The position numbers and the translations under genes are program-made. A DNA stretch of 64,000 nt, taken from contig NC_023758.2 of the NCBI RefSeq assembly GCF_000499845.2, positions 19,420,034 to 19,484,033 on the forward strand, written 5' to 3'. Below are positions 1 to 64,000 of this stretch, one piece after another. How positions within the stretch are numbered: position 1 is the stretch's first letter; every line of letters begins with the position of its first letter. This DNA is from Phaseolus vulgaris (Eukaryota > Streptophyta > Magnoliopsida > Fabales > Fabaceae). The notes beneath the pieces were generated by a model. It saw nothing but the letters and a program-made list of their open reading frames with translations. It was not told where the DNA came from and made no database searches.

Positions 1-600
1 TATATATATATATATGGTTTTATATATTCATATATGTGAGATTACACTAGTTTATTGTGTTATGTATGCTTGTGTGTTCTTTTCAACTGTGTTGATTATG
101 TATTACACATTAGCATATGATATTTCAGGGAGGAAAATTTCAGCAGAGTACTTTGACAAGATGGGCAATGAGTTTATTTATTTTTTTCTTGATATGTATA
201 TATATGCAATTTTAAAAAAAAATATTTTTTGAAGAGAGAATTTAAGTGTAAGGTAATGTGGCTCTTAGTGGGATGTTATTTTTTTTTTTTTTGTATTAGA
301 ACAAGTTGTGCCTTAAGTTTGGTTGTTCATGGTGTGTGTTTAATAAGTTCATATGATTGCTTGAGAGTTTTGAGATAATTTTTAAACCCTTCTCTTATGT
401 TATATAAAATTGCGCCTAAACTTTCTACTCACCCAACCATTTTCTGAAATAAGCCAAATAGTAAAGACTTTCGAAATGATGACTAATTTATTCAACAACA
501 AAACATGGTCTTGACTTATAAACACTAAGTGTTTATGCATTATTGGGAGATAATCAAGATGATTGCAATGACTCCATCTTTTAGTCATCCCTAAGAGTAG
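1..600. other. AT-rich spacer, no gene seen
   Basis: The window opens in a short TA microsatellite (about 1-15). The rest is AT-rich with homopolymer runs (T run near 280) and stop codons in every frame. Short open frames here have no recognisable domain. I see no gene or RNA. Confidence 0.6.
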
Positions 601-985
601 TTGGGACAAACTAAGTTCACAAGACACAATCCTCCAAAGTTCAATGGCTATACCACTCTTGACTACATCACAAAAAAGGATAAGATTTTCAATGGAACGT
701 TCTGTCATAAAGATAAGAAACTGGTTTTTACAACCTATTTGCAATCAAGTGAAACAAAATTTTGGTGAAGGGGATGATAAAGGTTAGGAACGAAGTAATT
801 TACTAGGAGATATTTAGAGTAAGGCTCTTAGAGAAATACTTCCCAACAAGATTTGTAGAGGACATTGAGTTTCTTAAGCTTGATGCCATATGTTCTTATC
901 GAAAAGGAATACAACTCTATCAAGGTGAAAAAATAGTATTTCTAAGAAATCGAGTTTATACTCTAAAGTTTGATCACCGAGTTGT
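601..985 (+). pseudogene. Decayed Ty3/gypsy gag fragment
   Basis: Two plus-strand blocks translate to gag-like text. Positions 601-740 contain FTRHNPPKFNG, which resembles the capsid start F-x-R-x-x-P-P-x-F-x-G of plant gypsy gag. Positions 813-885 contain RLLEKYFPTRF followed by EDIEFLKL, which resembles the FRRRFLEKYFP...EFLEL block that follows the capsid tryptophans. Several stops and frame changes lie between and after them. No LTR, protease or pol was found nearby, so this is a bare relic. The gag call rests on motif resemblance; the clade cannot be named. Confidence 0.55.
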
Positions 986-2371
986 TGATGAAGTTTGATA
1001 GGAGAATCACCTATAGAAGATTTTTCGATGTTTAAGTCAATAAGAGCTAAAGAAATTATAAAATATAAGTATATAGGTGAATAAGAAAATTGAATGAGTA
1101 CTTGTAAAAAACCGATATGTATTTATAAGCTTTTGAATCTTAATTAAAATATTCAAAAAAATGTTTAAAACAAATAAAAAATATAATTAATTATTGAATA
1201 TTTGACCATTCAATTAATTATAACTACATATATGAGTTATACGGACATAAGTACCTAGCCAAATTCTATACTTAATTACTTTTAATGTTTTTTGTTTTTC
1301 CTTAATTAAATCTTTAACCTTTTATGTGTGATGAAAAACTTTTGATAATGTGTAATAACTATTAATAATGTGTAAAGTGAAACATATGGTATATTGGCAT
1401 GCGGTGCAAAGGATCATACTCTCTAATTTAGAGGTGAATTAATTTTGACTTGCCCAAGTTATTACACAATAGAGATAAAGAAAAAGAGAGTTATAATTGA
1501 GTGGAGGATGCAACTAGTAAGATTGTGATTGCTATTGGATAATGCATATATTCGTTCTTGATAACATTACCTTAATATGGAAGTGAGAGTAAAGAACCTT
1601 TTAAAGATTATAAAAATGAAAAGGATCCACCATCCCCAAACTTCATCATTTTGCCAATGCTTTTATAATTCTTTACTCCGTTTATAATTTTCCCACCACT
1701 CTAGAGTGTTGTATAAGAATTATCAAAATTATCTTAGAATTTAGAGGAAAACAGTTATTATAAGACTAAATTGTTCCGTTTGTTAAAAAAAATGTCATTA
1801 ATAATTCAACTATAAAACGATAAATAACTTATCTAATTTCACAAGCATTAATAATTTAAAATAAAAACTATAAAATTGTAACTGTCAACACAGTAAACAC
1901 TATACAGTGACATACAATTTACTTTTTATTGCTTCAGTTAGACAATAAGCAATAAGTATTGATGTAAAGGGAGAAGGAAAGTTGTAAGAAAACGTTATCT
2001 TGTTATTATGAAATATTAAATAATTAAAAGAAATATTTTGCAAACATGTTATCATTACTTTACAATGTAAAAAATATTAGGTAATTCTATAGTATAAAAT
2101 CACGAAGCCGCATTATTGAATAACGCACTTTAAAGAATTATTTTATCCCTTACATGCACGACTTCTTCTACATTAAACATTTTTTTTCTTAATTTGTAAT
2201 TTTTATTCCTTTCAGAAACATTATTTTATTTATCTATTAAATCATTTATCACAGTTTGAATCCTAATTTGAATTAATTTTTTGTGACTTAAATTGTTGAC
2301 ATACTATATTAATGAAATTGATGCTGATAAAAAGATTATTAATGAAATTGATGTATTTTTAATTTCATGAT
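986..2371. other. AT-rich intergenic DNA
   Basis: Long AT-rich stretch with A and T runs and no coding frame of note. No promoter, RNA gene or repeat family can be supported. Confidence 0.6.
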
Positions 2372-2502
2372 TGTATCGACCAGTCCTCGAGCGTCGTTGA
2401 CCACTAATACTATTGGTGTCACGTAAGCAGGGTCCCACGAGCGGCGTGGGCCAGTGTCTCACAAAGTACGTGCACCAAGGAACCAAAGAGTGCTCAGACA
2501 TC
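2372..2502 (+). repeat. LTR fragment of Tat family A, 5' end only
   Basis: The segment starts TGTATCGACCAGTCC and then follows, with few differences, the first part of the family A LTR seen reversed at 15,968 and 10,481. Shared blocks include CGTCGTTGACCACTA, GTCACGTAAGC, CCCACGAGC and CAAGGAACCAAAG. Similarity stops near 2502. It is GC-rich against an AT-rich background. No internal retroelement sequence is next to it, so it is a truncated LTR scrap. Confidence 0.7.
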
Positions 2503-3418
2503 AATATTTTCCATGTTGACTCATGCTTTCCATGTTTAGCTCACACCTTTCATGTTAAATCCTCTCCACTCCTAGGCTGCCATGTGGACGTCCATGTGCC
2601 CCATGCCAAGGTAATTTTCATCCTCTAATATACCATAGACGTTTTAGGGTTACATTGGGCTCAAAGAATCTCAATTGTTACCATAACTAGACACTTTTAA
2701 CCCCAACTAGACCTATTTTACTATTGATCCAAATACAAACCCAAAAAACCTATGCTACTTGGCCCAAATATTTGGTCAAATTATTTTATGCTATTAGGCC
2801 CAATACATGGTCCATGAAATCGTAAACAACTTTATACAATTTATTTAAGCTAAAGCTTGACCTAAAAATAATGTTGACTAGTCAGTCAAAACTCAGTCTT
2901 CCTGTGTTTTTCTTACCAAAGCTTTAGTTTATATTTTGATGAGTTGGAAGTCTTTCTAGATATGTTTGTACATTTCTTCATCCTAGAGTTGACTCTTGAT
3001 AAAGCCTACAAAAATAAACAAAAATCCAATTATATCCATATTTATAAATAAATCCATAAACAACCTCTAGGTCTTCAGCTTAAAATATTCTACCAACTTT
3101 GGACTTCTTTAATTTATTTTTCAGAATCACAGTGATCAACGAATAAAGAACAACGATTAGAAAATACTAGATTATGATTTTCTCTTCTCTAAATAAATTT
3201 TAAAAGAGATAAGAAAATTAACTTTTACGGTTACTTTACCGACTTTGGACTTCTTTAATTTAATTTCCAGTATGACAGTAATGAAGGAACACGGAATGGT
3301 ATGCACAATACAATACATGTTACTAATTTGCCAAGAATCCGTGGTTATTTAGCTAATGTTTGTACAACTGAAAACTAAACAAAGAAAGGCCTTAATAATA
3401 GGAACATAGGAAATAAGA
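2503..3418. other. AT-rich spacer downstream of the glucanase gene
   Basis: No coding frame of note. The 3' untranslated region of the minus-strand glucanase gene must lie in the right part, close to 3418, but no clear polyadenylation site can be assigned. Confidence 0.5.
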
Positions 3419-5623
3419 TTAGAAAAAAGTGAAACAAATTATAATTTGAACACAAATAAATAAGTGATTGTTGTGAAAGGCAGGTGTTAGTGAGGCAGCT
3501 CTGTCGGGCTTTCTGGCTGTCAGCCCTGTAGCGGTGGCGGCATCTGGATACGTACATGTCTGGGAACCTGCCACCCCACACACACAATACTTTTCTCATT
3601 AAAGAAAAAAAAAAAGAGAACAAAGGAGTGTAGTAGAACACACAAGAGAAGAGAACACCATGCACATTGAATTTTGAATAACAGAACTTACTAGGGTCGG
3701 TGTAAGTGATGAGTCCGGTGTGGCCGAAATCGCAATCGAAATCGTGACCACCAGATGCTTGGTAATATGCGTTCATGGCATATGCCGCGTGGGACCTAAT
3801 TGTATTGGGCTTAAAGCATGGCCCAACGTCCTTAATGGGCCCACACTCTATTCCACTGCTGCTACAAACAAAGTCAATGTTTGCCTGCAACGCTGCTTCA
3901 CTCGCATCCCTTCTTGGTACGCACCATTTCTTCTTTGAAGACGACGAAGAAAGAGGTGACTCTGATGGTGTTAATGCAGTGGGTCCAGATGCTGGACCTG
4001 CTGCCTGAATTAGACCAATTGCAAGTTTAACTCTTAAAATCTCTTCATCCATTCATTCTTTATTTCACATCGTTAACAAGAAAAAATAACTCAACCAATG
4101 TATTCAGTATTCATCAGTAACAGAATTCTAATTTAGAAAATCCACATTTTTATTCCTATTGGAAACATTTTAAAAATGCATTAAAATTATACTACAAAAA
4201 TGTAAACAACAGACTTTTATAATTTTGTTTTTACCTTAATTAATAGTCTTAGGAAATTAATTGTGGTTATAAAAGCCATTATTATGTTACAATGTGATGC
4301 ATTACTTAATACCATAAATGAATGATGAAGGGGACCATCGTGCCATTTCTAGTTAGTTGTAGAAACTATAAAGTTTCAAGAGAAAAAATGGTTGATATAT
4401 ACATGCTTTTAGTTTTATTGCTTCTTCATATAATTAAAATATATTGCTGATAAAAAAAAAATATAATTAAAATATAATTTGTCCTCTTGAAGTAAGGTGT
4501 ACTGCATATAGAGTGATGAAAAGTTGGCATATTTGTAAAATGGAAAAAAAAAAAAAAGTACCTCTCTGGCAATGAAGTCGTCGAGGTGGTAAACAGGGGT
4601 AAGATCGGGATTAAACAAGCCATAATTACGCTCAGAAACTGTGGGCTTGAGATTCTCATTGAAGAGGGAGAAGATGAAAGTCTCGAAAGTCCTATTAGGC
4701 ATGAGAGGGGTCCCTTTACCAGAGTTAACGTGCTTCATAAGATTCCCGTTATACGACGCCGCATTGTCAAAACTCGCACCCGCTTCGTTCGTCTCACCAA
4801 CAGAGGGCCAACCCGTTTCGGCCACCACCAGTTCCACGTCCTCATACCCAAGTTTCTTCATCGCCCAGAAAATCGCGTCCATTTGCGCGTCGAACATGTT
4901 CGTATAGTTCACTGACGTCGCCGCATCCCAAACGCCGCCGTTTGGTTTGAAGAGCGCGTAGTTCAGGCTCTCGGCTCGGCTCGGGTCGAAGCCGAAGAAC
5001 GGATACGGGTTGACCATGAAGGGGGACTTTGTTCGCCGGTGGAACTCCAGAATCGGTGCAAAAATGGCTTTGTCGTAGCCGCGGCGGAACGAGGCGGCGC
5101 TAGGAGGCTCTGAAGAAGCCAGGATCCCGAGTGAGTGAGGGGTTGAGACTTGAACGGCGGTGAGGTTGGCGAGGGAGAGGGCGTCGTGGAGGGATTTCAT
5201 AGTTGGAAGAATGTGCGCGATTAGGGTTTTGTCGGAGGTGGCGAGAACCTCGTTCCCGACCGCAATACGCGTCACGGCGGTTTGCGGGAGGAAGGGGAGG
5301 ATGTTTTCGGAGAGCCACGCTTGCGCGGCAGGGAGCGTCGAGAGGGAGGGGATGGCGGCGTTCGGCACAGTGACGGTTATGGAGATTCCGGTGCCGGCGA
5401 AGGCGCGGAGCATGTCGGGGTTGGCGTCGAAGAGTTTAACGCGGTCGATGGTTGTTTGAGATTTGATGAAGGCGGCCACAGTGGAGGGCGGTGGGAGGTT
5501 GTCTGCCACCGTGCCATAGTTGACGCCGATTTTGGTGGTGTAGGAAGCGTAAAGTTGTGGGAAGAGGGTGCATGCTAAGAGAAGCAGAAGGGAGTGACGT
5601 GAAGATGGTTGAGTTTGAGCCAT
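3419..5623 (-). CDS. Glucan endo-1,3-beta-glucosidase, GH17 plus X8 domain, three exons
   Basis: GH17 enzymes hydrolyse internal beta-1,3-glucan (callose) links, usually at the cell wall or plasmodesmata. Proposed exons are 5623-4562, 4004-3692 and 3543-3419, giving 499 residues. The start at 5623 (MAQTQ) is preferred over the in-frame ATG at 5656 because a signal peptide follows it directly ([10 protein letters not shown], cleavage near residue 27). The GH17 domain covers about 30-350, with the acid/base in VGNEVLA (E125) and the nucleophile in VVAETGWPS (E269). Exon 2 encodes a Ser/Pro linker and an X8 (CBM43) domain beginning WCVP (W381) with spaced cysteines (DFVC, IEC, GPC, FDC). Splice sites read GAG/GTACTT, TTCAG/GCAG and CCTA/GTAAGT. 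Exon 3 is least certain: it gives a polar stretch and a short hydrophobic tail, compatible with a GPI signal. Without it, reading through the second donor would give a different tail. Confidence 0.87.
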
Positions 5624-6078
5624 GAAAGAGAGTGTTCGTGGGAACGATGTGTGCACGCGCGCGTTGTTTCATTGAATAAATTGAGAAACTGTAACATTCG
5701 GTGGATCCCAGTTTAGGTTCCAACACAACATCGTTCCAAGATTTTGCTTTCACAACATTCTGCCGCTGTTCGTTCTTCTGTTAGATTTTCTACATAAAAT
5801 GTTGGTTTATTAATCTTACTCAGATACCTTGTTTTTCTTTAAAGAAAATGATAATTCTAATTTTTTTTTTTATGTGATGAGTTTAAAAATAAAAATATAT
5901 AATAAAAAGTAAATTTATAATTAAATAATATTAAAAATTATAATGTTATTGTATAAAAATTATAATTAGTTAATATATCATTGTTTTTTTAATGATATTT
6001 TACATACGAGATTTTGTTATTTTTTTTTCTACGTCGAAGAACTTATAATTTTAAATTCATTAAAATAAAATTTGAAAT
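5624..6078. other. Spacer upstream of the glucanase gene
   Basis: Holds the presumed promoter and 5' leader of the minus-strand glucanase gene. The first 150 bases are of mixed composition; 5830-6060 is very AT-rich. No TATA box can be chosen with confidence. Confidence 0.5.
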
Positions 6079-7480
6079 TGTTCTTCAATGGGTGTTGGGG
6101 CTTAGAGAACGATTACTCTGCTTTTTCCTTTGGCTGGTCATTGTCACTCTCAGCTTCCTGCTCCGCCTTTCTCCTCTCGATCGTCTGATCTCACAGGCTG
6201 GGATGATACTTGCAGAAGGCACTCCGACGATCAAGTTAGTCAGAGTGTCGGCACTCGGTTGTCAGAGTACTGTAGATAATGACGTACTTGATTCTTGGAA
6301 TTTGTGCTATTTATATTACCTTAATGGGCCTTCGTTGGTGGGCCGGATTAGGAGGTTGGTTCATGTTTAGGATTGTGCTAAAAAGCTCTTCATGTTTATG
6401 GATTAACCCTGCTCACTTGCTCAACCCATGGTTCTTCATCATGGGTCGGTCGGCCACGCGTCGTCACGTGACCTTTTTATCGTGGTTGAGTGGTCAAATG
6501 GCTTGGGTTCCTGACCGACCCACTGGTTCGGTCGTGCCAATACACTTGCCCCCCAGACTCAAGAGCTGATACATCCGAAGAGTCTGAGAATTGGGTGTCG
6601 TTCAGTGGTGTGATGATGGGTGATGTGACTGGAGGCGACACCTAAACGGGTTATGTGACGCACATTTATGAGGGGGTTTTTGGGCGCCAAATGACGTGGA
6701 CCGTTGGATCAAGCACATCCAACGATTGAGATTTTTGTGACGTTTGGGCTTCTGAGACGTCCTCGAGAAATAGGGTCTGTCAATAGTAGCTTCTCACACT
6801 TCATTATTGACATTGTGCTCTAAGTCCCGAACGGATGTTGTCGATTTGTGCTGCTATCTTCGTTCTCCTAAGGTTAGTGATGTCTTCTCATTCTCGTCAT
6901 ACATCATCCTCTTCATCTCAGCCAACTTTTTCTGTAGGGTCATCAGCATTGCCGCTTGATCTGCCTCTAACATCCTCTTGCTTGCCATGCTTCGGGTTGA
7001 TACCATCTACCAATGCTTCTTCACACTTATCCTCTCGGCCCCACGGTGGGCGCCAAATGTTCTCAAACGGGTGTTGGGGCCTAAATAACGATTGTTCTGC
7101 TCCTCCCTTCAGTCAGTCGTGGTCACTATGAGTTTCTTGCTCCGCCTTCCTCCTCTCGGTCGTCTGATCTCACAGAGATGGTACCTACTGAAGGCTCTCC
7201 AACGATTAAGTCAGTTAGGGTGTCGGCACTCAGTTGTCAGAGTACTGTAGATAATGACGTAACTGATTCTTGGAATTTGTGTTATTTATATTACTTTAAT
7301 GGGGTTTCGTTGGTGGGTCAGATAAGGAGGTTGGTTCATGTTTAGGGTTATGCTAAACAACTCTTAATTATGGATGAACCTTGTGACTTGATCAACCCAT
7401 GGCTCGTCGTCATGGGTTGGTCGGCCACGTGTCGTCATGTGACTTTCTTATCGTGATTGAGTGGTTGAGTGGCCCAAGCT
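6079..7480 (-). mobile_element. Short internally deleted Tat-type LTR element
   Basis: Two direct repeats flank a core of only about 514 bases. The left repeat (6079-6544, the 3' LTR on the minus strand) reads TGTATTGG...GAACA. The right repeat starts at 7059 and can be followed to about 7480, where it is cut by gag sequence. Just inside the right repeat lies a primer site (7038-7058, minus strand) starting TTTGGCGCCCACCGTGG. A purine tract (GGGGGGCAAG, minus strand, 6545-6555) lies just inside the left repeat. The core holds a gag-like coiled-coil scrap (around 6900-6960, minus strand, TLQKKLAEMKRMM) and no protease or pol. It is therefore non-autonomous, either a deletion derivative or TRIM-like. 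Confidence 0.75.
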
Positions 7481-7484
7481 TCTT

Positions 7485-7976
7485 GTCAATCTTGGGGGGT
7501 ATCTTCAGCCTCTCCACTATGTTGCAGATAGCGATGAGGTCCTTCAACTCTACCATGAAGTCGTGCCTTGGTGGCACGTTCTCCCTTTCACGCCCCTTGG
7601 TTTGAGGCTTTCTTGGTTGATAGGGCTGCTGCTTCGCGGGGGCCTTCTTCTCTATCGTTGCCTCATGCACCCTTAGGGTTTGAGGTCGACCTGACGCACG
7701 CGGGCGCATGGGAACCACACACGTGCGCTTCTCGTCAACCTCCCTTTCCCCCGCAATATGTGCCACCGCGCGATGCCTTATCTCGGCGAAAGTCTTGGGA
7801 CGGTTTCTGATGAGCGATTTTCGCTGAAAGACCCTGGCACAATGCCCTTTCTGAATGCGGGCACCATCATCGTTTCGTCCTTGATGTTCAATCTCACCAC
7901 CTGTGCTCCGAAACGGTGAAGGAACTCCTTCAGGGACTCCCCCTGATATTGTCTTATGTCAAAGAGATCATAAGAG
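7485..7976 (-). pseudogene. Tat family A gag, C-terminal part
   Basis: The minus strand encodes the second half of a Tat gag: a capsid end (HRFGAQVV-like, LKEFLH), the KG(I/M)-x-P(G)-FSE-x-L type block, then ENVPPRHDFMVELKDLIA and KIDKKLGP. It ends abruptly at 7480 against an LTR, so the last part of gag is gone. It continues the gag at 9421-10036; the two were one unit before the solo LTR inserted at 7977. The same sequence at 14,300-14,440 confirms the join. Confidence 0.75.
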
Positions 7977-9415
7977 TGTTGAAGATGGATGAAGCCTATT
8001 CTCTACCTAGTGTTAGTGTGTGTTTGATGTAGAAAATAGCTAGTTTGTTTTGAAGTTTGTAATAGGTTTAAATGATCTTGTATGTAGGCTTGTGTATGTG
8101 TAAGGTTGCCTTTTGCTACATGATCTATCCTAGATGCCTAACTAAGCCTAGATCAAGCACATGAAATGGTTAAAAGTTTTTCCAAAAGCTTTTTAGAGTT
8201 TTCTCCTAAAATCAGGATACTACACAAAAATAAATCTGTTTCTCTGTAAAAGAACATGTTTATTCTTTGGTCTGCTGAAAGGATTTTCGAAATTTAGTTA
8301 GGGCACCAAAGGTACAACTCAGACAGTTATTTCAGTTAGCTGAGTTGGCAGTTTTCACAAAATAAATCTGTTAAGTTCAAAACTGAATCTGTTGTTTTCA
8401 TAACAACTTTTCAACTGTTTTTTGAAAAGAAGTTAGAAACTGTTTTCTATATAAAGAAAAGTCTCTCTCACATGAAAGGATGCTGAGCAATTACGTTTTG
8501 ACAGAGATCAAACACTTTCTGTGTGAGGAGAAGGATTGAAAAGGTTTTTGAAAGGTTTTCCAAAGGGATTTTTCAAGTGCGCTTGTTCTAGGAAACCTTT
8601 GATCTTGGTGAAGGTGCTGGTGCAGTTCTGCAGCAAATTGAACTACTGGTTTTGAGTTCTTGCATCTTCTTTTCAGGTGTAATCTTTCCTTTATTTTGGT
8701 TTGTAAAGGTGTAAGTGTTAGTCACTCCTTGATAGGGTTTCTTGGAGTGCAAGGTGTGCTGAAATAGGGTTTTTTCAGCATTGGTTGTGTTGTTCTTGTA
8801 GTGTTCAAGAACTGGTGTGATTGTAAGTGATTGATACTGTTTCTTAGTGAATTCCACCTTGGAGTAAGGTGAAACTGGATGTAGCTCTGTATAAGTGAAC
8901 CAGTATAAAAACTTGCGTACCTTTTCTTCTCATCCCTGCACTCATTTCTGGTTTTGCTTAATTCTGTCAAGAACTAAATCTGTTCTTTTGAAATTGAATC
9001 TGTTAATTATGGGTTTAAGTAAAAACTGTTCTTCCTGATTTGTTAAAGCTCTCTAATCATAAACAAGGCAGTTGTATATGATGTTTTAATTGATCTGTGA
9101 ACAAATAGTCTATTCATTAAAACCTGGGAAAGATTCATTCTCTTTAAAACCTTGTGTTGAATGAATGTGATTGTTTTCTGAGCATAGCTGTATTCTTCAT
9201 ACTCATAATATCCAACTAATCTGATTCTGTTATAATCCTGTGTTGATCACAATTTCAATTTGAGCAAATTCAAATTGTGCCAGACTGCTCTGAAGAATCA
9301 ATCTAAAAACAATATGTTCTTTAGAGACTGCTATGAAAATTGTGTGTTCTTGTGAAAATTTTATAAGCTCAATTCACCCCTCCCCTCTTGAACTTAGACA
9401 CTAATAGACCCAACA
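7977..9415 (+). mobile_element. Solo LTR, Ty1/copia Sirevirus-like
   Basis: A 1439-base block starts TGTTGAAG and ends CCCAACA and is flanked by a 5-base target duplication AAGAG (7972-7976 and 9416-9420). The related copy at about 14,430 has a single AAGAG and no insert, so it is a natural empty site. A TATA box (TATATAAA, 8448-8455) sets the orientation as plus. The right end reads CAATTCACCCCTCCCCTCTTG, typical of copia Sirevirus LTR ends. No internal domain or second LTR is present, so this is a solo LTR left by recombination. Short repeats of AAATCTGTT recur inside it. Confidence 0.88.
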
Positions 9416-9420
9416 AAGAG

Positions 9421-10036
9421 ATGGGGGGGGATTCGTGATGTACTGTGCTCTAAACAACTTAGTGAGTTGTGGGAACGACGTCACGTGGCCATCAGGGAGG
9501 CTGATGAATCAATCCATCGTTGTTCCCACTAGGGTGCTCATGAACAGCTTGCATCTCATCGCATCGGAGCCCCCAACCATCATCATCTGCGTATGGAAAG
9601 TCGTGAGATGGGCCTCTGGGTCCTCCGTACCAGTGAAGGTAACTTTGGGTCCTACAAACGTGGCTGGTATCACGACATCCATGATGTCTTGCGAGAACGA
9701 CATCGGAAACTCCCTGGGCGGCGTCATGGGTTCTTGATCTTCCTCCTCGCGTTCGCCTGCCTGATTTTGCAGATCCCTACGCAATTCCTCATTCGATCGG
9801 CGTGGTTCTTCATTTGTTGCTCGCGACGCAGCCAAATCAGCCTGGATGCGTTCTTGGTTTGCTCTTGACACAACCACTTCTTCTTGAAGGGCCTGCATTG
9901 TTTCCATAACCTGTTGCAGGGTGAGCCTTTCGTCCCTGTTTGGTGCAATAGATCCCTGCCTCGTATTTCTCATCTTCTCGATCTTTCTGGTTCTTGTTGG
10001 TGGGACAATGTTTTGTATCGTGCCCAACGATGGCCC
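9421..10036 (-). pseudogene. Tat family A gag, N-terminal part (copy 1)
   Basis: Starts at 9973 with MRNTRQGS, then a coiled coil (LQQVMETMQALQEE, NEELRRDLQ) and the capsid start with FTGTEDPEAHLTTFHTQMM. It runs left into the target site of the solo LTR. A near-identical copy lies at 14,440-14,994. The frame is open through this part; the element is dead because the rest of gag is cut and pol is missing. Confidence 0.8.
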
Positions 10037-10040
10037 CAAA

Positions 10041-10481
10041 TGTTCCCGTCGGTTGACCGAAAACGTCTTCGTGCGTCTACGATAATCTCACGCCCAAAAA
10101 TCCCTGCGTCCACTCGTGCTCTCCTTCCTATTGAACACCTGAAAACACAAAGACAAAGGGCGCCCTAGAGGTCGTTTGCACTCCGACGCTCAAGTCAATC
10201 TTAGGGCTAGGAAACACCAAAACTGTTTAGCGTAAGGCTCTGCTGTGTGTGTTAAGAGGTGCAAATGAATAGCGTACCTTACTAAGTTTGTTACTTCCAT
10301 TTATATAGCCTAGGGTTTCCACTGTTTCCGTTACCCAAAATCAGCTTCCTCAGGGGGTGGGCCCCAGTGCCTCTGTTACCCACTCTTAGGATAACCTAGG
10401 GCGTGGGGTTCCCTAACTGGAGTGCAACCTCTGACAGGATGACCACTAGTTGTCAACGACGCCCAAGGACTGGTCGGTATA
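10041..10481 (-). repeat. Family A LTR, internally deleted, shared by two internal regions
   Basis: On the minus strand the LTR starts at 10,481 (TATACCGACC, once TGTACC) and ends ...GAACA at 10,041. A mutated primer site (TTTGGGGCCATCG) follows at 10,040-10,021 and leads into gag. A purine tract (GAGACTGGGTGGCTTG) precedes it at 10,482-10,500. It thus serves as 3' LTR for the antisense-gene side and as 5' LTR for the gag at 9973. TATATAAA is at 10,307-10,300. Compared with 15,063-15,968 it lacks about 430 internal bases. Confidence 0.8.
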
Positions 10482-10599
10482 CAAGCCACCCAGTCTCGAG
10501 CGGTAACTTGTTCGGCGAAGAGAATAAGTTCTCGCCTTTGGCGACCTACGTGAATAGCGCGCCGAAGTGACGCCTCTCTGAGCCTGTTTTAACTGCGCA

Positions 10600-10692
10600 C
10601 ACGTGTTTTGAACAACGACCAAGACTTAACGTCGCTTGTGCTTCTTAGTTTACATTAAGTATTCAAAAACGCGCGCTTCCAATCACTGTTCC
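10600..10692 (+). promoter_or_regulatory. Promoter-like block of the antisense gene, element A
   Basis: In order on the plus strand: G-box CACGTG at 10,600-10,605, TATTCAAA at 10,660-10,667 followed by a GCGCGC block, and CACTGTTCC at 10,684-10,692. The TATTCAAA-to-CACTGTTCC distance is 24 bases, fitting a TATA-to-start distance. The same three parts recur upstream of the antisense genes of elements B and C. Function is inferred from order and conservation. Confidence 0.4.
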
Positions 10693-12974
10693 ATCATTCT
10701 CTGAAACACCCTTGATTGCTTCGTCTTTTTCCTTGAGCGCTCTCGCGTTTCCCTCTACAAACTCCATAACTTTCATCCTACTTGATCAAAAGGTACGAAC
10801 TTTAACCATTGATCACCCTTATTTATCGATTTTGATGCTTGATAACTGCTTGTGATTGTTTAAACTCCTTGCATTTAAGCTCTCTTTGTTGTTCTTTGTT
10901 CCTTTGTTCTTTCAGGTTTTCTTTGATGGAGTTTTTCTGGGTTTTCACTGAGTTACGCCACAACCCCTTTCTGAACCTTCGTTTCCTTCTTTTTCTTGTT
11001 TTCTAACTTTTTTAGACATGGCTCGAACGAAAACGACATCCAACCCTCCACCCCAAGTACATTACAAAGTCTTGTACCCCTTGGCCTCTACGGAGCTTCT
11101 CGGCGAGACCTCTACCCTCACCTCTAGCGAGGATGTGAGGAAACATAGGGACAGAGAGCCTGACTGTGTAGGGCGTGTCTTCGGGCATGAGAGCGACACT
11201 TATGTTTCCGTTCGACCCTGTACTAAGGGAGTACCCGTGTGCTTCGACGAACGGACTAGCAATGGAGAACCCTACCTTTTCCTGTACCAAACTGTGTGCG
11301 TCTCCCCCTCACTGGCTTCGAGAGGGTATTGTTGACAGAAATCAACATGGCCCTCGCTCAACTGCATCCCAACAGCTGGGCCTTCATGAGAGCCTTGTCA
11401 ATTCTGTGCAACCACTTTAGGCATCCTCTTTGTGTGGATGTCTTCCTCCATTTTTTCGAGGCTAAAAGTCCGGGGAAGAATCTCTAGGTGAGTTTCATTG
11501 GTGTGGCAGGGAGAGTTCTCCTCACGCTGTTCCAACAATCTTATAAGGGCTTCAAAGGGAAGTTCTTCAGAGTGTGTTGCACCGACCACGATCGCATCCT
11601 CTTGGATGGCTTCCCACTCTACTGGGTGAGGAAGTTAGGGTACAAGAAACCCAGGACTCTTGAGGAACTAACTCCTTATGATCGCGAATTCTGTTAGGTC
11701 CTTGCTAGCTTGGGAGCGGTGTTCAACATTGTCCAACTGATCAAGCATGAGTATGATGTTGAGGCCCTCAAGGGCTACATTGGTATCGTCTTCACCCTGT
11801 CTTGCTTGGTTGTGCCTGTTACCGTACTATTATGCTTGTACATTCTGCCTCTTTATATTCGTATGTTTACTCTCGTGTTCTGGATTTCTAACCTCTTGTA
11901 TTCTGAAATTTGTACATAAGGATGGTGTTAAAGGAGGAGAAACGGGTCAAGCTGGCTGATGCCCTTACTCACCGTCAAGGGGTGTCTGGGGCTGTGGGCA
12001 CCTCTACTCCTCACACCTTTGTCTCTGCCACTGCTGCACCCTGCCCTAGTCCTTCCACTCCTATTGTCGCGGTCCCTCTTGCCGCTGCCCAAGCATCACC
12101 CGCTCCACCTCCCTGTTAGAGAAGGGTAGTGGAGATCGAATTTGATGAGGACTTCGCTGAGGGGTCGGTCTTCAAGAGGCTTAGGCCTATGACGGCGACG
12201 ACCTCCCACTCCTCCACTGCTGGTCGCCCGACATCGCTCCAAGACCAAACGCCAAACGCTTCCTCGCCCCCTAGCCTCTTCGCGCTTGAAGATGGTGGTG
12301 AGAGCGCCCCTACAGCCTCATCCGCCCTCGAACTGTCTGATGTCCTGCAACATGCCCTCAAAGGCTTCCAACTAGGGGTGACGGAGAACTCGGATGAGAC
12401 CGCGGCGAGGGAAAGGCTGGGTCTCAAATTTAGCACTCTCCTTGCTTAATCCAACACCCTCATAACTAGGATTGAGGCGAGGGTGGCACTGATAGAGGCC
12501 AAAGCTAAGGAGGAAACGAACCTGCTGGCCCATGCTTTCACTACCCGCGAGACTTCCCTGAAGCAGGAGTTGACTAGCCTCCGCCAAGCTGAAAAGAACC
12601 TCTCCAAACGAATTCATGATAAGAGCCAAGAGGCTATCGAGCTGAAGGCAAAAATCCTACCCCTGCGAACCCGGGCCATCGAGTTGGAAGAGGCGACTGA
12701 GGTATCTAAAGCCAAGATGGCGAGGCTTGAAGATAGGTCCACCAATCAAGAAGTGCAACTGGGTCATGTAGAGGCCGAGCTCCTTCAACAAGCCGAGAGG
12801 TTCAAAAAGGTTGAGGCTAAGCTGACCGAGGATGTTGTTGATGCTTATGTCGCGGGGTTCGAGGACGCCCTTGCTCAGGTTGCCTGTGCGTACCCCGAGA
12901 TGGACGCCTCACCCTTCGCAGCGTCAAACCGTGTTGTAGACGGGCAGATCATTCCAAGGGCTCCTCCTTCTTAG
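10684..12974 (+). pseudogene. Antisense gene of Tat element A ('putative gypsy type transposon' family)
   Basis: Runs opposite to its element. A leader intron (GTACG at 10,793 to AG at 11,015) precedes the ATG at 11,018. The first coding part (11,018-11,782) shows the conserved block LHPNSWAF(M)RAL, VDVFLHFFEAKSPG and GVAGRVLLTLFQQSYKG, as in Pfam 'putative gypsy type transposon'. A coding intron runs from a GTATCG donor at about 11,783 to an AG near 11,921. The second part (to 12,974) is a Ser/Pro/Thr-rich linker and a long coiled coil (12,480-12,830), ending VVDGQIIPRAPPS. Damage: a frameshift near 11,300 and stops at about 11,487, 11,697, 12,117 and 12,447. Comparison with copies B and C shows the exon order is the same. 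Its molecular role is unknown. Confidence 0.72.
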
Positions 12975-13460
12975 CTTGTACTTGGTTACAAATGAACAAT
13001 TTCTATTATTCGCTTGTAACTTACTTGCTCGGATGCTTAACTGCTTTAACTTCCTTGATCTTGATTTGACCAAAAATTTCTCTTTTATCTTACTCAACTG
13101 TTAACTTGTGGTGCCTGGCACCACGATGCTTCTACTAGCACCTTTGGTACCCTGCCCTTGCTGTATAAAGCTAAATGGGCGTTTAACTGTAAATTAGGTC
13201 GTGCATCCTTGACGTTCTCACTCGAGGGGGGAGGTGTTCTCTACGAACCTACCCTTCCACTCACAAGACTTCTAACGCAAGGGAAACGATTCCTTAACTG
13301 GCCTCAGCTTCGCTCAAGGGAGAGGAGGATTTATCTGGTGAACTATTTTGTTCAACCTCGGTGTTCTCACTCGAGGGGGGAGGCGTTCTCTACAAACTTA
13401 TCCTTCCACTCACAAGACCTCTAACGCAAGGGAAACAAGTTCTTAACTGCATTGAACAAA
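12975..13460. repeat. Repeat zone between pol remnant and antisense gene, element A
   Basis: Noncoding. Two direct copies of a 90-base unit start at 13,213 and 13,364 (GTTCTCACTCGAGGGGGGAG ... CTAACGCAAGGGAAAC). It sits where elements B and C have their own, unrelated tandem repeats. Confidence 0.65.
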
Positions 13461-14290
13461 CTCGGACGGGACAACCATGCGCCTCATTAGTGCGCACCTT
13501 TCTGGGTTCGCTTCCATACCACGCTCAGTGAGCAAGAAACCCAGAAACTTCCTTGCTTCTGTTCCGAACACACGTTTATTGGGGTCCAGCTTCAGCCTGT
13601 ACTTAGCTATCATCGTAAATAGATCTTCTAAGTTAGCTCGGTGTCGTTCCTTTGCTCTCTGGTGGACAGGTCGAACCTTGGCACTTCGATCCTGCGCCGT
13701 TTGGTCGAGGGTGCTGCCAAGCTTGGAGACCTTTCCTTCAATCTCTCTTTCCCCTGCATTGCCAACCGGTTCAGGTCGGCTCTCCCAGGTGATCTTTGCG
13801 CGGACGATCTCTACTTTGACCCAGGCGATTTCGGTGTGATTGATCTCAGGCTGGACGACCTCCTCTGAGTGCGGTGGGCGCATAGTGACCATGAATACCC
13901 ATCTCTTCGTTTTGAGGTTGATCTCATAACACCTCTTGGCCTCCTTCTGGTCTAACTTGATGGTAATCACTTTTCCCGCCAAGTCAGGAAGCTTCATCTT
14001 CATGTGCCTCGTCGACGGCACCGCCCTCAACCTATTCAGCATAGGTCTACCCAGCAGCATGTTATTAACGGAGGGGGCATTGATGACGAGATACCTGATG
14101 TTCTCCTTACGGGACGCATTACCATTCGTGAAGGTGGTTCTCAACTCTAACTGCCCACGCACCTCCACCTGGTCTCCCGCGAAACCGTACAGGCAGCCAG
14201 TGTAGGGCCTTAGCATGTCAGGAGACAACTGCAACTTGTTGAAAGTCATTTAGAACATTACGTCTGCCGAGCTTCCTTGATCCACTATTA
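13443..14290 (-). pseudogene. Tat family A protease with a scrap of reverse transcriptase
   Basis: On the minus strand the retropepsin core VDQGSS is followed by LRPYTGCLYGF, LRTTFTNG, YLVINAPS and LLGRPMLNRL, the usual Tat protease order. It then reaches the linker and jumps to an RT scrap (LTTIAKYRLKL-type block and FLGFLLTERGMEANPE). Most of RT, both RNase H domains and integrase are missing. A stop lies between the active site and FNKLQL. At its upstream edge (near 14,290) it is joined directly to the gag capsid end, so late gag is deleted too. Confidence 0.75.
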
Positions 14291-14994
14291 CACGATGCAC
14301 AATGCCCTTTCTGAACGCGTGCACCATCATCGTTTCGTCCTTGATGTTCAATCTCACCACCTGTGCTCCGAAACGGTGAAGAAACTCCTTCAGGGACTCC
14401 CCCTGATATTATCTTATGTCAAAGAGATCATAAGAGATGGGTGGGGGCCCGATTCACGATGTACTGTGCTCTGAACAACTTAGTGAGTTGTGGGGACGAC
14501 GTCACGTGGCCATCAGGGAGGTTGATGAACCAATCCATTGTTGTTCCCACCAGGGTGTTCATGAACAGCTTGCATCTCACTGCATCGGAGCCCCCAACCA
14601 GCATCATCTACGTATGGAAAGTCGTGAGATGGGCCTCTGGGTCCTCCATACCAGTGAAGGTAACTTTGGACCCTACAAACGTGGCTAGTATTACGACATC
14701 CTTGATCTCTTGCTAGAACGGCATCGAAAACTCCCTGGACAGCGTCTCGGGTTCTTGATCTTCCTCCTCGCGTTCGCCTGCCTGATTTTGCAGATCCCTG
14801 CACAATTCCTCATTCGATCGGCTCAGTTCTTCGTTTGTTGCCCGCGACACAGCCAAATCAGCCTGGATGCGTTCTTGGTTTGCTCTTGACGCAACCACTT
14901 CTTCTTGAAGGGCCTGCATTGTTTCCATAACCTGTTGCAGGGTGAGGCTTTCACCCCCGTTTGGTGCAACAGATCCCTGCCTCGTATTTCTCAT
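14291..14994 (-). pseudogene. Tat family A gag (copy 2)
   Basis: Begins MRNTRQGS at 14,994 and matches the gag at 9421-10,036 closely, including the coiled coil and the capsid block. It runs past the empty AAGAG target site at about 14,430 into the capsid end before the deletion to protease. Minus-strand CTAG at about 14,713 introduces a stop. Confidence 0.78.
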
Positions 14995-15062
14995 CTTCTC
15001 GATCTTTCTGGTTCTTGCTGGTGGGACAATGTTTTGTATCGTGCCCCATGGTGGACGCCAAA

Positions 15063-15968
15063 TGTTCATGCCGGTTGACCGAAAATGTCTTTGTGCGTCT
15101 ACGACAATCTCACGCCCAAAAATCCCTACATTCACTCGTGCTTTCCTTCCGATTGAACACTTGAAAACACAAAGATAAAGGGTGCCCTAGAGGCCGTTTG
15201 CACTCCGACGCTCAAGTCAATCTTAGGGCTAGGAAACACCAAAACTGTTAAGCGTAAAGCTCTATGTAATTGTGTGTGTTAAGCGGTGCAAATGAATAGC
15301 GCACCTTACTATGTTTGTTACTTCCCTTTATATAGCCTAGGATTTCCACTGTTTCCATTACCCAAAATAGGCTTCCAGAGGGGGTGGGCCCTAGAGCCTC
15401 TGTTACCCACTCTTAGGATAACCTAGCGCGTGGGGTTCCCTAACTGGAGTGCAACCTCTGACAGAATGACCACCTGGATGCCTCCTCGTGCACCTGATCT
15501 CTGGGGTCACCCGTCTTGGGAGCACCCTAGCTGTTCACGTGCCATGCATGCAACTCACCGCTGGAACGTGACCCTCACAGGTCGTATCCTTTCTAGTGGC
15601 TATATACTTGTGTTACGCCTAAACGCGTCATCCACTCCACACGCATGCACTCTCGTGACCTAGGCTTCTCCCTTACTGATAACTGGTATGTGGTATGAGA
15701 TCCACCTCTCGTGGCCCAGCTCTGCTGTTCGAGTCCCCGATGTCCGACCTCTCCACACTGCCTAGTGGCACGTCGGTAAATCTTGGTGACCGATGTCTGA
15801 CCACACTTTGGTTCCTTGACGCACGTGCCTCGCGAAACACTGACCCACGTTGCTCGTGGGATCTCGCTTACGTGACCCCAACATTACTAGTGGTCAACGA
15901 CGCCCGAGAAGTGGTTGAGTAGCCCGGAATCCTAACCACCCACCGAGTGGTTCGGTTGTTCCAGTACA
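15063..15968 (-). repeat. Family A LTR, full length, 5' LTR on the minus strand
   Basis: 906 bases, minus strand TGTACTGGAACAACC...GAACA. The primer site (15,062-15,045, TTTGGCGTCCACCATGG) follows and leads into gag. TATATAAA lies at 15,334-15,327. It contains the 441-base LTR at 10,041 plus about 430 extra bases between GACCAC and CTAGTGGTCAACGACG. Plain AT-rich DNA follows it at 15,969. Confidence 0.8.
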
Positions 15969-16581
15969 AAAATGTTTTATTTATTTTATCTCTCATATTT
16001 AGTTTTTTCATTTCATATTTTTATTGTTGCTTTTCAATCCATCCGCATATTCACGAGTGAAATTCGTAATGGACACTAAATCGAAATGCATAATAAATAT
16101 ATGTGAATATATTATTTTAATTACGATTTAAGATTTAGAGTATAAACATCAATATTTTAATTATTCGTGTGAATACACTTTAAGTATTGCTAGTAAATTT
16201 TAGTTATACTTTGGTATTATTTATTTATTTTGTTTTTTAAAAATATCAAATTTATTTGTATTAATATTTTAGTATATAATTTTATTTGAATTGTAATTTT
16301 TATGTGAGTTTATATTTTAAAGATCTGTTTTAAATTAATTAATTAAAATTAAAAAGGATAAATATTTTTAAAAAACTTTATTACCAATGCAAAATAACTT
16401 AGTTTTTTTTTAATTTGATTAATTTAAAATATGTTTTGTAATAATGAAATAAAATATTAAAAATAATAATACTATATAACCACGTTTAAAATGTTTAAAT
16501 TATGTGAATATTTTTAATTATATAACTTAATTAAAATAAATTATAATAATTTATTTAAATAATAATGAAGAAAAAGGTTAG

Positions 16582-16629
<48 letters not shown>

Positions 16630-18558
16630 GTATATGTATATGTATATAATGAATTTTTTGGGTCGAAATAAGCCATGGTATACATTTTTGAGTGGAAGAC
16701 TTTGTTTCCTACATCCTATAATTACTAATTGCACCCTATACAAAGGGAAGTAGATTTATACATACTTTCTCGTGCAACGCATGCTATCACGATCTATACC
16801 TGCATTCTTCATTCCACACTGTGAAGTTAGTAGTGAAATCAATTTTAGTACAAGATGTTCACTTATAGATCTTAAATACAAGATCTTGCATTAAAATCAC
16901 ATTGAAGATTTACAACATGGAAGATGAATTTTTGCAGAGGAACTCTCAAGATTTCCAGAAAAATATATTTTTAAAATAAAAAGCAGATCAGATAAATACA
17001 ATGAAACAGGTAATAGAATAGAAAAAAAAAAACTATATATACATGTGTGGGCGGTGGGTGAGAGCGTTAAGGTGTGTGTGAGTGGAGGGATGTTGGTGCG
17101 ATTCGGGAGAGGGTTGAGGGATCGTGGTGGAGGGTATATATATATATATAACTTTTTCCTTTATGAGAAATTCCCTCCCTTGTAAAAATGTTTAGTTAAA
17201 AAATATAATTCCTGACAATGTTAGAATTGTGGAAATGATATTTAAATAGTGACATCATACACGTGTTACAATTTATATAACATTTTTTTTTCTCTGTTAC
17301 ATCATTTATTAGTTTACAATTTTCTCTTAAAAATTGTTATACAATTTGTTGGAAGTAACATTTATCTTTAGAATATTCATACAAAATATAGAAATTTAAC
17401 ATTTTCAATCGAAAATTTTAGAAAACTAATTTTTGTATTTGCATAGAAATTCCAAGAATAACAATATTTTTAGAGATATGATAAAGGAATATAAGAAGAA
17501 ACAGAAGTTTTAAAAATCTCTGAATGAATTTTAAGTACTTTAAATCATAAAATTTAAAATGTAAAAAAATTAAAATTCTTCCTATTTTTTCTCTCCCGCC
17601 AGTGTCGTTTCATCTCTATTATATTTTAACTCCTTGCTTTTCTCTTTTCTCAAATAAACATGTCAATATTATTATATTGGCACATTATTAATATTTAATA
17701 TTAATTTTGAAAAAGTATAAACTATACATACAATTTAGCCGATATCTAATTTTATAAAATCTAAAATTAAATTTTAATTTTGAAATATGTATTTAAATAA
17801 TAAATTTTACATATAGAAAAAGAAAATTATTTTACCCAGATTAAAAATTTTGACATAAAAATTATGAATTAATTATCCAGATAATATAATGTGACAGTCC
17901 ATAATTGGAAGAAAATAGTGTACTCTGAATCAAGTCGTCCATTTAATAATGTTTGGAATTGATACAAGACTAGCAGTCATACTAGGCAATACAGAATTGC
18001 TATGCTTTAGTCTGTGTACCAGAACCAAACTTTCCAAAAGGTTTTTAAAACTAACCAATTTCGGAAGATTCTAAATTTTGTTTTCATGACCAACAGTTGA
18101 AAATATATTTTAAATTATTCTGAAAACATTATTCTACAATTAAACATTATATTATGAGATGTTTCACAGTAATTAATCTGGAATGTGAAAAATAAATTCC
18201 AAATTATATTCTAAATGATTTCAAAATTTTCATTCCAAAATATACAGCATTTTATGAAATTCGAAGTCCGGTTGAAAAATAGTTGAAATTGCAGTCCATG
18301 GTGTGAACATTTGTATGAAATCTAAATAAAGTAAAATTAGAAGAATGATGATGAGAAGATGGGTGGAGTGCATGAAAATGGAACTGCAATAGACAAACAA
18401 ATTAATATTTCCAAAAGCATTCTCATATCGCACTGTAAAATCTTTAAAATGAACAATTGAAGAGATCCCACATTTTTACTACATACAAAATCACGTCATC
18501 TATTCATTCCACATCTTTTCCTCATATATAATGACAAGAAGCTAAAATGACTCTGTGC
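15969..18558. other. AT-rich intergenic DNA with microsatellites
   Basis: No gene seen. A TA microsatellite (about 16,586-16,622) passes into TATATG units (to about 16,645), and a shorter TA run is at 17,132-17,147. The apparent Ile-Tyr repeat proteins here are translations of that microsatellite. The right end (about 18,480-18,558) should hold the 3' untranslated region of the VAMP gene. Confidence 0.65.
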
Positions 18559-21500
18559 TTAATTTTTTCCACAATTGAACCCACGGCAAACAGAGAGGAC
18601 TATTATGAGGATCAGGGCTATCAAAATTGCCAACACAATCAGCTTTACCTTCATGTTTTGCAGCCACATTTTTCTACGGATTTTGGTCCCAGAATTCCTG
18701 AAGTCTTGTGCCTGCCTCAAAAAATGGCGAAAAGTAAACAGGAAGCAAAAACAGTTCATTTTTAAAATACCAATAATATGTTTTATTCCGTTTCGATCTC
18801 CACCCTTTTTCTTTTGAGGTGGAGAGGTGGGGTAGATCTTACCAGGTACAGGATCAAAGCAAATAGCAGTTTATAATAAATAAATAAAAAAATAGCCCAC
18901 AAGATAAGAAAACATTCATTTATGATCTTGAAGCATGGAAGAAAGTCCTGAGTTCAAGACCTTTGAAATACAATACAATACAAATAACAGGCAGATATGT
19001 ATGACATACTAACCTGGTGATGAAGATTTTCAGTCTTGTCTACCAGAAGCTCTATCTTTTCCCCTCTGTCCAGAACCTACATAAATTACGACATGTTAAC
19101 ATAACCTCCATACATATCCTTCTGCATTACATAATCCAATCAAAGGTATTGCATTGCAAAAAACTGACTACTTTATCTTTCCCTTTACTTATTTTCTGCT
19201 TATATGTATCGGGTTTAATCTCTGATTTTCCGTACATGTTATAACTTATATCATAATGGCATAGAAATTAGAAAAGGCACAGAACACTCCATTTTTTAAA
19301 TGCACAATTTACGTATGCAGAGGAATAAGCAATTGGTAGTTGTTGAAGGGATTAACTACTACAAATCCACGAATAAATGATATGATTATGTTGTAAAGGA
19401 ACTAACATGGTAGATTCTTATTGGATAAAAAATGTGTCTTTCCTCTCCAACATGATCACATCCTGTTTCTCTCCAAATTTCAATTTTTGTGCCTTCAAAA
19501 CTTTACTGAAATATAGATTACAAACTAAGCGTTTGGAACTGGTGTCATCGTAGGTATTACAAGATCAATGATAGAGCAGTGTTCTAATTACAGTACAATA
19601 AAACAAAGAAAAACTGGCAGAGGCTGATGGAAACAAAGAGAAACAAGAAAAGGAATGGAATGCCACCCTGCCCATAGGCCAAAGCTTTCCAATAATACCC
19701 TTCACAGATTTAACAAATCCCCCTCCTCCCACTCTCCCATTGATATCCCCCTCTCTTCCTTGCTTCTCACACACTTCTCCAATGTCTAGCTGCCACCTAT
19801 CCATTCTGTTCACTCCTTCCCTTCCCCCAAAAAGGATTTCTCAGACGTTATATCCTTCATTTCATGCTTCCCCTCTGGTAAAAAAGAACTATAATTGGAG
19901 GCCTATCAAAGAGTCTAGCTTTCAGTCAAACTAATTTTATTCACTTTAAGAAAGTAATAGGCTAATAGTCTCAAGGAATTTAGAATAGAAAAAAAGAATA
20001 CACATGTCAAAATCCTGCTTCAAAAGGATTATAGAATCATCAGTAAACCAGAGGTAGGACATGGTCCTTACAAATAGAGAACCCCTTTGCCCAACTTCTT
20101 GACGTCCACAAAAGAAAGCCCATGGCTCACTAATCACAATCCAAGAAAGATCGCTAGAGATATCTGCATTTAGGTTCTCAATCTAGAACTGAAGTACTTC
20201 CCATTCACAAAACTTCATGTATAAAAAGTTTAACTTCCCAGAACATACGGCTCCTCATAGTCAACTTCACACTCAACTACATATTTTTTCCTTCTATAAC
20301 ATCATCCACTACTTCATTTTCTATTAAACCATAAAATTTTAAATTCATTTGCAAATGAAGACGTTTTGATTCTTTGAATTGGTGTCTGATAAAAAAGTGA
20401 GCACTAAAATATGACAACCAATATGGGAAATGAGGTTCAACGTGAAAAGGGGATGGAGAACCTACTAAGTTCAAATCTTCTTAGCTCATCTTTGGCTTCA
20501 CTTTGGATGAACCTTCCTTTTCCCCTTAGATAGCCAACTATTTGTATATCAATAAAAACCCCATTCATCTTTCAACTTTATATTCATAAAATTTCAAGGT
20601 TTCAAATATGAATCCTAGTTCATTTGCTTTTTCTTCCTTTCAAAAGTTTGGTGGTGAAAAGAAACTTTCATGTCTACCAGAAATAGTTCATATCTATCCT
20701 GGATAGTAGTGTGCAGCAACCAACTTCCAAACTGCTATGATAGGATAGTGGATAGCAAGATGACTGCTATACTGAAGTTTTTACATACAAGTTAAATATC
20801 CATATTAGATGTTAAATAATCTATACCAAACATAGACAAGCTCAAAAGTATAATATCTGGTACGATAACAGCCACAAATCATCACAACTTCTGGTACATT
20901 AATTATGGCTCACAAATTTCAATAACCATCCAAAAATGAACTGAAGATTATAGGGATGAAACTATCCTAGATCCCCATCTGATAAACCTAAACTGGACTT
21001 GTAGAAATATCAAGACTTTAGAACTTTAAAACAAATCATAATTCAAATTTTGTCATTTGTGAATACCAAATTATAGGATTTAAAGACACAATGAAAAATA
21101 GTTTGAAATATATTGTATTAAATGGTGAATAGTTCTCAATGTTAAAATTTTAAACTGGAACTTAACAAAATTCCCTTAACCATAAATCTCAACAAAATCA
21201 TTAGTCATAACCGAGTCTCACTATGAATCTATAGAGAAAGTAATACCTAAAAAAGTCAACATAAAACATAAACAACCACCTCAATTCACAAGTCATAATT
21301 CCTTGTGTTCCTACTAAATGGTGGTTCATCCTATGATACCACCCAATATTGAATGTGGGCATTGAACATTAATTACATTTGATGTGTAAGTGTTGCCTAT
21401 TTAAAGATATTTCATCAGGTAAGCATACAAAAGGAAGCATTCACTTCATGCATCAAATCATAATTATTCGAGTGATCCTAATAAGTGTCCCTATGTTTCT

Positions 21501-23053
21501 TCTTTGCCTTTGGAACCACATAATTGTGAATGAATGAAGCCTTACTTCAGAAATTTATTAGCTTAAAACATGTTATGTTTCTTTTCTTTTATCAAATAAA
21601 TTATGTACTTTACATAAAAGTTATTGTAAAAAAAAGAGTAAAACAGATAATAATGTCTTATTTTGTCCTAACCAACAAAAAATAATTCAAAACATTTTAG
21701 ATTAGATCCTATCATAATTTAGAATAAAATTGATTGGATGCTAAACAAAAAAAAATAAACTTCTGAGATTGGATCCAATAGTCTTTCTCATTAGATCTCA
21801 TATATTCCTGGAACAACCCCGTATGTGAAGATCCTACATGAAAACAAAGCAATGGCCTCTAATAATTTATAAAGGTGCAGTCGGTAATATTCATTAAGAG
21901 TTTAAGCTTATCTAAATTTGCATTTGCCTTTTTTTTATGAAAATTGACAAAATATAACAATGTGCTGATCTGTGGGAGTCGCCCTGGTTCATGCACATAT
22001 CACGGCAGTTCAAAGTCAGTTTATTTAGAACCGTGCCATTCTAAACACTCCATCCGCGATACAGCACGAGCACAATTCCGTATATTCAACAGAATGCTGG
22101 CCAGACTATTTTAACAGTGCCATACATGAGGTTTAAGTAGTCACACGTTAAGTTTTCCATAGTATTTATTATAAGAAAAATTCAAAACAAAACCACAAGT
22201 ATACTTTTCCCTCTAACACACAACTCTTGAACGTTCTCATTAGAACTAAACTTGACCTACAAAAGTTAATGCTAGATCTATTTAGTTTATATGTACACTG
22301 TTCTGAATGTGCATCTTTACCTTCTCAATGTTCTCCATCATGACACCTTTAACTTCAGAAACCTGAGCTTTCACCTTAGCAAGCTTGCTAATCTCTTCAG
22401 GGTGCTCAACACAGTACTGCATATGCTCCTTCAACTTGGACCTGCAGCAAGCACAAATCAGACCACGTAAGCCTTCCCCCAAGCAACACAAATCAAAATC
22501 ACAACAATCAGCCATTATGAAGCTCACGCAGCAGAAACTCAATACCCGAATTCCTTGTTCAGGCTGTTGGCGGCTGCTGTCGCCGCCTTCCCGCCGCCGT
22601 ACTTGGCAAGAAAATCATCCTTCACGCGCTCCAGAAAAGCCACAGGCACCTGTCTCCCAATCGACTCATCCGCAACAACACAATACGCTACACAAAGCGA
22701 GTGCAAGCGACAGATACTTTCAATTCAGCGTCGAGAACAATTCAGAGCAACATGAATTTCATTTCATTTCGTTTAATTTCAATTCATTTCACTAAAGAGC
22801 GTTTGTTCGAATTGAATTTCTGTTAAATCAATCAGCACGATAAGTACTCACTGAATCCGTTGTCGACTAGGTAATTGAAGGTGTGGCCGTCGCAGTTGTA
22901 GGTGAATTTATTGTTGGAGGCAGGGAGCTTCTGGAGGCACTGAAAAGCGATGGTGTTGAAGTTGCCGCTGAATTCAGTGTACTCGGCAAGAATCACGGTG
23001 CCGCGAGAGACGAACGCGTAGATCAGAGATCTCTGGTTCTGGTCGTGCCCCAT
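18559..23053 (-). CDS. VAMP72: VAMP72-type R-SNARE (vesicle-associated membrane protein), five exons
   Basis: An R-SNARE that drives fusion of secretory vesicles with the plasma membrane and cell plate, pairing with syntaxin and SNAP25-type partners. Exons are 23,053-22,852, 22,687-22,546, 22,441-22,321, 19,076-19,014 and 18,711-18,559, all with GT/AG borders and matching phases; they give 226 residues, the usual length. The longin domain is about 1-115 ([28 protein letters not shown]). The SNARE motif is about 125-185 with the zero-layer Arg in [11 protein letters not shown] (R159). A single membrane anchor is at about 198-218, with a short CRGFNCGKN tail. The start is the first ATG of the longin domain. 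Intron 3 is 3.2 kb. The product resembles Arabidopsis VAMP721/722; the exact member cannot be assigned. No break was found, so the gene looks functional. Confidence 0.95.
19077..22320 (-). other. Intron 3 of the VAMP72 gene (3.2 kb)
   Basis: AT-rich, no domain-bearing frame on either strand. A GC-richer patch at about 21,960-22,130 has no match I recognise. The intron separates the first half of the SNARE motif from the exon carrying the zero-layer Arg. Confidence 0.75.
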
Positions 23054-23089
23054 CTTCTTCTCCCAGATCTGTGTGCAGTGCGTACACCT

Positions 23090-23146
23090 TCACTCTCTTC
23101 TTTTTCTTTTCTTTTCCTTTCTTTTTCTTTTCCTTTCTTTTTAGAC
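23090..23146 (-). promoter_or_regulatory. GA-rich tract in the VAMP72 5' leader
   Basis: On the coding (minus) strand this is an uninterrupted purine-rich tract (GAAAAG and GGAAAAG units) 40-95 bases before the start codon. Such GA/CT tracts are common near plant transcription starts. No TATA box can be chosen with confidence. Confidence 0.4.
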
Positions 23147-24509
23147 AAAGGATGTAGGAAGGAAGAGAAATGAAGAGTGAGAAAAAAGAAAAGAGTTTAC
23201 GACGCTTATAAAGCAGCTGATAACTCCGATGTGGCGTTTAATCCGTCAAGATTAAACACTTTTTAATTATAATTATTTTTTGATGGATTTAGTTAATTAT
23301 TCCAATTTTAAAATGACGAGTAAATGTTAAATGATGAAATTGAAGGTTTTAATTTTTGGTAATTGAATGGTGGCGTTGGCGTTACGATGAGATGGAAGAG
23401 TGCAGAAAAAAAAAGGTAGAAAATGAAAGAAATAATAATTTATTTTATTTATTTACATTGGTCCTTTCAATTCGAAACATCCAACTCACCCTCCTGACTG
23501 CACCTGCTAATCCAACTACAACAACGACATCTCAATTTTCTGACATTCACTAAAATAATAATACGATTTGTATTGATTCATTTTTAGGTTAAATGTACTT
23601 ATATAATCCCAATAAACACTTCTTTTTCAGTCTCTCACTTATAATTGTAACTAACTATTTTAAAGATTGTTGAATTATTATTTAATTTTAATATTCTTAA
23701 GTTGTTGTGAAATTTAATATAGAAAACTATGATTGTAAGAAATGGTTTGATGATTAAGAAAAATAAGAGGGTCCATGTTTGAATTCAAAAAGAGAAAGAA
23801 AAACCAACAGGTAAGTACCACTTTTATTCAAATGAAATTTGAATGATTGAAATAACTTTTCAACCATATAGCAAATAAGAGCAAACGGTTAATTTGAAAA
23901 GGAAAAGTAGAAGAAAATATGTCACCAAAGGATGAAAACATCTTAACTTAGCAAATATATTTCCACACTGGTGAGAAACAAGAATATTATTCGACACTTG
24001 TTTACAATTAAAAGGAGATTGGTATATTTTTCTTTTAAAATCTGAACAATATGATTTCTTGAAGAATTTTTCTTTGGATTCTAGACAAGAAAAATTTTCA
24101 GGTTAGAGGTGATATATCATGATTAAATTACATTTGAAATTTAAAATGAGACTCTTATTTTTTTTTTTCTTAGTATTTTTTAAAAATAAAATAAAAACAA
24201 TAATAAAAGAGATATTAAAACTACAAGTTCTGTTACTATTAATTGTTCAACAAACTTTGTAATATAAATATCTCTTTCGACGAAAATAATCAACAAGAAT
24301 TACTTTTTTTATAGAGTAAAGTCTTGATAGAGTTACCTTCTTGTACATAATTTTTTTTTCATAAATAAAGTTTTTATTCTACAATTTGCATTACATAAAT
24401 GTTTACAGTAGATAATTATACAATTTTTTATCCGTAAAAAAATAATAAATAATTATACAATAATTGTATAAAGTTGACAAATTTACTAGAAAAAAAAATA
24501 ACTTCAACG
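23147..24509. other. AT-rich intergenic DNA upstream of VAMP72
   Basis: No coding frame with a known domain. A possible tRNA-derived SINE scrap is at about 23,735-23,800 (see findings). Confidence 0.55.
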
Positions 24510-26035
24510 TATAAGAGGTGAAGATGTTAGCTCTTCTCATGCAACAAAAATATGAGTTGGCATTGGGAGGAGAAGCAAAATTATGAGGTTATCTTAAATA
24601 TGAAAAAAAAATATGATACTTAAGAAGGTGCATGACATAATACTATTATCTCTAGGTGATGAAGTTTTAAGAGAAATCTCTAATAATTGACAAACTACTA
24701 GAGTATAAGTACATGATAAAATTATTTATAATTATCGTTACTTATAGAAACATTTATATACCATGTAAACGCATAACGTGACTTCATTCATAAATATATT
24801 GATAATTTCAACCTTAAAAAATCTTAGTTTAAAAGCATTGATATTGTGATGGATAACAATGACCAAACTATTTTCCTTCTAAGTGTTTTGCCTAAGATTT
24901 TATGATTGTTTTGTAATAATTTTTAGTAGAAGTGTATTGTTCATGGAGGAAGTGAAAACGGATTTATAATCTTGAGGATTGAAAAAACAAATTATCAAAA
25001 GGCATTAACTCAAGTGAGGATTGAAAAAATGAATTACCGAAAGGCATTAACTCAAGTAGGGATTGAAAAAACGAATTACCAAAAGACATTAGCTTAACTA
25101 AGGATAGAATGGAAGAAATGAAGAGAAGCTTCCAAAGAAGTTGCAATAAATCACATCAAAAAATGAAAATAACAGATGTTATAATTTTCAAAGAGAAAGA
25201 TATTGAAAGAGAAACTACCTAAAACTCAAGAAAGACAAAATAAGTACTTCAAAGTTTGGTGGAACAATTGTGGCATTAAAAGAATCAGATGTTGGAAATA
25301 TTTTATTTATCCCATCCAATATTAATCACAATGCCTTGATTCTTGATTCACTATGTACTTTCCATCCAAACTAAGATTGACCATGTTTCAAGAGATTAAT
25401 GATGGTAAAGTTCTAATGGGAAATGATGGCACTTGTAGCATAGTTGGAAAAAGTACCATGCAAATTATTATGAGTGATGGTTTTGAAAGAATATTAACTA
25501 ATGTGAGGTATGTTGCTAAACTTCTCAAGAATTTAGTTTAATTAAGAACTTTAGACTTTCTTAGTTGTACATATCAATTTGATGGTAGAGTCTTAAAAGT
25601 ACCTTATTAGTTATGAAGGGTAAATTGAAAAGTGGACTTTATTTCTTATAAAGAAATACAATGACAGGTGTAGTTGTAATATCTTTTATTTCAAATATTG
25701 ACCAAACTCACTTATGGCATATGAGGTTAGGTCATATGAATGAGCTTAGTAAGAAGGTCTTGTTTGGTGGACATCTATGAAGCTAGATTTTTGTGAGCAT
25801 TGTGTTTATGAAAAGTGATGTAGAGTAAAGTTTAGCTCAAGATCTCAAAAATATGAAGACTCTTGATTATATCCATTCATACTTGTGGGGCCTATTAGAT
25901 GTTCATTTTCATAGTGGAGCAAAGTACATGTTAACTTTTATTGATGACTATTCATGAAAAGTTTGGATCTATGTCTTAAAACAAAAAAAGTGGTATATTT
26001 TTCTAGTTCAAACCATGAAAATCTCTAGTGAAAAA
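24510..26035 (+). pseudogene. Ty1/copia gag-protease-integrase relic
   Basis: The blocks run in the right order on the plus strand but with many stops and shifts. Gag: LALLMQQKYELALGGEAKL (24,520) and ILLSLGDEVLREIS (24,640). Post-protease region: GKVLMGNDGTCSIVGKST and LTNVRYVAKLLKNL (25,400-25,540). Pre-integrase: LWHMRLGHMNELSKK (25,712), with an F-C-E-H-C-V zinc pair near 25,790. Integrase: FIDDYS (25,940) and KVWIYVLKQK. RT and RNase H are absent because the sequence runs into a copia-type LTR at 26,036. A 42-base minisatellite sits in the middle. Confidence 0.75.
24974..25099. repeat. Minisatellite, three copies of 42 bases
   Basis: The units start at 24,974, 25,016 and 25,058 and share GGATTGAAAAAA..GAATTA and AGGCATTAACTCAAGT. 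The period is exactly 14 codons, so the minus strand reads as a peptide repeat (ELMPFGNSFFQS), but no gene is evident there. Confidence 0.8.
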
Positions 26036-27480
26036 TGTTGAGATCTTGGACGATCTAGACTATCTTCTTACATAATTTGTTAAGCCCCTAGACTGTCTAT
26101 TGAACCATTAGACGGTCTGATGACCAAAATATCATATGTGAAATTTGTGTTCTTATGTTTTAATGATAACAAAAACTAACAAAAAAGTTAAATCTAATCC
26201 ACAAAACATGCATTGTATTTGTTAAGGCCATGAACAGTCTAAAATATTATAGACATCCTGTTGAGACACTAAACAATCTATGACCCGCTAGGCAGCTTGG
26301 TCACCTAAAGATTATATGAGAACTTTATGTTTTGATGATTACAAAAAGAACCTAAATGGTTTATTTAATTCTAACAATGATTTGCACAGTTGCAGTATAC
26401 AGTAGACCCTTGAGCATTTACAGTTTTATTCATGCTAGATGGTCTGATGAACGTGATGATCGAGTAACAGAGGTTTTTTATTATAACAATTAAAATGAAT
26501 CTTCTGAATACAAATATATACTAAAAATGTGTTCAACCACAGAGATGTTATACTAAAAAACGAAAAGATTTCAATTTGTGTATTTTGTGTGGAATGACTA
26601 TATTTGACCATGTTTTTGTATATCTCTAAAATCTACCCCTTCCTAAACAGATTTGTCCAAATTAAGTCTTTGAAAATCTCAAGTACTCTATTTTTTATGT
26701 CATGTATTATCTAGTACGAAAATATTTTTTGATTATGTTTTGATTTGTTTTTAGTAACCCATATTGCAAATAATTTTGAATTAGTTTCTTAAACACATTT
26801 TAAGAAAAACAAATTAAAATATTACAAATCCAAGCTTTCTTTTTGAGTGTCTAACACGAAAAAGGTAAAGATATGAAACTTAACCAATTCAAGTATCAAA
26901 GAATAGATTTGAAAAGCTATATAAAGGAATTAAAGGTGAAGAAGGAAGGCAAGCCAAGCCAAACAATTCAAGTTATTAGTGATCTTGTTGAGAATACAAA
27001 AGTTGTTGCAGTGTCTAGTCTTTTGGGTTGTGTGCGAAACCATTGTAATTTTTCACTTTATAAACTTATACCCGTGTGGGCTTTCTTTGTGCTTTCTCTA
27101 TGAGTGTTCTTTGTTTTCTTTTAATAGTTTTTAATCTCAAAAGGAGGTTAAGAAGGTGTAATCTAGAAAGGTACGAATACTCGTTGTAACCTAGAGAGGG
27201 GAGAATGCTCATTGTAACTTGAAGAGGTGGGAATACTTGTTTTTACAAAATTGTGTTGATAGTGGAAGCTATTAAGCAGTTGTTTAAGGCGAATGGATGT
27301 AATCCGAGTTTGGATGAACCAAAATAAGTTTTTGGGTCTAACCTCTCGTTACTTTTGTTGTTGCTTGTGTTTTGATTCTTGTTGTTATACGATTAGTTAG
27401 GCGGTCATACAAAAATGTCTCTCTAAACGATCTCTTAGATGATCCAGTAGACAGTCTACTAGACAGTCTAATTTGTTTTA
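26036..27480 (+). repeat. Copia-type (Sirevirus-like) LTR, right end unclear
   Basis: Starts TGTTGAGATC and has TATATAAA at 26,918-26,925. It carries the stretch GGATGTAATCCGAGTTTGGATGAACC (in part), which parallels GGATGTAGCTCTGTATAAGTGAACC (in part) of the solo LTR at 7977. It holds many degenerate TAGACNGTCTA palindromes (26,050-26,450 and 27,430-27,475). The right border lies somewhere before the gypsy protease at 27,483. No target duplication could be settled, so whether it is solo or truncated is open. Confidence 0.5.
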
Positions 27481-27482
27481 TC

Positions 27483-28014
27483 CATTGTGAAAAGAGTATA
27501 AGGCTTGATCTACAACTAATACCTCATCCAAAACCTTACAAACTTCAATGGATAAATGAAGATGGGGAATTAACTGTAGATACACGAGTAAAAGTCCCTC
27601 TTTCTGTGGGAAATTATAAAGATGAAATTTTATGCGATGTAGTACCCACGGAAGCCTGTCACATCTTATTGGGAAGACCATGGCAATTTGATAAGAAAAT
27701 TATCCATAATGGTCTTACAAACGAGATTACTTTTACTCATAGGGAAAAGAAGTTTGTACTTTATCCTGTAACACCCTCACAAGTGATAAAGGACCAAGTA
27801 CAAATGAAACAAAAAAGAGAAAATGAGAAAAAGAAAAAAAGAAAAAAAAAAAGAAAAAATCAAGAAAAAGCCCTTAGGGACAATGCTGAGGCATGGGAGA
27901 AGATTATTCCTTCCCACGAGGTCATTCTAATAGAAGAAACATTTAAAAAAAAAGTAAAGTTAAAAAAATACTTCTATCTGAACAACCTTCAAGCCTTCTT
28001 TTTTGTAAAGGAAC
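27483..28014 (+). pseudogene. Element D protease segment (Ty3/gypsy, chromovirus-like)
   Basis: Encodes HPKPYKLQWINEDGEL, KDEILCDVVP and HILLGRPWQF, the C-terminal half of a chromovirus-type protease, then a lysine-rich linker. The active-site part upstream is missing, cut at the copia-type LTR. It ends at the GGAAC target site (28,010-28,014), where a solo LTR inserted; the same reading resumes at 36,605. Confidence 0.75.
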
Positions 28015-28169
28015 TGATGTGAGTTGATTTTATGATTGATCATTTTTACGGTGACACTTTACTTAGATTTGGATTTTAGACAATTAGGGGTGATAACCTA
28101 AGAAAAATCCCCACTGGACATTAACTTAACCAAGTGGTTAAGTAGATGTGAAGGTTCATTTCACAAAGT
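28015..28169 (-). mobile_element. Solo LTR F, left part (minus orientation)
   Basis: The plus strand reads TGATGTGAGTTGATTTT..., the reverse complement of the end of the element E LTR (29,037 backwards), diverged. It is interrupted at 28,169 by element E and continues at 35,798. The outer ends are TG/CA, flanked by GGAAC at 28,010-28,014 and 36,605-36,609. Confidence 0.8.
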
Positions 28170-29037
28170 GATGAGGACCAAGGAAAGAGGGCGCCTGAGG
28201 CCCAAGCCCAAGCCTAATCTGAGGCTCAAACCCAACCCATGATCTCATCATCCACCATGTCTCAGAGGATTACTAGGAGCAGAGCACAAACATTAGGAGA
28301 TTAGCATCAATTGATGTCTCTTTTTGTAATTTCTTTAGAGTAGATTTAATAGAACATAAAAGGAAGGTGTGGATAAAAGTTTAGGGCCTATGAGAAGAAA
28401 TGGCAACAAGTCACACCTTCCATGTGACTCTCTTTTAGGCTCCATTTTGAATGGCTTTTCTTTTAAATTTCCCACCTTTTCTTTGGGTGAAATCTGGCCC
28501 CCTCACACTATAAATAAAGGTGTTTGGCTCATGTAATTTCAAGTTGAATGAACAGTAAAGTTACTATACACAAATTGTGTGAGATTAGTGAGACTTGTTT
28601 CTCTTAGCTTAGTCTTATCTTGTGAGTGTTTGGGAGCTCTCAAGTTGCGGCATCATCACTTATCTTGGAGCAAATTCACCATTCCAAGTGGCGTGATCTT
28701 CTTCCCAAGCTTTAACCACATAAGCTTTCCTTTCCTTCATCTTCCAATTCCATTTCAATTTCTAAATATGTCTTGTTCTTGTGTTCTTGTTTCTATTTGG
28801 TTCAATTGTTTTGATTAGTGTTCTTGTTTCCGCACCTTGTTTTGTCATTCATAATCACCTATAATTGTGTTTTTCCTTTGGTCTTATGGAAATGAACATT
28901 CACATCTACTTAACACTTGTTAAGTTAATGTCCAGTGGGAATTTTCCATAGACTTGTGACCTTAATTGTTTAATCAATCTCAATTCTAATTCTAAAAGTG
29001 TCACCTAAATGAATCAATCAAAAATCAACTTACATCA
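28170..29037 (+). repeat. Element E 5' LTR
   Basis: 868 bases. TATA box TATAAATA at 28,509-28,516. The 3' partner has TGTAAATA at the same place and is 72 bases longer, partly through a short tandem expansion near 35,505-35,580 (TTCAGTTCAATT units). Confidence 0.88.
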
Positions 29038-29039
29038 TG

Positions 29040-29057
29040 TGGTATCAAGAGTTATGG
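29040..29057 (+). other. Element E primer binding site
   Basis: TGGTATCAAGAGTTATGG, starting two bases after the 5' LTR, close to the complement of the plant initiator tRNA-Met 3' end (TGGTATCAGAGC). Confidence 0.8.
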
Positions 29058-29083
29058 TTGTGTTCATCTTTTTGAGTTGATTT

Positions 29084-30143
29084 TGTTAGAATATATGGTC
29101 TTAAACAAGAGGGGGGTGAATTGTTTAAAAGGAGTTTTTGAAAACTTGTTCAGGTTTAATGAAATTCTTTGTATAAATCTAGAGAAGGAATCAAATTAGC
29201 CAAGAACTCAAGCAATTATGCAGCAATACACCAAAAAACAATCGGTTGTTTATTCGAAACAATCGGTTGTTTATATCAGTTAAGCTTTAAACATAATTAA
29301 AAAGAGTTTAGCGTAAGAGAGAATCACACAAACAACTTATATTGGTTCACTCTTAAACCAAGAGCTACATCCAGTCCCCAGAATACCACTGGGTAATCCA
29401 CTAAGTAATCAAACCAGATTACAAAACACAAACCACCAAAGTAATGACCTTAAACCCTTCAAGAGTATTGATCTTGAACACCTCAAGAACACACAATACT
29501 CCTTGGCAACACAACACCAGAAATACAGTAGGTTTAGAAAGGATTACACCTGATCACAGTACAATCTGAATTATATACAATTGCAATCCTATTCCACTCT
29601 CTCTTGAAAATCCAAAGCTTGATGTGAATTTTGAAATCTTAAAATCAAATCTGTCAAACTGAATTTCTCAAAGTTGTTTTTCACTTATTTGAAACCATAA
29701 ACAAACCATTTATATTTTCCAAATATTGGTCAAAGCATTTAATGAAGGAGCATATTCAGTTAGAAAACATTTAAAACAGATTCACCATTCAAAATTGAAT
29801 TTTGTTAGGATTTTCAAAGAAAGAATCGGTTGAAACCACAAAACAATCGATTGTTTTGGTTTGACAGTTAAATCAACCAAATCAAAACAGTTTTCAACCA
29901 TTTTCAAAACTCCTAAGAGTAAAACAACCTGTTGATTCGATAAAACAACAGGTTGATTTTCACTTAGTTGGAAAAACACTTGATTTCAAAAAGGTTTTAA
30001 TTCACATCAGTTTTAGATTCAACAAAGGAGTGGATCACACTTTATTCTACCCAGATCCCACCCAAACACAACAGCAACACCAGTCTTTCATCAAACACCT
30101 TGGATTTGGATTCTTCAAAGCACATGATCACACTTGATCAACA
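29084..30143 (-). mobile_element. Solo LTR G, Sirevirus-like, inside element E leader
   Basis: The plus strand starts TGTTAGAATATATGGTC, passes CAAGAGGGGGGTGAATTG (reverse of a copia Sirevirus LTR end), and ends GATCAACA, so the LTR lies on the minus strand. Flanks GATTT (29,079-29,083) and TATTT (30,144-30,148) fit a target duplication with one change. It holds repeated AACAATCGGTTGTTT-like units and the palindrome AACAATCGATTGTT near 29,842. Confidence 0.75.
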
Positions 30144-31177
30144 TATTTGGCACTTTACATTCAAGCTATTTACATTCTAGCACCTTTAATTCTTGTCTTT
30201 AAAGTCAAGTACCTTTACTTTCTTGTTTTTAAATTCCAGCACCTTAAATTTATTTTTTAAGCCTTTCTTATATTCATAACATTTTTTTTTTTGAATATAT
30301 TCTTGTGATGTATGTAATTGATCTTGCTTTTTACTTTGAGTCATATTTTCATTAGTGTTCTAAGTGTCCTTAATTTGATTCTTCTTACTTGCTTTTAATT
30401 GTGAAGTTTACACATTAAGTAGAAACTTGTTTTAGTAGAAGTTGATGTTAAGTTCCAAACATATGATTTCAAGTGTTCAATTATATTGAATCCACCAAAA
30501 TTTTTGTGAAAATTGAATGTTCTTGAAAACTATGCATGATGCAAGCTATGTTTCTTCTTTGCCATAAGTCACTTTAGTATAAAAAAAATATACAAAACAA
30601 CAAGGTATTTACCAAAACAGAAACAATAATGTTTTGTGCTAGCAAAGTGACGTTAAAAACAGCAAAGCAATTGTTTCAAAAGGCATCTTGCTTATCTTTT
30701 GGTTAGGAAAAATCATTTTCACACTTATGGATTCAACTTGATTGGCAAATTGTTTTCAACTTTGTGGAATTTTTTATCCTTTTTCCTTAGCACTTTTCTA
30801 TTTACAAAGTTTCATAGTTAAAAGTTTAGTTAGTTTCTTAGAGTCTTTTTTTGTGTTTTTCTTGATTGTCTTCTATTTAAAGTTTTGTCACATTTCTTTT
30901 CCTTCAAATTTGGTTTAGCCTTTTCTTGTTTTAAGTTTTTCTTGTTTGTCTTTTCTTCTTTCCTCAAGTTTTGAGGTGAATTGCTTTGAGATAATGTTGA
31001 GGCTTTGTCCTTTTTCACTTGAAAGTTGCTCATACCACAAGAGAGACCTTGGTTAAGGAAAGAAAAATTTTCTTTGAGTGGTTGAGTGCTTTTCTTCATA
31101 TTTTGCACAAGATCTCCTTTGTTTTTAACTTGTTTTCTCTAATTGTTTGTTCTTTGTGTTTTGTGTTGTTTGCTATT
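30144..31177 (+). other. Element E leader
   Basis: Noncoding, AT-rich, between the solo LTR insertion and the gag start. A lysine-rich minus-strand frame at 30,830-31,108 is a by-product of T-rich sequence. Confidence 0.6.
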
Positions 31178-32375
31178 ATGGATCATCTTTCAAGTGGTGA
31201 ATCATCTAAGCCCCATTCTCCTAAAAAAGCTTTCCTTATTGGATAATTGAAGGAGGCTAAGCGCACCATTGCACAAAAAGAGGAAGAGTTGAGACAAATG
31301 GAGGAAAGACTCCAAAGGCTTGAATTGGCCTATGAAAGACCCCACCATGGAAGAAGACATCATCAAAGGCATGAATAAAGAAGTTCTCAAAATTATGGTG
31401 GACATGGAGAAGAAGCCGAATGGAGGATGCACAATTTTGAAGATAGGCGCCAACATGTGGCAAAGCCTTATTTACCATTTGTAAAATTGCCTAGTTTTAG
31501 TGGAGAGGGTGATCCCAATGTGTATTTAGGTTGGGAGGCTAAAGTAGAACAAATTGTTAATGTACATGAGGTCCAAAATGACCAAAGAGTTAGGTTAGCC
31601 TCCTTAGAATTTTTGGACTATGCCATGCAATGGTGGCACAAAACTCTCATGGACATTTGGGCTAAACAAGAGGCCAGTTGTGGTCTCTTGGTAGGATTTA
31701 AAGTTATGTATACGCGCTAGATTTGTGCCTCTACACTAGTTGGAGCTCTTGTTGAAGCTCCAACGGCTTCATCAAGGAACACAAAGTGTGGATGCTTATT
31801 TTAAAGAACTTGAAACAATTTTAATCAAGATTGACATGCATGAAAGTGAGGAATCAAAGATGGCTATATTTGTAAGTGGCCTAAGAAGGGATATCCAAGA
31901 TGTGGTAGAATTATATGAATATTCTTCTTTAGAAAAGTTGGTTCACCTTGCCATCAAGGTAGAATCCCAAATTTCAAAGAAAACTTCTTTTCAAAAATCT
32001 CACAATGATGGATTTTACCACTCTTCTTGGAAAAACAAAACTTCTTCAAATTTTCCCTCAAATTTTAAAGAGTCCACTTACAAACCTAGAGAGTCTAGAC
32101 CTTCACCTTCCACTCCTAAATCTCCAACTGAAACTTCAAGTAAAAAATGTTTTAAATGCTTAGGCTATGGTCACATTGCTTTTAATTGTCCTTCTAAACG
32201 CAATATGATGATGCATGATGGGGTACTTCTAAGTGATCATAGTTCTCAACACTCTAGGTCTCCCAAATTTTCTAGATCCCCAAGTGAGGAAGAGAGTGAG
32301 AGTCCATGTGAAGGCGACTTATTGGTGGTGAGACGTATGCTAGGCAAAGTTTTGAAACCCTTTGATGAAAGTTAA
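31178..32375 (+). pseudogene. Element E gag
   Basis: Starts MDHLSSGES at 31,178. The capsid shows FVKLPSFSGEGDPNVYLGWE, then VRLASLEFLDYAMQWW and VDAYFKELETI. A zinc knuckle, CFKCLGYGHIAFNC, lies near 32,150 (C-x2-C-x4-H-x4-C intact). Breaks: stops at about 31,244 and 31,375 and a frameshift near 31,720. Confidence 0.82.
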
Positions 32376-32542
32376 AGAGAAAACATTTTCCATATTAGAT
32401 GTCTCATTAATGATAAGTTGTGTTCTTTGATTATGGATGAGGGGAGTTGTCCGAATGTGGCAAGTACAAGAGTAGTAGATAAACTTGGATTGTCTACTAT
32501 CTTTCATGCAAAACCCTATAAGCTTAGATGAAGTATAGGCAT
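32376..32542 (+). pseudogene. Element E protease remnant and deletion junction
   Basis: A short protease start (LIMDEGSCPNV in place of D-S/T-G, then VDKLGLST and KPYKL) is joined directly to the middle of RT. Protease C-terminus and RT N-terminus are deleted. The junction carries AAGTATAGGCAT twice (32,531-32,542 and 32,550-32,561). Confidence 0.7.
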
Positions 32543-33619
32543 AACCATCAAGTATAGGCATCTCATTCCAAGATTAGATGACTTGTTGGATGAATTACAT
32601 GGGTCTAAAATATTTTCCAAATTTGATCTTAAGAATGATTATAACCAAATCCGGATTAAACCGGGGGATGAAAGGAAAATCGCCTCTAAGACCAAATTTG
32701 GTTTATATGAGTGGTTAGTCATGCCTTTTGGCTTGACTAATGCTCGTAGTACCTTCATGCGACTCATGCACCATGTTTTAAGACCTTTCATTGGCAAGTT
32801 TGTAGTGGTTTATTTTGATGACATTCTTATCTATAGCTTGTCTTTAGAAGATCATGAGAAGCATGTTAGGCAAGTGTTAGAAACCCTTAGGAAGGAGAGT
32901 TTGTATGCTAATTATGCTAATTGTATGTTTGCACTAGATCATATAAACTTCCTAGGGTTTGTTTTGAGTTCAAAAGGGGTGCATGTAGATCAAGAAAAGG
33001 TTGCAACAATTCAACATTGGCCAACACCCACCAATGTTAATGAGGTACGGAGTTTTCATGGACTTGCTAGTTTTTATAGGCAGTTTGTGCAAAACTTTAG
33101 TACCATTGCAGCACCTCTAAATGCCATAGTAAAGAAGGATGTGGTTTTTAAACGGGGACAAGAACAAAAAGAAGCTTTTGAAATTTTGAAAGAAAAATTG
33201 ACTAAGGCCCCAATTTTAGCCCTTCCTAACTTTACTAGACATTTGAAATAGAATGTGATGCCTCTAACATAGGCATTGGGGTTGTTCTCCTTCAAGAGGG
33301 CCACACCATAGCTTATTTTAGTGAGAAACTCAAAGAGAGTCATCTCAACTACTCCACCTATGATAAGGAACCTTATGCTCTTGTTAGAGCCTTGCAAAAT
33401 TGGCAACACTACCTTTTTTCAAAGGAGTTTGTGATACATAGTGATCATGAATCCCTTAAATATTTGAAAAGCCAAAGAAAGCTTAACAAGAGACATGCCA
33501 AGTGTGTGGAGTTCCTTGAGAAATTTCCTTATGTGATCAAACATAAGCAAGGTAAAATAAATGTGGTTGCGGATGCACTTTCAAGAAGATATACCTTGCT
33601 AAATATTTTGGATGTTTAA
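32543..33619 (+). pseudogene. Element E reverse transcriptase and RNase H
   Basis: RT from YRH(L)[13 protein letters not shown], with [24 protein letters not shown] and the catalytic YFDD (near 32,813). RNase H follows (ECDAS block, [18 protein letters not shown]). A frameshift near 33,245 splits RT from RNase H. The RT fingers are missing. Confidence 0.85.
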
Positions 33620-34925
33620 TTCTTAGGATTTGATCACATAAAGGAAATCTATAAAGATGACCTTGATTTCTCTCTTATCTATCAAGAGTGTTCCAAAGGA
33701 GGACTCAAAGACTTTTTCATACATGATGGTTTCGTTTTCAAAGGAAAAAGACTTTGTATTCCCCAAGGATCTTTAAGACAATCTCTTGTTAGAGAGGCAC
33801 ATGAGGGTGGGCTTATTTTCGGGTAGCTAGGACTTTAGATACATTGCATGAACATTTCTTTTGGCCCCACATGCGCAAATCCGTACATAGCTTCTGTGAT
33901 AAATGCATAGCATGTAGGAAGGCTAAATCTAAAGTGCAACCTCATGGTTTATATACCCCTCTTCCCATCCCTAATATACCTTGGGTAGATATTTCAATGG
34001 ATTTTATTCTAGGTCTTCCCAAGACATCTCGGGGTATGGATTCTATCTTTGTGGTAGTGGACCGTTTTTCTAAAATGGCTCACTTTATTCCATGCCACAA
34101 AGTATATGATGTTTGTTTTATTGCAAATCTTTTCTTTAAGGAAGTAGTTCGTTTGCATGGGATTCTTAGAAGTATTGTATCCGACAGAGATCCAAAGTTC
34201 TTAAGCCACTTTTGGAGGACTTTGTGGGGAAAAATTGGAACTAAACTCTTGTTTTCTACTACTTGTCATCCCCAAACTGATAGTCAAACTGAAGTGGTTA
34301 ATAGAACTTTGGGTCAAATGTTAAGATGCCTTATTTCCGAGAACCCAAGGGTGTGGAAACTTTACTACCTCATATTGAATTTGCCTATAATAGAGTAGTA
34401 AAGTCTACCACATCCCACACTCCTTTTGAGGTTGTTTATAGGTTCAATCCCCTCACACCTCTTTACCTTCTTCCAATTCCTGTACTTGATGAGGTGTTGT
34501 GCAAGAATGGTTTTGAAAAAGCTTCTTTTAATAAAGACTTGCACCATCACATCAAGCTGCAAATTAAAAGGAGAGTCGGCAACAACAAAAGGCACAAGGC
34601 ATTAATCTTTGAACCCAAGGATTAGGTTTGGCTACACTTGAGGAAGGATAGATTCCCTACTCAAAGGAAGTCCAAACTTATGCCACGCGGTGATGGACCT
34701 TTTCAGGTCATCAAGAGGATTAATGATAATGCCTATGAGTTAGATATGCCTGATACATACCTTGGTAGTCATTCTTTTAATATCAGTGATCTAACTCATT
34801 TCTCTACAGGTCTTCCAAATTTGTGGATGAATTCTCTCCCACCCAAGGAGCATGATGAGGACCAAGGAGAGAGGGCGCCTGAGGCCCTAGCCCAACAAGC
34901 CCAAGCCCAATCTGAGGCCTCATGA
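33620..34925 (+). pseudogene. Element E integrase with GPF-type end
   Basis: The zinc region keeps CDKCIAC. The core shows [13 protein letters not shown] (first Asp), SDRDPKF (second Asp) and the Glu in [10 protein letters not shown]. The C-terminal GPF module reads [19 protein letters not shown], then FNISDLTHF. Stops and shifts occur near 33,826, 34,340 and 34,623. The frame runs into the 3' LTR, as in other chromoviruses. No clear chromodomain is seen. Confidence 0.82.
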
Positions 34926-35792
34926 TCTCATCATCCACCATGCCTCAGAGGATTACTAGGAGCAAGGCACAAACATTAGGAGATGAGCATCAATTGATGT
35001 CTCTTTCTGTAATTTCTTTATAGTAGATTTAATAGAACATAAAATGAAGGTGTGAATAGAAGTTTAGGGCCTATGAGAAGAAATGGAAACAAGTCGCACC
35101 TTCCATGTGACTCTCTTTTAGGCGCCATTTTGAATTGCTTTCCTTTTGAATTTCCCACATTTTGCTTGGGTGAAATCCGGTCCTCTCACACTGTAAATAG
35201 AGATGTTTGGCTCATGTAATTTCAAGTTGAATGAAGATTAAAGTTACTATACACAAATTGTGTGAGATTAGTGAGACTTGTTTCTCCTAGCTTAGTCTTA
35301 TCTTGTGAGTGTTTGGGAACTCTCAAGTGGCGGCATCATCACTTATCTTGGAGCAAATTCACCATTCCAAGTGGCATGATCTTCTTCCCAAGCTTCAACC
35401 ACATAAGCTTTCCTTTCCTTCATCTTCCAATTCCATTTCCATTCCATTTCAATTTCTAAATATGTCTTGTTCTTGTGTTCTTGTTTCTATTCAGTTCAAT
35501 TGCCTTGTTTAGTGTTTCTATTCAGTTCAATTGCTTTGTTTGGTGTTTCTATTCGGTTCAATTATTTTGATTAGTGTTTTTGTTTCCAAACCTTGTTTTG
35601 TCATTCATAATCCCATATAATTTGTTTTTCCTTTGGTCTTATGGAAATGAACCTTCACATCCACTTAACACTTGTTAAGTTAATGTCCAGTGGGAATTTT
35701 CCTTAGACTTGTGACCTTCATTGTTTAATCAATCTCAATTCTAATTCTAAAAGTGTCACCTAAATGAATCAATCTAAAATCAACTCACATCA
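34853..35792 (+). repeat. Element E 3' LTR
   Basis: 940 bases, homologous to 28,170-29,037 throughout. The element's own coding frame continues about 70 bases into it. Confidence 0.88.
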
Positions 35793-35797
35793 CAGAG

Positions 35798-36604
35798 GTA
35801 AAAGGAAAACACAATTATATGGTGAATATGATGACAATTATGGTGTGGAATTGAACAAGCAACATAAGAACAAAAGAGAAGACCGAATGTAATTCAAAGA
35901 AGCAAAGCTAAGAACATGTTTATGATAGAATGGAATGGAAATGGATAAATGGAAGAGATGATGAAAGAAGAACTTATGGATGGTGGAGCAATGGTGTATC
36001 ACGCCACTTAATGGGGTGGAACCACCAAGATAAATGGGATGAGGCTGCCACTTGAGAGCATCATGACCCACAAGATAAGACCAATTTGGAGGAGACTCAC
36101 TCACTCACTACTCACACAAAAATTGTTCATAATTTGTTTACTATAATTTCAACTTGTCATTACAAAGGAGGATGCCTCTTATTTATAGAATGAGGAGCCT
36201 TGGAGAACAAGAAGGGAGAGGGGTAGGATGGTCTATGCAAGGGGGCGACCTAGGGTTGGAATTTAGGTCAAAGTCGCCCCTTCCTACATATTCTAGAACC
36301 TAGGTTTCCTTCCTTCTCTAATGGACTTCTCATGTCCCAATTTTATAACTTCGCCTTTTTATGCTATATGGACCTACTCTTGCTTATTATACTATTTGAA
36401 CCCCTCAAGTGAGCCCAACTTATTTACAACATATTCTAAACATTTAAGAAGACCAACAGGAAGAACTTTAGGTGCTCTGGTTTATAGCTTCTTCTTCTGT
36501 TGATGCTTTCTCGAGGGTTGGTGGGGCCTGACTTTGTATACTGAGATGATTGGCCCTTTTAGGACTTTCTTGTTGTGTCCTTAGTCACCTGTCGGTTTGT
36601 ATCA
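35798..36604 (-). mobile_element. Solo LTR F, right part (minus orientation)
   Basis: Continues 28,015-28,169. Reversed, it follows the element E LTR (shared AAAACACAATTAT..GGTG, ATCACGCCACTT and TTGAGAG blocks) and then diverges, so F is a related but different family. The minus-strand TATA box TATAAATA is at 36,187-36,180. It ends ...GTATCA at 36,604 before GGAAC. Together the two parts give about 960 bases. Confidence 0.8.
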
Positions 36605-38494
36605 GGAACACTTGCATTCACTGCCACACTTTCTGAAGTTTGTGAGCTACCTCCTCAAGTCAAAAGACTTTTAAAAGAATTTGGTGATGTATTCCCTAAG
36701 GAATGACCCATTGGATTTCCACCTTTTAGGGGTATAGAACACCAAATAGATTTATTTCTGGGAGCTAGTTAACCAAATAGACCGGTTTATAGAACTAATC
36801 TTGAGGAGACTAAAGAGATAGAATCACAAGTTCAAGAATTGTTGGAGAAGGGTTGGGTTCAAAAGAGTCTAAGTCCTTGTGTTGTACCTGTTTTGTTGGT
36901 GCCTAAGAAAGATGGCAAGTGGAGAATGTGTTGTGATTGTAGAGCCATCAATAACATCACCATCAAATATAGGCATCCAATTCCTAAACTGGATGATATG
37001 CTTGATGAATTGCATGGGTCCACTATATTTTCCAAGATTGATCTTAAAAGTGGATATCACCAAATAAGAATCAAAGAAGGTGATGAGTGGAAAACTACTT
37101 TTAAGACCAAACTTGGACTATATAAGTGATTAGTGATGCCTTTTGGACTCACTAATGCACTTAGCACTTTCATGAGGCTTATGAATAATGCATAGGTAAA
37201 TATGTAGTAGTTTATTTTGATGATATATTAGTATATAGTCAAAGCCTAGAGTCTTACCTAAGTCACCTAAAGGAGGTTCTTTTAGTGCTTAGGAAAAATA
37301 GTTTGTTTGTTAATATAGATAAAATCAATTTTTGTGTAGATAGTGTAGTGTTTTTAGGTTTTATAGTCAACAAAAATCGGGTACATGTTGACCCCAAGAA
37401 AATCAAATCCATCCAAGAATGGCCAACCCCACAAAATGTATGAGATGTTAGGAGCTTCCATGGCTTAACAAGTTTTTATAGGAGATTTGTTCCTAACTTC
37501 TCAAGTCTAGCTTCACCACTCGATGAGTTAGTGAAGAAAGACACTCCATTTTGTTGGACGGAGAAGCATGAGCAAGCCTTCCAAAGGTTGAAAGCTCAAC
37601 TCACCAATACACCCATTCTAGCTTTACCAAACTTTTCAAAAGCTTTTGAGCTAGAGTGTGATGCATCGTAAGTAGGAATAGGTGTTGTGTTGTTGCAAGG
37701 TGGACCCTCAATTGCATATTTTAGTGAAAAACTTCATGGTGCAGCCCTCAACTACCCCACATATGACAAAGAGCTCTATGCACTTGTGAGGGCCTTGCAG
37801 ACTTGGGAACACTATCTAGTCTCAAAAGAATTTGTCATACATAGTGATCATAAGTCTTTGAAATATTTGAAGGGTCAACACAAGTTGAACAAAAGAATGC
37901 AAAGTGGATGGAATTTCTTGAGCAATTTCCATATGTTATCAAATACAAGAAGGGCAATAAAAATATTGTGGCGGATGCTCTTTCAAGGAGACATGCCCTC
38001 TTTTCTAAACTTGGAGCCCAAATTCTTGGATTTAAAAACATACCTGAAATTTATAAAGAAGATATTTTGCACCCACTTTTGCTAAGTGCCAACATAGAGC
38101 ATAAGGAGGTTTTAATGTTTCTGAGGGGTACTTATTTAAAGAAGGAAAACTTTGCATACCTCAAGGAACACATTAAAAACTCCTTGTAAAAGAATCACAT
38201 GAAGGAGGACTCATGGGCCATTTAGAGTTGACAAAACTCTTGAGCTTTTAAAAGGAAAATTCTTTTGGCCACACATGAGGAAAGATGTCCAAAGACATTT
38301 CATAGATGAATTTCATGTTTAAAAGCTATGTCTAAGACAATGCCTCATGGACTCTACACTTCTTTACCTTTTGTAAGTGCTCCTTGGAAAGACATAAGCA
38401 TGAATTTCATATTAGGACTTCCTGGGACACAACGAGGTTTTGATTCCACCTTTGTGGTAGTGGATAGATTTAGCAAGATGACTCATTTTATACC
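36605..38494 (+). pseudogene. Element D reverse transcriptase, RNase H and integrase start
   Basis: [66 protein letters not shown] (37,208). RNase [27 protein letters not shown] (to about 38,000). Integrase begins about 38,050 and stops inside the core, after [12 protein letters not shown], at the ATACC target site of element B (38,490-38,494). The integrase resumes at 50,183. Many stops (for example 36,703, 36,769 and 37,127) and shifts. Confidence 0.85.
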
Positions 38495-39684
38495 TGATCC
38501 GATCGGTCATCGGTAGTCGATGACGTCAGCAGCAGAGGACCACGTGGACCACTCGCAGGGTGACACGTGGACCAAGTGACAGAGAGATCAAGGAGACGAT
38601 CGCCAAGAGCGGTGATCGGGGGTCAGTAACCAAGTGACCATCGACAGATCAGGAGGCAGAGAGGTCAGGGGACAGATCACCCAGAACGGTGATCGGAGGT
38701 CAGTAGCCAAGTGGCCACCAACCGACCAGTTCCCAGACTCACGCCTGGGGGTAGAACGCGAGAAGTAAATGGAGCACTGATCAGTCATCGGGTGCATTGT
38801 CATCGAGGTCTCGTGTTACACGCAGTTAAACTGGGATTGAGGTTCCCAGCGAGAGCGTTACGCATGAACCTCGCATGAGCACATCCCAGGGAATCATGCA
38901 CGAGAGTGGCCTGAGGGAACTAGTAAACCAGTCAGTGATTGGTGATTCCCTAAACCCATTACGTGCGTGACACCGTGTAGGGTAAGCCGTTTACGCAGGG
39001 AGCAACGTCTGGTGAGTGTGCCTAGACCAGCCACACCTGGCGTTCTCCTGAGAGTATGCGATTTACCCAGATGGAAGAAATATCCTAAGTTACTCCGCAA
39101 GGGAGTAACTTAGGCACACAAGAGAAGCGCTAGAGCCCTTCCAGTAAGTGACACGTGTGTGGTTAGATGTGAGTCGCATGCCTCCACGTGTCATCATCTG
39201 AGAGGGGTGCGGTCCAGATAAAGGTGCACTCCGTACCGCTAAAGGTACAGACAAGCGCAGCCAAGCGCAGAGACGCGCGAACACGCACAGACACCCACAC
39301 TCTACTGATTCTGAAGGTACATTGTCTCAGAAAAGCATAACAGGGTTCTGACACATGCCAGAAAAGCATAACAGAATTCTATTATGCCCAGAAGCAGAGA
39401 GAGAGACATAGAAAGAGAATCAGGGAGAGATTGAGGGGATACGAAAATTAGAGAGCAAGAGTTTTTCATACACACTGCTAGTTTTCTCATTTGGTGGTTC
39501 TGTGGTCTAACTTGATCGACGGAGTGCAAACGGTCGCTAGAGGCGCCGTCTGTGTGTTTTGCAGGTCACGTTTGGAGCATTAAGAGAAGGTTCTGAGGGT
39601 GACTTTGCAGAGAACGCAGTCGCGTAGACGGGACAGAGAGCGCTAGGAAGCGATTCCTCCACGTTCGAGTTGCCGGCAGGATCA
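38495..39684 (+). repeat. Element B 5' LTR
   Basis: 1190 bases. It contains a 31-base direct repeat (38,610-38,640 and 38,687-38,717, 28 of 31 equal) and several CACGTG/ACGTGG G-box cores (near 38,551, 39,150 and 39,186). No plain TATA box was found; GATAAAGG near 39,218 is only a possibility. Confidence 0.95.
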
Positions 39685-39686
39685 TT

Positions 39687-39704
39687 TGGCGCCCACCGTG
39701 GGGC
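39687..39704 (+). other. Element B primer binding site
   Basis: TGGCGCCCACCGTGGGGC, two bases after the 5' LTR. The same site follows the LTRs of element C and of the short element at 7059. The first seven bases fit the 3' end of plant tRNA-Asp; I cannot assign the primer tRNA firmly. Confidence 0.7.
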
Positions 39705-39781
39705 CCGAGTGAATCGTGGTCCCATATACACCACAGTATTGAAGCTTACCAGAGTTTTACCAACTTCTTTGATAGGAAAAT

Positions 39782-41099
39782 ATGCCAAGAAATAGACAAC
39801 CATCACCTGCGCCATCTGCTGACGAAGGAGCTGTGACAATGGCGCAGGTCCTGGAGATGGTGCGTACGCTGCAGGATAATGCCGCAGCGTCAAAAGCTGA
39901 ACAAGAAAGGATGCAGACGGAGTTGGCCGCGTCGCAAAGCAAGAACGACGAGCTGAATCGCGTCAATGAAGAGTTGAGGAGGACGTTGCAGGCGCAGAGG
40001 GAACACGTGGTTGACGAAAGGATGTCTAGGCAGCCGTCACCTCCAAGAGCGTTCCCCATGCCATTCTCCCCTGAAATCATGGGAACCATGGTGCCTCCCA
40101 ACCTGGTGGGGGTGAAGGCGTCGTTCAAGGGGGTAGAAGACCCGAAGGCACATCTGACGACGTTCCACACCCAGATGATGTTGTCCGGGGGCTCGGATGC
40201 TGTGTACTGCAAAATGTTCATGAGCACGTTAAGCGGAATCGCCATGGAGTGGTTCGTGAGCTTACCAGAAGGGCATATCACGTATTTCTCTCAGTTTTCA
40301 AAGCTCTTCACTGAGCAATACATCGTCAACAAAGCACCTGCAGTGGTGTCATACTTTTGTTCGACGTGCGTCAGTACCAAGGTGAGTCGCTGAAAGACTA
40401 CCTCAACGGCTTTGGAGCACAAGTGGTTAGACTGCCCAGCAAAGATGAAGATATGCTGGTGCACGCGTTTAAGAAGGGAGTGCTGTCTGGCCCCTTCAGC
40501 GAGTCTCTCATCAGGAGCCATCCCAGCACCTTTGCAGAGATCCGGCGACGCGCGGTGGCGCACATAGTGGCAGAAACAGAGGTTTCTGAGAAGAGAGGAA
40601 GTGCTGCACCACAAAGACCGCGTGGAGGGCAAGGGAAATCGCAGCAAGCAAGGGTGCATGAGGCCAAGGAGGGGAAAAAGGTGCGGGAAAAACCTCGTCC
40701 CTATGCACCAGGCAAAGATCAGAGCAGGGGGAACAATGTGCCCCCAAGATACAATTTCATGGTGGGATTGGCGGATCTCATCGCCCTTCCTGCTGTAGCA
40801 GCAAGACTACGCGTACCGGAGAAAACTGATAAGGTACTTGGTAGAAAGAAGAATGAGTGGTGTGAGTTTCACCAGGCCTTTGGCCACACACTTCACTCCT
40901 GTTTGGCGTTGGGACACCAACTGGCAGAGCTGGTGAAGTCTGGGTTCCTAGCAGATTACCTGCGTGAGCCGCAGGGTGATCGCGCGTCGGGATCTCAGGC
41001 TGGAGAACAACAGCATGAAGTCCCTGTGCATGGGGAGGTGCAAACGATCGCGGGAGGCTTCTCTGGTGGGTATGCACAGCGTCACAGAGAAGGAGGTAC
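39782..41099 (+). pseudogene. Element B gag
   Basis: Starts MPRNRQPSPAP. Coiled coil at about residues 20-75 (AQVLEMVRTLQ, NEELRRTLQ), capsid from SFKGVEDPKAHLTTFHTQMM through MEWFVSLPEGHIT and YQGESLKDYLNGFGAQVV, then a basic linker (KPRPYAPGK) and a CEFHQAFGHTLHSC finger-like end. Two single-base losses shift the frame, near 40,353 and near 41,070. Element C stays in frame at both sites, which shows they are damage. Confidence 0.85.
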
Positions 41100-41714
41100 G
41101 CCCGGTCGGTTATGGCGGTAGACGCGATAAATGAGAGCCATTACCCTGAAGTAGATATTATCTTCAGGAAAGTTGATCTACGGGACGTTGTCCCACACGA
41201 CAACGACCCTGTGGTCATTTCCCTCATCACAGCAGGAAGACGAGTGCACAGAGTACTCGTAGATCAAGGAAGCTCGACAGACGTCATGTTCTGGCCAACG
41301 TTCAACAAGTTGCAGATGTCCCCTGATCAGCTGAGGCCGTATACCGGGTGTCTCTACGGTTTTGCAGGAGATCAGGTAGAGGTGAGGGGATACATTGAGC
41401 TGAGGACAACGTTCACTGACGGAACGACAGCCCGCACTGAAAGGATAAAGTACCTAGTGGTGAACGCCCCTTCTGCGTACAACATTTTGTTGGGGAGGCC
41501 AACACTCAATAGGTTGGGCGCAATACCATCAACGAGGCACATGAAGTTGAAACTGCCGTCGATGGAGGGAACCGTGATAACCATCAAGTCGGATCAGGCT
41601 GAGGCAAGACGCTGTTATGAGAACAGCCTGAAGCAGAAGAGAAGTGTATGTCACGTCACCACGAAACCACCACCAGGTGTGCGCGAAGAGCGATCGGTGG
41701 TTAGGGAGACATAG
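41100..41714 (+). pseudogene. Element B protease
   Basis: Retropepsin-like domain with active site VDQGSSTDVMFW, then LRPYTGCLYGFAGDQVEVRG, TTFTDG, YLVVNAPSAYNILLGRP and MKLKLPSMEGTVITI. The domain is open; the stop at 41,712 (TAG) separates it from pol in the same frame. Confidence 0.88.
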
Positions 41715-41726
41715 GGCGCTCAGAGG

Positions 41727-44700
41727 ATGGAGGACGCTGCGGTGGGGGGCTTCCAGGTAGCTCAAGTTGAAGAAGAAGAGGAGGGCGCTATCGCACCTCG
41801 CGAGTCAGGGATCGCGAGGGCGGTCATCGCCAGCGAGAGAAGGCCCCACCCAGCTGAAGGATGGGTCGAAGTGGACATCGGGGGGAAAAAGTTCAAGTTG
41901 GGGGGATCCCTCGTTGAAGAAGAGCGAAAGCTGATCGTTGGTGTGATCGAAAAGCACATGGGTGCCTTTGCATGGTCAGCGTCCGACATGCCAGGAATCG
42001 ACCCTGATTTCCTTTGCCATCGTCTGTCGATGGATCCGAAGGTTCGACCTGTGCGACAAAGACGAAGGAAATTCAACGAGGAAAAGAGAAAGGTGATCCA
42101 CGACGAAGCGCAGAAGCTCCTTGCTGCAGGGCATATCAGAGAGATCCAGTACCCCGAGTGGCTAGCGAATGTGGTACTGGTTCAGAAGGCAAGCGGCAAG
42201 TGGAGGATGTGCGTGGACTTCACTGACCTCAACAAGGCGTGCCCCAAGGATTCTTACCCTTTACCCAGTATAGATGCCCTAGTTGATAGCGCATCAGGGG
42301 GAAAGCTACTCAGCTTTTTGGATGCCTTTTCAGGGTATAACCAGATCAGGATGCACCCCATGGATGAGTGCAAGACCGCGTTTATGACGGAACGGTCTTG
42401 CTATTGCTACAAGGTCATGCCATTCGGGCTAAAGAACGCGGGGGCCACCTACCAGCGGCTCATGGATAGGGTACTCTCGCCCATGCTGGGAAGGAATGTA
42501 CATGCATATGTAGATGACATGGTGGTTACGTCCCAAGAGAAGAAGCACCATGCAGCTGATCTGGAAGAACTACTCACCACCATTGCCAAGTACAGGCTGA
42601 AGCTCAACCCTGAGAAGTGTATTTTCGGTGTGGAGGCTGGGAAGTTCTTGGGTTTCCTCTTAACAGAGCAGGGAATCGAAGCTAACCCAGAGAAGTGCGC
42701 AGCAATCATGGCAATGAGGAGCCCAACGACGGTGAAGGAAGTGCAGCAGCTCACCGGTCGCTTGGCAGCCTTGTCCCGGTTTATGTCCGCTGGAGGGGAG
42801 AAAGGTCATCCATACTTCCAGTGTCTCAAACGCAACAGCAGATTCCTTTGGACACAGGAGTGCGAGGAGGCCTTCATCAAACTGAAGGAGTATCTGGCGA
42901 GCCCACCAGTCTTGCGAAAACCTCAGGTAGGCATCCCTCTTCGTCTATATTTCGCTGTGACGGAGAGAGCAGTCAGCTCAGTCCTGGTGCAAGAGCAAGA
43001 CCAGACCCAGAGGCCTGTTTACTTTGTGAGTAAGGTGCTGCAAGGCCCTGAAACAAGGTACCAGGCCCTCGAGAAGGCTGCCCTGGCGGTGGTGTTTTCA
43101 GCCAGAAGACTCAGGCATTACTTCCACAGCTTCACAGTGGTGGTGATGACTGATCTGCCTATCCAAAACGTGCTGAAGAAACCTGATGTAGCAGGCAGGA
43201 TGGTCAAGTGGGCGGTGGAATTGTCAGAGTTTGACATTCAGTACGAGCCCCGAGGATCGATCAAGGGGCAGGTGTTCGCGGAATTTGTGGTCGAGCTGTC
43301 ATCGATCGCGACACCTGCAGAAGGTTTAGGTTTCCGATGGGTGTTATCGGTGGACGGTTCCTCTAATCAGCAGGGGAGTGGCGCTGGAGTCATTTTGGAA
43401 GGCCCAAACGGGGTACTGATCGAGCAGTCCCTCCGCTTTGCCTTCAAGGCCAACAACAATCAGGCGGAGTACGAAGCCCTGATCGCAGGAATGTTGCTGG
43501 CAAGAGAAATGGGAGCAAGAAACCTGTTGGCCAAAAGCGACTCTTTGCTGGTCACGGGGTAGGTTACAGGGGAGTTCCAGGCAAAGGATCCCCAGATGGC
43601 AGCCTACCTGGAGTATGTACTGCTCCTGAAGACGTCCTTCACCGAGTTTGAATTGGTACACGTGCCAAGAGAGCAAAATGCCAGAGCAGACCTGCTTGCC
43701 AAGCTAGCCAGCTCAGGCAAAGGGGGGAAGCAGAGGACCGTCATTCAGGAGACCTTGAAGGTACCGCGTGCGTTCGTGTCAGACAACCAGGTACTTCATG
43801 TATACAAATCAATGGAGCGCCTGACGATCGGTCATCGGTCGTTGACCCAAGAAACGCTGAGAGCACCGAGGGTGAGATCGCGACCGTCGAAGACCGATGA
43901 GTCGATGGAGGTCCGCGCGGAGAAGGAACCCGACACCTGGATAACGCCATACCAGTTATACTTAGAAGATGGTGTACTCCCACTCGACGTGGCAGAGGCA
44001 AAAAGGATAAAGAGGAGTTCAAGTAAGTTTACTCTAATAGATGGAAACCTCTTTAGATTTGGATTTTCTCACCCTGTGCAGATCTGTGTGCACGACGAGC
44101 AATGCACCAGACTCATGTCTGAGCTGCACGAGGGGGTGTGCGGAAGCCACGTAGGTGGTCGCGCTTTGGCAAGTAGGATACTCCGTGCGGAGTACTACTG
44201 GCCAAAGCTGAAGGAAGACTGCGTAAGGTTTGCTCAGCGCTGCAAACAGTGTCAACTGCACGCAGACTGGCACAAGGCACCTCTTGAGGAGTTGAGGTCC
44301 ATCCATAGCCCGTGGCCATTCCACACATGGGGGATCGACATCCTAGGACCTTTTCCCCTGGCGATAAGGCAGATGAAGTTTCTCATTGTGGCCATCGAGT
44401 ACTTCACCAAGTGGGTGAAGGCAGAACCAGTCGCACACATCACCGCACAGAAAGTCGAGCACTTCGTCTGGAAGAACATCGTCTGCCGCTTCGGAATACC
44501 CAAGAGGTTGGTCTCCTGCAATGGCACCCAGTTCACGAGTCATCAGCTGAGGAAGATGTGTGAGGAGTTAAAGATACAACAGGTTTTCGCTTCAGTGGAA
44601 CACCCACAAACCAATGGGCAGGTGGAGTCGGCCAATTGAGTACTGCTCAGGGGGCTGAAGCGAAGACTAGACAAGGCTAAAGGAAGCTGGGCAGAGGAGG

Positions 44701-45164
44701 TCCCCAGAATCGTATGGTCTTATCATACCACCCACCAGTCCAACACCCATGAGACACCCTTCAGCCTTGTCTATGGGACAGACGCCATGATTCCCGTGGA
44801 AATACAGGAGAGCTCCCCCAGATTCTTGAATTTCATTGCTGAAGAGTCCAATGAAGAACGAAAGGTGAATCTCGACCTGCTGGACGAAGTGCAGGAGGAA
44901 GCCAGAGTCAGTGCTGAAGCCGTAAAGAGAAGAGTAGAGCGGAGGCACAACTCTAAGGTGAGGCCCAGGCGTTTCCAGGAAGGTGATCTGGTGATGAGAA
45001 AGGCGCATCAGAATGAGATAGAGAACAAGTTGTCCCCAAAGTGGACAGGCCCGTACAGAGTGGTCGAGACGTTGGAGAATGGAGCCTATCGCCTAGAGAC
45101 TTTGGAGGGAGGAGCAATCCCCAGAACGTGGAATGCCACCCATTTAAAATTTTATTTCAGTTAA
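41727..45164 (+). pseudogene. Element B pol: RT, RNase H, second RNase H, integrase
   Basis: One frame broken by two stops, 43,560 (TAG) and 44,637 (TGA). RT lies at about 42,050-42,750 with YVDD at 42,507-42,518. The first RNase H is about 42,930-43,290 (LRLYFAVTERAVSSVL). A second, archaeal-type RNase H is about 43,330-43,720 (VDGSSNQQGSGAGVIL, NNQAEYEAL, AKSDSLLV, NARADLLAKL), the mark of the Tat lineage. The integrase zinc finger (HEGVCGSH ... CKQCQ) is at 44,120-44,260; the core has D in GIDILGPF and E in GQVESAN, but the second Asp is Cys (TGC at 44,517-44,519). The C-terminal GPY-type end is at 45,035-45,164; no chromodomain is present. In element C the first stop site reads CAA and the second CGA. 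Confidence 0.92.
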
Positions 45165-46124
45165 AGTTGTACAGTAGTTGCGTTCTCGCGCTAAAAGATA
45201 CATGCTTTGTATGTGGTGGAAACAGTTGAACAGACAAGGGGGCACTCTTTTCCCTAAGGAGGGTTTTTAACGAGGCCACCCAATTAAAGAAAAATTTCCA
45301 GCATATCAAGTGTGCGCAAGTATTAAAATCCTCCTTGCCCCAGGCGCAAGCGCAGGTAATAGGTTAGGCCTTACTCTCCCTATGCGCAAGTACTGGCACT
45401 GATCTAAGTCTTCCTCATCCCAGGTGTGAGCGCAGGCAGCTAAGGGTTTGAAAAGCCAGGGGTGTTAGTAAAACCAAGAGAGGGAAAGGAAAGATTCTGG
45501 CAAGTGTCCTTACCCACTTGGCATACACCAATATTGGCCCAGTAAGACTCTTAGCCCGAAACCCTTCTCACCCAGGAGTGAGGCAGGAGATGAACGACTC
45601 AATCCGCCGAAGGGTGATGACCTTGGGGAAAGTAAGAGGGGTTAGCGAGAAACACTTTTCTTTCCCCAAAACGAGGCATCACCTCGAGCGATCGATGTCA
45701 AAGTCCTCTATGCACTCAGCGCTAGAGCGACAGAGTAGCCAAGTAAAGATCGAAGAACGATCACTGATGAGTCGTCAGTGATTGGTTAGTGGCGCAAAGC
45801 AGCGCACGAGAACTGTTAAACATAAAGCTAAGGGAGTAGCTAGTCGTGATCAAGTAGAGGCCAAGATCAAAGGAGGCAGATCGCGCTAGGCCCAAGCTGG
45901 TTAACACCTAGTCGTGTGCAAAGGGAAAGATAAAGCTTAAGATCACGCTGAACCTAAGCTAGCTAACAGTTAGTCGTGTGCATAAAGAAAGGTGAAGCTC
46001 AAGAAAAATACAAGAGAAGAAGCTTATACAAATTGAGAGTATGTATTCACAACCAAGTCTTATACAAATTCTGAGTACTAGGAAAAGTTGTGCAGAAGTA
46101 AAAATTTACAAGAAAGAGAAGAGA
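45165..46124 (+). repeat. Element B repeat zone between pol and antisense gene
   Basis: Noncoding. Degenerate units include CAGGCGCAAGCGCAGG-like pieces (45,345, 45,420) and three units of about 62-72 bases beginning TAGTCGTG (45,839, 45,910, 45,972) with AGCTNGNTAACA. It differs in sequence from the repeat zones of elements A and C. Confidence 0.65.
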
Positions 46125-48658
46125 TCAAGGGGCAGGAGGGGTGAGCTTTCCATCTACCACTTCGTGATAAATGCTGAATTGCGAGAGGTCCAGGTCTGGG
46201 AGAACGCAGCGGATTTGCTCGAGTGCCAGCTCGAATCCGTTAGTAAGGGCATCAGCACCCACGTTCATCAAATCAGCTTTCTCCGCCTCCAGTTTTTGCT
46301 TTGAGGCCTCCGCAGCATTTCTCTCAGTGGTAATGGCAGCAAGGGAGGAGGCAACTTCTTCCAGTTGGCCCTTGGCTTCAGACAGTTTGCCCACCACCTC
46401 CTCAAGTTTTTTCTCTCCAGCAGCAGCCGCTTCTTTGGTGGACTCGAGCTCCCCCACTAGTTGAGAGTTCAGTTGGCGTAGGGAGGAGGTCTCGGCCCGT
46501 AGCTCCACCACCGCGCAGTCCAGAGAGCTAACAGTCTGCCCCATCAAGATCTCCGTCTTGATGGTCTCTTGGACCTGCGCTAGGTACTCCCTCCTAGCTT
46601 TTTCCACCATGCCCCGCATCAGCTCTACAGACCCTTGAGCAGCTTCGAAGTCACTTCGCAGTGACTCCTTGTCGTGCTCAAGCTCCTTCACCCTCTTCTC
46701 CAGGGCTATTTGCTTGCGGTGCTGGGTGGAAAACTCCAAAGAGAGCACCATCTGCCTGGCCAGGTGCATGTCCACCTCATCACCGTTCCATTCGACGAGC
46801 TCCCGGTTGCTAATGAGTTGTCGAACCAAGGTGATGACCCTGCTAAAGTTCTCGTGGCTGGCTCCAGAGGCGCTTGGGCGCGAGCTGGATCCACCACATT
46901 CAGCAGGTGCAGTGGGGATTGGCAGTGGTGGTGGGGACCCCCAGGTCGAGCAGAAGCACCCCCAGCAGGAGGAGCAGATGGACCAGGTGATTGGCCTGCT
47001 GGGGAGGGAGATGGCGGTTGAGAAGTTGGAGGCAACTGTTGGCAGGCAGAAGGAAGGCATGTGGGCTCTGGGGCAGGTTGAGTAGAGGGAGGAGGGGGTG
47101 AACCTTCCTCTACCTCCACCACCTCGATCTCCCCAGGCTGGAGAGACGAAGCCCCCTCAACCACTGGCAATTTCCTCTGGCGGTGTATAAGAGGAGAGCC
47201 AGAGCTTTCCTCTTCGGTTGAGGCAGCAGCAGCAGCAGTAGCAAGTGAAGTAGAAGCCTTAACCAGTCTTTTTCTTTTCCTTCCTTGCTCGGGGCCTTCA
47301 GCTGGCGCGACCGAGAGAGGAGGGGCTGCGATGGGCTCAGTGGTAGAAGAAGAGGAGCCAGTTCCCTTGGTTCCCCGAAGTTTGGCAAGCTCCAGCAAGG
47401 CTTGCCTCCTGTCTTTCCCCGACATTGAATCTACATAGATGAGAAAAGGAAGAGTTAGTTGGCCAAGTTATGCAAGTAAGTCAAAATATATAAAAGCATG
47501 CATGAGAAGGTGCAAGTATCCTAAGAGGTGGAAGAAGAGCTACCTATGTACTTTTTCAGGGCCAACACATCGAACTCATCTTTGATGAGGCGAGCAGAGT
47601 TGTACTTGGCCCCCAGGAACAGCCCACATAGCTCGCGCTCGTAGGGGGCCATGGCTTCGAGGTCCCTGGGTTTCTTGAATTCAACCCCAGGAACCCAGTA
47701 GAGGGGGTACCCCTCGAGCAGATTTGGACTTTGTGGGGTGGCAGATATCATGTAGAACCTGCCCTTCCAGTTTTTGAAGGATTGCTGGTATAGGCCCAGG
47801 AGCACCCGTCCAGCAACCCCGTTCAGGCTAACCCAGGACCTGTCCCCAGGATTCTTCGCCTCGAAGAAGTAGAGGAACACATCCACGGAGGCGTTGTGCC
47901 CGAAGTAATTGCAGAGGATCTGAAATGCCCGGATGAAGGCCCAGGCATTGGGATGGAGTTGGCAGGGCGCGACGTTCAACTCCATCATCAGCTCCTTTTC
48001 GAAAAAGGTGAAGGGGAGGCGCAGCTTCAACCTTTTGAAGATGGCGGAGTAGATGAAGACGAAGGGCACCCCATTGGTGGCCCTATCGTTCGCACAGATG
48101 GGCACCCCTCGAGGAGGGATGCGGACTTGGATGTTGAAGTCGTTTTCCCTGTCTATGGCGCACGAAGGTTCATCCGGGTCATGGCTCAGAAGGGAAGTGA
48201 GGTGACCCTGCGGTAGTAGGGTGGATGTTTCGGCCAGCAACGCCAGGGGGGCCCAGTCGTAGACCCTGGCGTTGTCATGGTAGGAGGTGGCAACAGGTGG
48301 TGGTGGAGCTGGCGCACTCGCGGAAGGCTGTGCACCAGAGGATGAGGCAATAATGCACGCGGTTTGTTTCAAGCGAGCCATCGCGAGATAGCTGCAAATG
48401 GAGGAAAAACGAAAGGTCAGAATGAATGGAAGAAGAGGGAATGATGAATGGTTCGGTGAAAACAGAGAAGGGAAAGGAGAAAGAGATGCCCAACTGAAAA
48501 AAGGAAGAAGGAGAAGCAGAAATCAGGGCAAGAGCGCGAAAAACCCTAGCGCGGGTCGAGAGAGGGAAAACAGGGGAAATGAATGCATGATAACGAGAAA
48601 GGTAAATGCAATCGGTAGAAATAACCTAAATAGACCCAGGAAGAAGAAAAACCATACC
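46125..48658 (-). pseudogene. Antisense gene of Tat element B
   Basis: Runs opposite to gag-pol. A leader intron (48,657-48,392, CAAAG/GTATGG to TTGCAG) precedes the ATG at 48,381. Coding exon 1 (48,381-47,544) is fully open: LHPNAWAFIRAFQIL, VDVFLYFFEAKNPG, GVAGRVLLGLYQQSFK, EGYPLYWVPG and ERELCGLFLG, matching 'putative gypsy type transposon'. A coding intron of 113 bases (47,543-47,431) has clean GT/AG and a pyrimidine tract. Exon 2 (47,430-46,125) encodes KDRRQALLELAK, a low-complexity Pro/Ser region, then a coiled coil (RVKELEHDKESLRSDFEAAQ onward) and the end YHEVVDGKLTPPAP. One frame change near 46,950 separates the Pro-rich part from the coiled coil. It is the least damaged copy of the three. 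Confidence 0.82.
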
Positions 48659-48760
48659 TTTGGATGATCGCAAGAGGTTTGGAAGCAGAAAACTTGAAGA
48701 AAGATGGGCGCGCAGAGAAAGAGTTCGCAAGAAGTCTGAGAGTCGATTGAAGAAGATGAA

Positions 48761-48839
48761 GGAACAGTGAAGGCGCGCGCCAATTTGAATAAGAGAAGCG
48801 CTAGCGACACACCACGCTGGCCGTCGATGGGGCCACGTG
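48761..48839 (-). promoter_or_regulatory. Promoter-like block of the antisense gene, element B
   Basis: Minus strand: CACGTG at 48,839-48,834, TATTCAAA at 48,791-48,784, a GCGCGCGCC block, and CACTGTTCC at 48,769-48,761, 22 bases after TATTCAAA. Three further CACGTG cores lie upstream within 80 bases (near 48,880, 48,893 and 48,915). Leader donor at 48,657. Confidence 0.42.
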
Positions 48840-48973
48840 TCGCGAGATTAAGGAAGGAAGTCCAAACGTTAAAGAAGCAACACGTGAGGTGGCACGTGAT
48901 GCGGTCCCACTTGCCACGTGGACTGAGGGCACGACCACTTAGTCTCTTCGCCGAGAACGAGTTCACGACTCGA

Positions 48974-48987
48974 GACAGGGGGGCTTG
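48974..48987 (+). other. Element B polypurine tract
   Basis: GACAGGGGGGCTTG directly before the 3' LTR, the expected second-strand primer. Element C has GACTAGGGGGCTTG at the same place. Confidence 0.8.
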
Positions 48988-50177
48988 TGATCCGATCGGT
49001 CATCGGTAGTCGATGACGTTAGCAGCAGAGGACCACGTGGACCACTCGCAGGGTGACACGTGGACCAAGTGACAGAGAGATCAAGGAGACGATCGCCAAG
49101 AGCGGTGATCGGGGGTCAGTAACCAAGTGACCATCGACAGATCAGGAGGCAGAGAGGTCAGGGGACAGATCACCCAGAACGGTGATCGGAGGTCAGTAGC
49201 CAAGTGGCCACCAACCGACCAGTTCCCAGACTCACGCCTGGGGGCAGAACGCGAGAAGTAAATGGAGCACTGATCAGTCATCGGGTGCATTGTCATCGGG
49301 GTCTCGTGTTACATGCAGTTAAACTGGGATTGAGGTTCCCAGCGAGAGCGTTACGCATGAACCTCGCATGAGCACATCCCAGGGAATCATGCACGAGAGT
49401 GGCCTGAGGGAACTAGTAAACCAGTCAGTAATTGGTGATTCCCTCAACCCATTACGTGCGTGACACCGTGTAGGGTAAGCCGTTTACGCAGGGAGCAACG
49501 TCTGGTGAGTGTGCCTAGACCAGCCACACCTGGCGTTCTCTTGAGAGTATGCGATTTACCCAGATGGAAGAAATATCCTAAGTTACTCCGCAAGGGAGTA
49601 ACTTAGGCACACAAGAGAAGCGCTAGAGCCCTTCCAGTAAGTGACACGTGTGTGGTTAGATGTGAGTCGCATGCCTCCACGTGTCATCATCTGAGAGGGG
49701 TGCGGTCCAGATAAAGGTGCACTCCGTACCGCTAAAGATATAGACAAGCGCAGCCAAGCGCAGAGACGCGCGAACACGCACAGACACCCACACTCTACTG
49801 ATTCTGAAGGTACATTGTCTCAGAAAAGCATAACAGGGTTCTGACACATGCCAGAAAAGCATAACAGAATTCTATTATGCCCAGAAGCAGAGAGAGAGAC
49901 ATAAAAAGAGAATCAGGGAGAGATTGAGGGAATACGAAAATTAGAGAGCAAGAGTTTTTCACACACACTGCTAGTTTTCTCATTTGGTGGTTCTGTGGTC
50001 TAACTTGATCGACGGAGTGCAAACGGTCGCTAGAGGCGCCGTCTGTGTGTTTTGCAGGTCACGTTTGGAGCATTAAGAGAAGGTTCTGAGGGTGACTTTG
50101 CAGAGAACGCAGTCGCGTAGACGGGACAGAGAGCGCTAGGAAGCGATTCCTCCACGTTCGAGTTGCCGGCAAGATCA
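48988..50177 (+). repeat. Element B 3' LTR
   Basis: 1190 bases, 13 differences from the 5' LTR counted by eye, 12 of them transitions. Confidence 0.95.
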
Positions 50178-50182
50178 ATACC

Positions 50183-50972
50183 CTTTCGTAAAGTGGATGA
50201 TGCTAACAACATCTCTAGGCTCTTCTTTAGAGAAATGGTAAGACTACATGGTTTGCCTAAGACCATAGTTCCGGATAGAGATCCTAAATTTGTCCATTTC
50301 TGGAGAACTCTTTGGGAAAGGCTAGGAACTAAGTTGAACTTCTCAACTTCTTGTCATCCTCAAACAGATGGACAAACTAAAGTTGTCGATAATCTCTTTC
50401 CATTATGCTTAGGTCAATCATGAAGGAAACCACAAATCTTGGGATAAGTACCTTCATCATATTGAGTTTGCATATAATAGAGTAGTTCATAAAACTACTA
50501 ATATTTCTCCATTTGAGATTGTGTATGGATTTAATCCTCTTACTCCTTTGGATTTGTTACCTCTACCTAATCCACAAGAATTTGTGCATAAGGAAGGAGT
50601 AACAAAAGCTGAATTTGTAAAGAAAATGCATGAGAGGATTAAAAATTAAATATAGCAACAAATAGAGAAATACATGAAAAATAACAATAAGGGAAAGAAA
50701 TAAATGATATTTTAAGAGGGAGACTAGGTTTCGCTTCACCTTAGAAAAGATAGATTCCCTAATCAGAGGAAGTCTAAGCTTAGTCCCCAGGGAGATGGTC
50801 ATTTCCAAGTCCTCAAAAGAATCAATAATAATGCATATCAAATTGACCTGCCTAAGGAATACAGAGTACATACTACCTTCAATGTTATGGATCTAACACC
50901 TTTTGCAGGTAGTGAAGATGAAGAGGCAAAAGCATGTGATTTGAGGACAAATCCTCTTCTAGGGGGAGGGGA
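50183..50972 (+). pseudogene. Element D integrase, C-terminal part
   Basis: Resumes the integrase cut at 38,494: [21 protein letters not shown] (second Asp; usual Ser is Pro), [14 protein letters not shown] (Glu position is Lys), then [22 protein letters not shown], and the GPF-type end GDGHFQVLKRINNNAYQIDLP. Frameshifts lie near 50,395 and 50,690. It ends in a purine tract (TAGGGGGAGGGGA) before the LTR. Confidence 0.85.
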
Positions 50973-51640
50973 TGATGGAGGAAGGTCAGCTCAGGCCCAA
51001 GATACAAGAAGACTGGGACTCTGCTATTGATGACAGAGAAACATTCCTATACATGTTAAAATATGTCATAAACCTAGTGTAGAGTATAATTTATTTTCTT
51101 GTCAAAGTAGAATAGAAATTTTACTTGTAATTTTTCTTAATTGTAATTAGGGTTATATTAGGCACCTAAAAACCAGCCTATGTTAAATTAGAGTTTCTAG
51201 AAGACTCCTAAATTGACCTAGGTCGGTTCAAAACCTAAAAAGAGTCATATGAAGCACACCTTGATAATGTTTGCCTTGTGACACCAAAATAGGCGCCAAT
51301 ATTCAAACCCATTGCATTTGAATTTCCCACCAATTTCTTTGTACAATGGTCAAACCTCTAAGCTATATAAAGAGGTGCTTGGCTCATGAATTTAGAAGAT
51401 TAATGAAAGAGTGAATTGTTTCCGAGATTGCATGCTTTCTCACTCTCTTGTCTTGCCTCTCTAGGATAGACACCTTAATCTTCTTCACCTTCTCCAAGTG
51501 ATATGACCCAACTAATCACTCTGCCTACCTATCATGCACCTTCAAGGAAACCATAGCTCCATTGGAGCCCTCCTTGTCCGCCAATTCCATTGAGCTTCCG
51601 CAATCCACCACAAAAATTCAAACGTAATGAAGGCAATGCT
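50973..51640 (+). repeat. Element D 3' LTR, right border approximate
   Basis: Starts TGATGGAGG after the purine tract; TATATAAA is at 51,364-51,371. The 5' partner is not in the window, so the right border is only estimated from where minus-strand Tat sequence begins. Confidence 0.6.
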
Positions 51641-51644
51641 ATCA

Positions 51645-53230
51645 ATTTCATTGTCATAATAGATGTAGAAATCATGTCCCCAAACTGTTTAGATTTGATC
51701 TCTCTAAGAGGATTTTGTATGAGTTATTAGAGTTTATGATGAGGTATCAAATTTTTATAGTTTGGCTTTCCAAAGTTCCTTCACCATACTTCATGTACAA
51801 GTCAATGTATCCTTCGTGTCTACTATTTCTCCCAAGAAACCTATGATCAAATCATCGTATGGTTGGATGTCAATTTTCAGGATCTTCATTTCTCTGGAAT
51901 GTCTTTCAATAAAGAATATCGACCTAGCTTCCCTAATCTCCTAAGGTTTTTATAATTGTGAAGTTCTCTACCTATATTGTGATAACCATTGGATCATCAG
52001 TGAATGTAATTGGCGGCATCCTCATCCATGAAGAAGAGACCACAACATTCTCTAATTGTACTACTGAAGGTGTTGCTTTCTTGTGGAGGATGATGCTCCT
52101 CCTCCATTAGACCTTCCCGTTATGGTGTCAATGGCTTCGTGTAGAGGGGCCTCACATCCTTGTTCTTCTCACTCAGTTTGTGGGCGTTGGTTTGGCCCAC
52201 GTTGTTGATTATCATCTCAGTTGAAATCATCCATCAACTTAGTTCTTCATAACCTTGGTGATCACGCTCGTCTCTTTGTATAAGCAAGTGGTCGACTGCT
52301 CGATATTCAAATCCTTTTACAAACTATAAGAGGTGAACAACTTTAATTAACTCTTCAAGATAGAGCACTCATGGGTGGAACGGCCAAAGTTCTGGTGGTA
52401 CCTACATTGCTTGGTGGGATCTAAATGAAAAAGATTAGGTACTTTCGTAGGAGTCAAGATTAGCTCGACGTTAAAGGCCTCCTCAAGGATTCTTGCTCAA
52501 TCTGCGTTCAAATGGATGTATTAGGAGAATCTTGGCCCCCCAGTGTTCTCTAGGCCTTATCATTAGATAACCTTAACTTGGTCTTTCCTTTTCCTTCTTA
52601 GTTTTTCCAGGCACCATCTTTGTCTTGACTTTGCTCTTAAATTCTCGTAACTCTTCATGTTCCATGAATTTTGCGACTCTCCATCGTAGTTCATCCTATT
52701 TAGTTGAGATTTTTTTTTTTTGCATAAGTTATCTGCAAATGGTCCCAGTGTAAGCTGTGACCATGTGGTGTAGGGCTATTTTGGGTTTAGGTTACGGATG
52801 TTAAAAGTGACCTTTTTTAATCTTTCCACAAAAGGCCTCAATGACTCTTATTTCTTTTGCCATATATTTACCAGGGCAACGACTCCAAACTTTGTTATTA
52901 GTGTGTCAAAGAAATCAATTGAAGAGGGATGAGCCACATTAACCAATTTAGAGTCACCCATTATACACAATAGAAGACAACATTCTTTGTGGTGTATAGG
53001 CTTATCGACTTTACATAAACATATATGTCTTTGACTAGGTTGGTTATTCCAACTACGCGAGAGCTTGGTATCCATAATGCCATCAACAAATGGATGTCGA
53101 TGAATACCTCCTTTTGTGGTATAGGTATGTGTCGAGGTGTTGAGCCATGACTTGGCTCTGTAGCTTTCAACTTCTGATGCTCAAGTCAATATTGTAGGGT
53201 GGTATTGAATGAGACGAGATTGTCACATCT
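51645..53230 (-). pseudogene. Tat/Ogre-type gag-protease relic
   Basis: Minus strand, reading right to left. Gag: SSIDSFDTLITKFG-like and ALVNIWQKK blocks (53,000-52,850), SQLTLGPFADNLC (52,770-52,720), EELREF-like text, then a CRYHQNFGRSTHEC finger-like block (52,415-52,370). Protease: GGASSSTRKQHL (52,100), PITFTDDPMVIT (52,010-51,970), a stop-ridden active site, DIQPYDDLIIGF (51,880-51,840) and YKILLERSNLNSLGT (51,730-51,680). Stops occur throughout. The text is closer to Ogre-type than to families A, B and C. No LTR was identified. Confidence 0.7.
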
Positions 53231-53877
53231 TTCAATGTGGCCTCAAGGTAAGGCTCGTCCTCAAGTTGTAAGGACATACAAATTTAGGGATGGCAAAGTA
53301 AAGCAAGTTGTGTCGGTCATATCGTGGTTCACTGAGAAAAATGCGGGCATGGGCTGCCTATTTCAATCATTGGCCCGCTTAGGATCGCACTGCATAACCC
53401 ATGCAAACCAAGTGCGGGGCGAATTGGCCAGCACATCTCGCATATTTTAAAAATTTAGAAATTTCTATTTGTACCCCATAATTTCTTATTGCAACTTCAT
53501 ATTCTAAAAATATCTAAAATTATATATTCCAAATTCTACATTTGTATTATGTATTGTGCAATCTAATTGTACAATTTAAAACAAAAATTTTAACTTTCAA
53601 ATTCTATAACCCGAAAATTCTCTAAATTTGACATTCTGAAATTAAAGAAAACACAATCAATGAAAAATGCCAAAGGGTAATTTGAGTTTTTTTTTTTAAG
53701 TATGGGGTTCAAGAAGAAAGGCATGGAGGTGCAAGAAGAAACTACCCTCAATCCCTAATTCATAACACCTTCAAAAAAATTCGATAATGATTTTTAATAT
53801 TTAATATTGTTTTTTTTTATCTTTCTAAACTGCATAGATTGTTTAGGTTTCAATACTCATCAAATGTTAAATGTATT
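53231..53877. other. Spacer before element C
   Basis: The first 220 bases are of mixed composition with a short unassigned plus-strand frame; the rest is AT-rich. No gene seen. Confidence 0.5.
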
Positions 53878-54749
53878 TGTCCCGACCAGTCCTCGCTCAT
53901 CGACTCAAGGACTGACCTTAGACATTGTGTACTGATGCTTGGTAATGGAAGGGGGCCACGTAAGTTAGTGCCGAGACGCACCTATCAGGGGATTGGTTAG
54001 TCTTCGGACATTGGTATCATAGACCCCGATGTTGGAGATCGACATCGGACCTTGCCAACAGAGGGAGAAGATCGGACATCGGTGGTGTGAACGTTGTAGA
54101 GGGCCACGTAAGGTGGGCCGTAGAGTTATGATAAGTTAAAAGTTAAGACATGAGATATGTGGGAAGCCTAAGTCACGAAGGATCCATGCACGCGATGTGT
54201 ATAGCGCATGAAGGCGCAACACGTATGAATAATCCTGGGAGGTGCTAAGGCCCATTAGGGTTAGGGTTTTCAAGAAAAGTTGCATGCATGGCACGTGAAT
54301 ACTTAGGGCACCCACAAAGCAGATGACGCTAGAGATCAGGTGCACAAGTTGGTACCCAAGCGACCACTCTGTTATTCACTGCACTCCAGTTAAGGGAAGT
54401 TCATGTGCCAGATACACTACGATTATGCAAATAGCGGCGCAAGGACGTTTCCTAAGGAACCCTAGATGAGAGCAACAACACCAAGGTAAACCCTAGCTTC
54501 AACCTATATAAAGGGTGCCAAGAACCTTAGCAAGGTACACAGTTTCTAAGACTGAAGCTAATATACACTCCTGGTGTTTGTTTGCCCTAATACTGACTTG
54601 AGCATCGGAGTGCAAACGGCCGCTAGGGCGCCCCTTTACTTTGCAGGTGAGAGGTTTCTTGATCAAGGACGTTCGATTCTCAGACGGAGATAGAAGGGTC
54701 AAAGCAGTTGTTGGAGTTAACCGGCGAAGCGAGTCAACCGGTAGGAACA
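53878..54749 (+). repeat. Element C 5' LTR
   Basis: 872 bases, TGTCCCGACC...GGAACA. TATATAAA at 54,505-54,512. The shared Tat motif CTTGAGCATCGGAGTGCAAA lies at 54,597-54,616, followed by a splice-donor-like TTTGCAG/GTGAG at about 54,641. Confidence 0.92.
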
Positions 54750-54751
54750 TT

Positions 54752-54769
54752 TGGCGCCCACCGTGGGGC
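54752..54769 (+). other. Element C primer binding site
   Basis: TGGCGCCCACCGTGGGGC, identical to that of element B, two bases after the LTR. Confidence 0.7.
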
Positions 54770-54821
54770 CCATTAAAGAAAGGTCCCACTCGCAATCACG
54801 TTAGGAGTCTTTACCAATAAT

Positions 54822-56099
54822 ATGAGGAGTACGAGGCAAGGAACTGCTGAACCCACGGGGGTTGTGCCCCCCGGAGGGGACAGCGTTACCACGCAGCAAA
54901 TCTTGGAGACAATGCGTGCCCTCCAAGAAGAAGTGGCGGCATCTAGGGTTGAAATTTCCGCATCACGAGCGGACAACGCGGAACTGCGCAGAGCCAATGA
55001 AGAACTGCGCAAGGATTTGCAACAAGTAGGGGAGCGCGCGACGGACGAACTTGCCCCACCTGTACCACTCAAGGCACGTCCCATGCTGTTTTCTCAGGCA
55101 ATCAAGGACACAGCGTTGCCAACCACGTCTCTGGGCCCCAAGATCTCCTTCAAAGGAGTGGAGGACCCAGAGGCCAATCTCACGGCGTTCCACACTCAGA
55201 TGATGCTTACAGGAGGATCTGACATTGTGTACTGCAAGTTGCTTATGAGCACGTTCGTAAGCGCGGCGTTGGAGTGGTTCATTAACCTTCCCGATGGACA
55301 CATCACCACCTTTGACCAGTTCGCAACGCTGCTCAGGGAGCAATACCTTGTTAACAAGGCCCCCATCTAGCTTTCTTATGATGTCTTTGACATTAAATAG
55401 TACCAGGGGGAGTCCATGAAGGACTACTTGAATAGGTTTGGGGTCTAAGTGGTGAGGTTGAAACCCACTGATGAGGTCATGACAATGCATGCCTTTGTCA
55501 AGGGAATGTTGCCAGGACCTTTCAGCGAATCGCTGTTTAGGTTCTACCAGAAGACGTTCATTGAGATCAAACGTCGAGCATTGGCACACATCGATGCAGA
55601 TGATCGAGTAACAGAGAAACAAGGTCTTGTCGATCCTATCCGACCTCGAGTGGCAGCACGACCTCAACCCATGAGGGTGCACGAGGCGACCACAGAGAAA
55701 AAGGGACCAGGAAAACCCTACGAACGGACCCATGCGGGAACGCGCGCGCGAAGGGACCCGCCCCCAAAGCATAATTTTCGATTGGAGCTCAAGGAGTTAA
55801 TCGTTATCCCAAACATAGCGGCAAGACTGAAGGTGCCTGCAAAGACCGACAAGAAGATGGGGCCCAACAAGAGCGCTTGGTGTGAGTTTCACCAAGCGAA
55901 TGACCACTACATACGCAATTGGTTGGCCCTGGCACACCAACTAGATGAACTAGTGAAGAATCGCATAACGATCAAGCGTTGGTGACTATAGGGGCGGACC
56001 ACGGGCACGAGGTGCCCATTCATGGGGAAATCAACACCATCGCTGGAGGATTCTCAGGAGGAGGATGCTCCGCCTCCCAACGAAAGAAGTACGCGCGAG
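54822..56099 (+). pseudogene. Element C gag
   Basis: Starts MRSTRQGTAEP. Coiled coil (QQILETMRALQEEVAASR, NEELRKDLQ), capsid SFKGVEDPEANLTAFHTQMM, LEWFINLPDGHIT, YQGESMKDYLNRFG, KGMLPGPFSESL, then NFRLELKELIVI and CEFHQANDHYI. Stops at 55,368 (TAG), 55,398 (TAG) and 55,446 (TAA); a frame change with a small deletion near 55,975. Confidence 0.85.
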
Positions 56100-56794
56100 A
56101 GGTAAATGAAGTAGAAGTGCAGCAGGTAGATCAGACTCCCGATGTCGACCTCGTCTTCACCAAGGCCGACCTTCAGGATGTCATACCCCATGACAATGAC
56201 CCAGTAGTGATTTTGCTAGTCACAGCTGGGAGGAAGGTGCATCGCGTCCTCGTGGATCAAGGAAGTTCAACCGACATAATGTTCTGGACGACCTTCAACA
56301 AGTTACAACTCTCCCCATACTAGTTAAGACCCTACACTGGATGCTTGTATGGTTTCGTCGGAGATCAGGTGGAGGTGCGTGGGCATATTGAGTTGAGGAC
56401 GACCTTCACGGATGGCACGACTTCACGCACTACCAACATTAGGTATCTCGTTGTTAATGCTTCGTCGGCCTACAATATACTTCTAGGTAGACCAGCTTTA
56501 AATAGGATTGAAGCAGTTGCCTCCACGAGGCATATGAAGATGAAGTTGCCTTCCATCGAGGGTACGGTGATCACCATTAAGTCTGACCAAAAGGAGGCTA
56601 AGAAGTGCTATGAAAATAGTCTCAAGACAAAGAGAGGGGTGTTCGCATTTACGACCCAGCCTCCAAGGGAAGAAGGGATCACCCGTTCAGAGATCGCCCG
56701 GGAGAAACGACTCGAACCCGCCGGAGACGTAGTGGAAAGAGAGATTGCTGGGAAGATGTTCAAGCTTGGCCGATCTTTGAGCCAAGAGTCGTAG
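56100..56794 (+). pseudogene. Element C protease
   Basis: VDQGSSTDIMFWTTFNKLQ, YGFVGDQVEVRGHIEL, YLVVNASSAYNILLGRP and MKMKLPSIEGTVITI. A TAG at 56,321 sits where element B has CAG. The block ends at a TAG (56,792) before RT, at a different place from the stop of element B. Confidence 0.87.
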
Positions 56795-58180
56795 GATCAG
56801 GTAGCTGAGGTCATAGCACGACACCTTGACGTTTTCGCGTGGTTTGCCTCTGACATGCCCGACATAGACCCTGACTTCCTATGTCACCATCTCACCATGG
56901 ACCCCTAGGTCCGACCTGTTTGCCAGAGAAGGTGAAAATTCAATGAAGAGAGGCGTCGGGTCGTACGCGAAGAGACGAAGAAGCTGTTGAAGGTTGGCCA
57001 CATTAAGGAGATTCAATACCCCAAATGGCTGGCCAATGTGGTATTAGTAAAGAAGGCCAACGGCAAATGGAGAATGTGTGTTGACTTCACGGACCTCAAC
57101 AAGGCCTGTTTGAAGGACTCCTACCCGCTGCCCAGTATTGTTGCCTTGGTGGACAGCGCCTCTGCATGCAGACTCCTCAGCTTCCTGGATGCCTTTTCTG
57201 GTTACAACTAGATCATGATGCACCCCAGGAACGAGTGCAAGACAGCGTTTATGACAGAGTTGTCTTGTTATTGCTACAAGGTAATGCCCTTTGGGCTAAA
57301 AAACGCAGGTGCCACCTACCAACGGTTGATGGACAGAGTATTAACGCCCATGTTAGGGCGAAATGTCCAAGCATACGTAGACGACATGGTGGTCACCTCC
57401 CAGCAGAAGGAGCGACATGTAGCTGACCTTAAATAGTTGTTCACCACGATAATAAAGTACATGTTGAAGCTAAACCCAGAGAAGTGTGTGTTCGGGGTTG
57501 AGGCAGGCAAGTTCTTGGGTTTCCTACTCACTGAATGTGCGATAGAGGCAAATCTCGAGAAGTGCACCGCGATAATAGCCATAAGGAGCCCGATCTCGGT
57601 GAAAGAGGTGCAACAATTGACAGGGCGCATGGCTGCTGTGTCTAGATTCGTACCGGTAGGAGGAGACATGGGGCACCCTTACTTCCAGTTCCTAAAGAGA
57701 AACAACAGGTTCGTGTGGACCCAGGAGTGCGAAGAGGCGTTTGTGAAGCTGAAGGAGTACTTGGCCAGTCCACCAGTGTTGTGCAAGCTAGAGTCAGGTA
57801 CCCCACTCCGCCTATACTTCGCAGTCACAAAGAAGGTGATCAGTTCAGTCCTATTACAAGAGCAATACCAGGTGCAGAGGTCGATCTACTTCGTCGGCAA
57901 GGTGTTGCAAGGGCCAGATGTGAGATACCAGGCCTTAAAAAAGGCAGCCCTAGCAGTAGTATTCTCAGCGCGAAGACTTCGCCACTACTTCCAGAGCTTC
58001 ACCGTGATAGTGATGATAGACCTCCCAATCCGCAAGGTCTTACAAAAGCCAGATGTGGCAGGAAGGATGGTGCGGTGGGCAGTAGAGCTGTCTGAGTTTG
58101 ACGTACAGTATGAGCCTAGAGGCCCCATTAAGGGTCAGGTTTACGCTGACTTTGTAGTAGAGCTCTCTTCGGCAGCCACA
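56795..58180 (+). pseudogene. Element C reverse transcriptase and first RNase H
   Basis: RT: DIDPDFLCHHL, WLANVVLVKKANGKWRM, LPSIVALVDSAS, SFLDAFSGYN, VMPFGLKNAGATYQRLM, YVDDMVVTSQ (57,377). RNase H: LRLYFAVTKKVISSVL, RRLRHYFQSFTVIVM. Stops at 56,906, 56,933, 57,209 and 57,434; the 57,209 TAG is CAG in element B. Confidence 0.9.
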
Positions 58181-58600
58181 CACCAAGAAGGAGCAGGTTT
58201 CATATGGATGCTTTCTGTAGATGGTTCCTCAAACCAATAAAGAAGTGGAGTTGGTGTCATCTTGGAAGGACCAGATGGGCTGCTGATTAAGCAGACCCTA
58301 CAGTTTGCTTTCAAGGCCAGTAACAACCAAGCAAAGTATAAGGCCCTGGTCGCTGGAATGTTGTTGGCCAAGGAGAGGGGAGCAAAAGGTTTGCTTGCAA
58401 AGAGTGACTCTTTGTTAGTCACAAGTCAAGTCACGGGGGAGTACCAAGCTAAAGACCCTCAGATAGCCGCATACCTAGAATACGTCCAAATCCTAAAGGA
58501 GTCATTCGAGGTCTTTAAGTTAGTCCACGTACCCAGAAAACAGAATGCCCGAGCCGACTTGCTTGCAAAGCTCGCCAGTTTGGGCAAGGGGGGCAGGTAG
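58181..58600 (+). pseudogene. Element C second RNase H
   Basis: MLSVDGSSNQ, GVILEGPDGLL, NNQAKYKALVAGML (the usual catalytic Glu of QAEYEAL is Lys), AKSDSLLVTSQ and NARADLLAKL. TAA at 58,238 and TAG at 58,598. Confidence 0.85.
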
Positions 58601-60016
58601 AGGATAGTGATTCAGGAGACCCTGAAGACACCTCGAAATACCACAGACAATGTGGCAGAAGTCCAACAGGTTAGCACATTGGAAGGGATAAGGAGGAGTC
58701 ATCGGTCGTTAACATAGGAGACGGTGAAAACGCCCAGAATAAGCATGTACCCGGTTGCATGGGAGATATCGTCCCAAATTCACCAAGTTGAATCAGGAGA
58801 AACTTGGATGACGCCCTACCAACACTATTTGGCTGATGAAGTACTCCCGCAGAAGCTCGAAAAATCAAGAAAAATTCAAGCAAGTACACCCTGATCGATG
58901 GAAAGTTGTTCAGGCATGGATTCACCCATCCTATCCTGGTATGTGTAAGTGGTGAACAATGCACGCGCATCATGGCAGAACTACATGAAGGGATATGCGG
59001 TAGCCACATCGGCGACCGATCTCTCTCATCAAAGGCCATTCGGGGAGGGTATTACTAGCCAACCATGAGGGAGGATTGCACGAGGTACGCTTAGCGGTGC
59101 AAGCAGTGCCAACAACATACTGATTGGCACAAGGAGCCTCCAGATGAGCTGAGGTCGATCTACAGCCCATGGCCATTTCATACCTGGGGGATCAACATTT
59201 TGGGACCCTTCCCTTTGGCAGTACGACATATGAAGTACCTCATGTTTGCCATAGAATATTTCACAAAGTGGATTGAGGCTAAGCCAGTGGCATAGATCAC
59301 AACCCATAAGGTCCAGCACTTCGTGTGGAAGAACATAGTGTGCCGCTTTGGAATTCCGAAGAGGTTGGTATCTGACAACGGTACCTAGTTTGCAAGCCAG
59401 TAGCTGGGAAAGCTACGTACAAAACTTGGAATAAAACAGGTGTTCGTGTCAGTAGAACACCCCCAGACGAACGGGCAGGTCGAGTCGGCCAACCGAGTTC
59501 TGCTGAGAGATCTGAAGAGAAGGCTAGACAAAGCCAAAGGGACCTGGGCGGAAGAAGTTCCTAAAATTGTGTGGGCCTACCACACTACCCCCAGTCCACA
59601 ACTAGGGAAACACCCTTCAGCTTGGTGTATGGTTCGGACGCCATGATTCCAGTAGAGATCCAAGAGAACTCGTCACGTTTCCAAAACTCTGTGGTCGAGG
59701 AGTCCAATGAAGAGAGAAAGGTAAACCTGGACCTACTAGATGAAGTAAGGGAGGAAGCAAGGATTAAGGCCGAATCTTTGAAAAGGAGGGTGGAGTATAA
59801 GTACAACTCCAAGCTGAGACCGCGGCAATTCCAGGTCGCCGACCTGGTAATGCGGAAGGCCCACCTGTACCAGTTGGAAAATAAGTTATCAAGTGGACAG
59901 ACCCTTTCAGAGTAACAGAGGCCCTTGGGAATGGAGCATACAGGCTCGAAATGTTAGAGGGTGGCGTGATCCCTCGTACTTGGAACGCGACCAATCTGAT
60001 GTTTTATTTTAGTTAA
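58601..60016 (+). pseudogene. Element C integrase
   Basis: Zinc region HEGICGSHIG ... CKQCQ; the core has first Asp changed to Asn (AAC at 59,194-59,196 in WGINILGPF), second Asp kept (SDNGT, 59,374) and Glu kept (GQVESAN, 59,482). Stops at 58,715, 59,056 (TGG to TAG), 59,092, 59,293, 59,386 and 59,401; shifts near 58,850, 59,590 and 59,890. C-terminal end IPRTWNATNLMFYFS. Confidence 0.88.
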
Positions 60017-60976
60017 AAATATTTTGCATTGTACACGTTTTAAGGGGGGCACTCTTTTTCCCTCATAAGGGTTTTTTAACGAGGTCACCCAAATAAAATT
60101 CTAGTTATTCAGTTAAGAAATATGTGTGCATTACAGTTAATGAACCTCTCCCTTGAAGTGATACACGAAGAGCAGAGATAGTTTGGTTTCCCCAATAAGC
60201 CCCTCTTGTGTAAGTTCACCAAGCCGAAGAATAGTATGGTTCCCCAGTTAATGAACCTCTCCCTTGAAGTAATACGCCAAGGTCGGGAATAATATGGTTC
60301 GATGATGAACCTCCCCCTTGTGCAAGTTTACCAAGACTGAGAACAGTATGGTTCAAACGTTGAAGGCTTGCCCCTTGACTTTTTATACAAGGTCGCGGTC
60401 AGTTATTCAAACCTGTCCCTTGACTTCGTACAACAAGGATGAGGTCGCTAAAGAGCCGTTCACTCGAGGTAGAAACACCAAGATGGGAGAAGTATGGTTC
60501 CTTAAGGGACCTCCTTCTTGCGTAGTAACTCCAGGGTCGAACAGCATAGCTCACCAGTTAAGTTCACCCCTACCTTTGTATTGCAGGACCAAGATCAGAA
60601 GGAAATGCTTCCCCCTTGTATACAAGCCAAGGTTGAAAGCGGTACGTTCCCCAGTATTACCTGCAAGACGTTCCTGTCGGTCTAAGGAGAGTAAATATGA
60701 GATTAACAAAGACGCCACACTTTGCAAAAGAAAATCGAGGGCAGCAAGAGGAGCTCACCCTCGAACAGAGGTCAAGCCAGTTAAGGGGTTTGTGCGCAAG
60801 GTTCAAACGTGCCACCTAAAGGGTGAACCTAGGTCGAAGGTGCTGTTAATAGAAGTTGAGGCAAGTAAAGGTAGAAAAACGCAAGCTAATCGAGCAGTTA
60901 AACAAAAGATAAATATTTATAATGTATATATACAAAATGCAGATTGTCCTTCAAGAAGACAGAGTTACAGAATAAA
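60017..60976 (+). repeat. Element C repeat zone
   Basis: Degenerate tandem units of about 50-60 bases built on GAACCTCTCCCTTG and AGTATGGTTC (for example 60,144, 60,254, 60,306, 60,410 and 60,605). Apparent frames here carry no domain. It lies between pol and the antisense gene. Confidence 0.7.
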
Positions 60977-63271
60977 TCACTCTCGTAGCACGAGTTGCCC
61001 ATCAACAACGCACTTGGACTCACTAAAAGGGTCAAGATCCACCTCAAGATGCACACAGGCAAACTGAGCGATGGCATCTTGGAACCCCTTGCCGTAAGCA
61101 TCGGCAGCGTCATTGGTGAGTTCCTCCTTCATCTTCTTGAAAAGCTCAACCTTTTCGACCAGCTCCCCTTCAACCTACCCTAGCAGGACCTCGCGTTGGG
61201 TGGCCCTCTCCTTCAGCCTGACCATTTTTGCCTTCATCTCCTCGACCAGCCCCTCTAGTTCGACCACGTTGTTGCAAAGAGGCAAGATCTTCGCTTCTAG
61301 TTGGACAGCCTTGTGGCTCTTGTCATAAAGAGCTTTCTTGGCGTCCTTCTCAGATTGGCGAAGGCTTGCCAACTCGACGTACATAGCGGTCTCACAATTG
61401 GCGAAGGTGTTGGTCTTGAGGGACAGTTCTTCCTCCAGCTTCACCATCCTAGCCCTGAGTTCTTCCGCCTCTTGGGCCCTACTCAGCGTAAGGCTGGATG
61501 CGATCAGGAAGTCCCCAAGGCCATGGAAAATACGGTCCTGGATGAAATTACCACTCAAGCTCTCTAACACCTCCTTGTCTTGGAAGCGCTTGAAGATTTG
61601 CTGAAGCAGCGTGGGGAGCTCGGAAGTGGAAGGCATTTCCTGGCCTTCAAGGGCGCTCTCTCCCCCACCTTCGTGAACAATAAGGTGGCGCGGGGAGAAG
61701 GCGCTCGGAGGGTTATCCCTGAAATCCGGAGTACCACCAGATGCAGAAGGAGAAGGCGCCACGGCCTCGCCCACCCTTTGCCTTTTGAAGACAAGACCGG
61801 TGCACGTATCCTCATCATCCGATTCAACGGCCACCACCCTTTTCTGCCTATCACAAACAGGGGTTGGTACGATTGTTTGGGGGACAGAGGTAGTTGAGGT
61901 ACGAGGAGTTTCGGGCGTTGAAGTGCTCACACCAGCATCGGTCGCCCTGCGCTTGGCAAGCAGATCAACCAATTTCTTCTTATTGTCTTTGCTAAAACCC
62001 ATATCTGCATGAAAATATCAAGTCAACACAGGAGATAATGACAAGGCAAGTTAAATGCAAGCAAGGGTAAGATGGGAACAAGAAGAGTACCAATATATTT
62101 GTTAAGATTCTTGGGGCTAAACTCACATTTGAGCAACTCCAAGGTACTGAATGGGGTATGGAGTCCAGAGAGGAACTCACATACTCCCCGCTCCTGAAGG
62201 GGGAGATCCTCGAGACTTCGAGGCCTCTAAAGGTTTGGATTCTCCGCCCAGTATAGGGGAAACCCATCTAAAAGGGCGGGGTCCCTCCGGTTGCTCCGAA
62301 CCTTGAAGAAGTTCTTCTTGAACCCCTTGTAGGATTGCTGGAAGAGTGTTAGGAGCACCCTCCCAGCAACACTGTTGAAGCTAACCCACAACTTCTTCCC
62401 AGGACTTTTTGCTTTGAAGAAGAAGAGGAAAGAATCCATTGAAGGCGTATGGCCAAGACTGTGACAAAGAATGGCGAAGGCCCTTACGAACGCCCAACTG
62501 TTGGGATGCAGTTGGGCAGGGGCGACATTCACTTCTGTTAAGAGCGCCCGCTCGAAGGGGGTGAAGGGTAGTCGAAGCCCGAGCCTTCGGAAGATGGTGG
62601 AATAAATAATACAGAAGGGGCCTTCGAGGTCTGAGGATTCGTCAGCACACACCGGCTCTCCTTCCCGGCAAGCCACAACATTCATAAACTTGTCATGGTC
62701 TTTGCCAAAGACCCGCGATTTGTGACAGGTCTGTTTTCTCCTATATTTGGTTATGCTCTCGAGGGAGGTAAAACTAGAAGTTTCCTGTAGAAGAGTAGTC
62801 AGCGCCCAACGATACAAGGACCTATAGAAGGAGGCGGAAGGAGGAGGGATCGGTGACGTAGATGGAATAGGGGATGAAGACGAAGTGGAGTTAGAGTCCG
62901 AAGGAAGAGTTGGAGTGGGTTCTTGTTGGGTGATCTTAGATGAGGAAGCTAAAAAGGAGAAGGAAAAGATAAACTTTAGAGGAAGAAGGTGGCGTAACTT
63001 GACAGAACCAGAGAAAACCAGAAAACAGAGACTCGAAGCATAAACAGAGGAAATGAATGCACAGAGAAATGCGAAAATCATAAACAGTCCCAAGCAATTA
63101 TAAGCATAATGCAAGCAGTGAAATCATAAGTCGCAAAGCAATCGGTGAGTAAAAATCATACCTTTGAATATTGAGGTTCGAGGGTTTGGAGTTTCGGAAG
63201 AGAGAGAAGAGAGCGTTTTTCGCAAAAATGCTAAAGAGAAGGTTTGCGTAAGTGAAAGTAATGGAACAATG
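60977..63271 (-). pseudogene. Antisense gene of Tat element C
   Basis: Leader intron 63,161-62,949 (CAAAG/GTATGA to TTTTTAG), coding exon 1 about 62,948-62,091, coding intron 62,090-62,005 (86 bases, GTACTC to ATGCAG), exon 2 62,004-60,977. Exon 1 has LHPNSWAFVRAFAIL, MDSFLFFFKAKSPG, GVAGRVLLTLFQQSYKG and DGFPLYW. Exon 2 has MGFSKDNKKKLVDLLAKR, an acidic region, a coiled coil (ELRARMVKLEEELSLK, RQSEKDAKKAL) and the end VVDGQLVLRE. Damage: the start codon region is altered at the leader acceptor, and TAG stops occur at about 62,227 and 61,175. Intron positions and phase match copy B. Confidence 0.8.
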
Positions 63272-63356
63272 GGGAAAGCGTAAGAGTTAAAGGGTTTGAA
63301 CAGTGCACTAAGAAGTTCGAGCGCCAACAAATCTCAGTCGTTGATCTTGACACGTG
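63263..63356 (-). promoter_or_regulatory. Promoter-like block of the antisense gene, element C
   Basis: Minus strand: CACGTG at 63,356-63,351, TGTTCAAA at 63,302-63,295 and CATTGTTCC at 63,271-63,263. Same order as in elements A and B, with more drift. Confidence 0.35.
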
Positions 63357-63480
63357 TACGCTGATTAACAAAGTAAGGTGAGACGTCGCTTAGGTGTACT
63401 ATTCACGCCCGTTGCCCAACGCCACGTAGGTCGCCCATCGCGATAACTTAGTCTCTTCGCTGAAACAAGTTACAGCTCGA

Positions 63481-63494
63481 GACTAGGGGGCTTG
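63481..63494 (+). other. Element C polypurine tract
   Basis: GACTAGGGGGCTTG directly before the 3' LTR; one base is changed from a pure purine core, as expected for an old element. Confidence 0.7.
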
Positions 63495-64000
63495 TGTCTC
63501 GACCACTCCTTGGTCATCGACTCAGGGAATGACCTCAGACATCGCACACAGATGCTTGGTAATGGAAGGAGGCCACATAAGGGAGGCCCCAGACGCACCT
63601 ACCAGGGGATTGGTTAGTCTTCAGACATTGGTATCATAGACCCCGATGTCGGAGATCGACATCGGACCTCGCCAGCAGAGGGAGAAGATCGGACATCGGT
63701 GGTGTGAACGTTGTAGAGGGCCACGTAAGGTGGGCCCTAGAGTTATGATAAGTTAATAGTTAAGACATGAGATATGTGGGAAGCCTAAGTCACGAAGGAT
63801 CCATGCACGTGATGTGTATAGCGCATGAAGGCGCAACACGTATGAATAATCCTGGGAGGTGCTAAGGCCCATTAGGGTTAGGGTTTTCAAGAAAAGTTGC
63901 ATGCATGGCACGTGAATACTTAGGGCACCCACAAAGCAGATGACGCTAGAGATCAGGTGCACAAGTTGGTACCCAAGCGACCACTCTGTTATTCATTGCA
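63495..64000 (+). repeat. Element C 3' LTR, first 506 bases
   Basis: Homologous to 53,878-54,383. The first 103 bases differ at about 19 places, the next 400 at about 9. Cut by the window end. Confidence 0.92.

What the first reader, a model, noticed from the sequence alone, without database searches (positions are those of the whole stretch)
46125..48987. A spliced gene on the opposite strand is kept at the same place in three different Tat elements
Elements A, B and C each carry, between pol and the 3' LTR, a minus-sense gene with a leader intron, one coding exon with a 'putative gypsy type transposon' domain, a short intron after the K-Y-I codons, and a coiled-coil exon. Donor and acceptor sequences and the phase-1 position agree in B and C and nearly in A. 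Extra antisense frames in Tat elements are known; conserved splicing with a separate untranslated leader exon suggests a selected, separately expressed protein.
Basis: partly seen in the sequence, partly recalled or inferred. Interest (0 to 1): 0.75.

Follow-up and report, generated by a model that had tools for sequence, protein, structure and literature searches.

The report
Spliced antisense gene in bean retrotransposons
A group of jumping genes in common bean carries, on the strand opposite to its own genes, a protein gene that appears to be interrupted by two introns and kept by natural selection, so two reading frames previously listed as separate are most likely two parts of one spliced gene.

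Summary
Elements A, B and C each carry, antisense between pol and the 3' LTR, a leader, an intron, a TRP28 (PF04195) exon, a short phase-1 intron and a coiled-coil exon. Introns are T-rich (42-48%, exons 20-27%) and poorly conserved; the blocks they separate are conserved.
In one family (14 copies) pN/pS is 0.11 in exon 2 and 0.25 in exon 3, but 0.61-0.70 in every frame of intron 2. CACGTG lies 150-320 nt upstream of the leader donor in 35 of 36 units (background 181 of 1948). Six P. vulgaris protein models are joined at the predicted junction.
Antisense TRP28 ORFs are known in Retand elements; I saw no report of this two-intron gene, but two key papers are not held. No RNA evidence was available; function is inferred.

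The parts
38495..50177 (+). Element B, Ty3/gypsy of Tat/Retand type, target-site duplication ATACC
   Evidence: LTR pair 38495-39684 / 48988-50177, 13 substitutions in 1190 nt; pol domain order RT, RNase H, RVT_3, integrase
48658..48987 (-). Antisense leader region of B next to the 3' LTR: four CACGTG boxes, TATTCAA, presumed start near 48770 (inferred)
48392..48657 (-). Intron 1 of B (266 nt, AAAG|GTATGG...TTTGCAG|)
   Evidence: same donor type
47544..48391 (-). Exon 2 of B: ATG at 48381, MARLKQTAC..., TRP28 domain, ends ...LKKYI
47431..47543 (-). Intron 2 of B (113 nt, phase 1)
   Evidence: join seen in six P. vulgaris protein models
46125..47430 (-). Exon 3 of B: linker, coiled coil, C-terminal VVDGK motif; coiled-coil part (46125-47060) out of phase with the junction in this copy
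53878..64000 (+). Element C (3' LTR cut by the window end)
61000..63494 (-). Antisense gene of C: leader 63494-63162, intron 1 63161-62949, exon 2 62948-62091, intron 2 62090-62005, exon 3 from 62004; broken
10482..12974 (+). Antisense gene of A (element A lies on the minus strand): leader 10482-10792, intron 1 10793-11015, exon 2 11016-11782, intron 2 11783-11920, exon 3 11921-12974; broken

Best explanation
An accessory gene of Retand-type elements, transcribed on the opposite strand from a promoter just inside the 3' LTR, with an untranslated leader exon and two introns. The mRNA encodes one protein: a short basic N-terminus, the TRP28 domain, a variable Pro/Ser-rich linker with basic patches, a coiled coil and a conserved C-terminal VVDGK motif. 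Because the element copies itself through sense-strand RNA, introns whose splice signals lie on the antisense strand are not removed during retrotransposition and persist. Shown here: gene anatomy, conserved splice sites and phase, purifying selection on both coding exons in one family, no clear codon signal in intron 2, a conserved CACGTG upstream. Inferred: that transcription and splicing occur, that the protein forms oligomers through the coiled coil, and that it acts in the nucleus as a regulator of the element, as proposed for maize Grande gene23 and by analogy to the spliced antisense genes of HTLVs.
For: Segment conservation and T content. Phase-1 NGT codon at the end of exon 2 in 36 of 38 distinct genomic loci with a junction and residues compatible with NGT in 65 of 67 unspliced relatives (G 57, S 7, C 1; Ser can also be TCN). 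In-phase AG 2 or 8 nt before the exon-3 ATG in 15 of 22 loci outside the K family; 21 of 22 have stops in the intron frame and 15 of 22 an intron length not divisible by three. Six P. vulgaris models (P0026, P0027, P0033-P0036) joined at that site. pN/pS 0.11 and 0.25 in exons, 0.61-0.70 in all frames of intron 2. Between A, B and C pN/pS 0.33-0.62 in exon 2 and 0.50-0.73 in exon 3, pol control 0.17-0.44. Intron-1 donor in 13 of 14 K copies and 15 of 17 other loci (background 189 of 1228). CACGTG in 35 of 36 units (background 181 of 1948). C-terminal motif in 22 of 168 sequences examined, many of which lack that end.
Against: No transcript evidence. All three window copies are broken. The six joined models are predictions with unknown support and could in principle come from intronless copies; the search for such copies did not complete. 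Loci were picked by TRP28 score, which favours an intact domain in exon 2 (not exon 3). Copies within a family are not independent. 2 of 38 loci lack the donor GT; 7 of 22 lack an AG at 2 or 8 nt, 6 of them have no in-phase AG within 40 nt. In 60-nt steps two exon-3 windows have third-position shares (0.43, 0.46) about the same as two of the three intron windows (0.42, 0.45). Exon 3 diverges fast between families (0.67-0.73 for B's coil part against C and A). A and C share intron-1 sequence above chance (z 7.5). The structure model was too weak to use (mean pLDDT 53).
Confidence: 0.85

Rival explanations
1. Two separate antisense ORFs (TRP28 and SMC-like/coiled coil) with a spacer between them, as ORF-finder surveys list them.
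For: Published surveys found them as ORFs with ORF Finder or getorf (PMC11963269, PMC6317226); many unspliced ORFs end in the spacer.
Against: A phase-1 GT at a fixed place (36 of 38), in-phase AGs (15 of 22), T-rich spacer, six joined models. An ORF ending by chance in a spacer needs no GT at a fixed codon phase.
Confidence: 0.08
2. Intron 2 is coding (a retained, exitron-like hydrophobic segment); one long ORF is the real product in some families.
For: In the K family the intron is 183 nt in 12 of 14 copies and its frame is open through to exon 3 in the 9 copies printed; several relatives read through (P0005, P0007, P0013, P0020); two of three 60-nt windows of the intron have third-position shares 0.42 and 0.45.
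Against: In K the differences by codon position in intron 2 are 509/495/627 and pN/pS is 0.61/0.70/0.68 in the three frames, against 0.11 and 0.25 in the flanking exons; two K copies have intron lengths 182 and 184 and at least L031 and L039 have stops in it; in 21 of 22 other loci the frame holds stops.
Confidence: 0.04
3. The antisense transcript works as RNA (double-stranded RNA, silencing trigger or regulator); the ORFs are relics.
For: Proposed as possible for antisense transcripts in general (PMC7264820); all window copies have broken frames.
Against: Strong third-position excess and low pN/pS in both coding exons of the K family; recurring start, splice phase and C-terminal motif. It may be true in addition.
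Confidence: 0.08

Closest known systems
Antisense TRP28 (Transposase_28, PF04195) ORFs of Retand elements (Vicient 2025, PMC11963269; text parts 1-3 of 5 read, plus a term search)
   Same: Orientation, place between pol and 3' LTR, TRP28 domain; 97% of clusters carry it; Smc-like domains in antisense ORFs of the same region
   Different: ORFs found with ORF Finder; the words intron and coiled do not occur in the text, splic only in the reference list; no spliced gene described in what I read
Antisense ORF2 of 15 common-bean Ty3-gypsy families (Gao 2014, PMC4093653; section 7 and passages read)
   Same: Same species, same orientation and place, some with SMC domain; pvRetro36 (11,784 bp, LTR 1,177) resembles B in size (11,683; 1,190)
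   Different: Predicted with FGENESH/GENSCAN, so introns may be implicit, but the word intron does not occur; no splice or selection analysis in what I read. Sequence not compared here
Maize Grande gene23 (via PMC7264820, parts 1-2 of 3 read plus a term search; original paper not held)
   Same: Antisense accessory gene near the 3' LTR, own promoter, nuclear protein
   Different: No splicing stated in what I read; sequence not compared
HTLV-1 HBZ and HTLV-2 APH-2 (PMC3185765, passages)
   Same: Spliced antisense gene read from the 3' end of a reverse-transcribing element, regulatory protein
   Different: HTLV transcripts start inside the 3' LTR and HBZ has a bZIP; here the leader lies next to the LTR, no bZIP was found, and no homology is claimed

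Membership tests
Retand lineage (Tat clade, Ty3/gypsy) | RT phylogeny groups with Retand | not tested
   No reference RT set was at hand
Retand lineage (Tat clade, Ty3/gypsy) | Second RNase H (aRH) between RNase H and integrase | tested here: met
   RVT_1, RT_RNaseH, RVT_3, then rve in B; criterion, shared with Ogre, from PMC6317226 (passages)
Retand lineage (Tat clade, Ty3/gypsy) | Antisense TRP28 ORF between pol and 3' LTR; pol-LTR region 2.9-6.6 kb; LTR 315-1194 bp | tested here: met
   PF04195 over cut-off; about 3.8 kb from 45164 to 48988; LTR 1190; ranges
Antisense accessory ORF (aORF-3R) | Present in many copies with conserved protein | tested here: met
   150 scored PF04195 matches of 9105 candidates in the genome, a lower bound; pN/pS 0.11/0.25 in one family
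Antisense accessory ORF (aORF-3R) | Transcribed from its own promoter | not testable with these tools
   Only sequence signals: CACGTG in 35 of 36 units
HTLV-type spliced antisense regulator | bZIP domain | tested here: not met
   Pfam finds only PF04195 over its cut-off in B's antisense exons; weak coiled-coil hits below cut-off
Exitron / coding retained intron | Coding constraint in intron 2 | tested here: not met
   No clear frame-specific signal in 14 copies; local third-position share up to 0.45
Histone H3 tail mimic | N-terminal A-R-T-K after Met | tested here: inconclusive
   ARTK in 19 of 59 N-termini by script, 21 if misplaced Mets of P0075 and P0080 are corrected; bean loci also AKTK; K family MTRAN

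The most novel reading that the evidence does not exclude
The protein's N-terminus mimics the histone H3 tail. Its commonest start among the relatives is M-A-R-T-K-T-T; four close relatives of B start M-A-R-L-K-Q-T-A-R (B itself ends that stretch in C); H3 is M-A-R-T-K-Q-T-A-R (recalled). If the Met is removed as in H3, a free A-R-T-K would be offered to readers or erasers of H3K4, tethered through TRP28 and a coiled coil, so that the element could steer chromatin at its own copies or its integration.
Probability: 0.12. Interest if true: 0.85.

Novelty: new variant of a known kind. Interest (0 to 1): 0.62.

Why it matters
It joins two ORF classes that surveys count by ORF finder (TRP28 and Smc/coiled coil) into one gene, so domain content, ORF counts and predicted proteins of this common plant element lineage may need re-reading with introns. 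It bears on the open question of origin: antisense introns argue against capture of a spliced sense mRNA and for capture as DNA or unspliced RNA. And it makes function testable, since the mRNA, start, promoter region and full protein can now be predicted and looked for in stranded RNA data.

Tried and rejected
PDB sequence search with the 122-sequence profile: 0 matches up to E 10. Plasmid collection (one protein) and viral contigs (alignment A2): no relatives. A GCGAAGAGA block seen in A, B and C was found near the donor in 0 of 33 other loci, so it is not a general part. A TATA box is not general: TATTCAA in A and B, TTCAAA in C and 5 of 33 loci. Two first looks for exon 3 gave little: a regex and a tblastn run with an option that, as I judge, was invalid (0 of 24); redone. 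Codon counts between A, B and C are near saturation at synonymous sites, so the weight rests on the K family. Papers: nine searches; in their listings and in the passages read I saw no report of introns in this antisense gene or of the H3-like start. A sunflower study with Retand among expressed elements reports splicing of element RNAs but has no word 'antisense' (PMC7730604, passages). Steinbauerova 2011 and Gomez-Orte 2013 are not held, so the claim of absence is limited.

Full report
What was checked. Element B spans 38495-50177, with LTRs of 1190 nt that differ at 13 places, 12 of them transitions, and a 5-bp target-site duplication ATACC. Its pol shows RT, RNase H, a second RNase H-like domain (RVT_3) and integrase in that order, the arrangement given for Ogre and Retand by Neumann 2019 (PMC6317226, passages). 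Its gag-pol is split over several frames. Elements C (53878 to beyond the window) and A (minus strand) are related.

Anatomy. On the strand opposite to gag-pol, between pol and the 3' LTR, each element has: a leader of 311-333 nt from the LTR edge to a donor AAAG|GTAYG; an intron of 213-266 nt; an exon with TRP28 (B and C over the Pfam cut-off; A by alignment to C); a phase-1 intron of 86-138 nt; and an exon with linker and coiled coil. Leader, exon 2 and exon 3 align with z 10-18, 19-23 and 4-23 above 60 mononucleotide shuffles; intron 2 with z 1.3-2.5; intron 1 with 1.6, 2.6 and, for A-C, 7.5; the stretch after exon 3 with 2.0-3.3. T content is 42-48% in introns and 20-27% in exons 2 and 3. 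As they stand none of the three copies is whole: B has a frame break before the coiled coil, C stops and a missing start, A stops and frame breaks.

Which genome. The own genome answered once: 537.7 Mb, 150 scored PF04195 matches of 9105 candidates. Contig lengths (51433939, 53580169, 48048378, 40923498, 63048260, 44302882, 49670989, 650110) equal those behind the Phaseolus vulgaris proteins, so the window is taken as common bean.

Intron 2. Of 166 fetched proteins, 73 hold the end of exon 2 by the pattern used; 6, all P. vulgaris models, are joined with Asp next (fits a codon G|AY), and 67 run into the intron with next residue Gly 57, Ser 7, Cys 1, Asp 1, Ala 1, so 65 of 67 are compatible with a codon NGT, the donor in phase 1 (Ser may also be TCN). 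In DNA, 47 loci of 3 kb or more were examined; a junction was found in 41, which are 38 distinct places; the codon is GGT 32, AGT 3, TGT 1, GAT 1, CTC 1, so 36 of 38 carry the GT. In the CTC locus (L032, a relative of B's family) the donor is missing. In 24 distinct loci outside the K family exon 3 could be located in 22; an in-phase AG lies 2 or 8 nt before its ATG in 15, in one more only 38 nt before, in none of 6; 21 of 22 have stops in the intron frame and 15 of 22 an intron length not divisible by three.

Selection. The K family (donor GGTAAGGG; 14 copies; pairwise synonymous difference about 0.14) has pN/pS 0.11 in exon 2 (13 copies, differences by codon position 425/296/1683) and 0.25 in exon 3 (1523/1272/3381). 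Intron 2 gives 509/495/627 and 0.61, 0.70, 0.68 in its three frames, although its frame is open through to exon 3 in the 9 copies printed; at least two other copies have stops in it. In 60-nt steps the third-position share is 0.50-0.71 in the last 240 nt of exon 2, 0.42, 0.45 and 0.33 in the intron, and 0.70, 0.58, 0.58, 0.43, 0.46 in the first 300 nt of exon 3 (12 copies). So over whole segments the codon signal is strong in the exons and weak in the intron, but single windows overlap and a slight third-position excess in the intron remains. Between A, B and C the exon-2 ratio is 0.33-0.62 and the exon-3 ratio 0.50-0.73, against 0.17-0.44 in pol; synonymous sites are near saturation there. 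Limits: pairwise counts are not independent, and loci were picked by TRP28 score.

Intron 1 and promoter. In 13 of 14 K copies an AAAG|GTAYG donor gives an intron of 211-212 nt up to the CAG before the start; in the other (L017) the start was not found. In 15 of 17 other loci with a start it lies 219-248 nt upstream of the ATG (background for the motif 189 of 1228 windows). CACGTG lies 150-320 nt upstream of the donor in 35 of 36 units: 32 of 33 fetched loci with a recognised donor, and A, B and C; five of the 38 loci had no recognised donor and were left out; background 181 of 1948 windows of the same loci. B alone has four, not reached in 500 shuffles. [quoted passage not shown] CACGTG is the G-box bound by bZIP and bHLH factors (recalled). 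TATTCAA 21-23 nt upstream of a TCACT start-like site is present in A and B only.

Protein. The basic N-terminus precedes TRP28; exon 3 ends in a conserved GF..AL.Q..C..P..D.S......VVDGK.VP motif (22 of 168 sequences examined, many being truncated). No solved relative was found, and the structure model was too weak to use.

Function. The sources read say that the Grande gene23 protein is nuclear and transcribed from a promoter upstream of gene23, and that TRP28 is predicted to bind DNA (PMC7264820, PMC11963269). With the coiled coil this fits a nuclear regulator of the element. HTLV-1 and HTLV-2 show that a spliced antisense regulator read from the 3' end exists in retroviruses (PMC3185765, passages). 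This is analogy, not homology.

Novelty. Antisense TRP28 ORFs in Retand are known, as are 15 common-bean families with an antisense ORF2 (PMC4093653, section 7). The 2025 and 2019 surveys used ORF finders. A 2025 review names Ogre and EVADE among notable exceptions to generally intron-free plant elements (PMC12786077, passages). Vicient and Casacuberta 2020 ask others to look for antisense and spliced transcripts. I saw no report of the two-intron gene in nine searches, but two key papers are not held.

Noticed in passing
48381-48350 (B), 11018-11050 (A); P0007, P0008, P0010, P0012, P0015, P0077-P0093 in part, L020, L025, L026, L029, L046: N-terminus resembles the histone H3 tail: MARTK in 19 of 59 N-termini by script; relatives of B MARLKQTAR; bean loci also MAKTK; other families differ.
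   Followed up: partly
L009, L010, L012-L018, L031, L034, L039, L043, L044: A family whose intron 2 is 183 nt in 12 of 14 copies and open in frame in the 9 copies printed, yet shows no clear codon signal.
   Followed up: yes
leader regions, e.g. 48839-48920 in B: CACGTG boxes at about 193-217 and/or 261-285 nt upstream of the intron-1 donor in most of the 36 units.
   Followed up: partly
9416-10446 and 14432-15473: Direct duplication (91%) holding gag-like sequence on either side of A's antisense gene; looks like two elements sharing an LTR, or a recombination product.
   Followed up: no
36955-38494 / 32540-34091: Sequence left of B matches the pol of another Ty3/gypsy element (66.5%); B seems inserted next to or into an older relative.
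   Followed up: no
28169-29037 and 34853-35792: Further LTR-like direct repeat pair around another gypsy-like element.
   Followed up: no
6076-6502 and 7055-7473: Tandem duplication, 82% identical.
   Followed up: no
4415-5656 minus: ORF of 413 aa that looks like a plant glucan endo-1,3-beta-glucosidase (recalled, not searched).
   Followed up: no
P0034: P. vulgaris protein model with the usual junction but, by eye, a different linker and coiled coil, suggesting exchange of exon 3 between families.
   Followed up: no
P0162 (Vigna angularis): A distant relative keeps the motif VVDGKLVP near its C-terminus.
   Followed up: no
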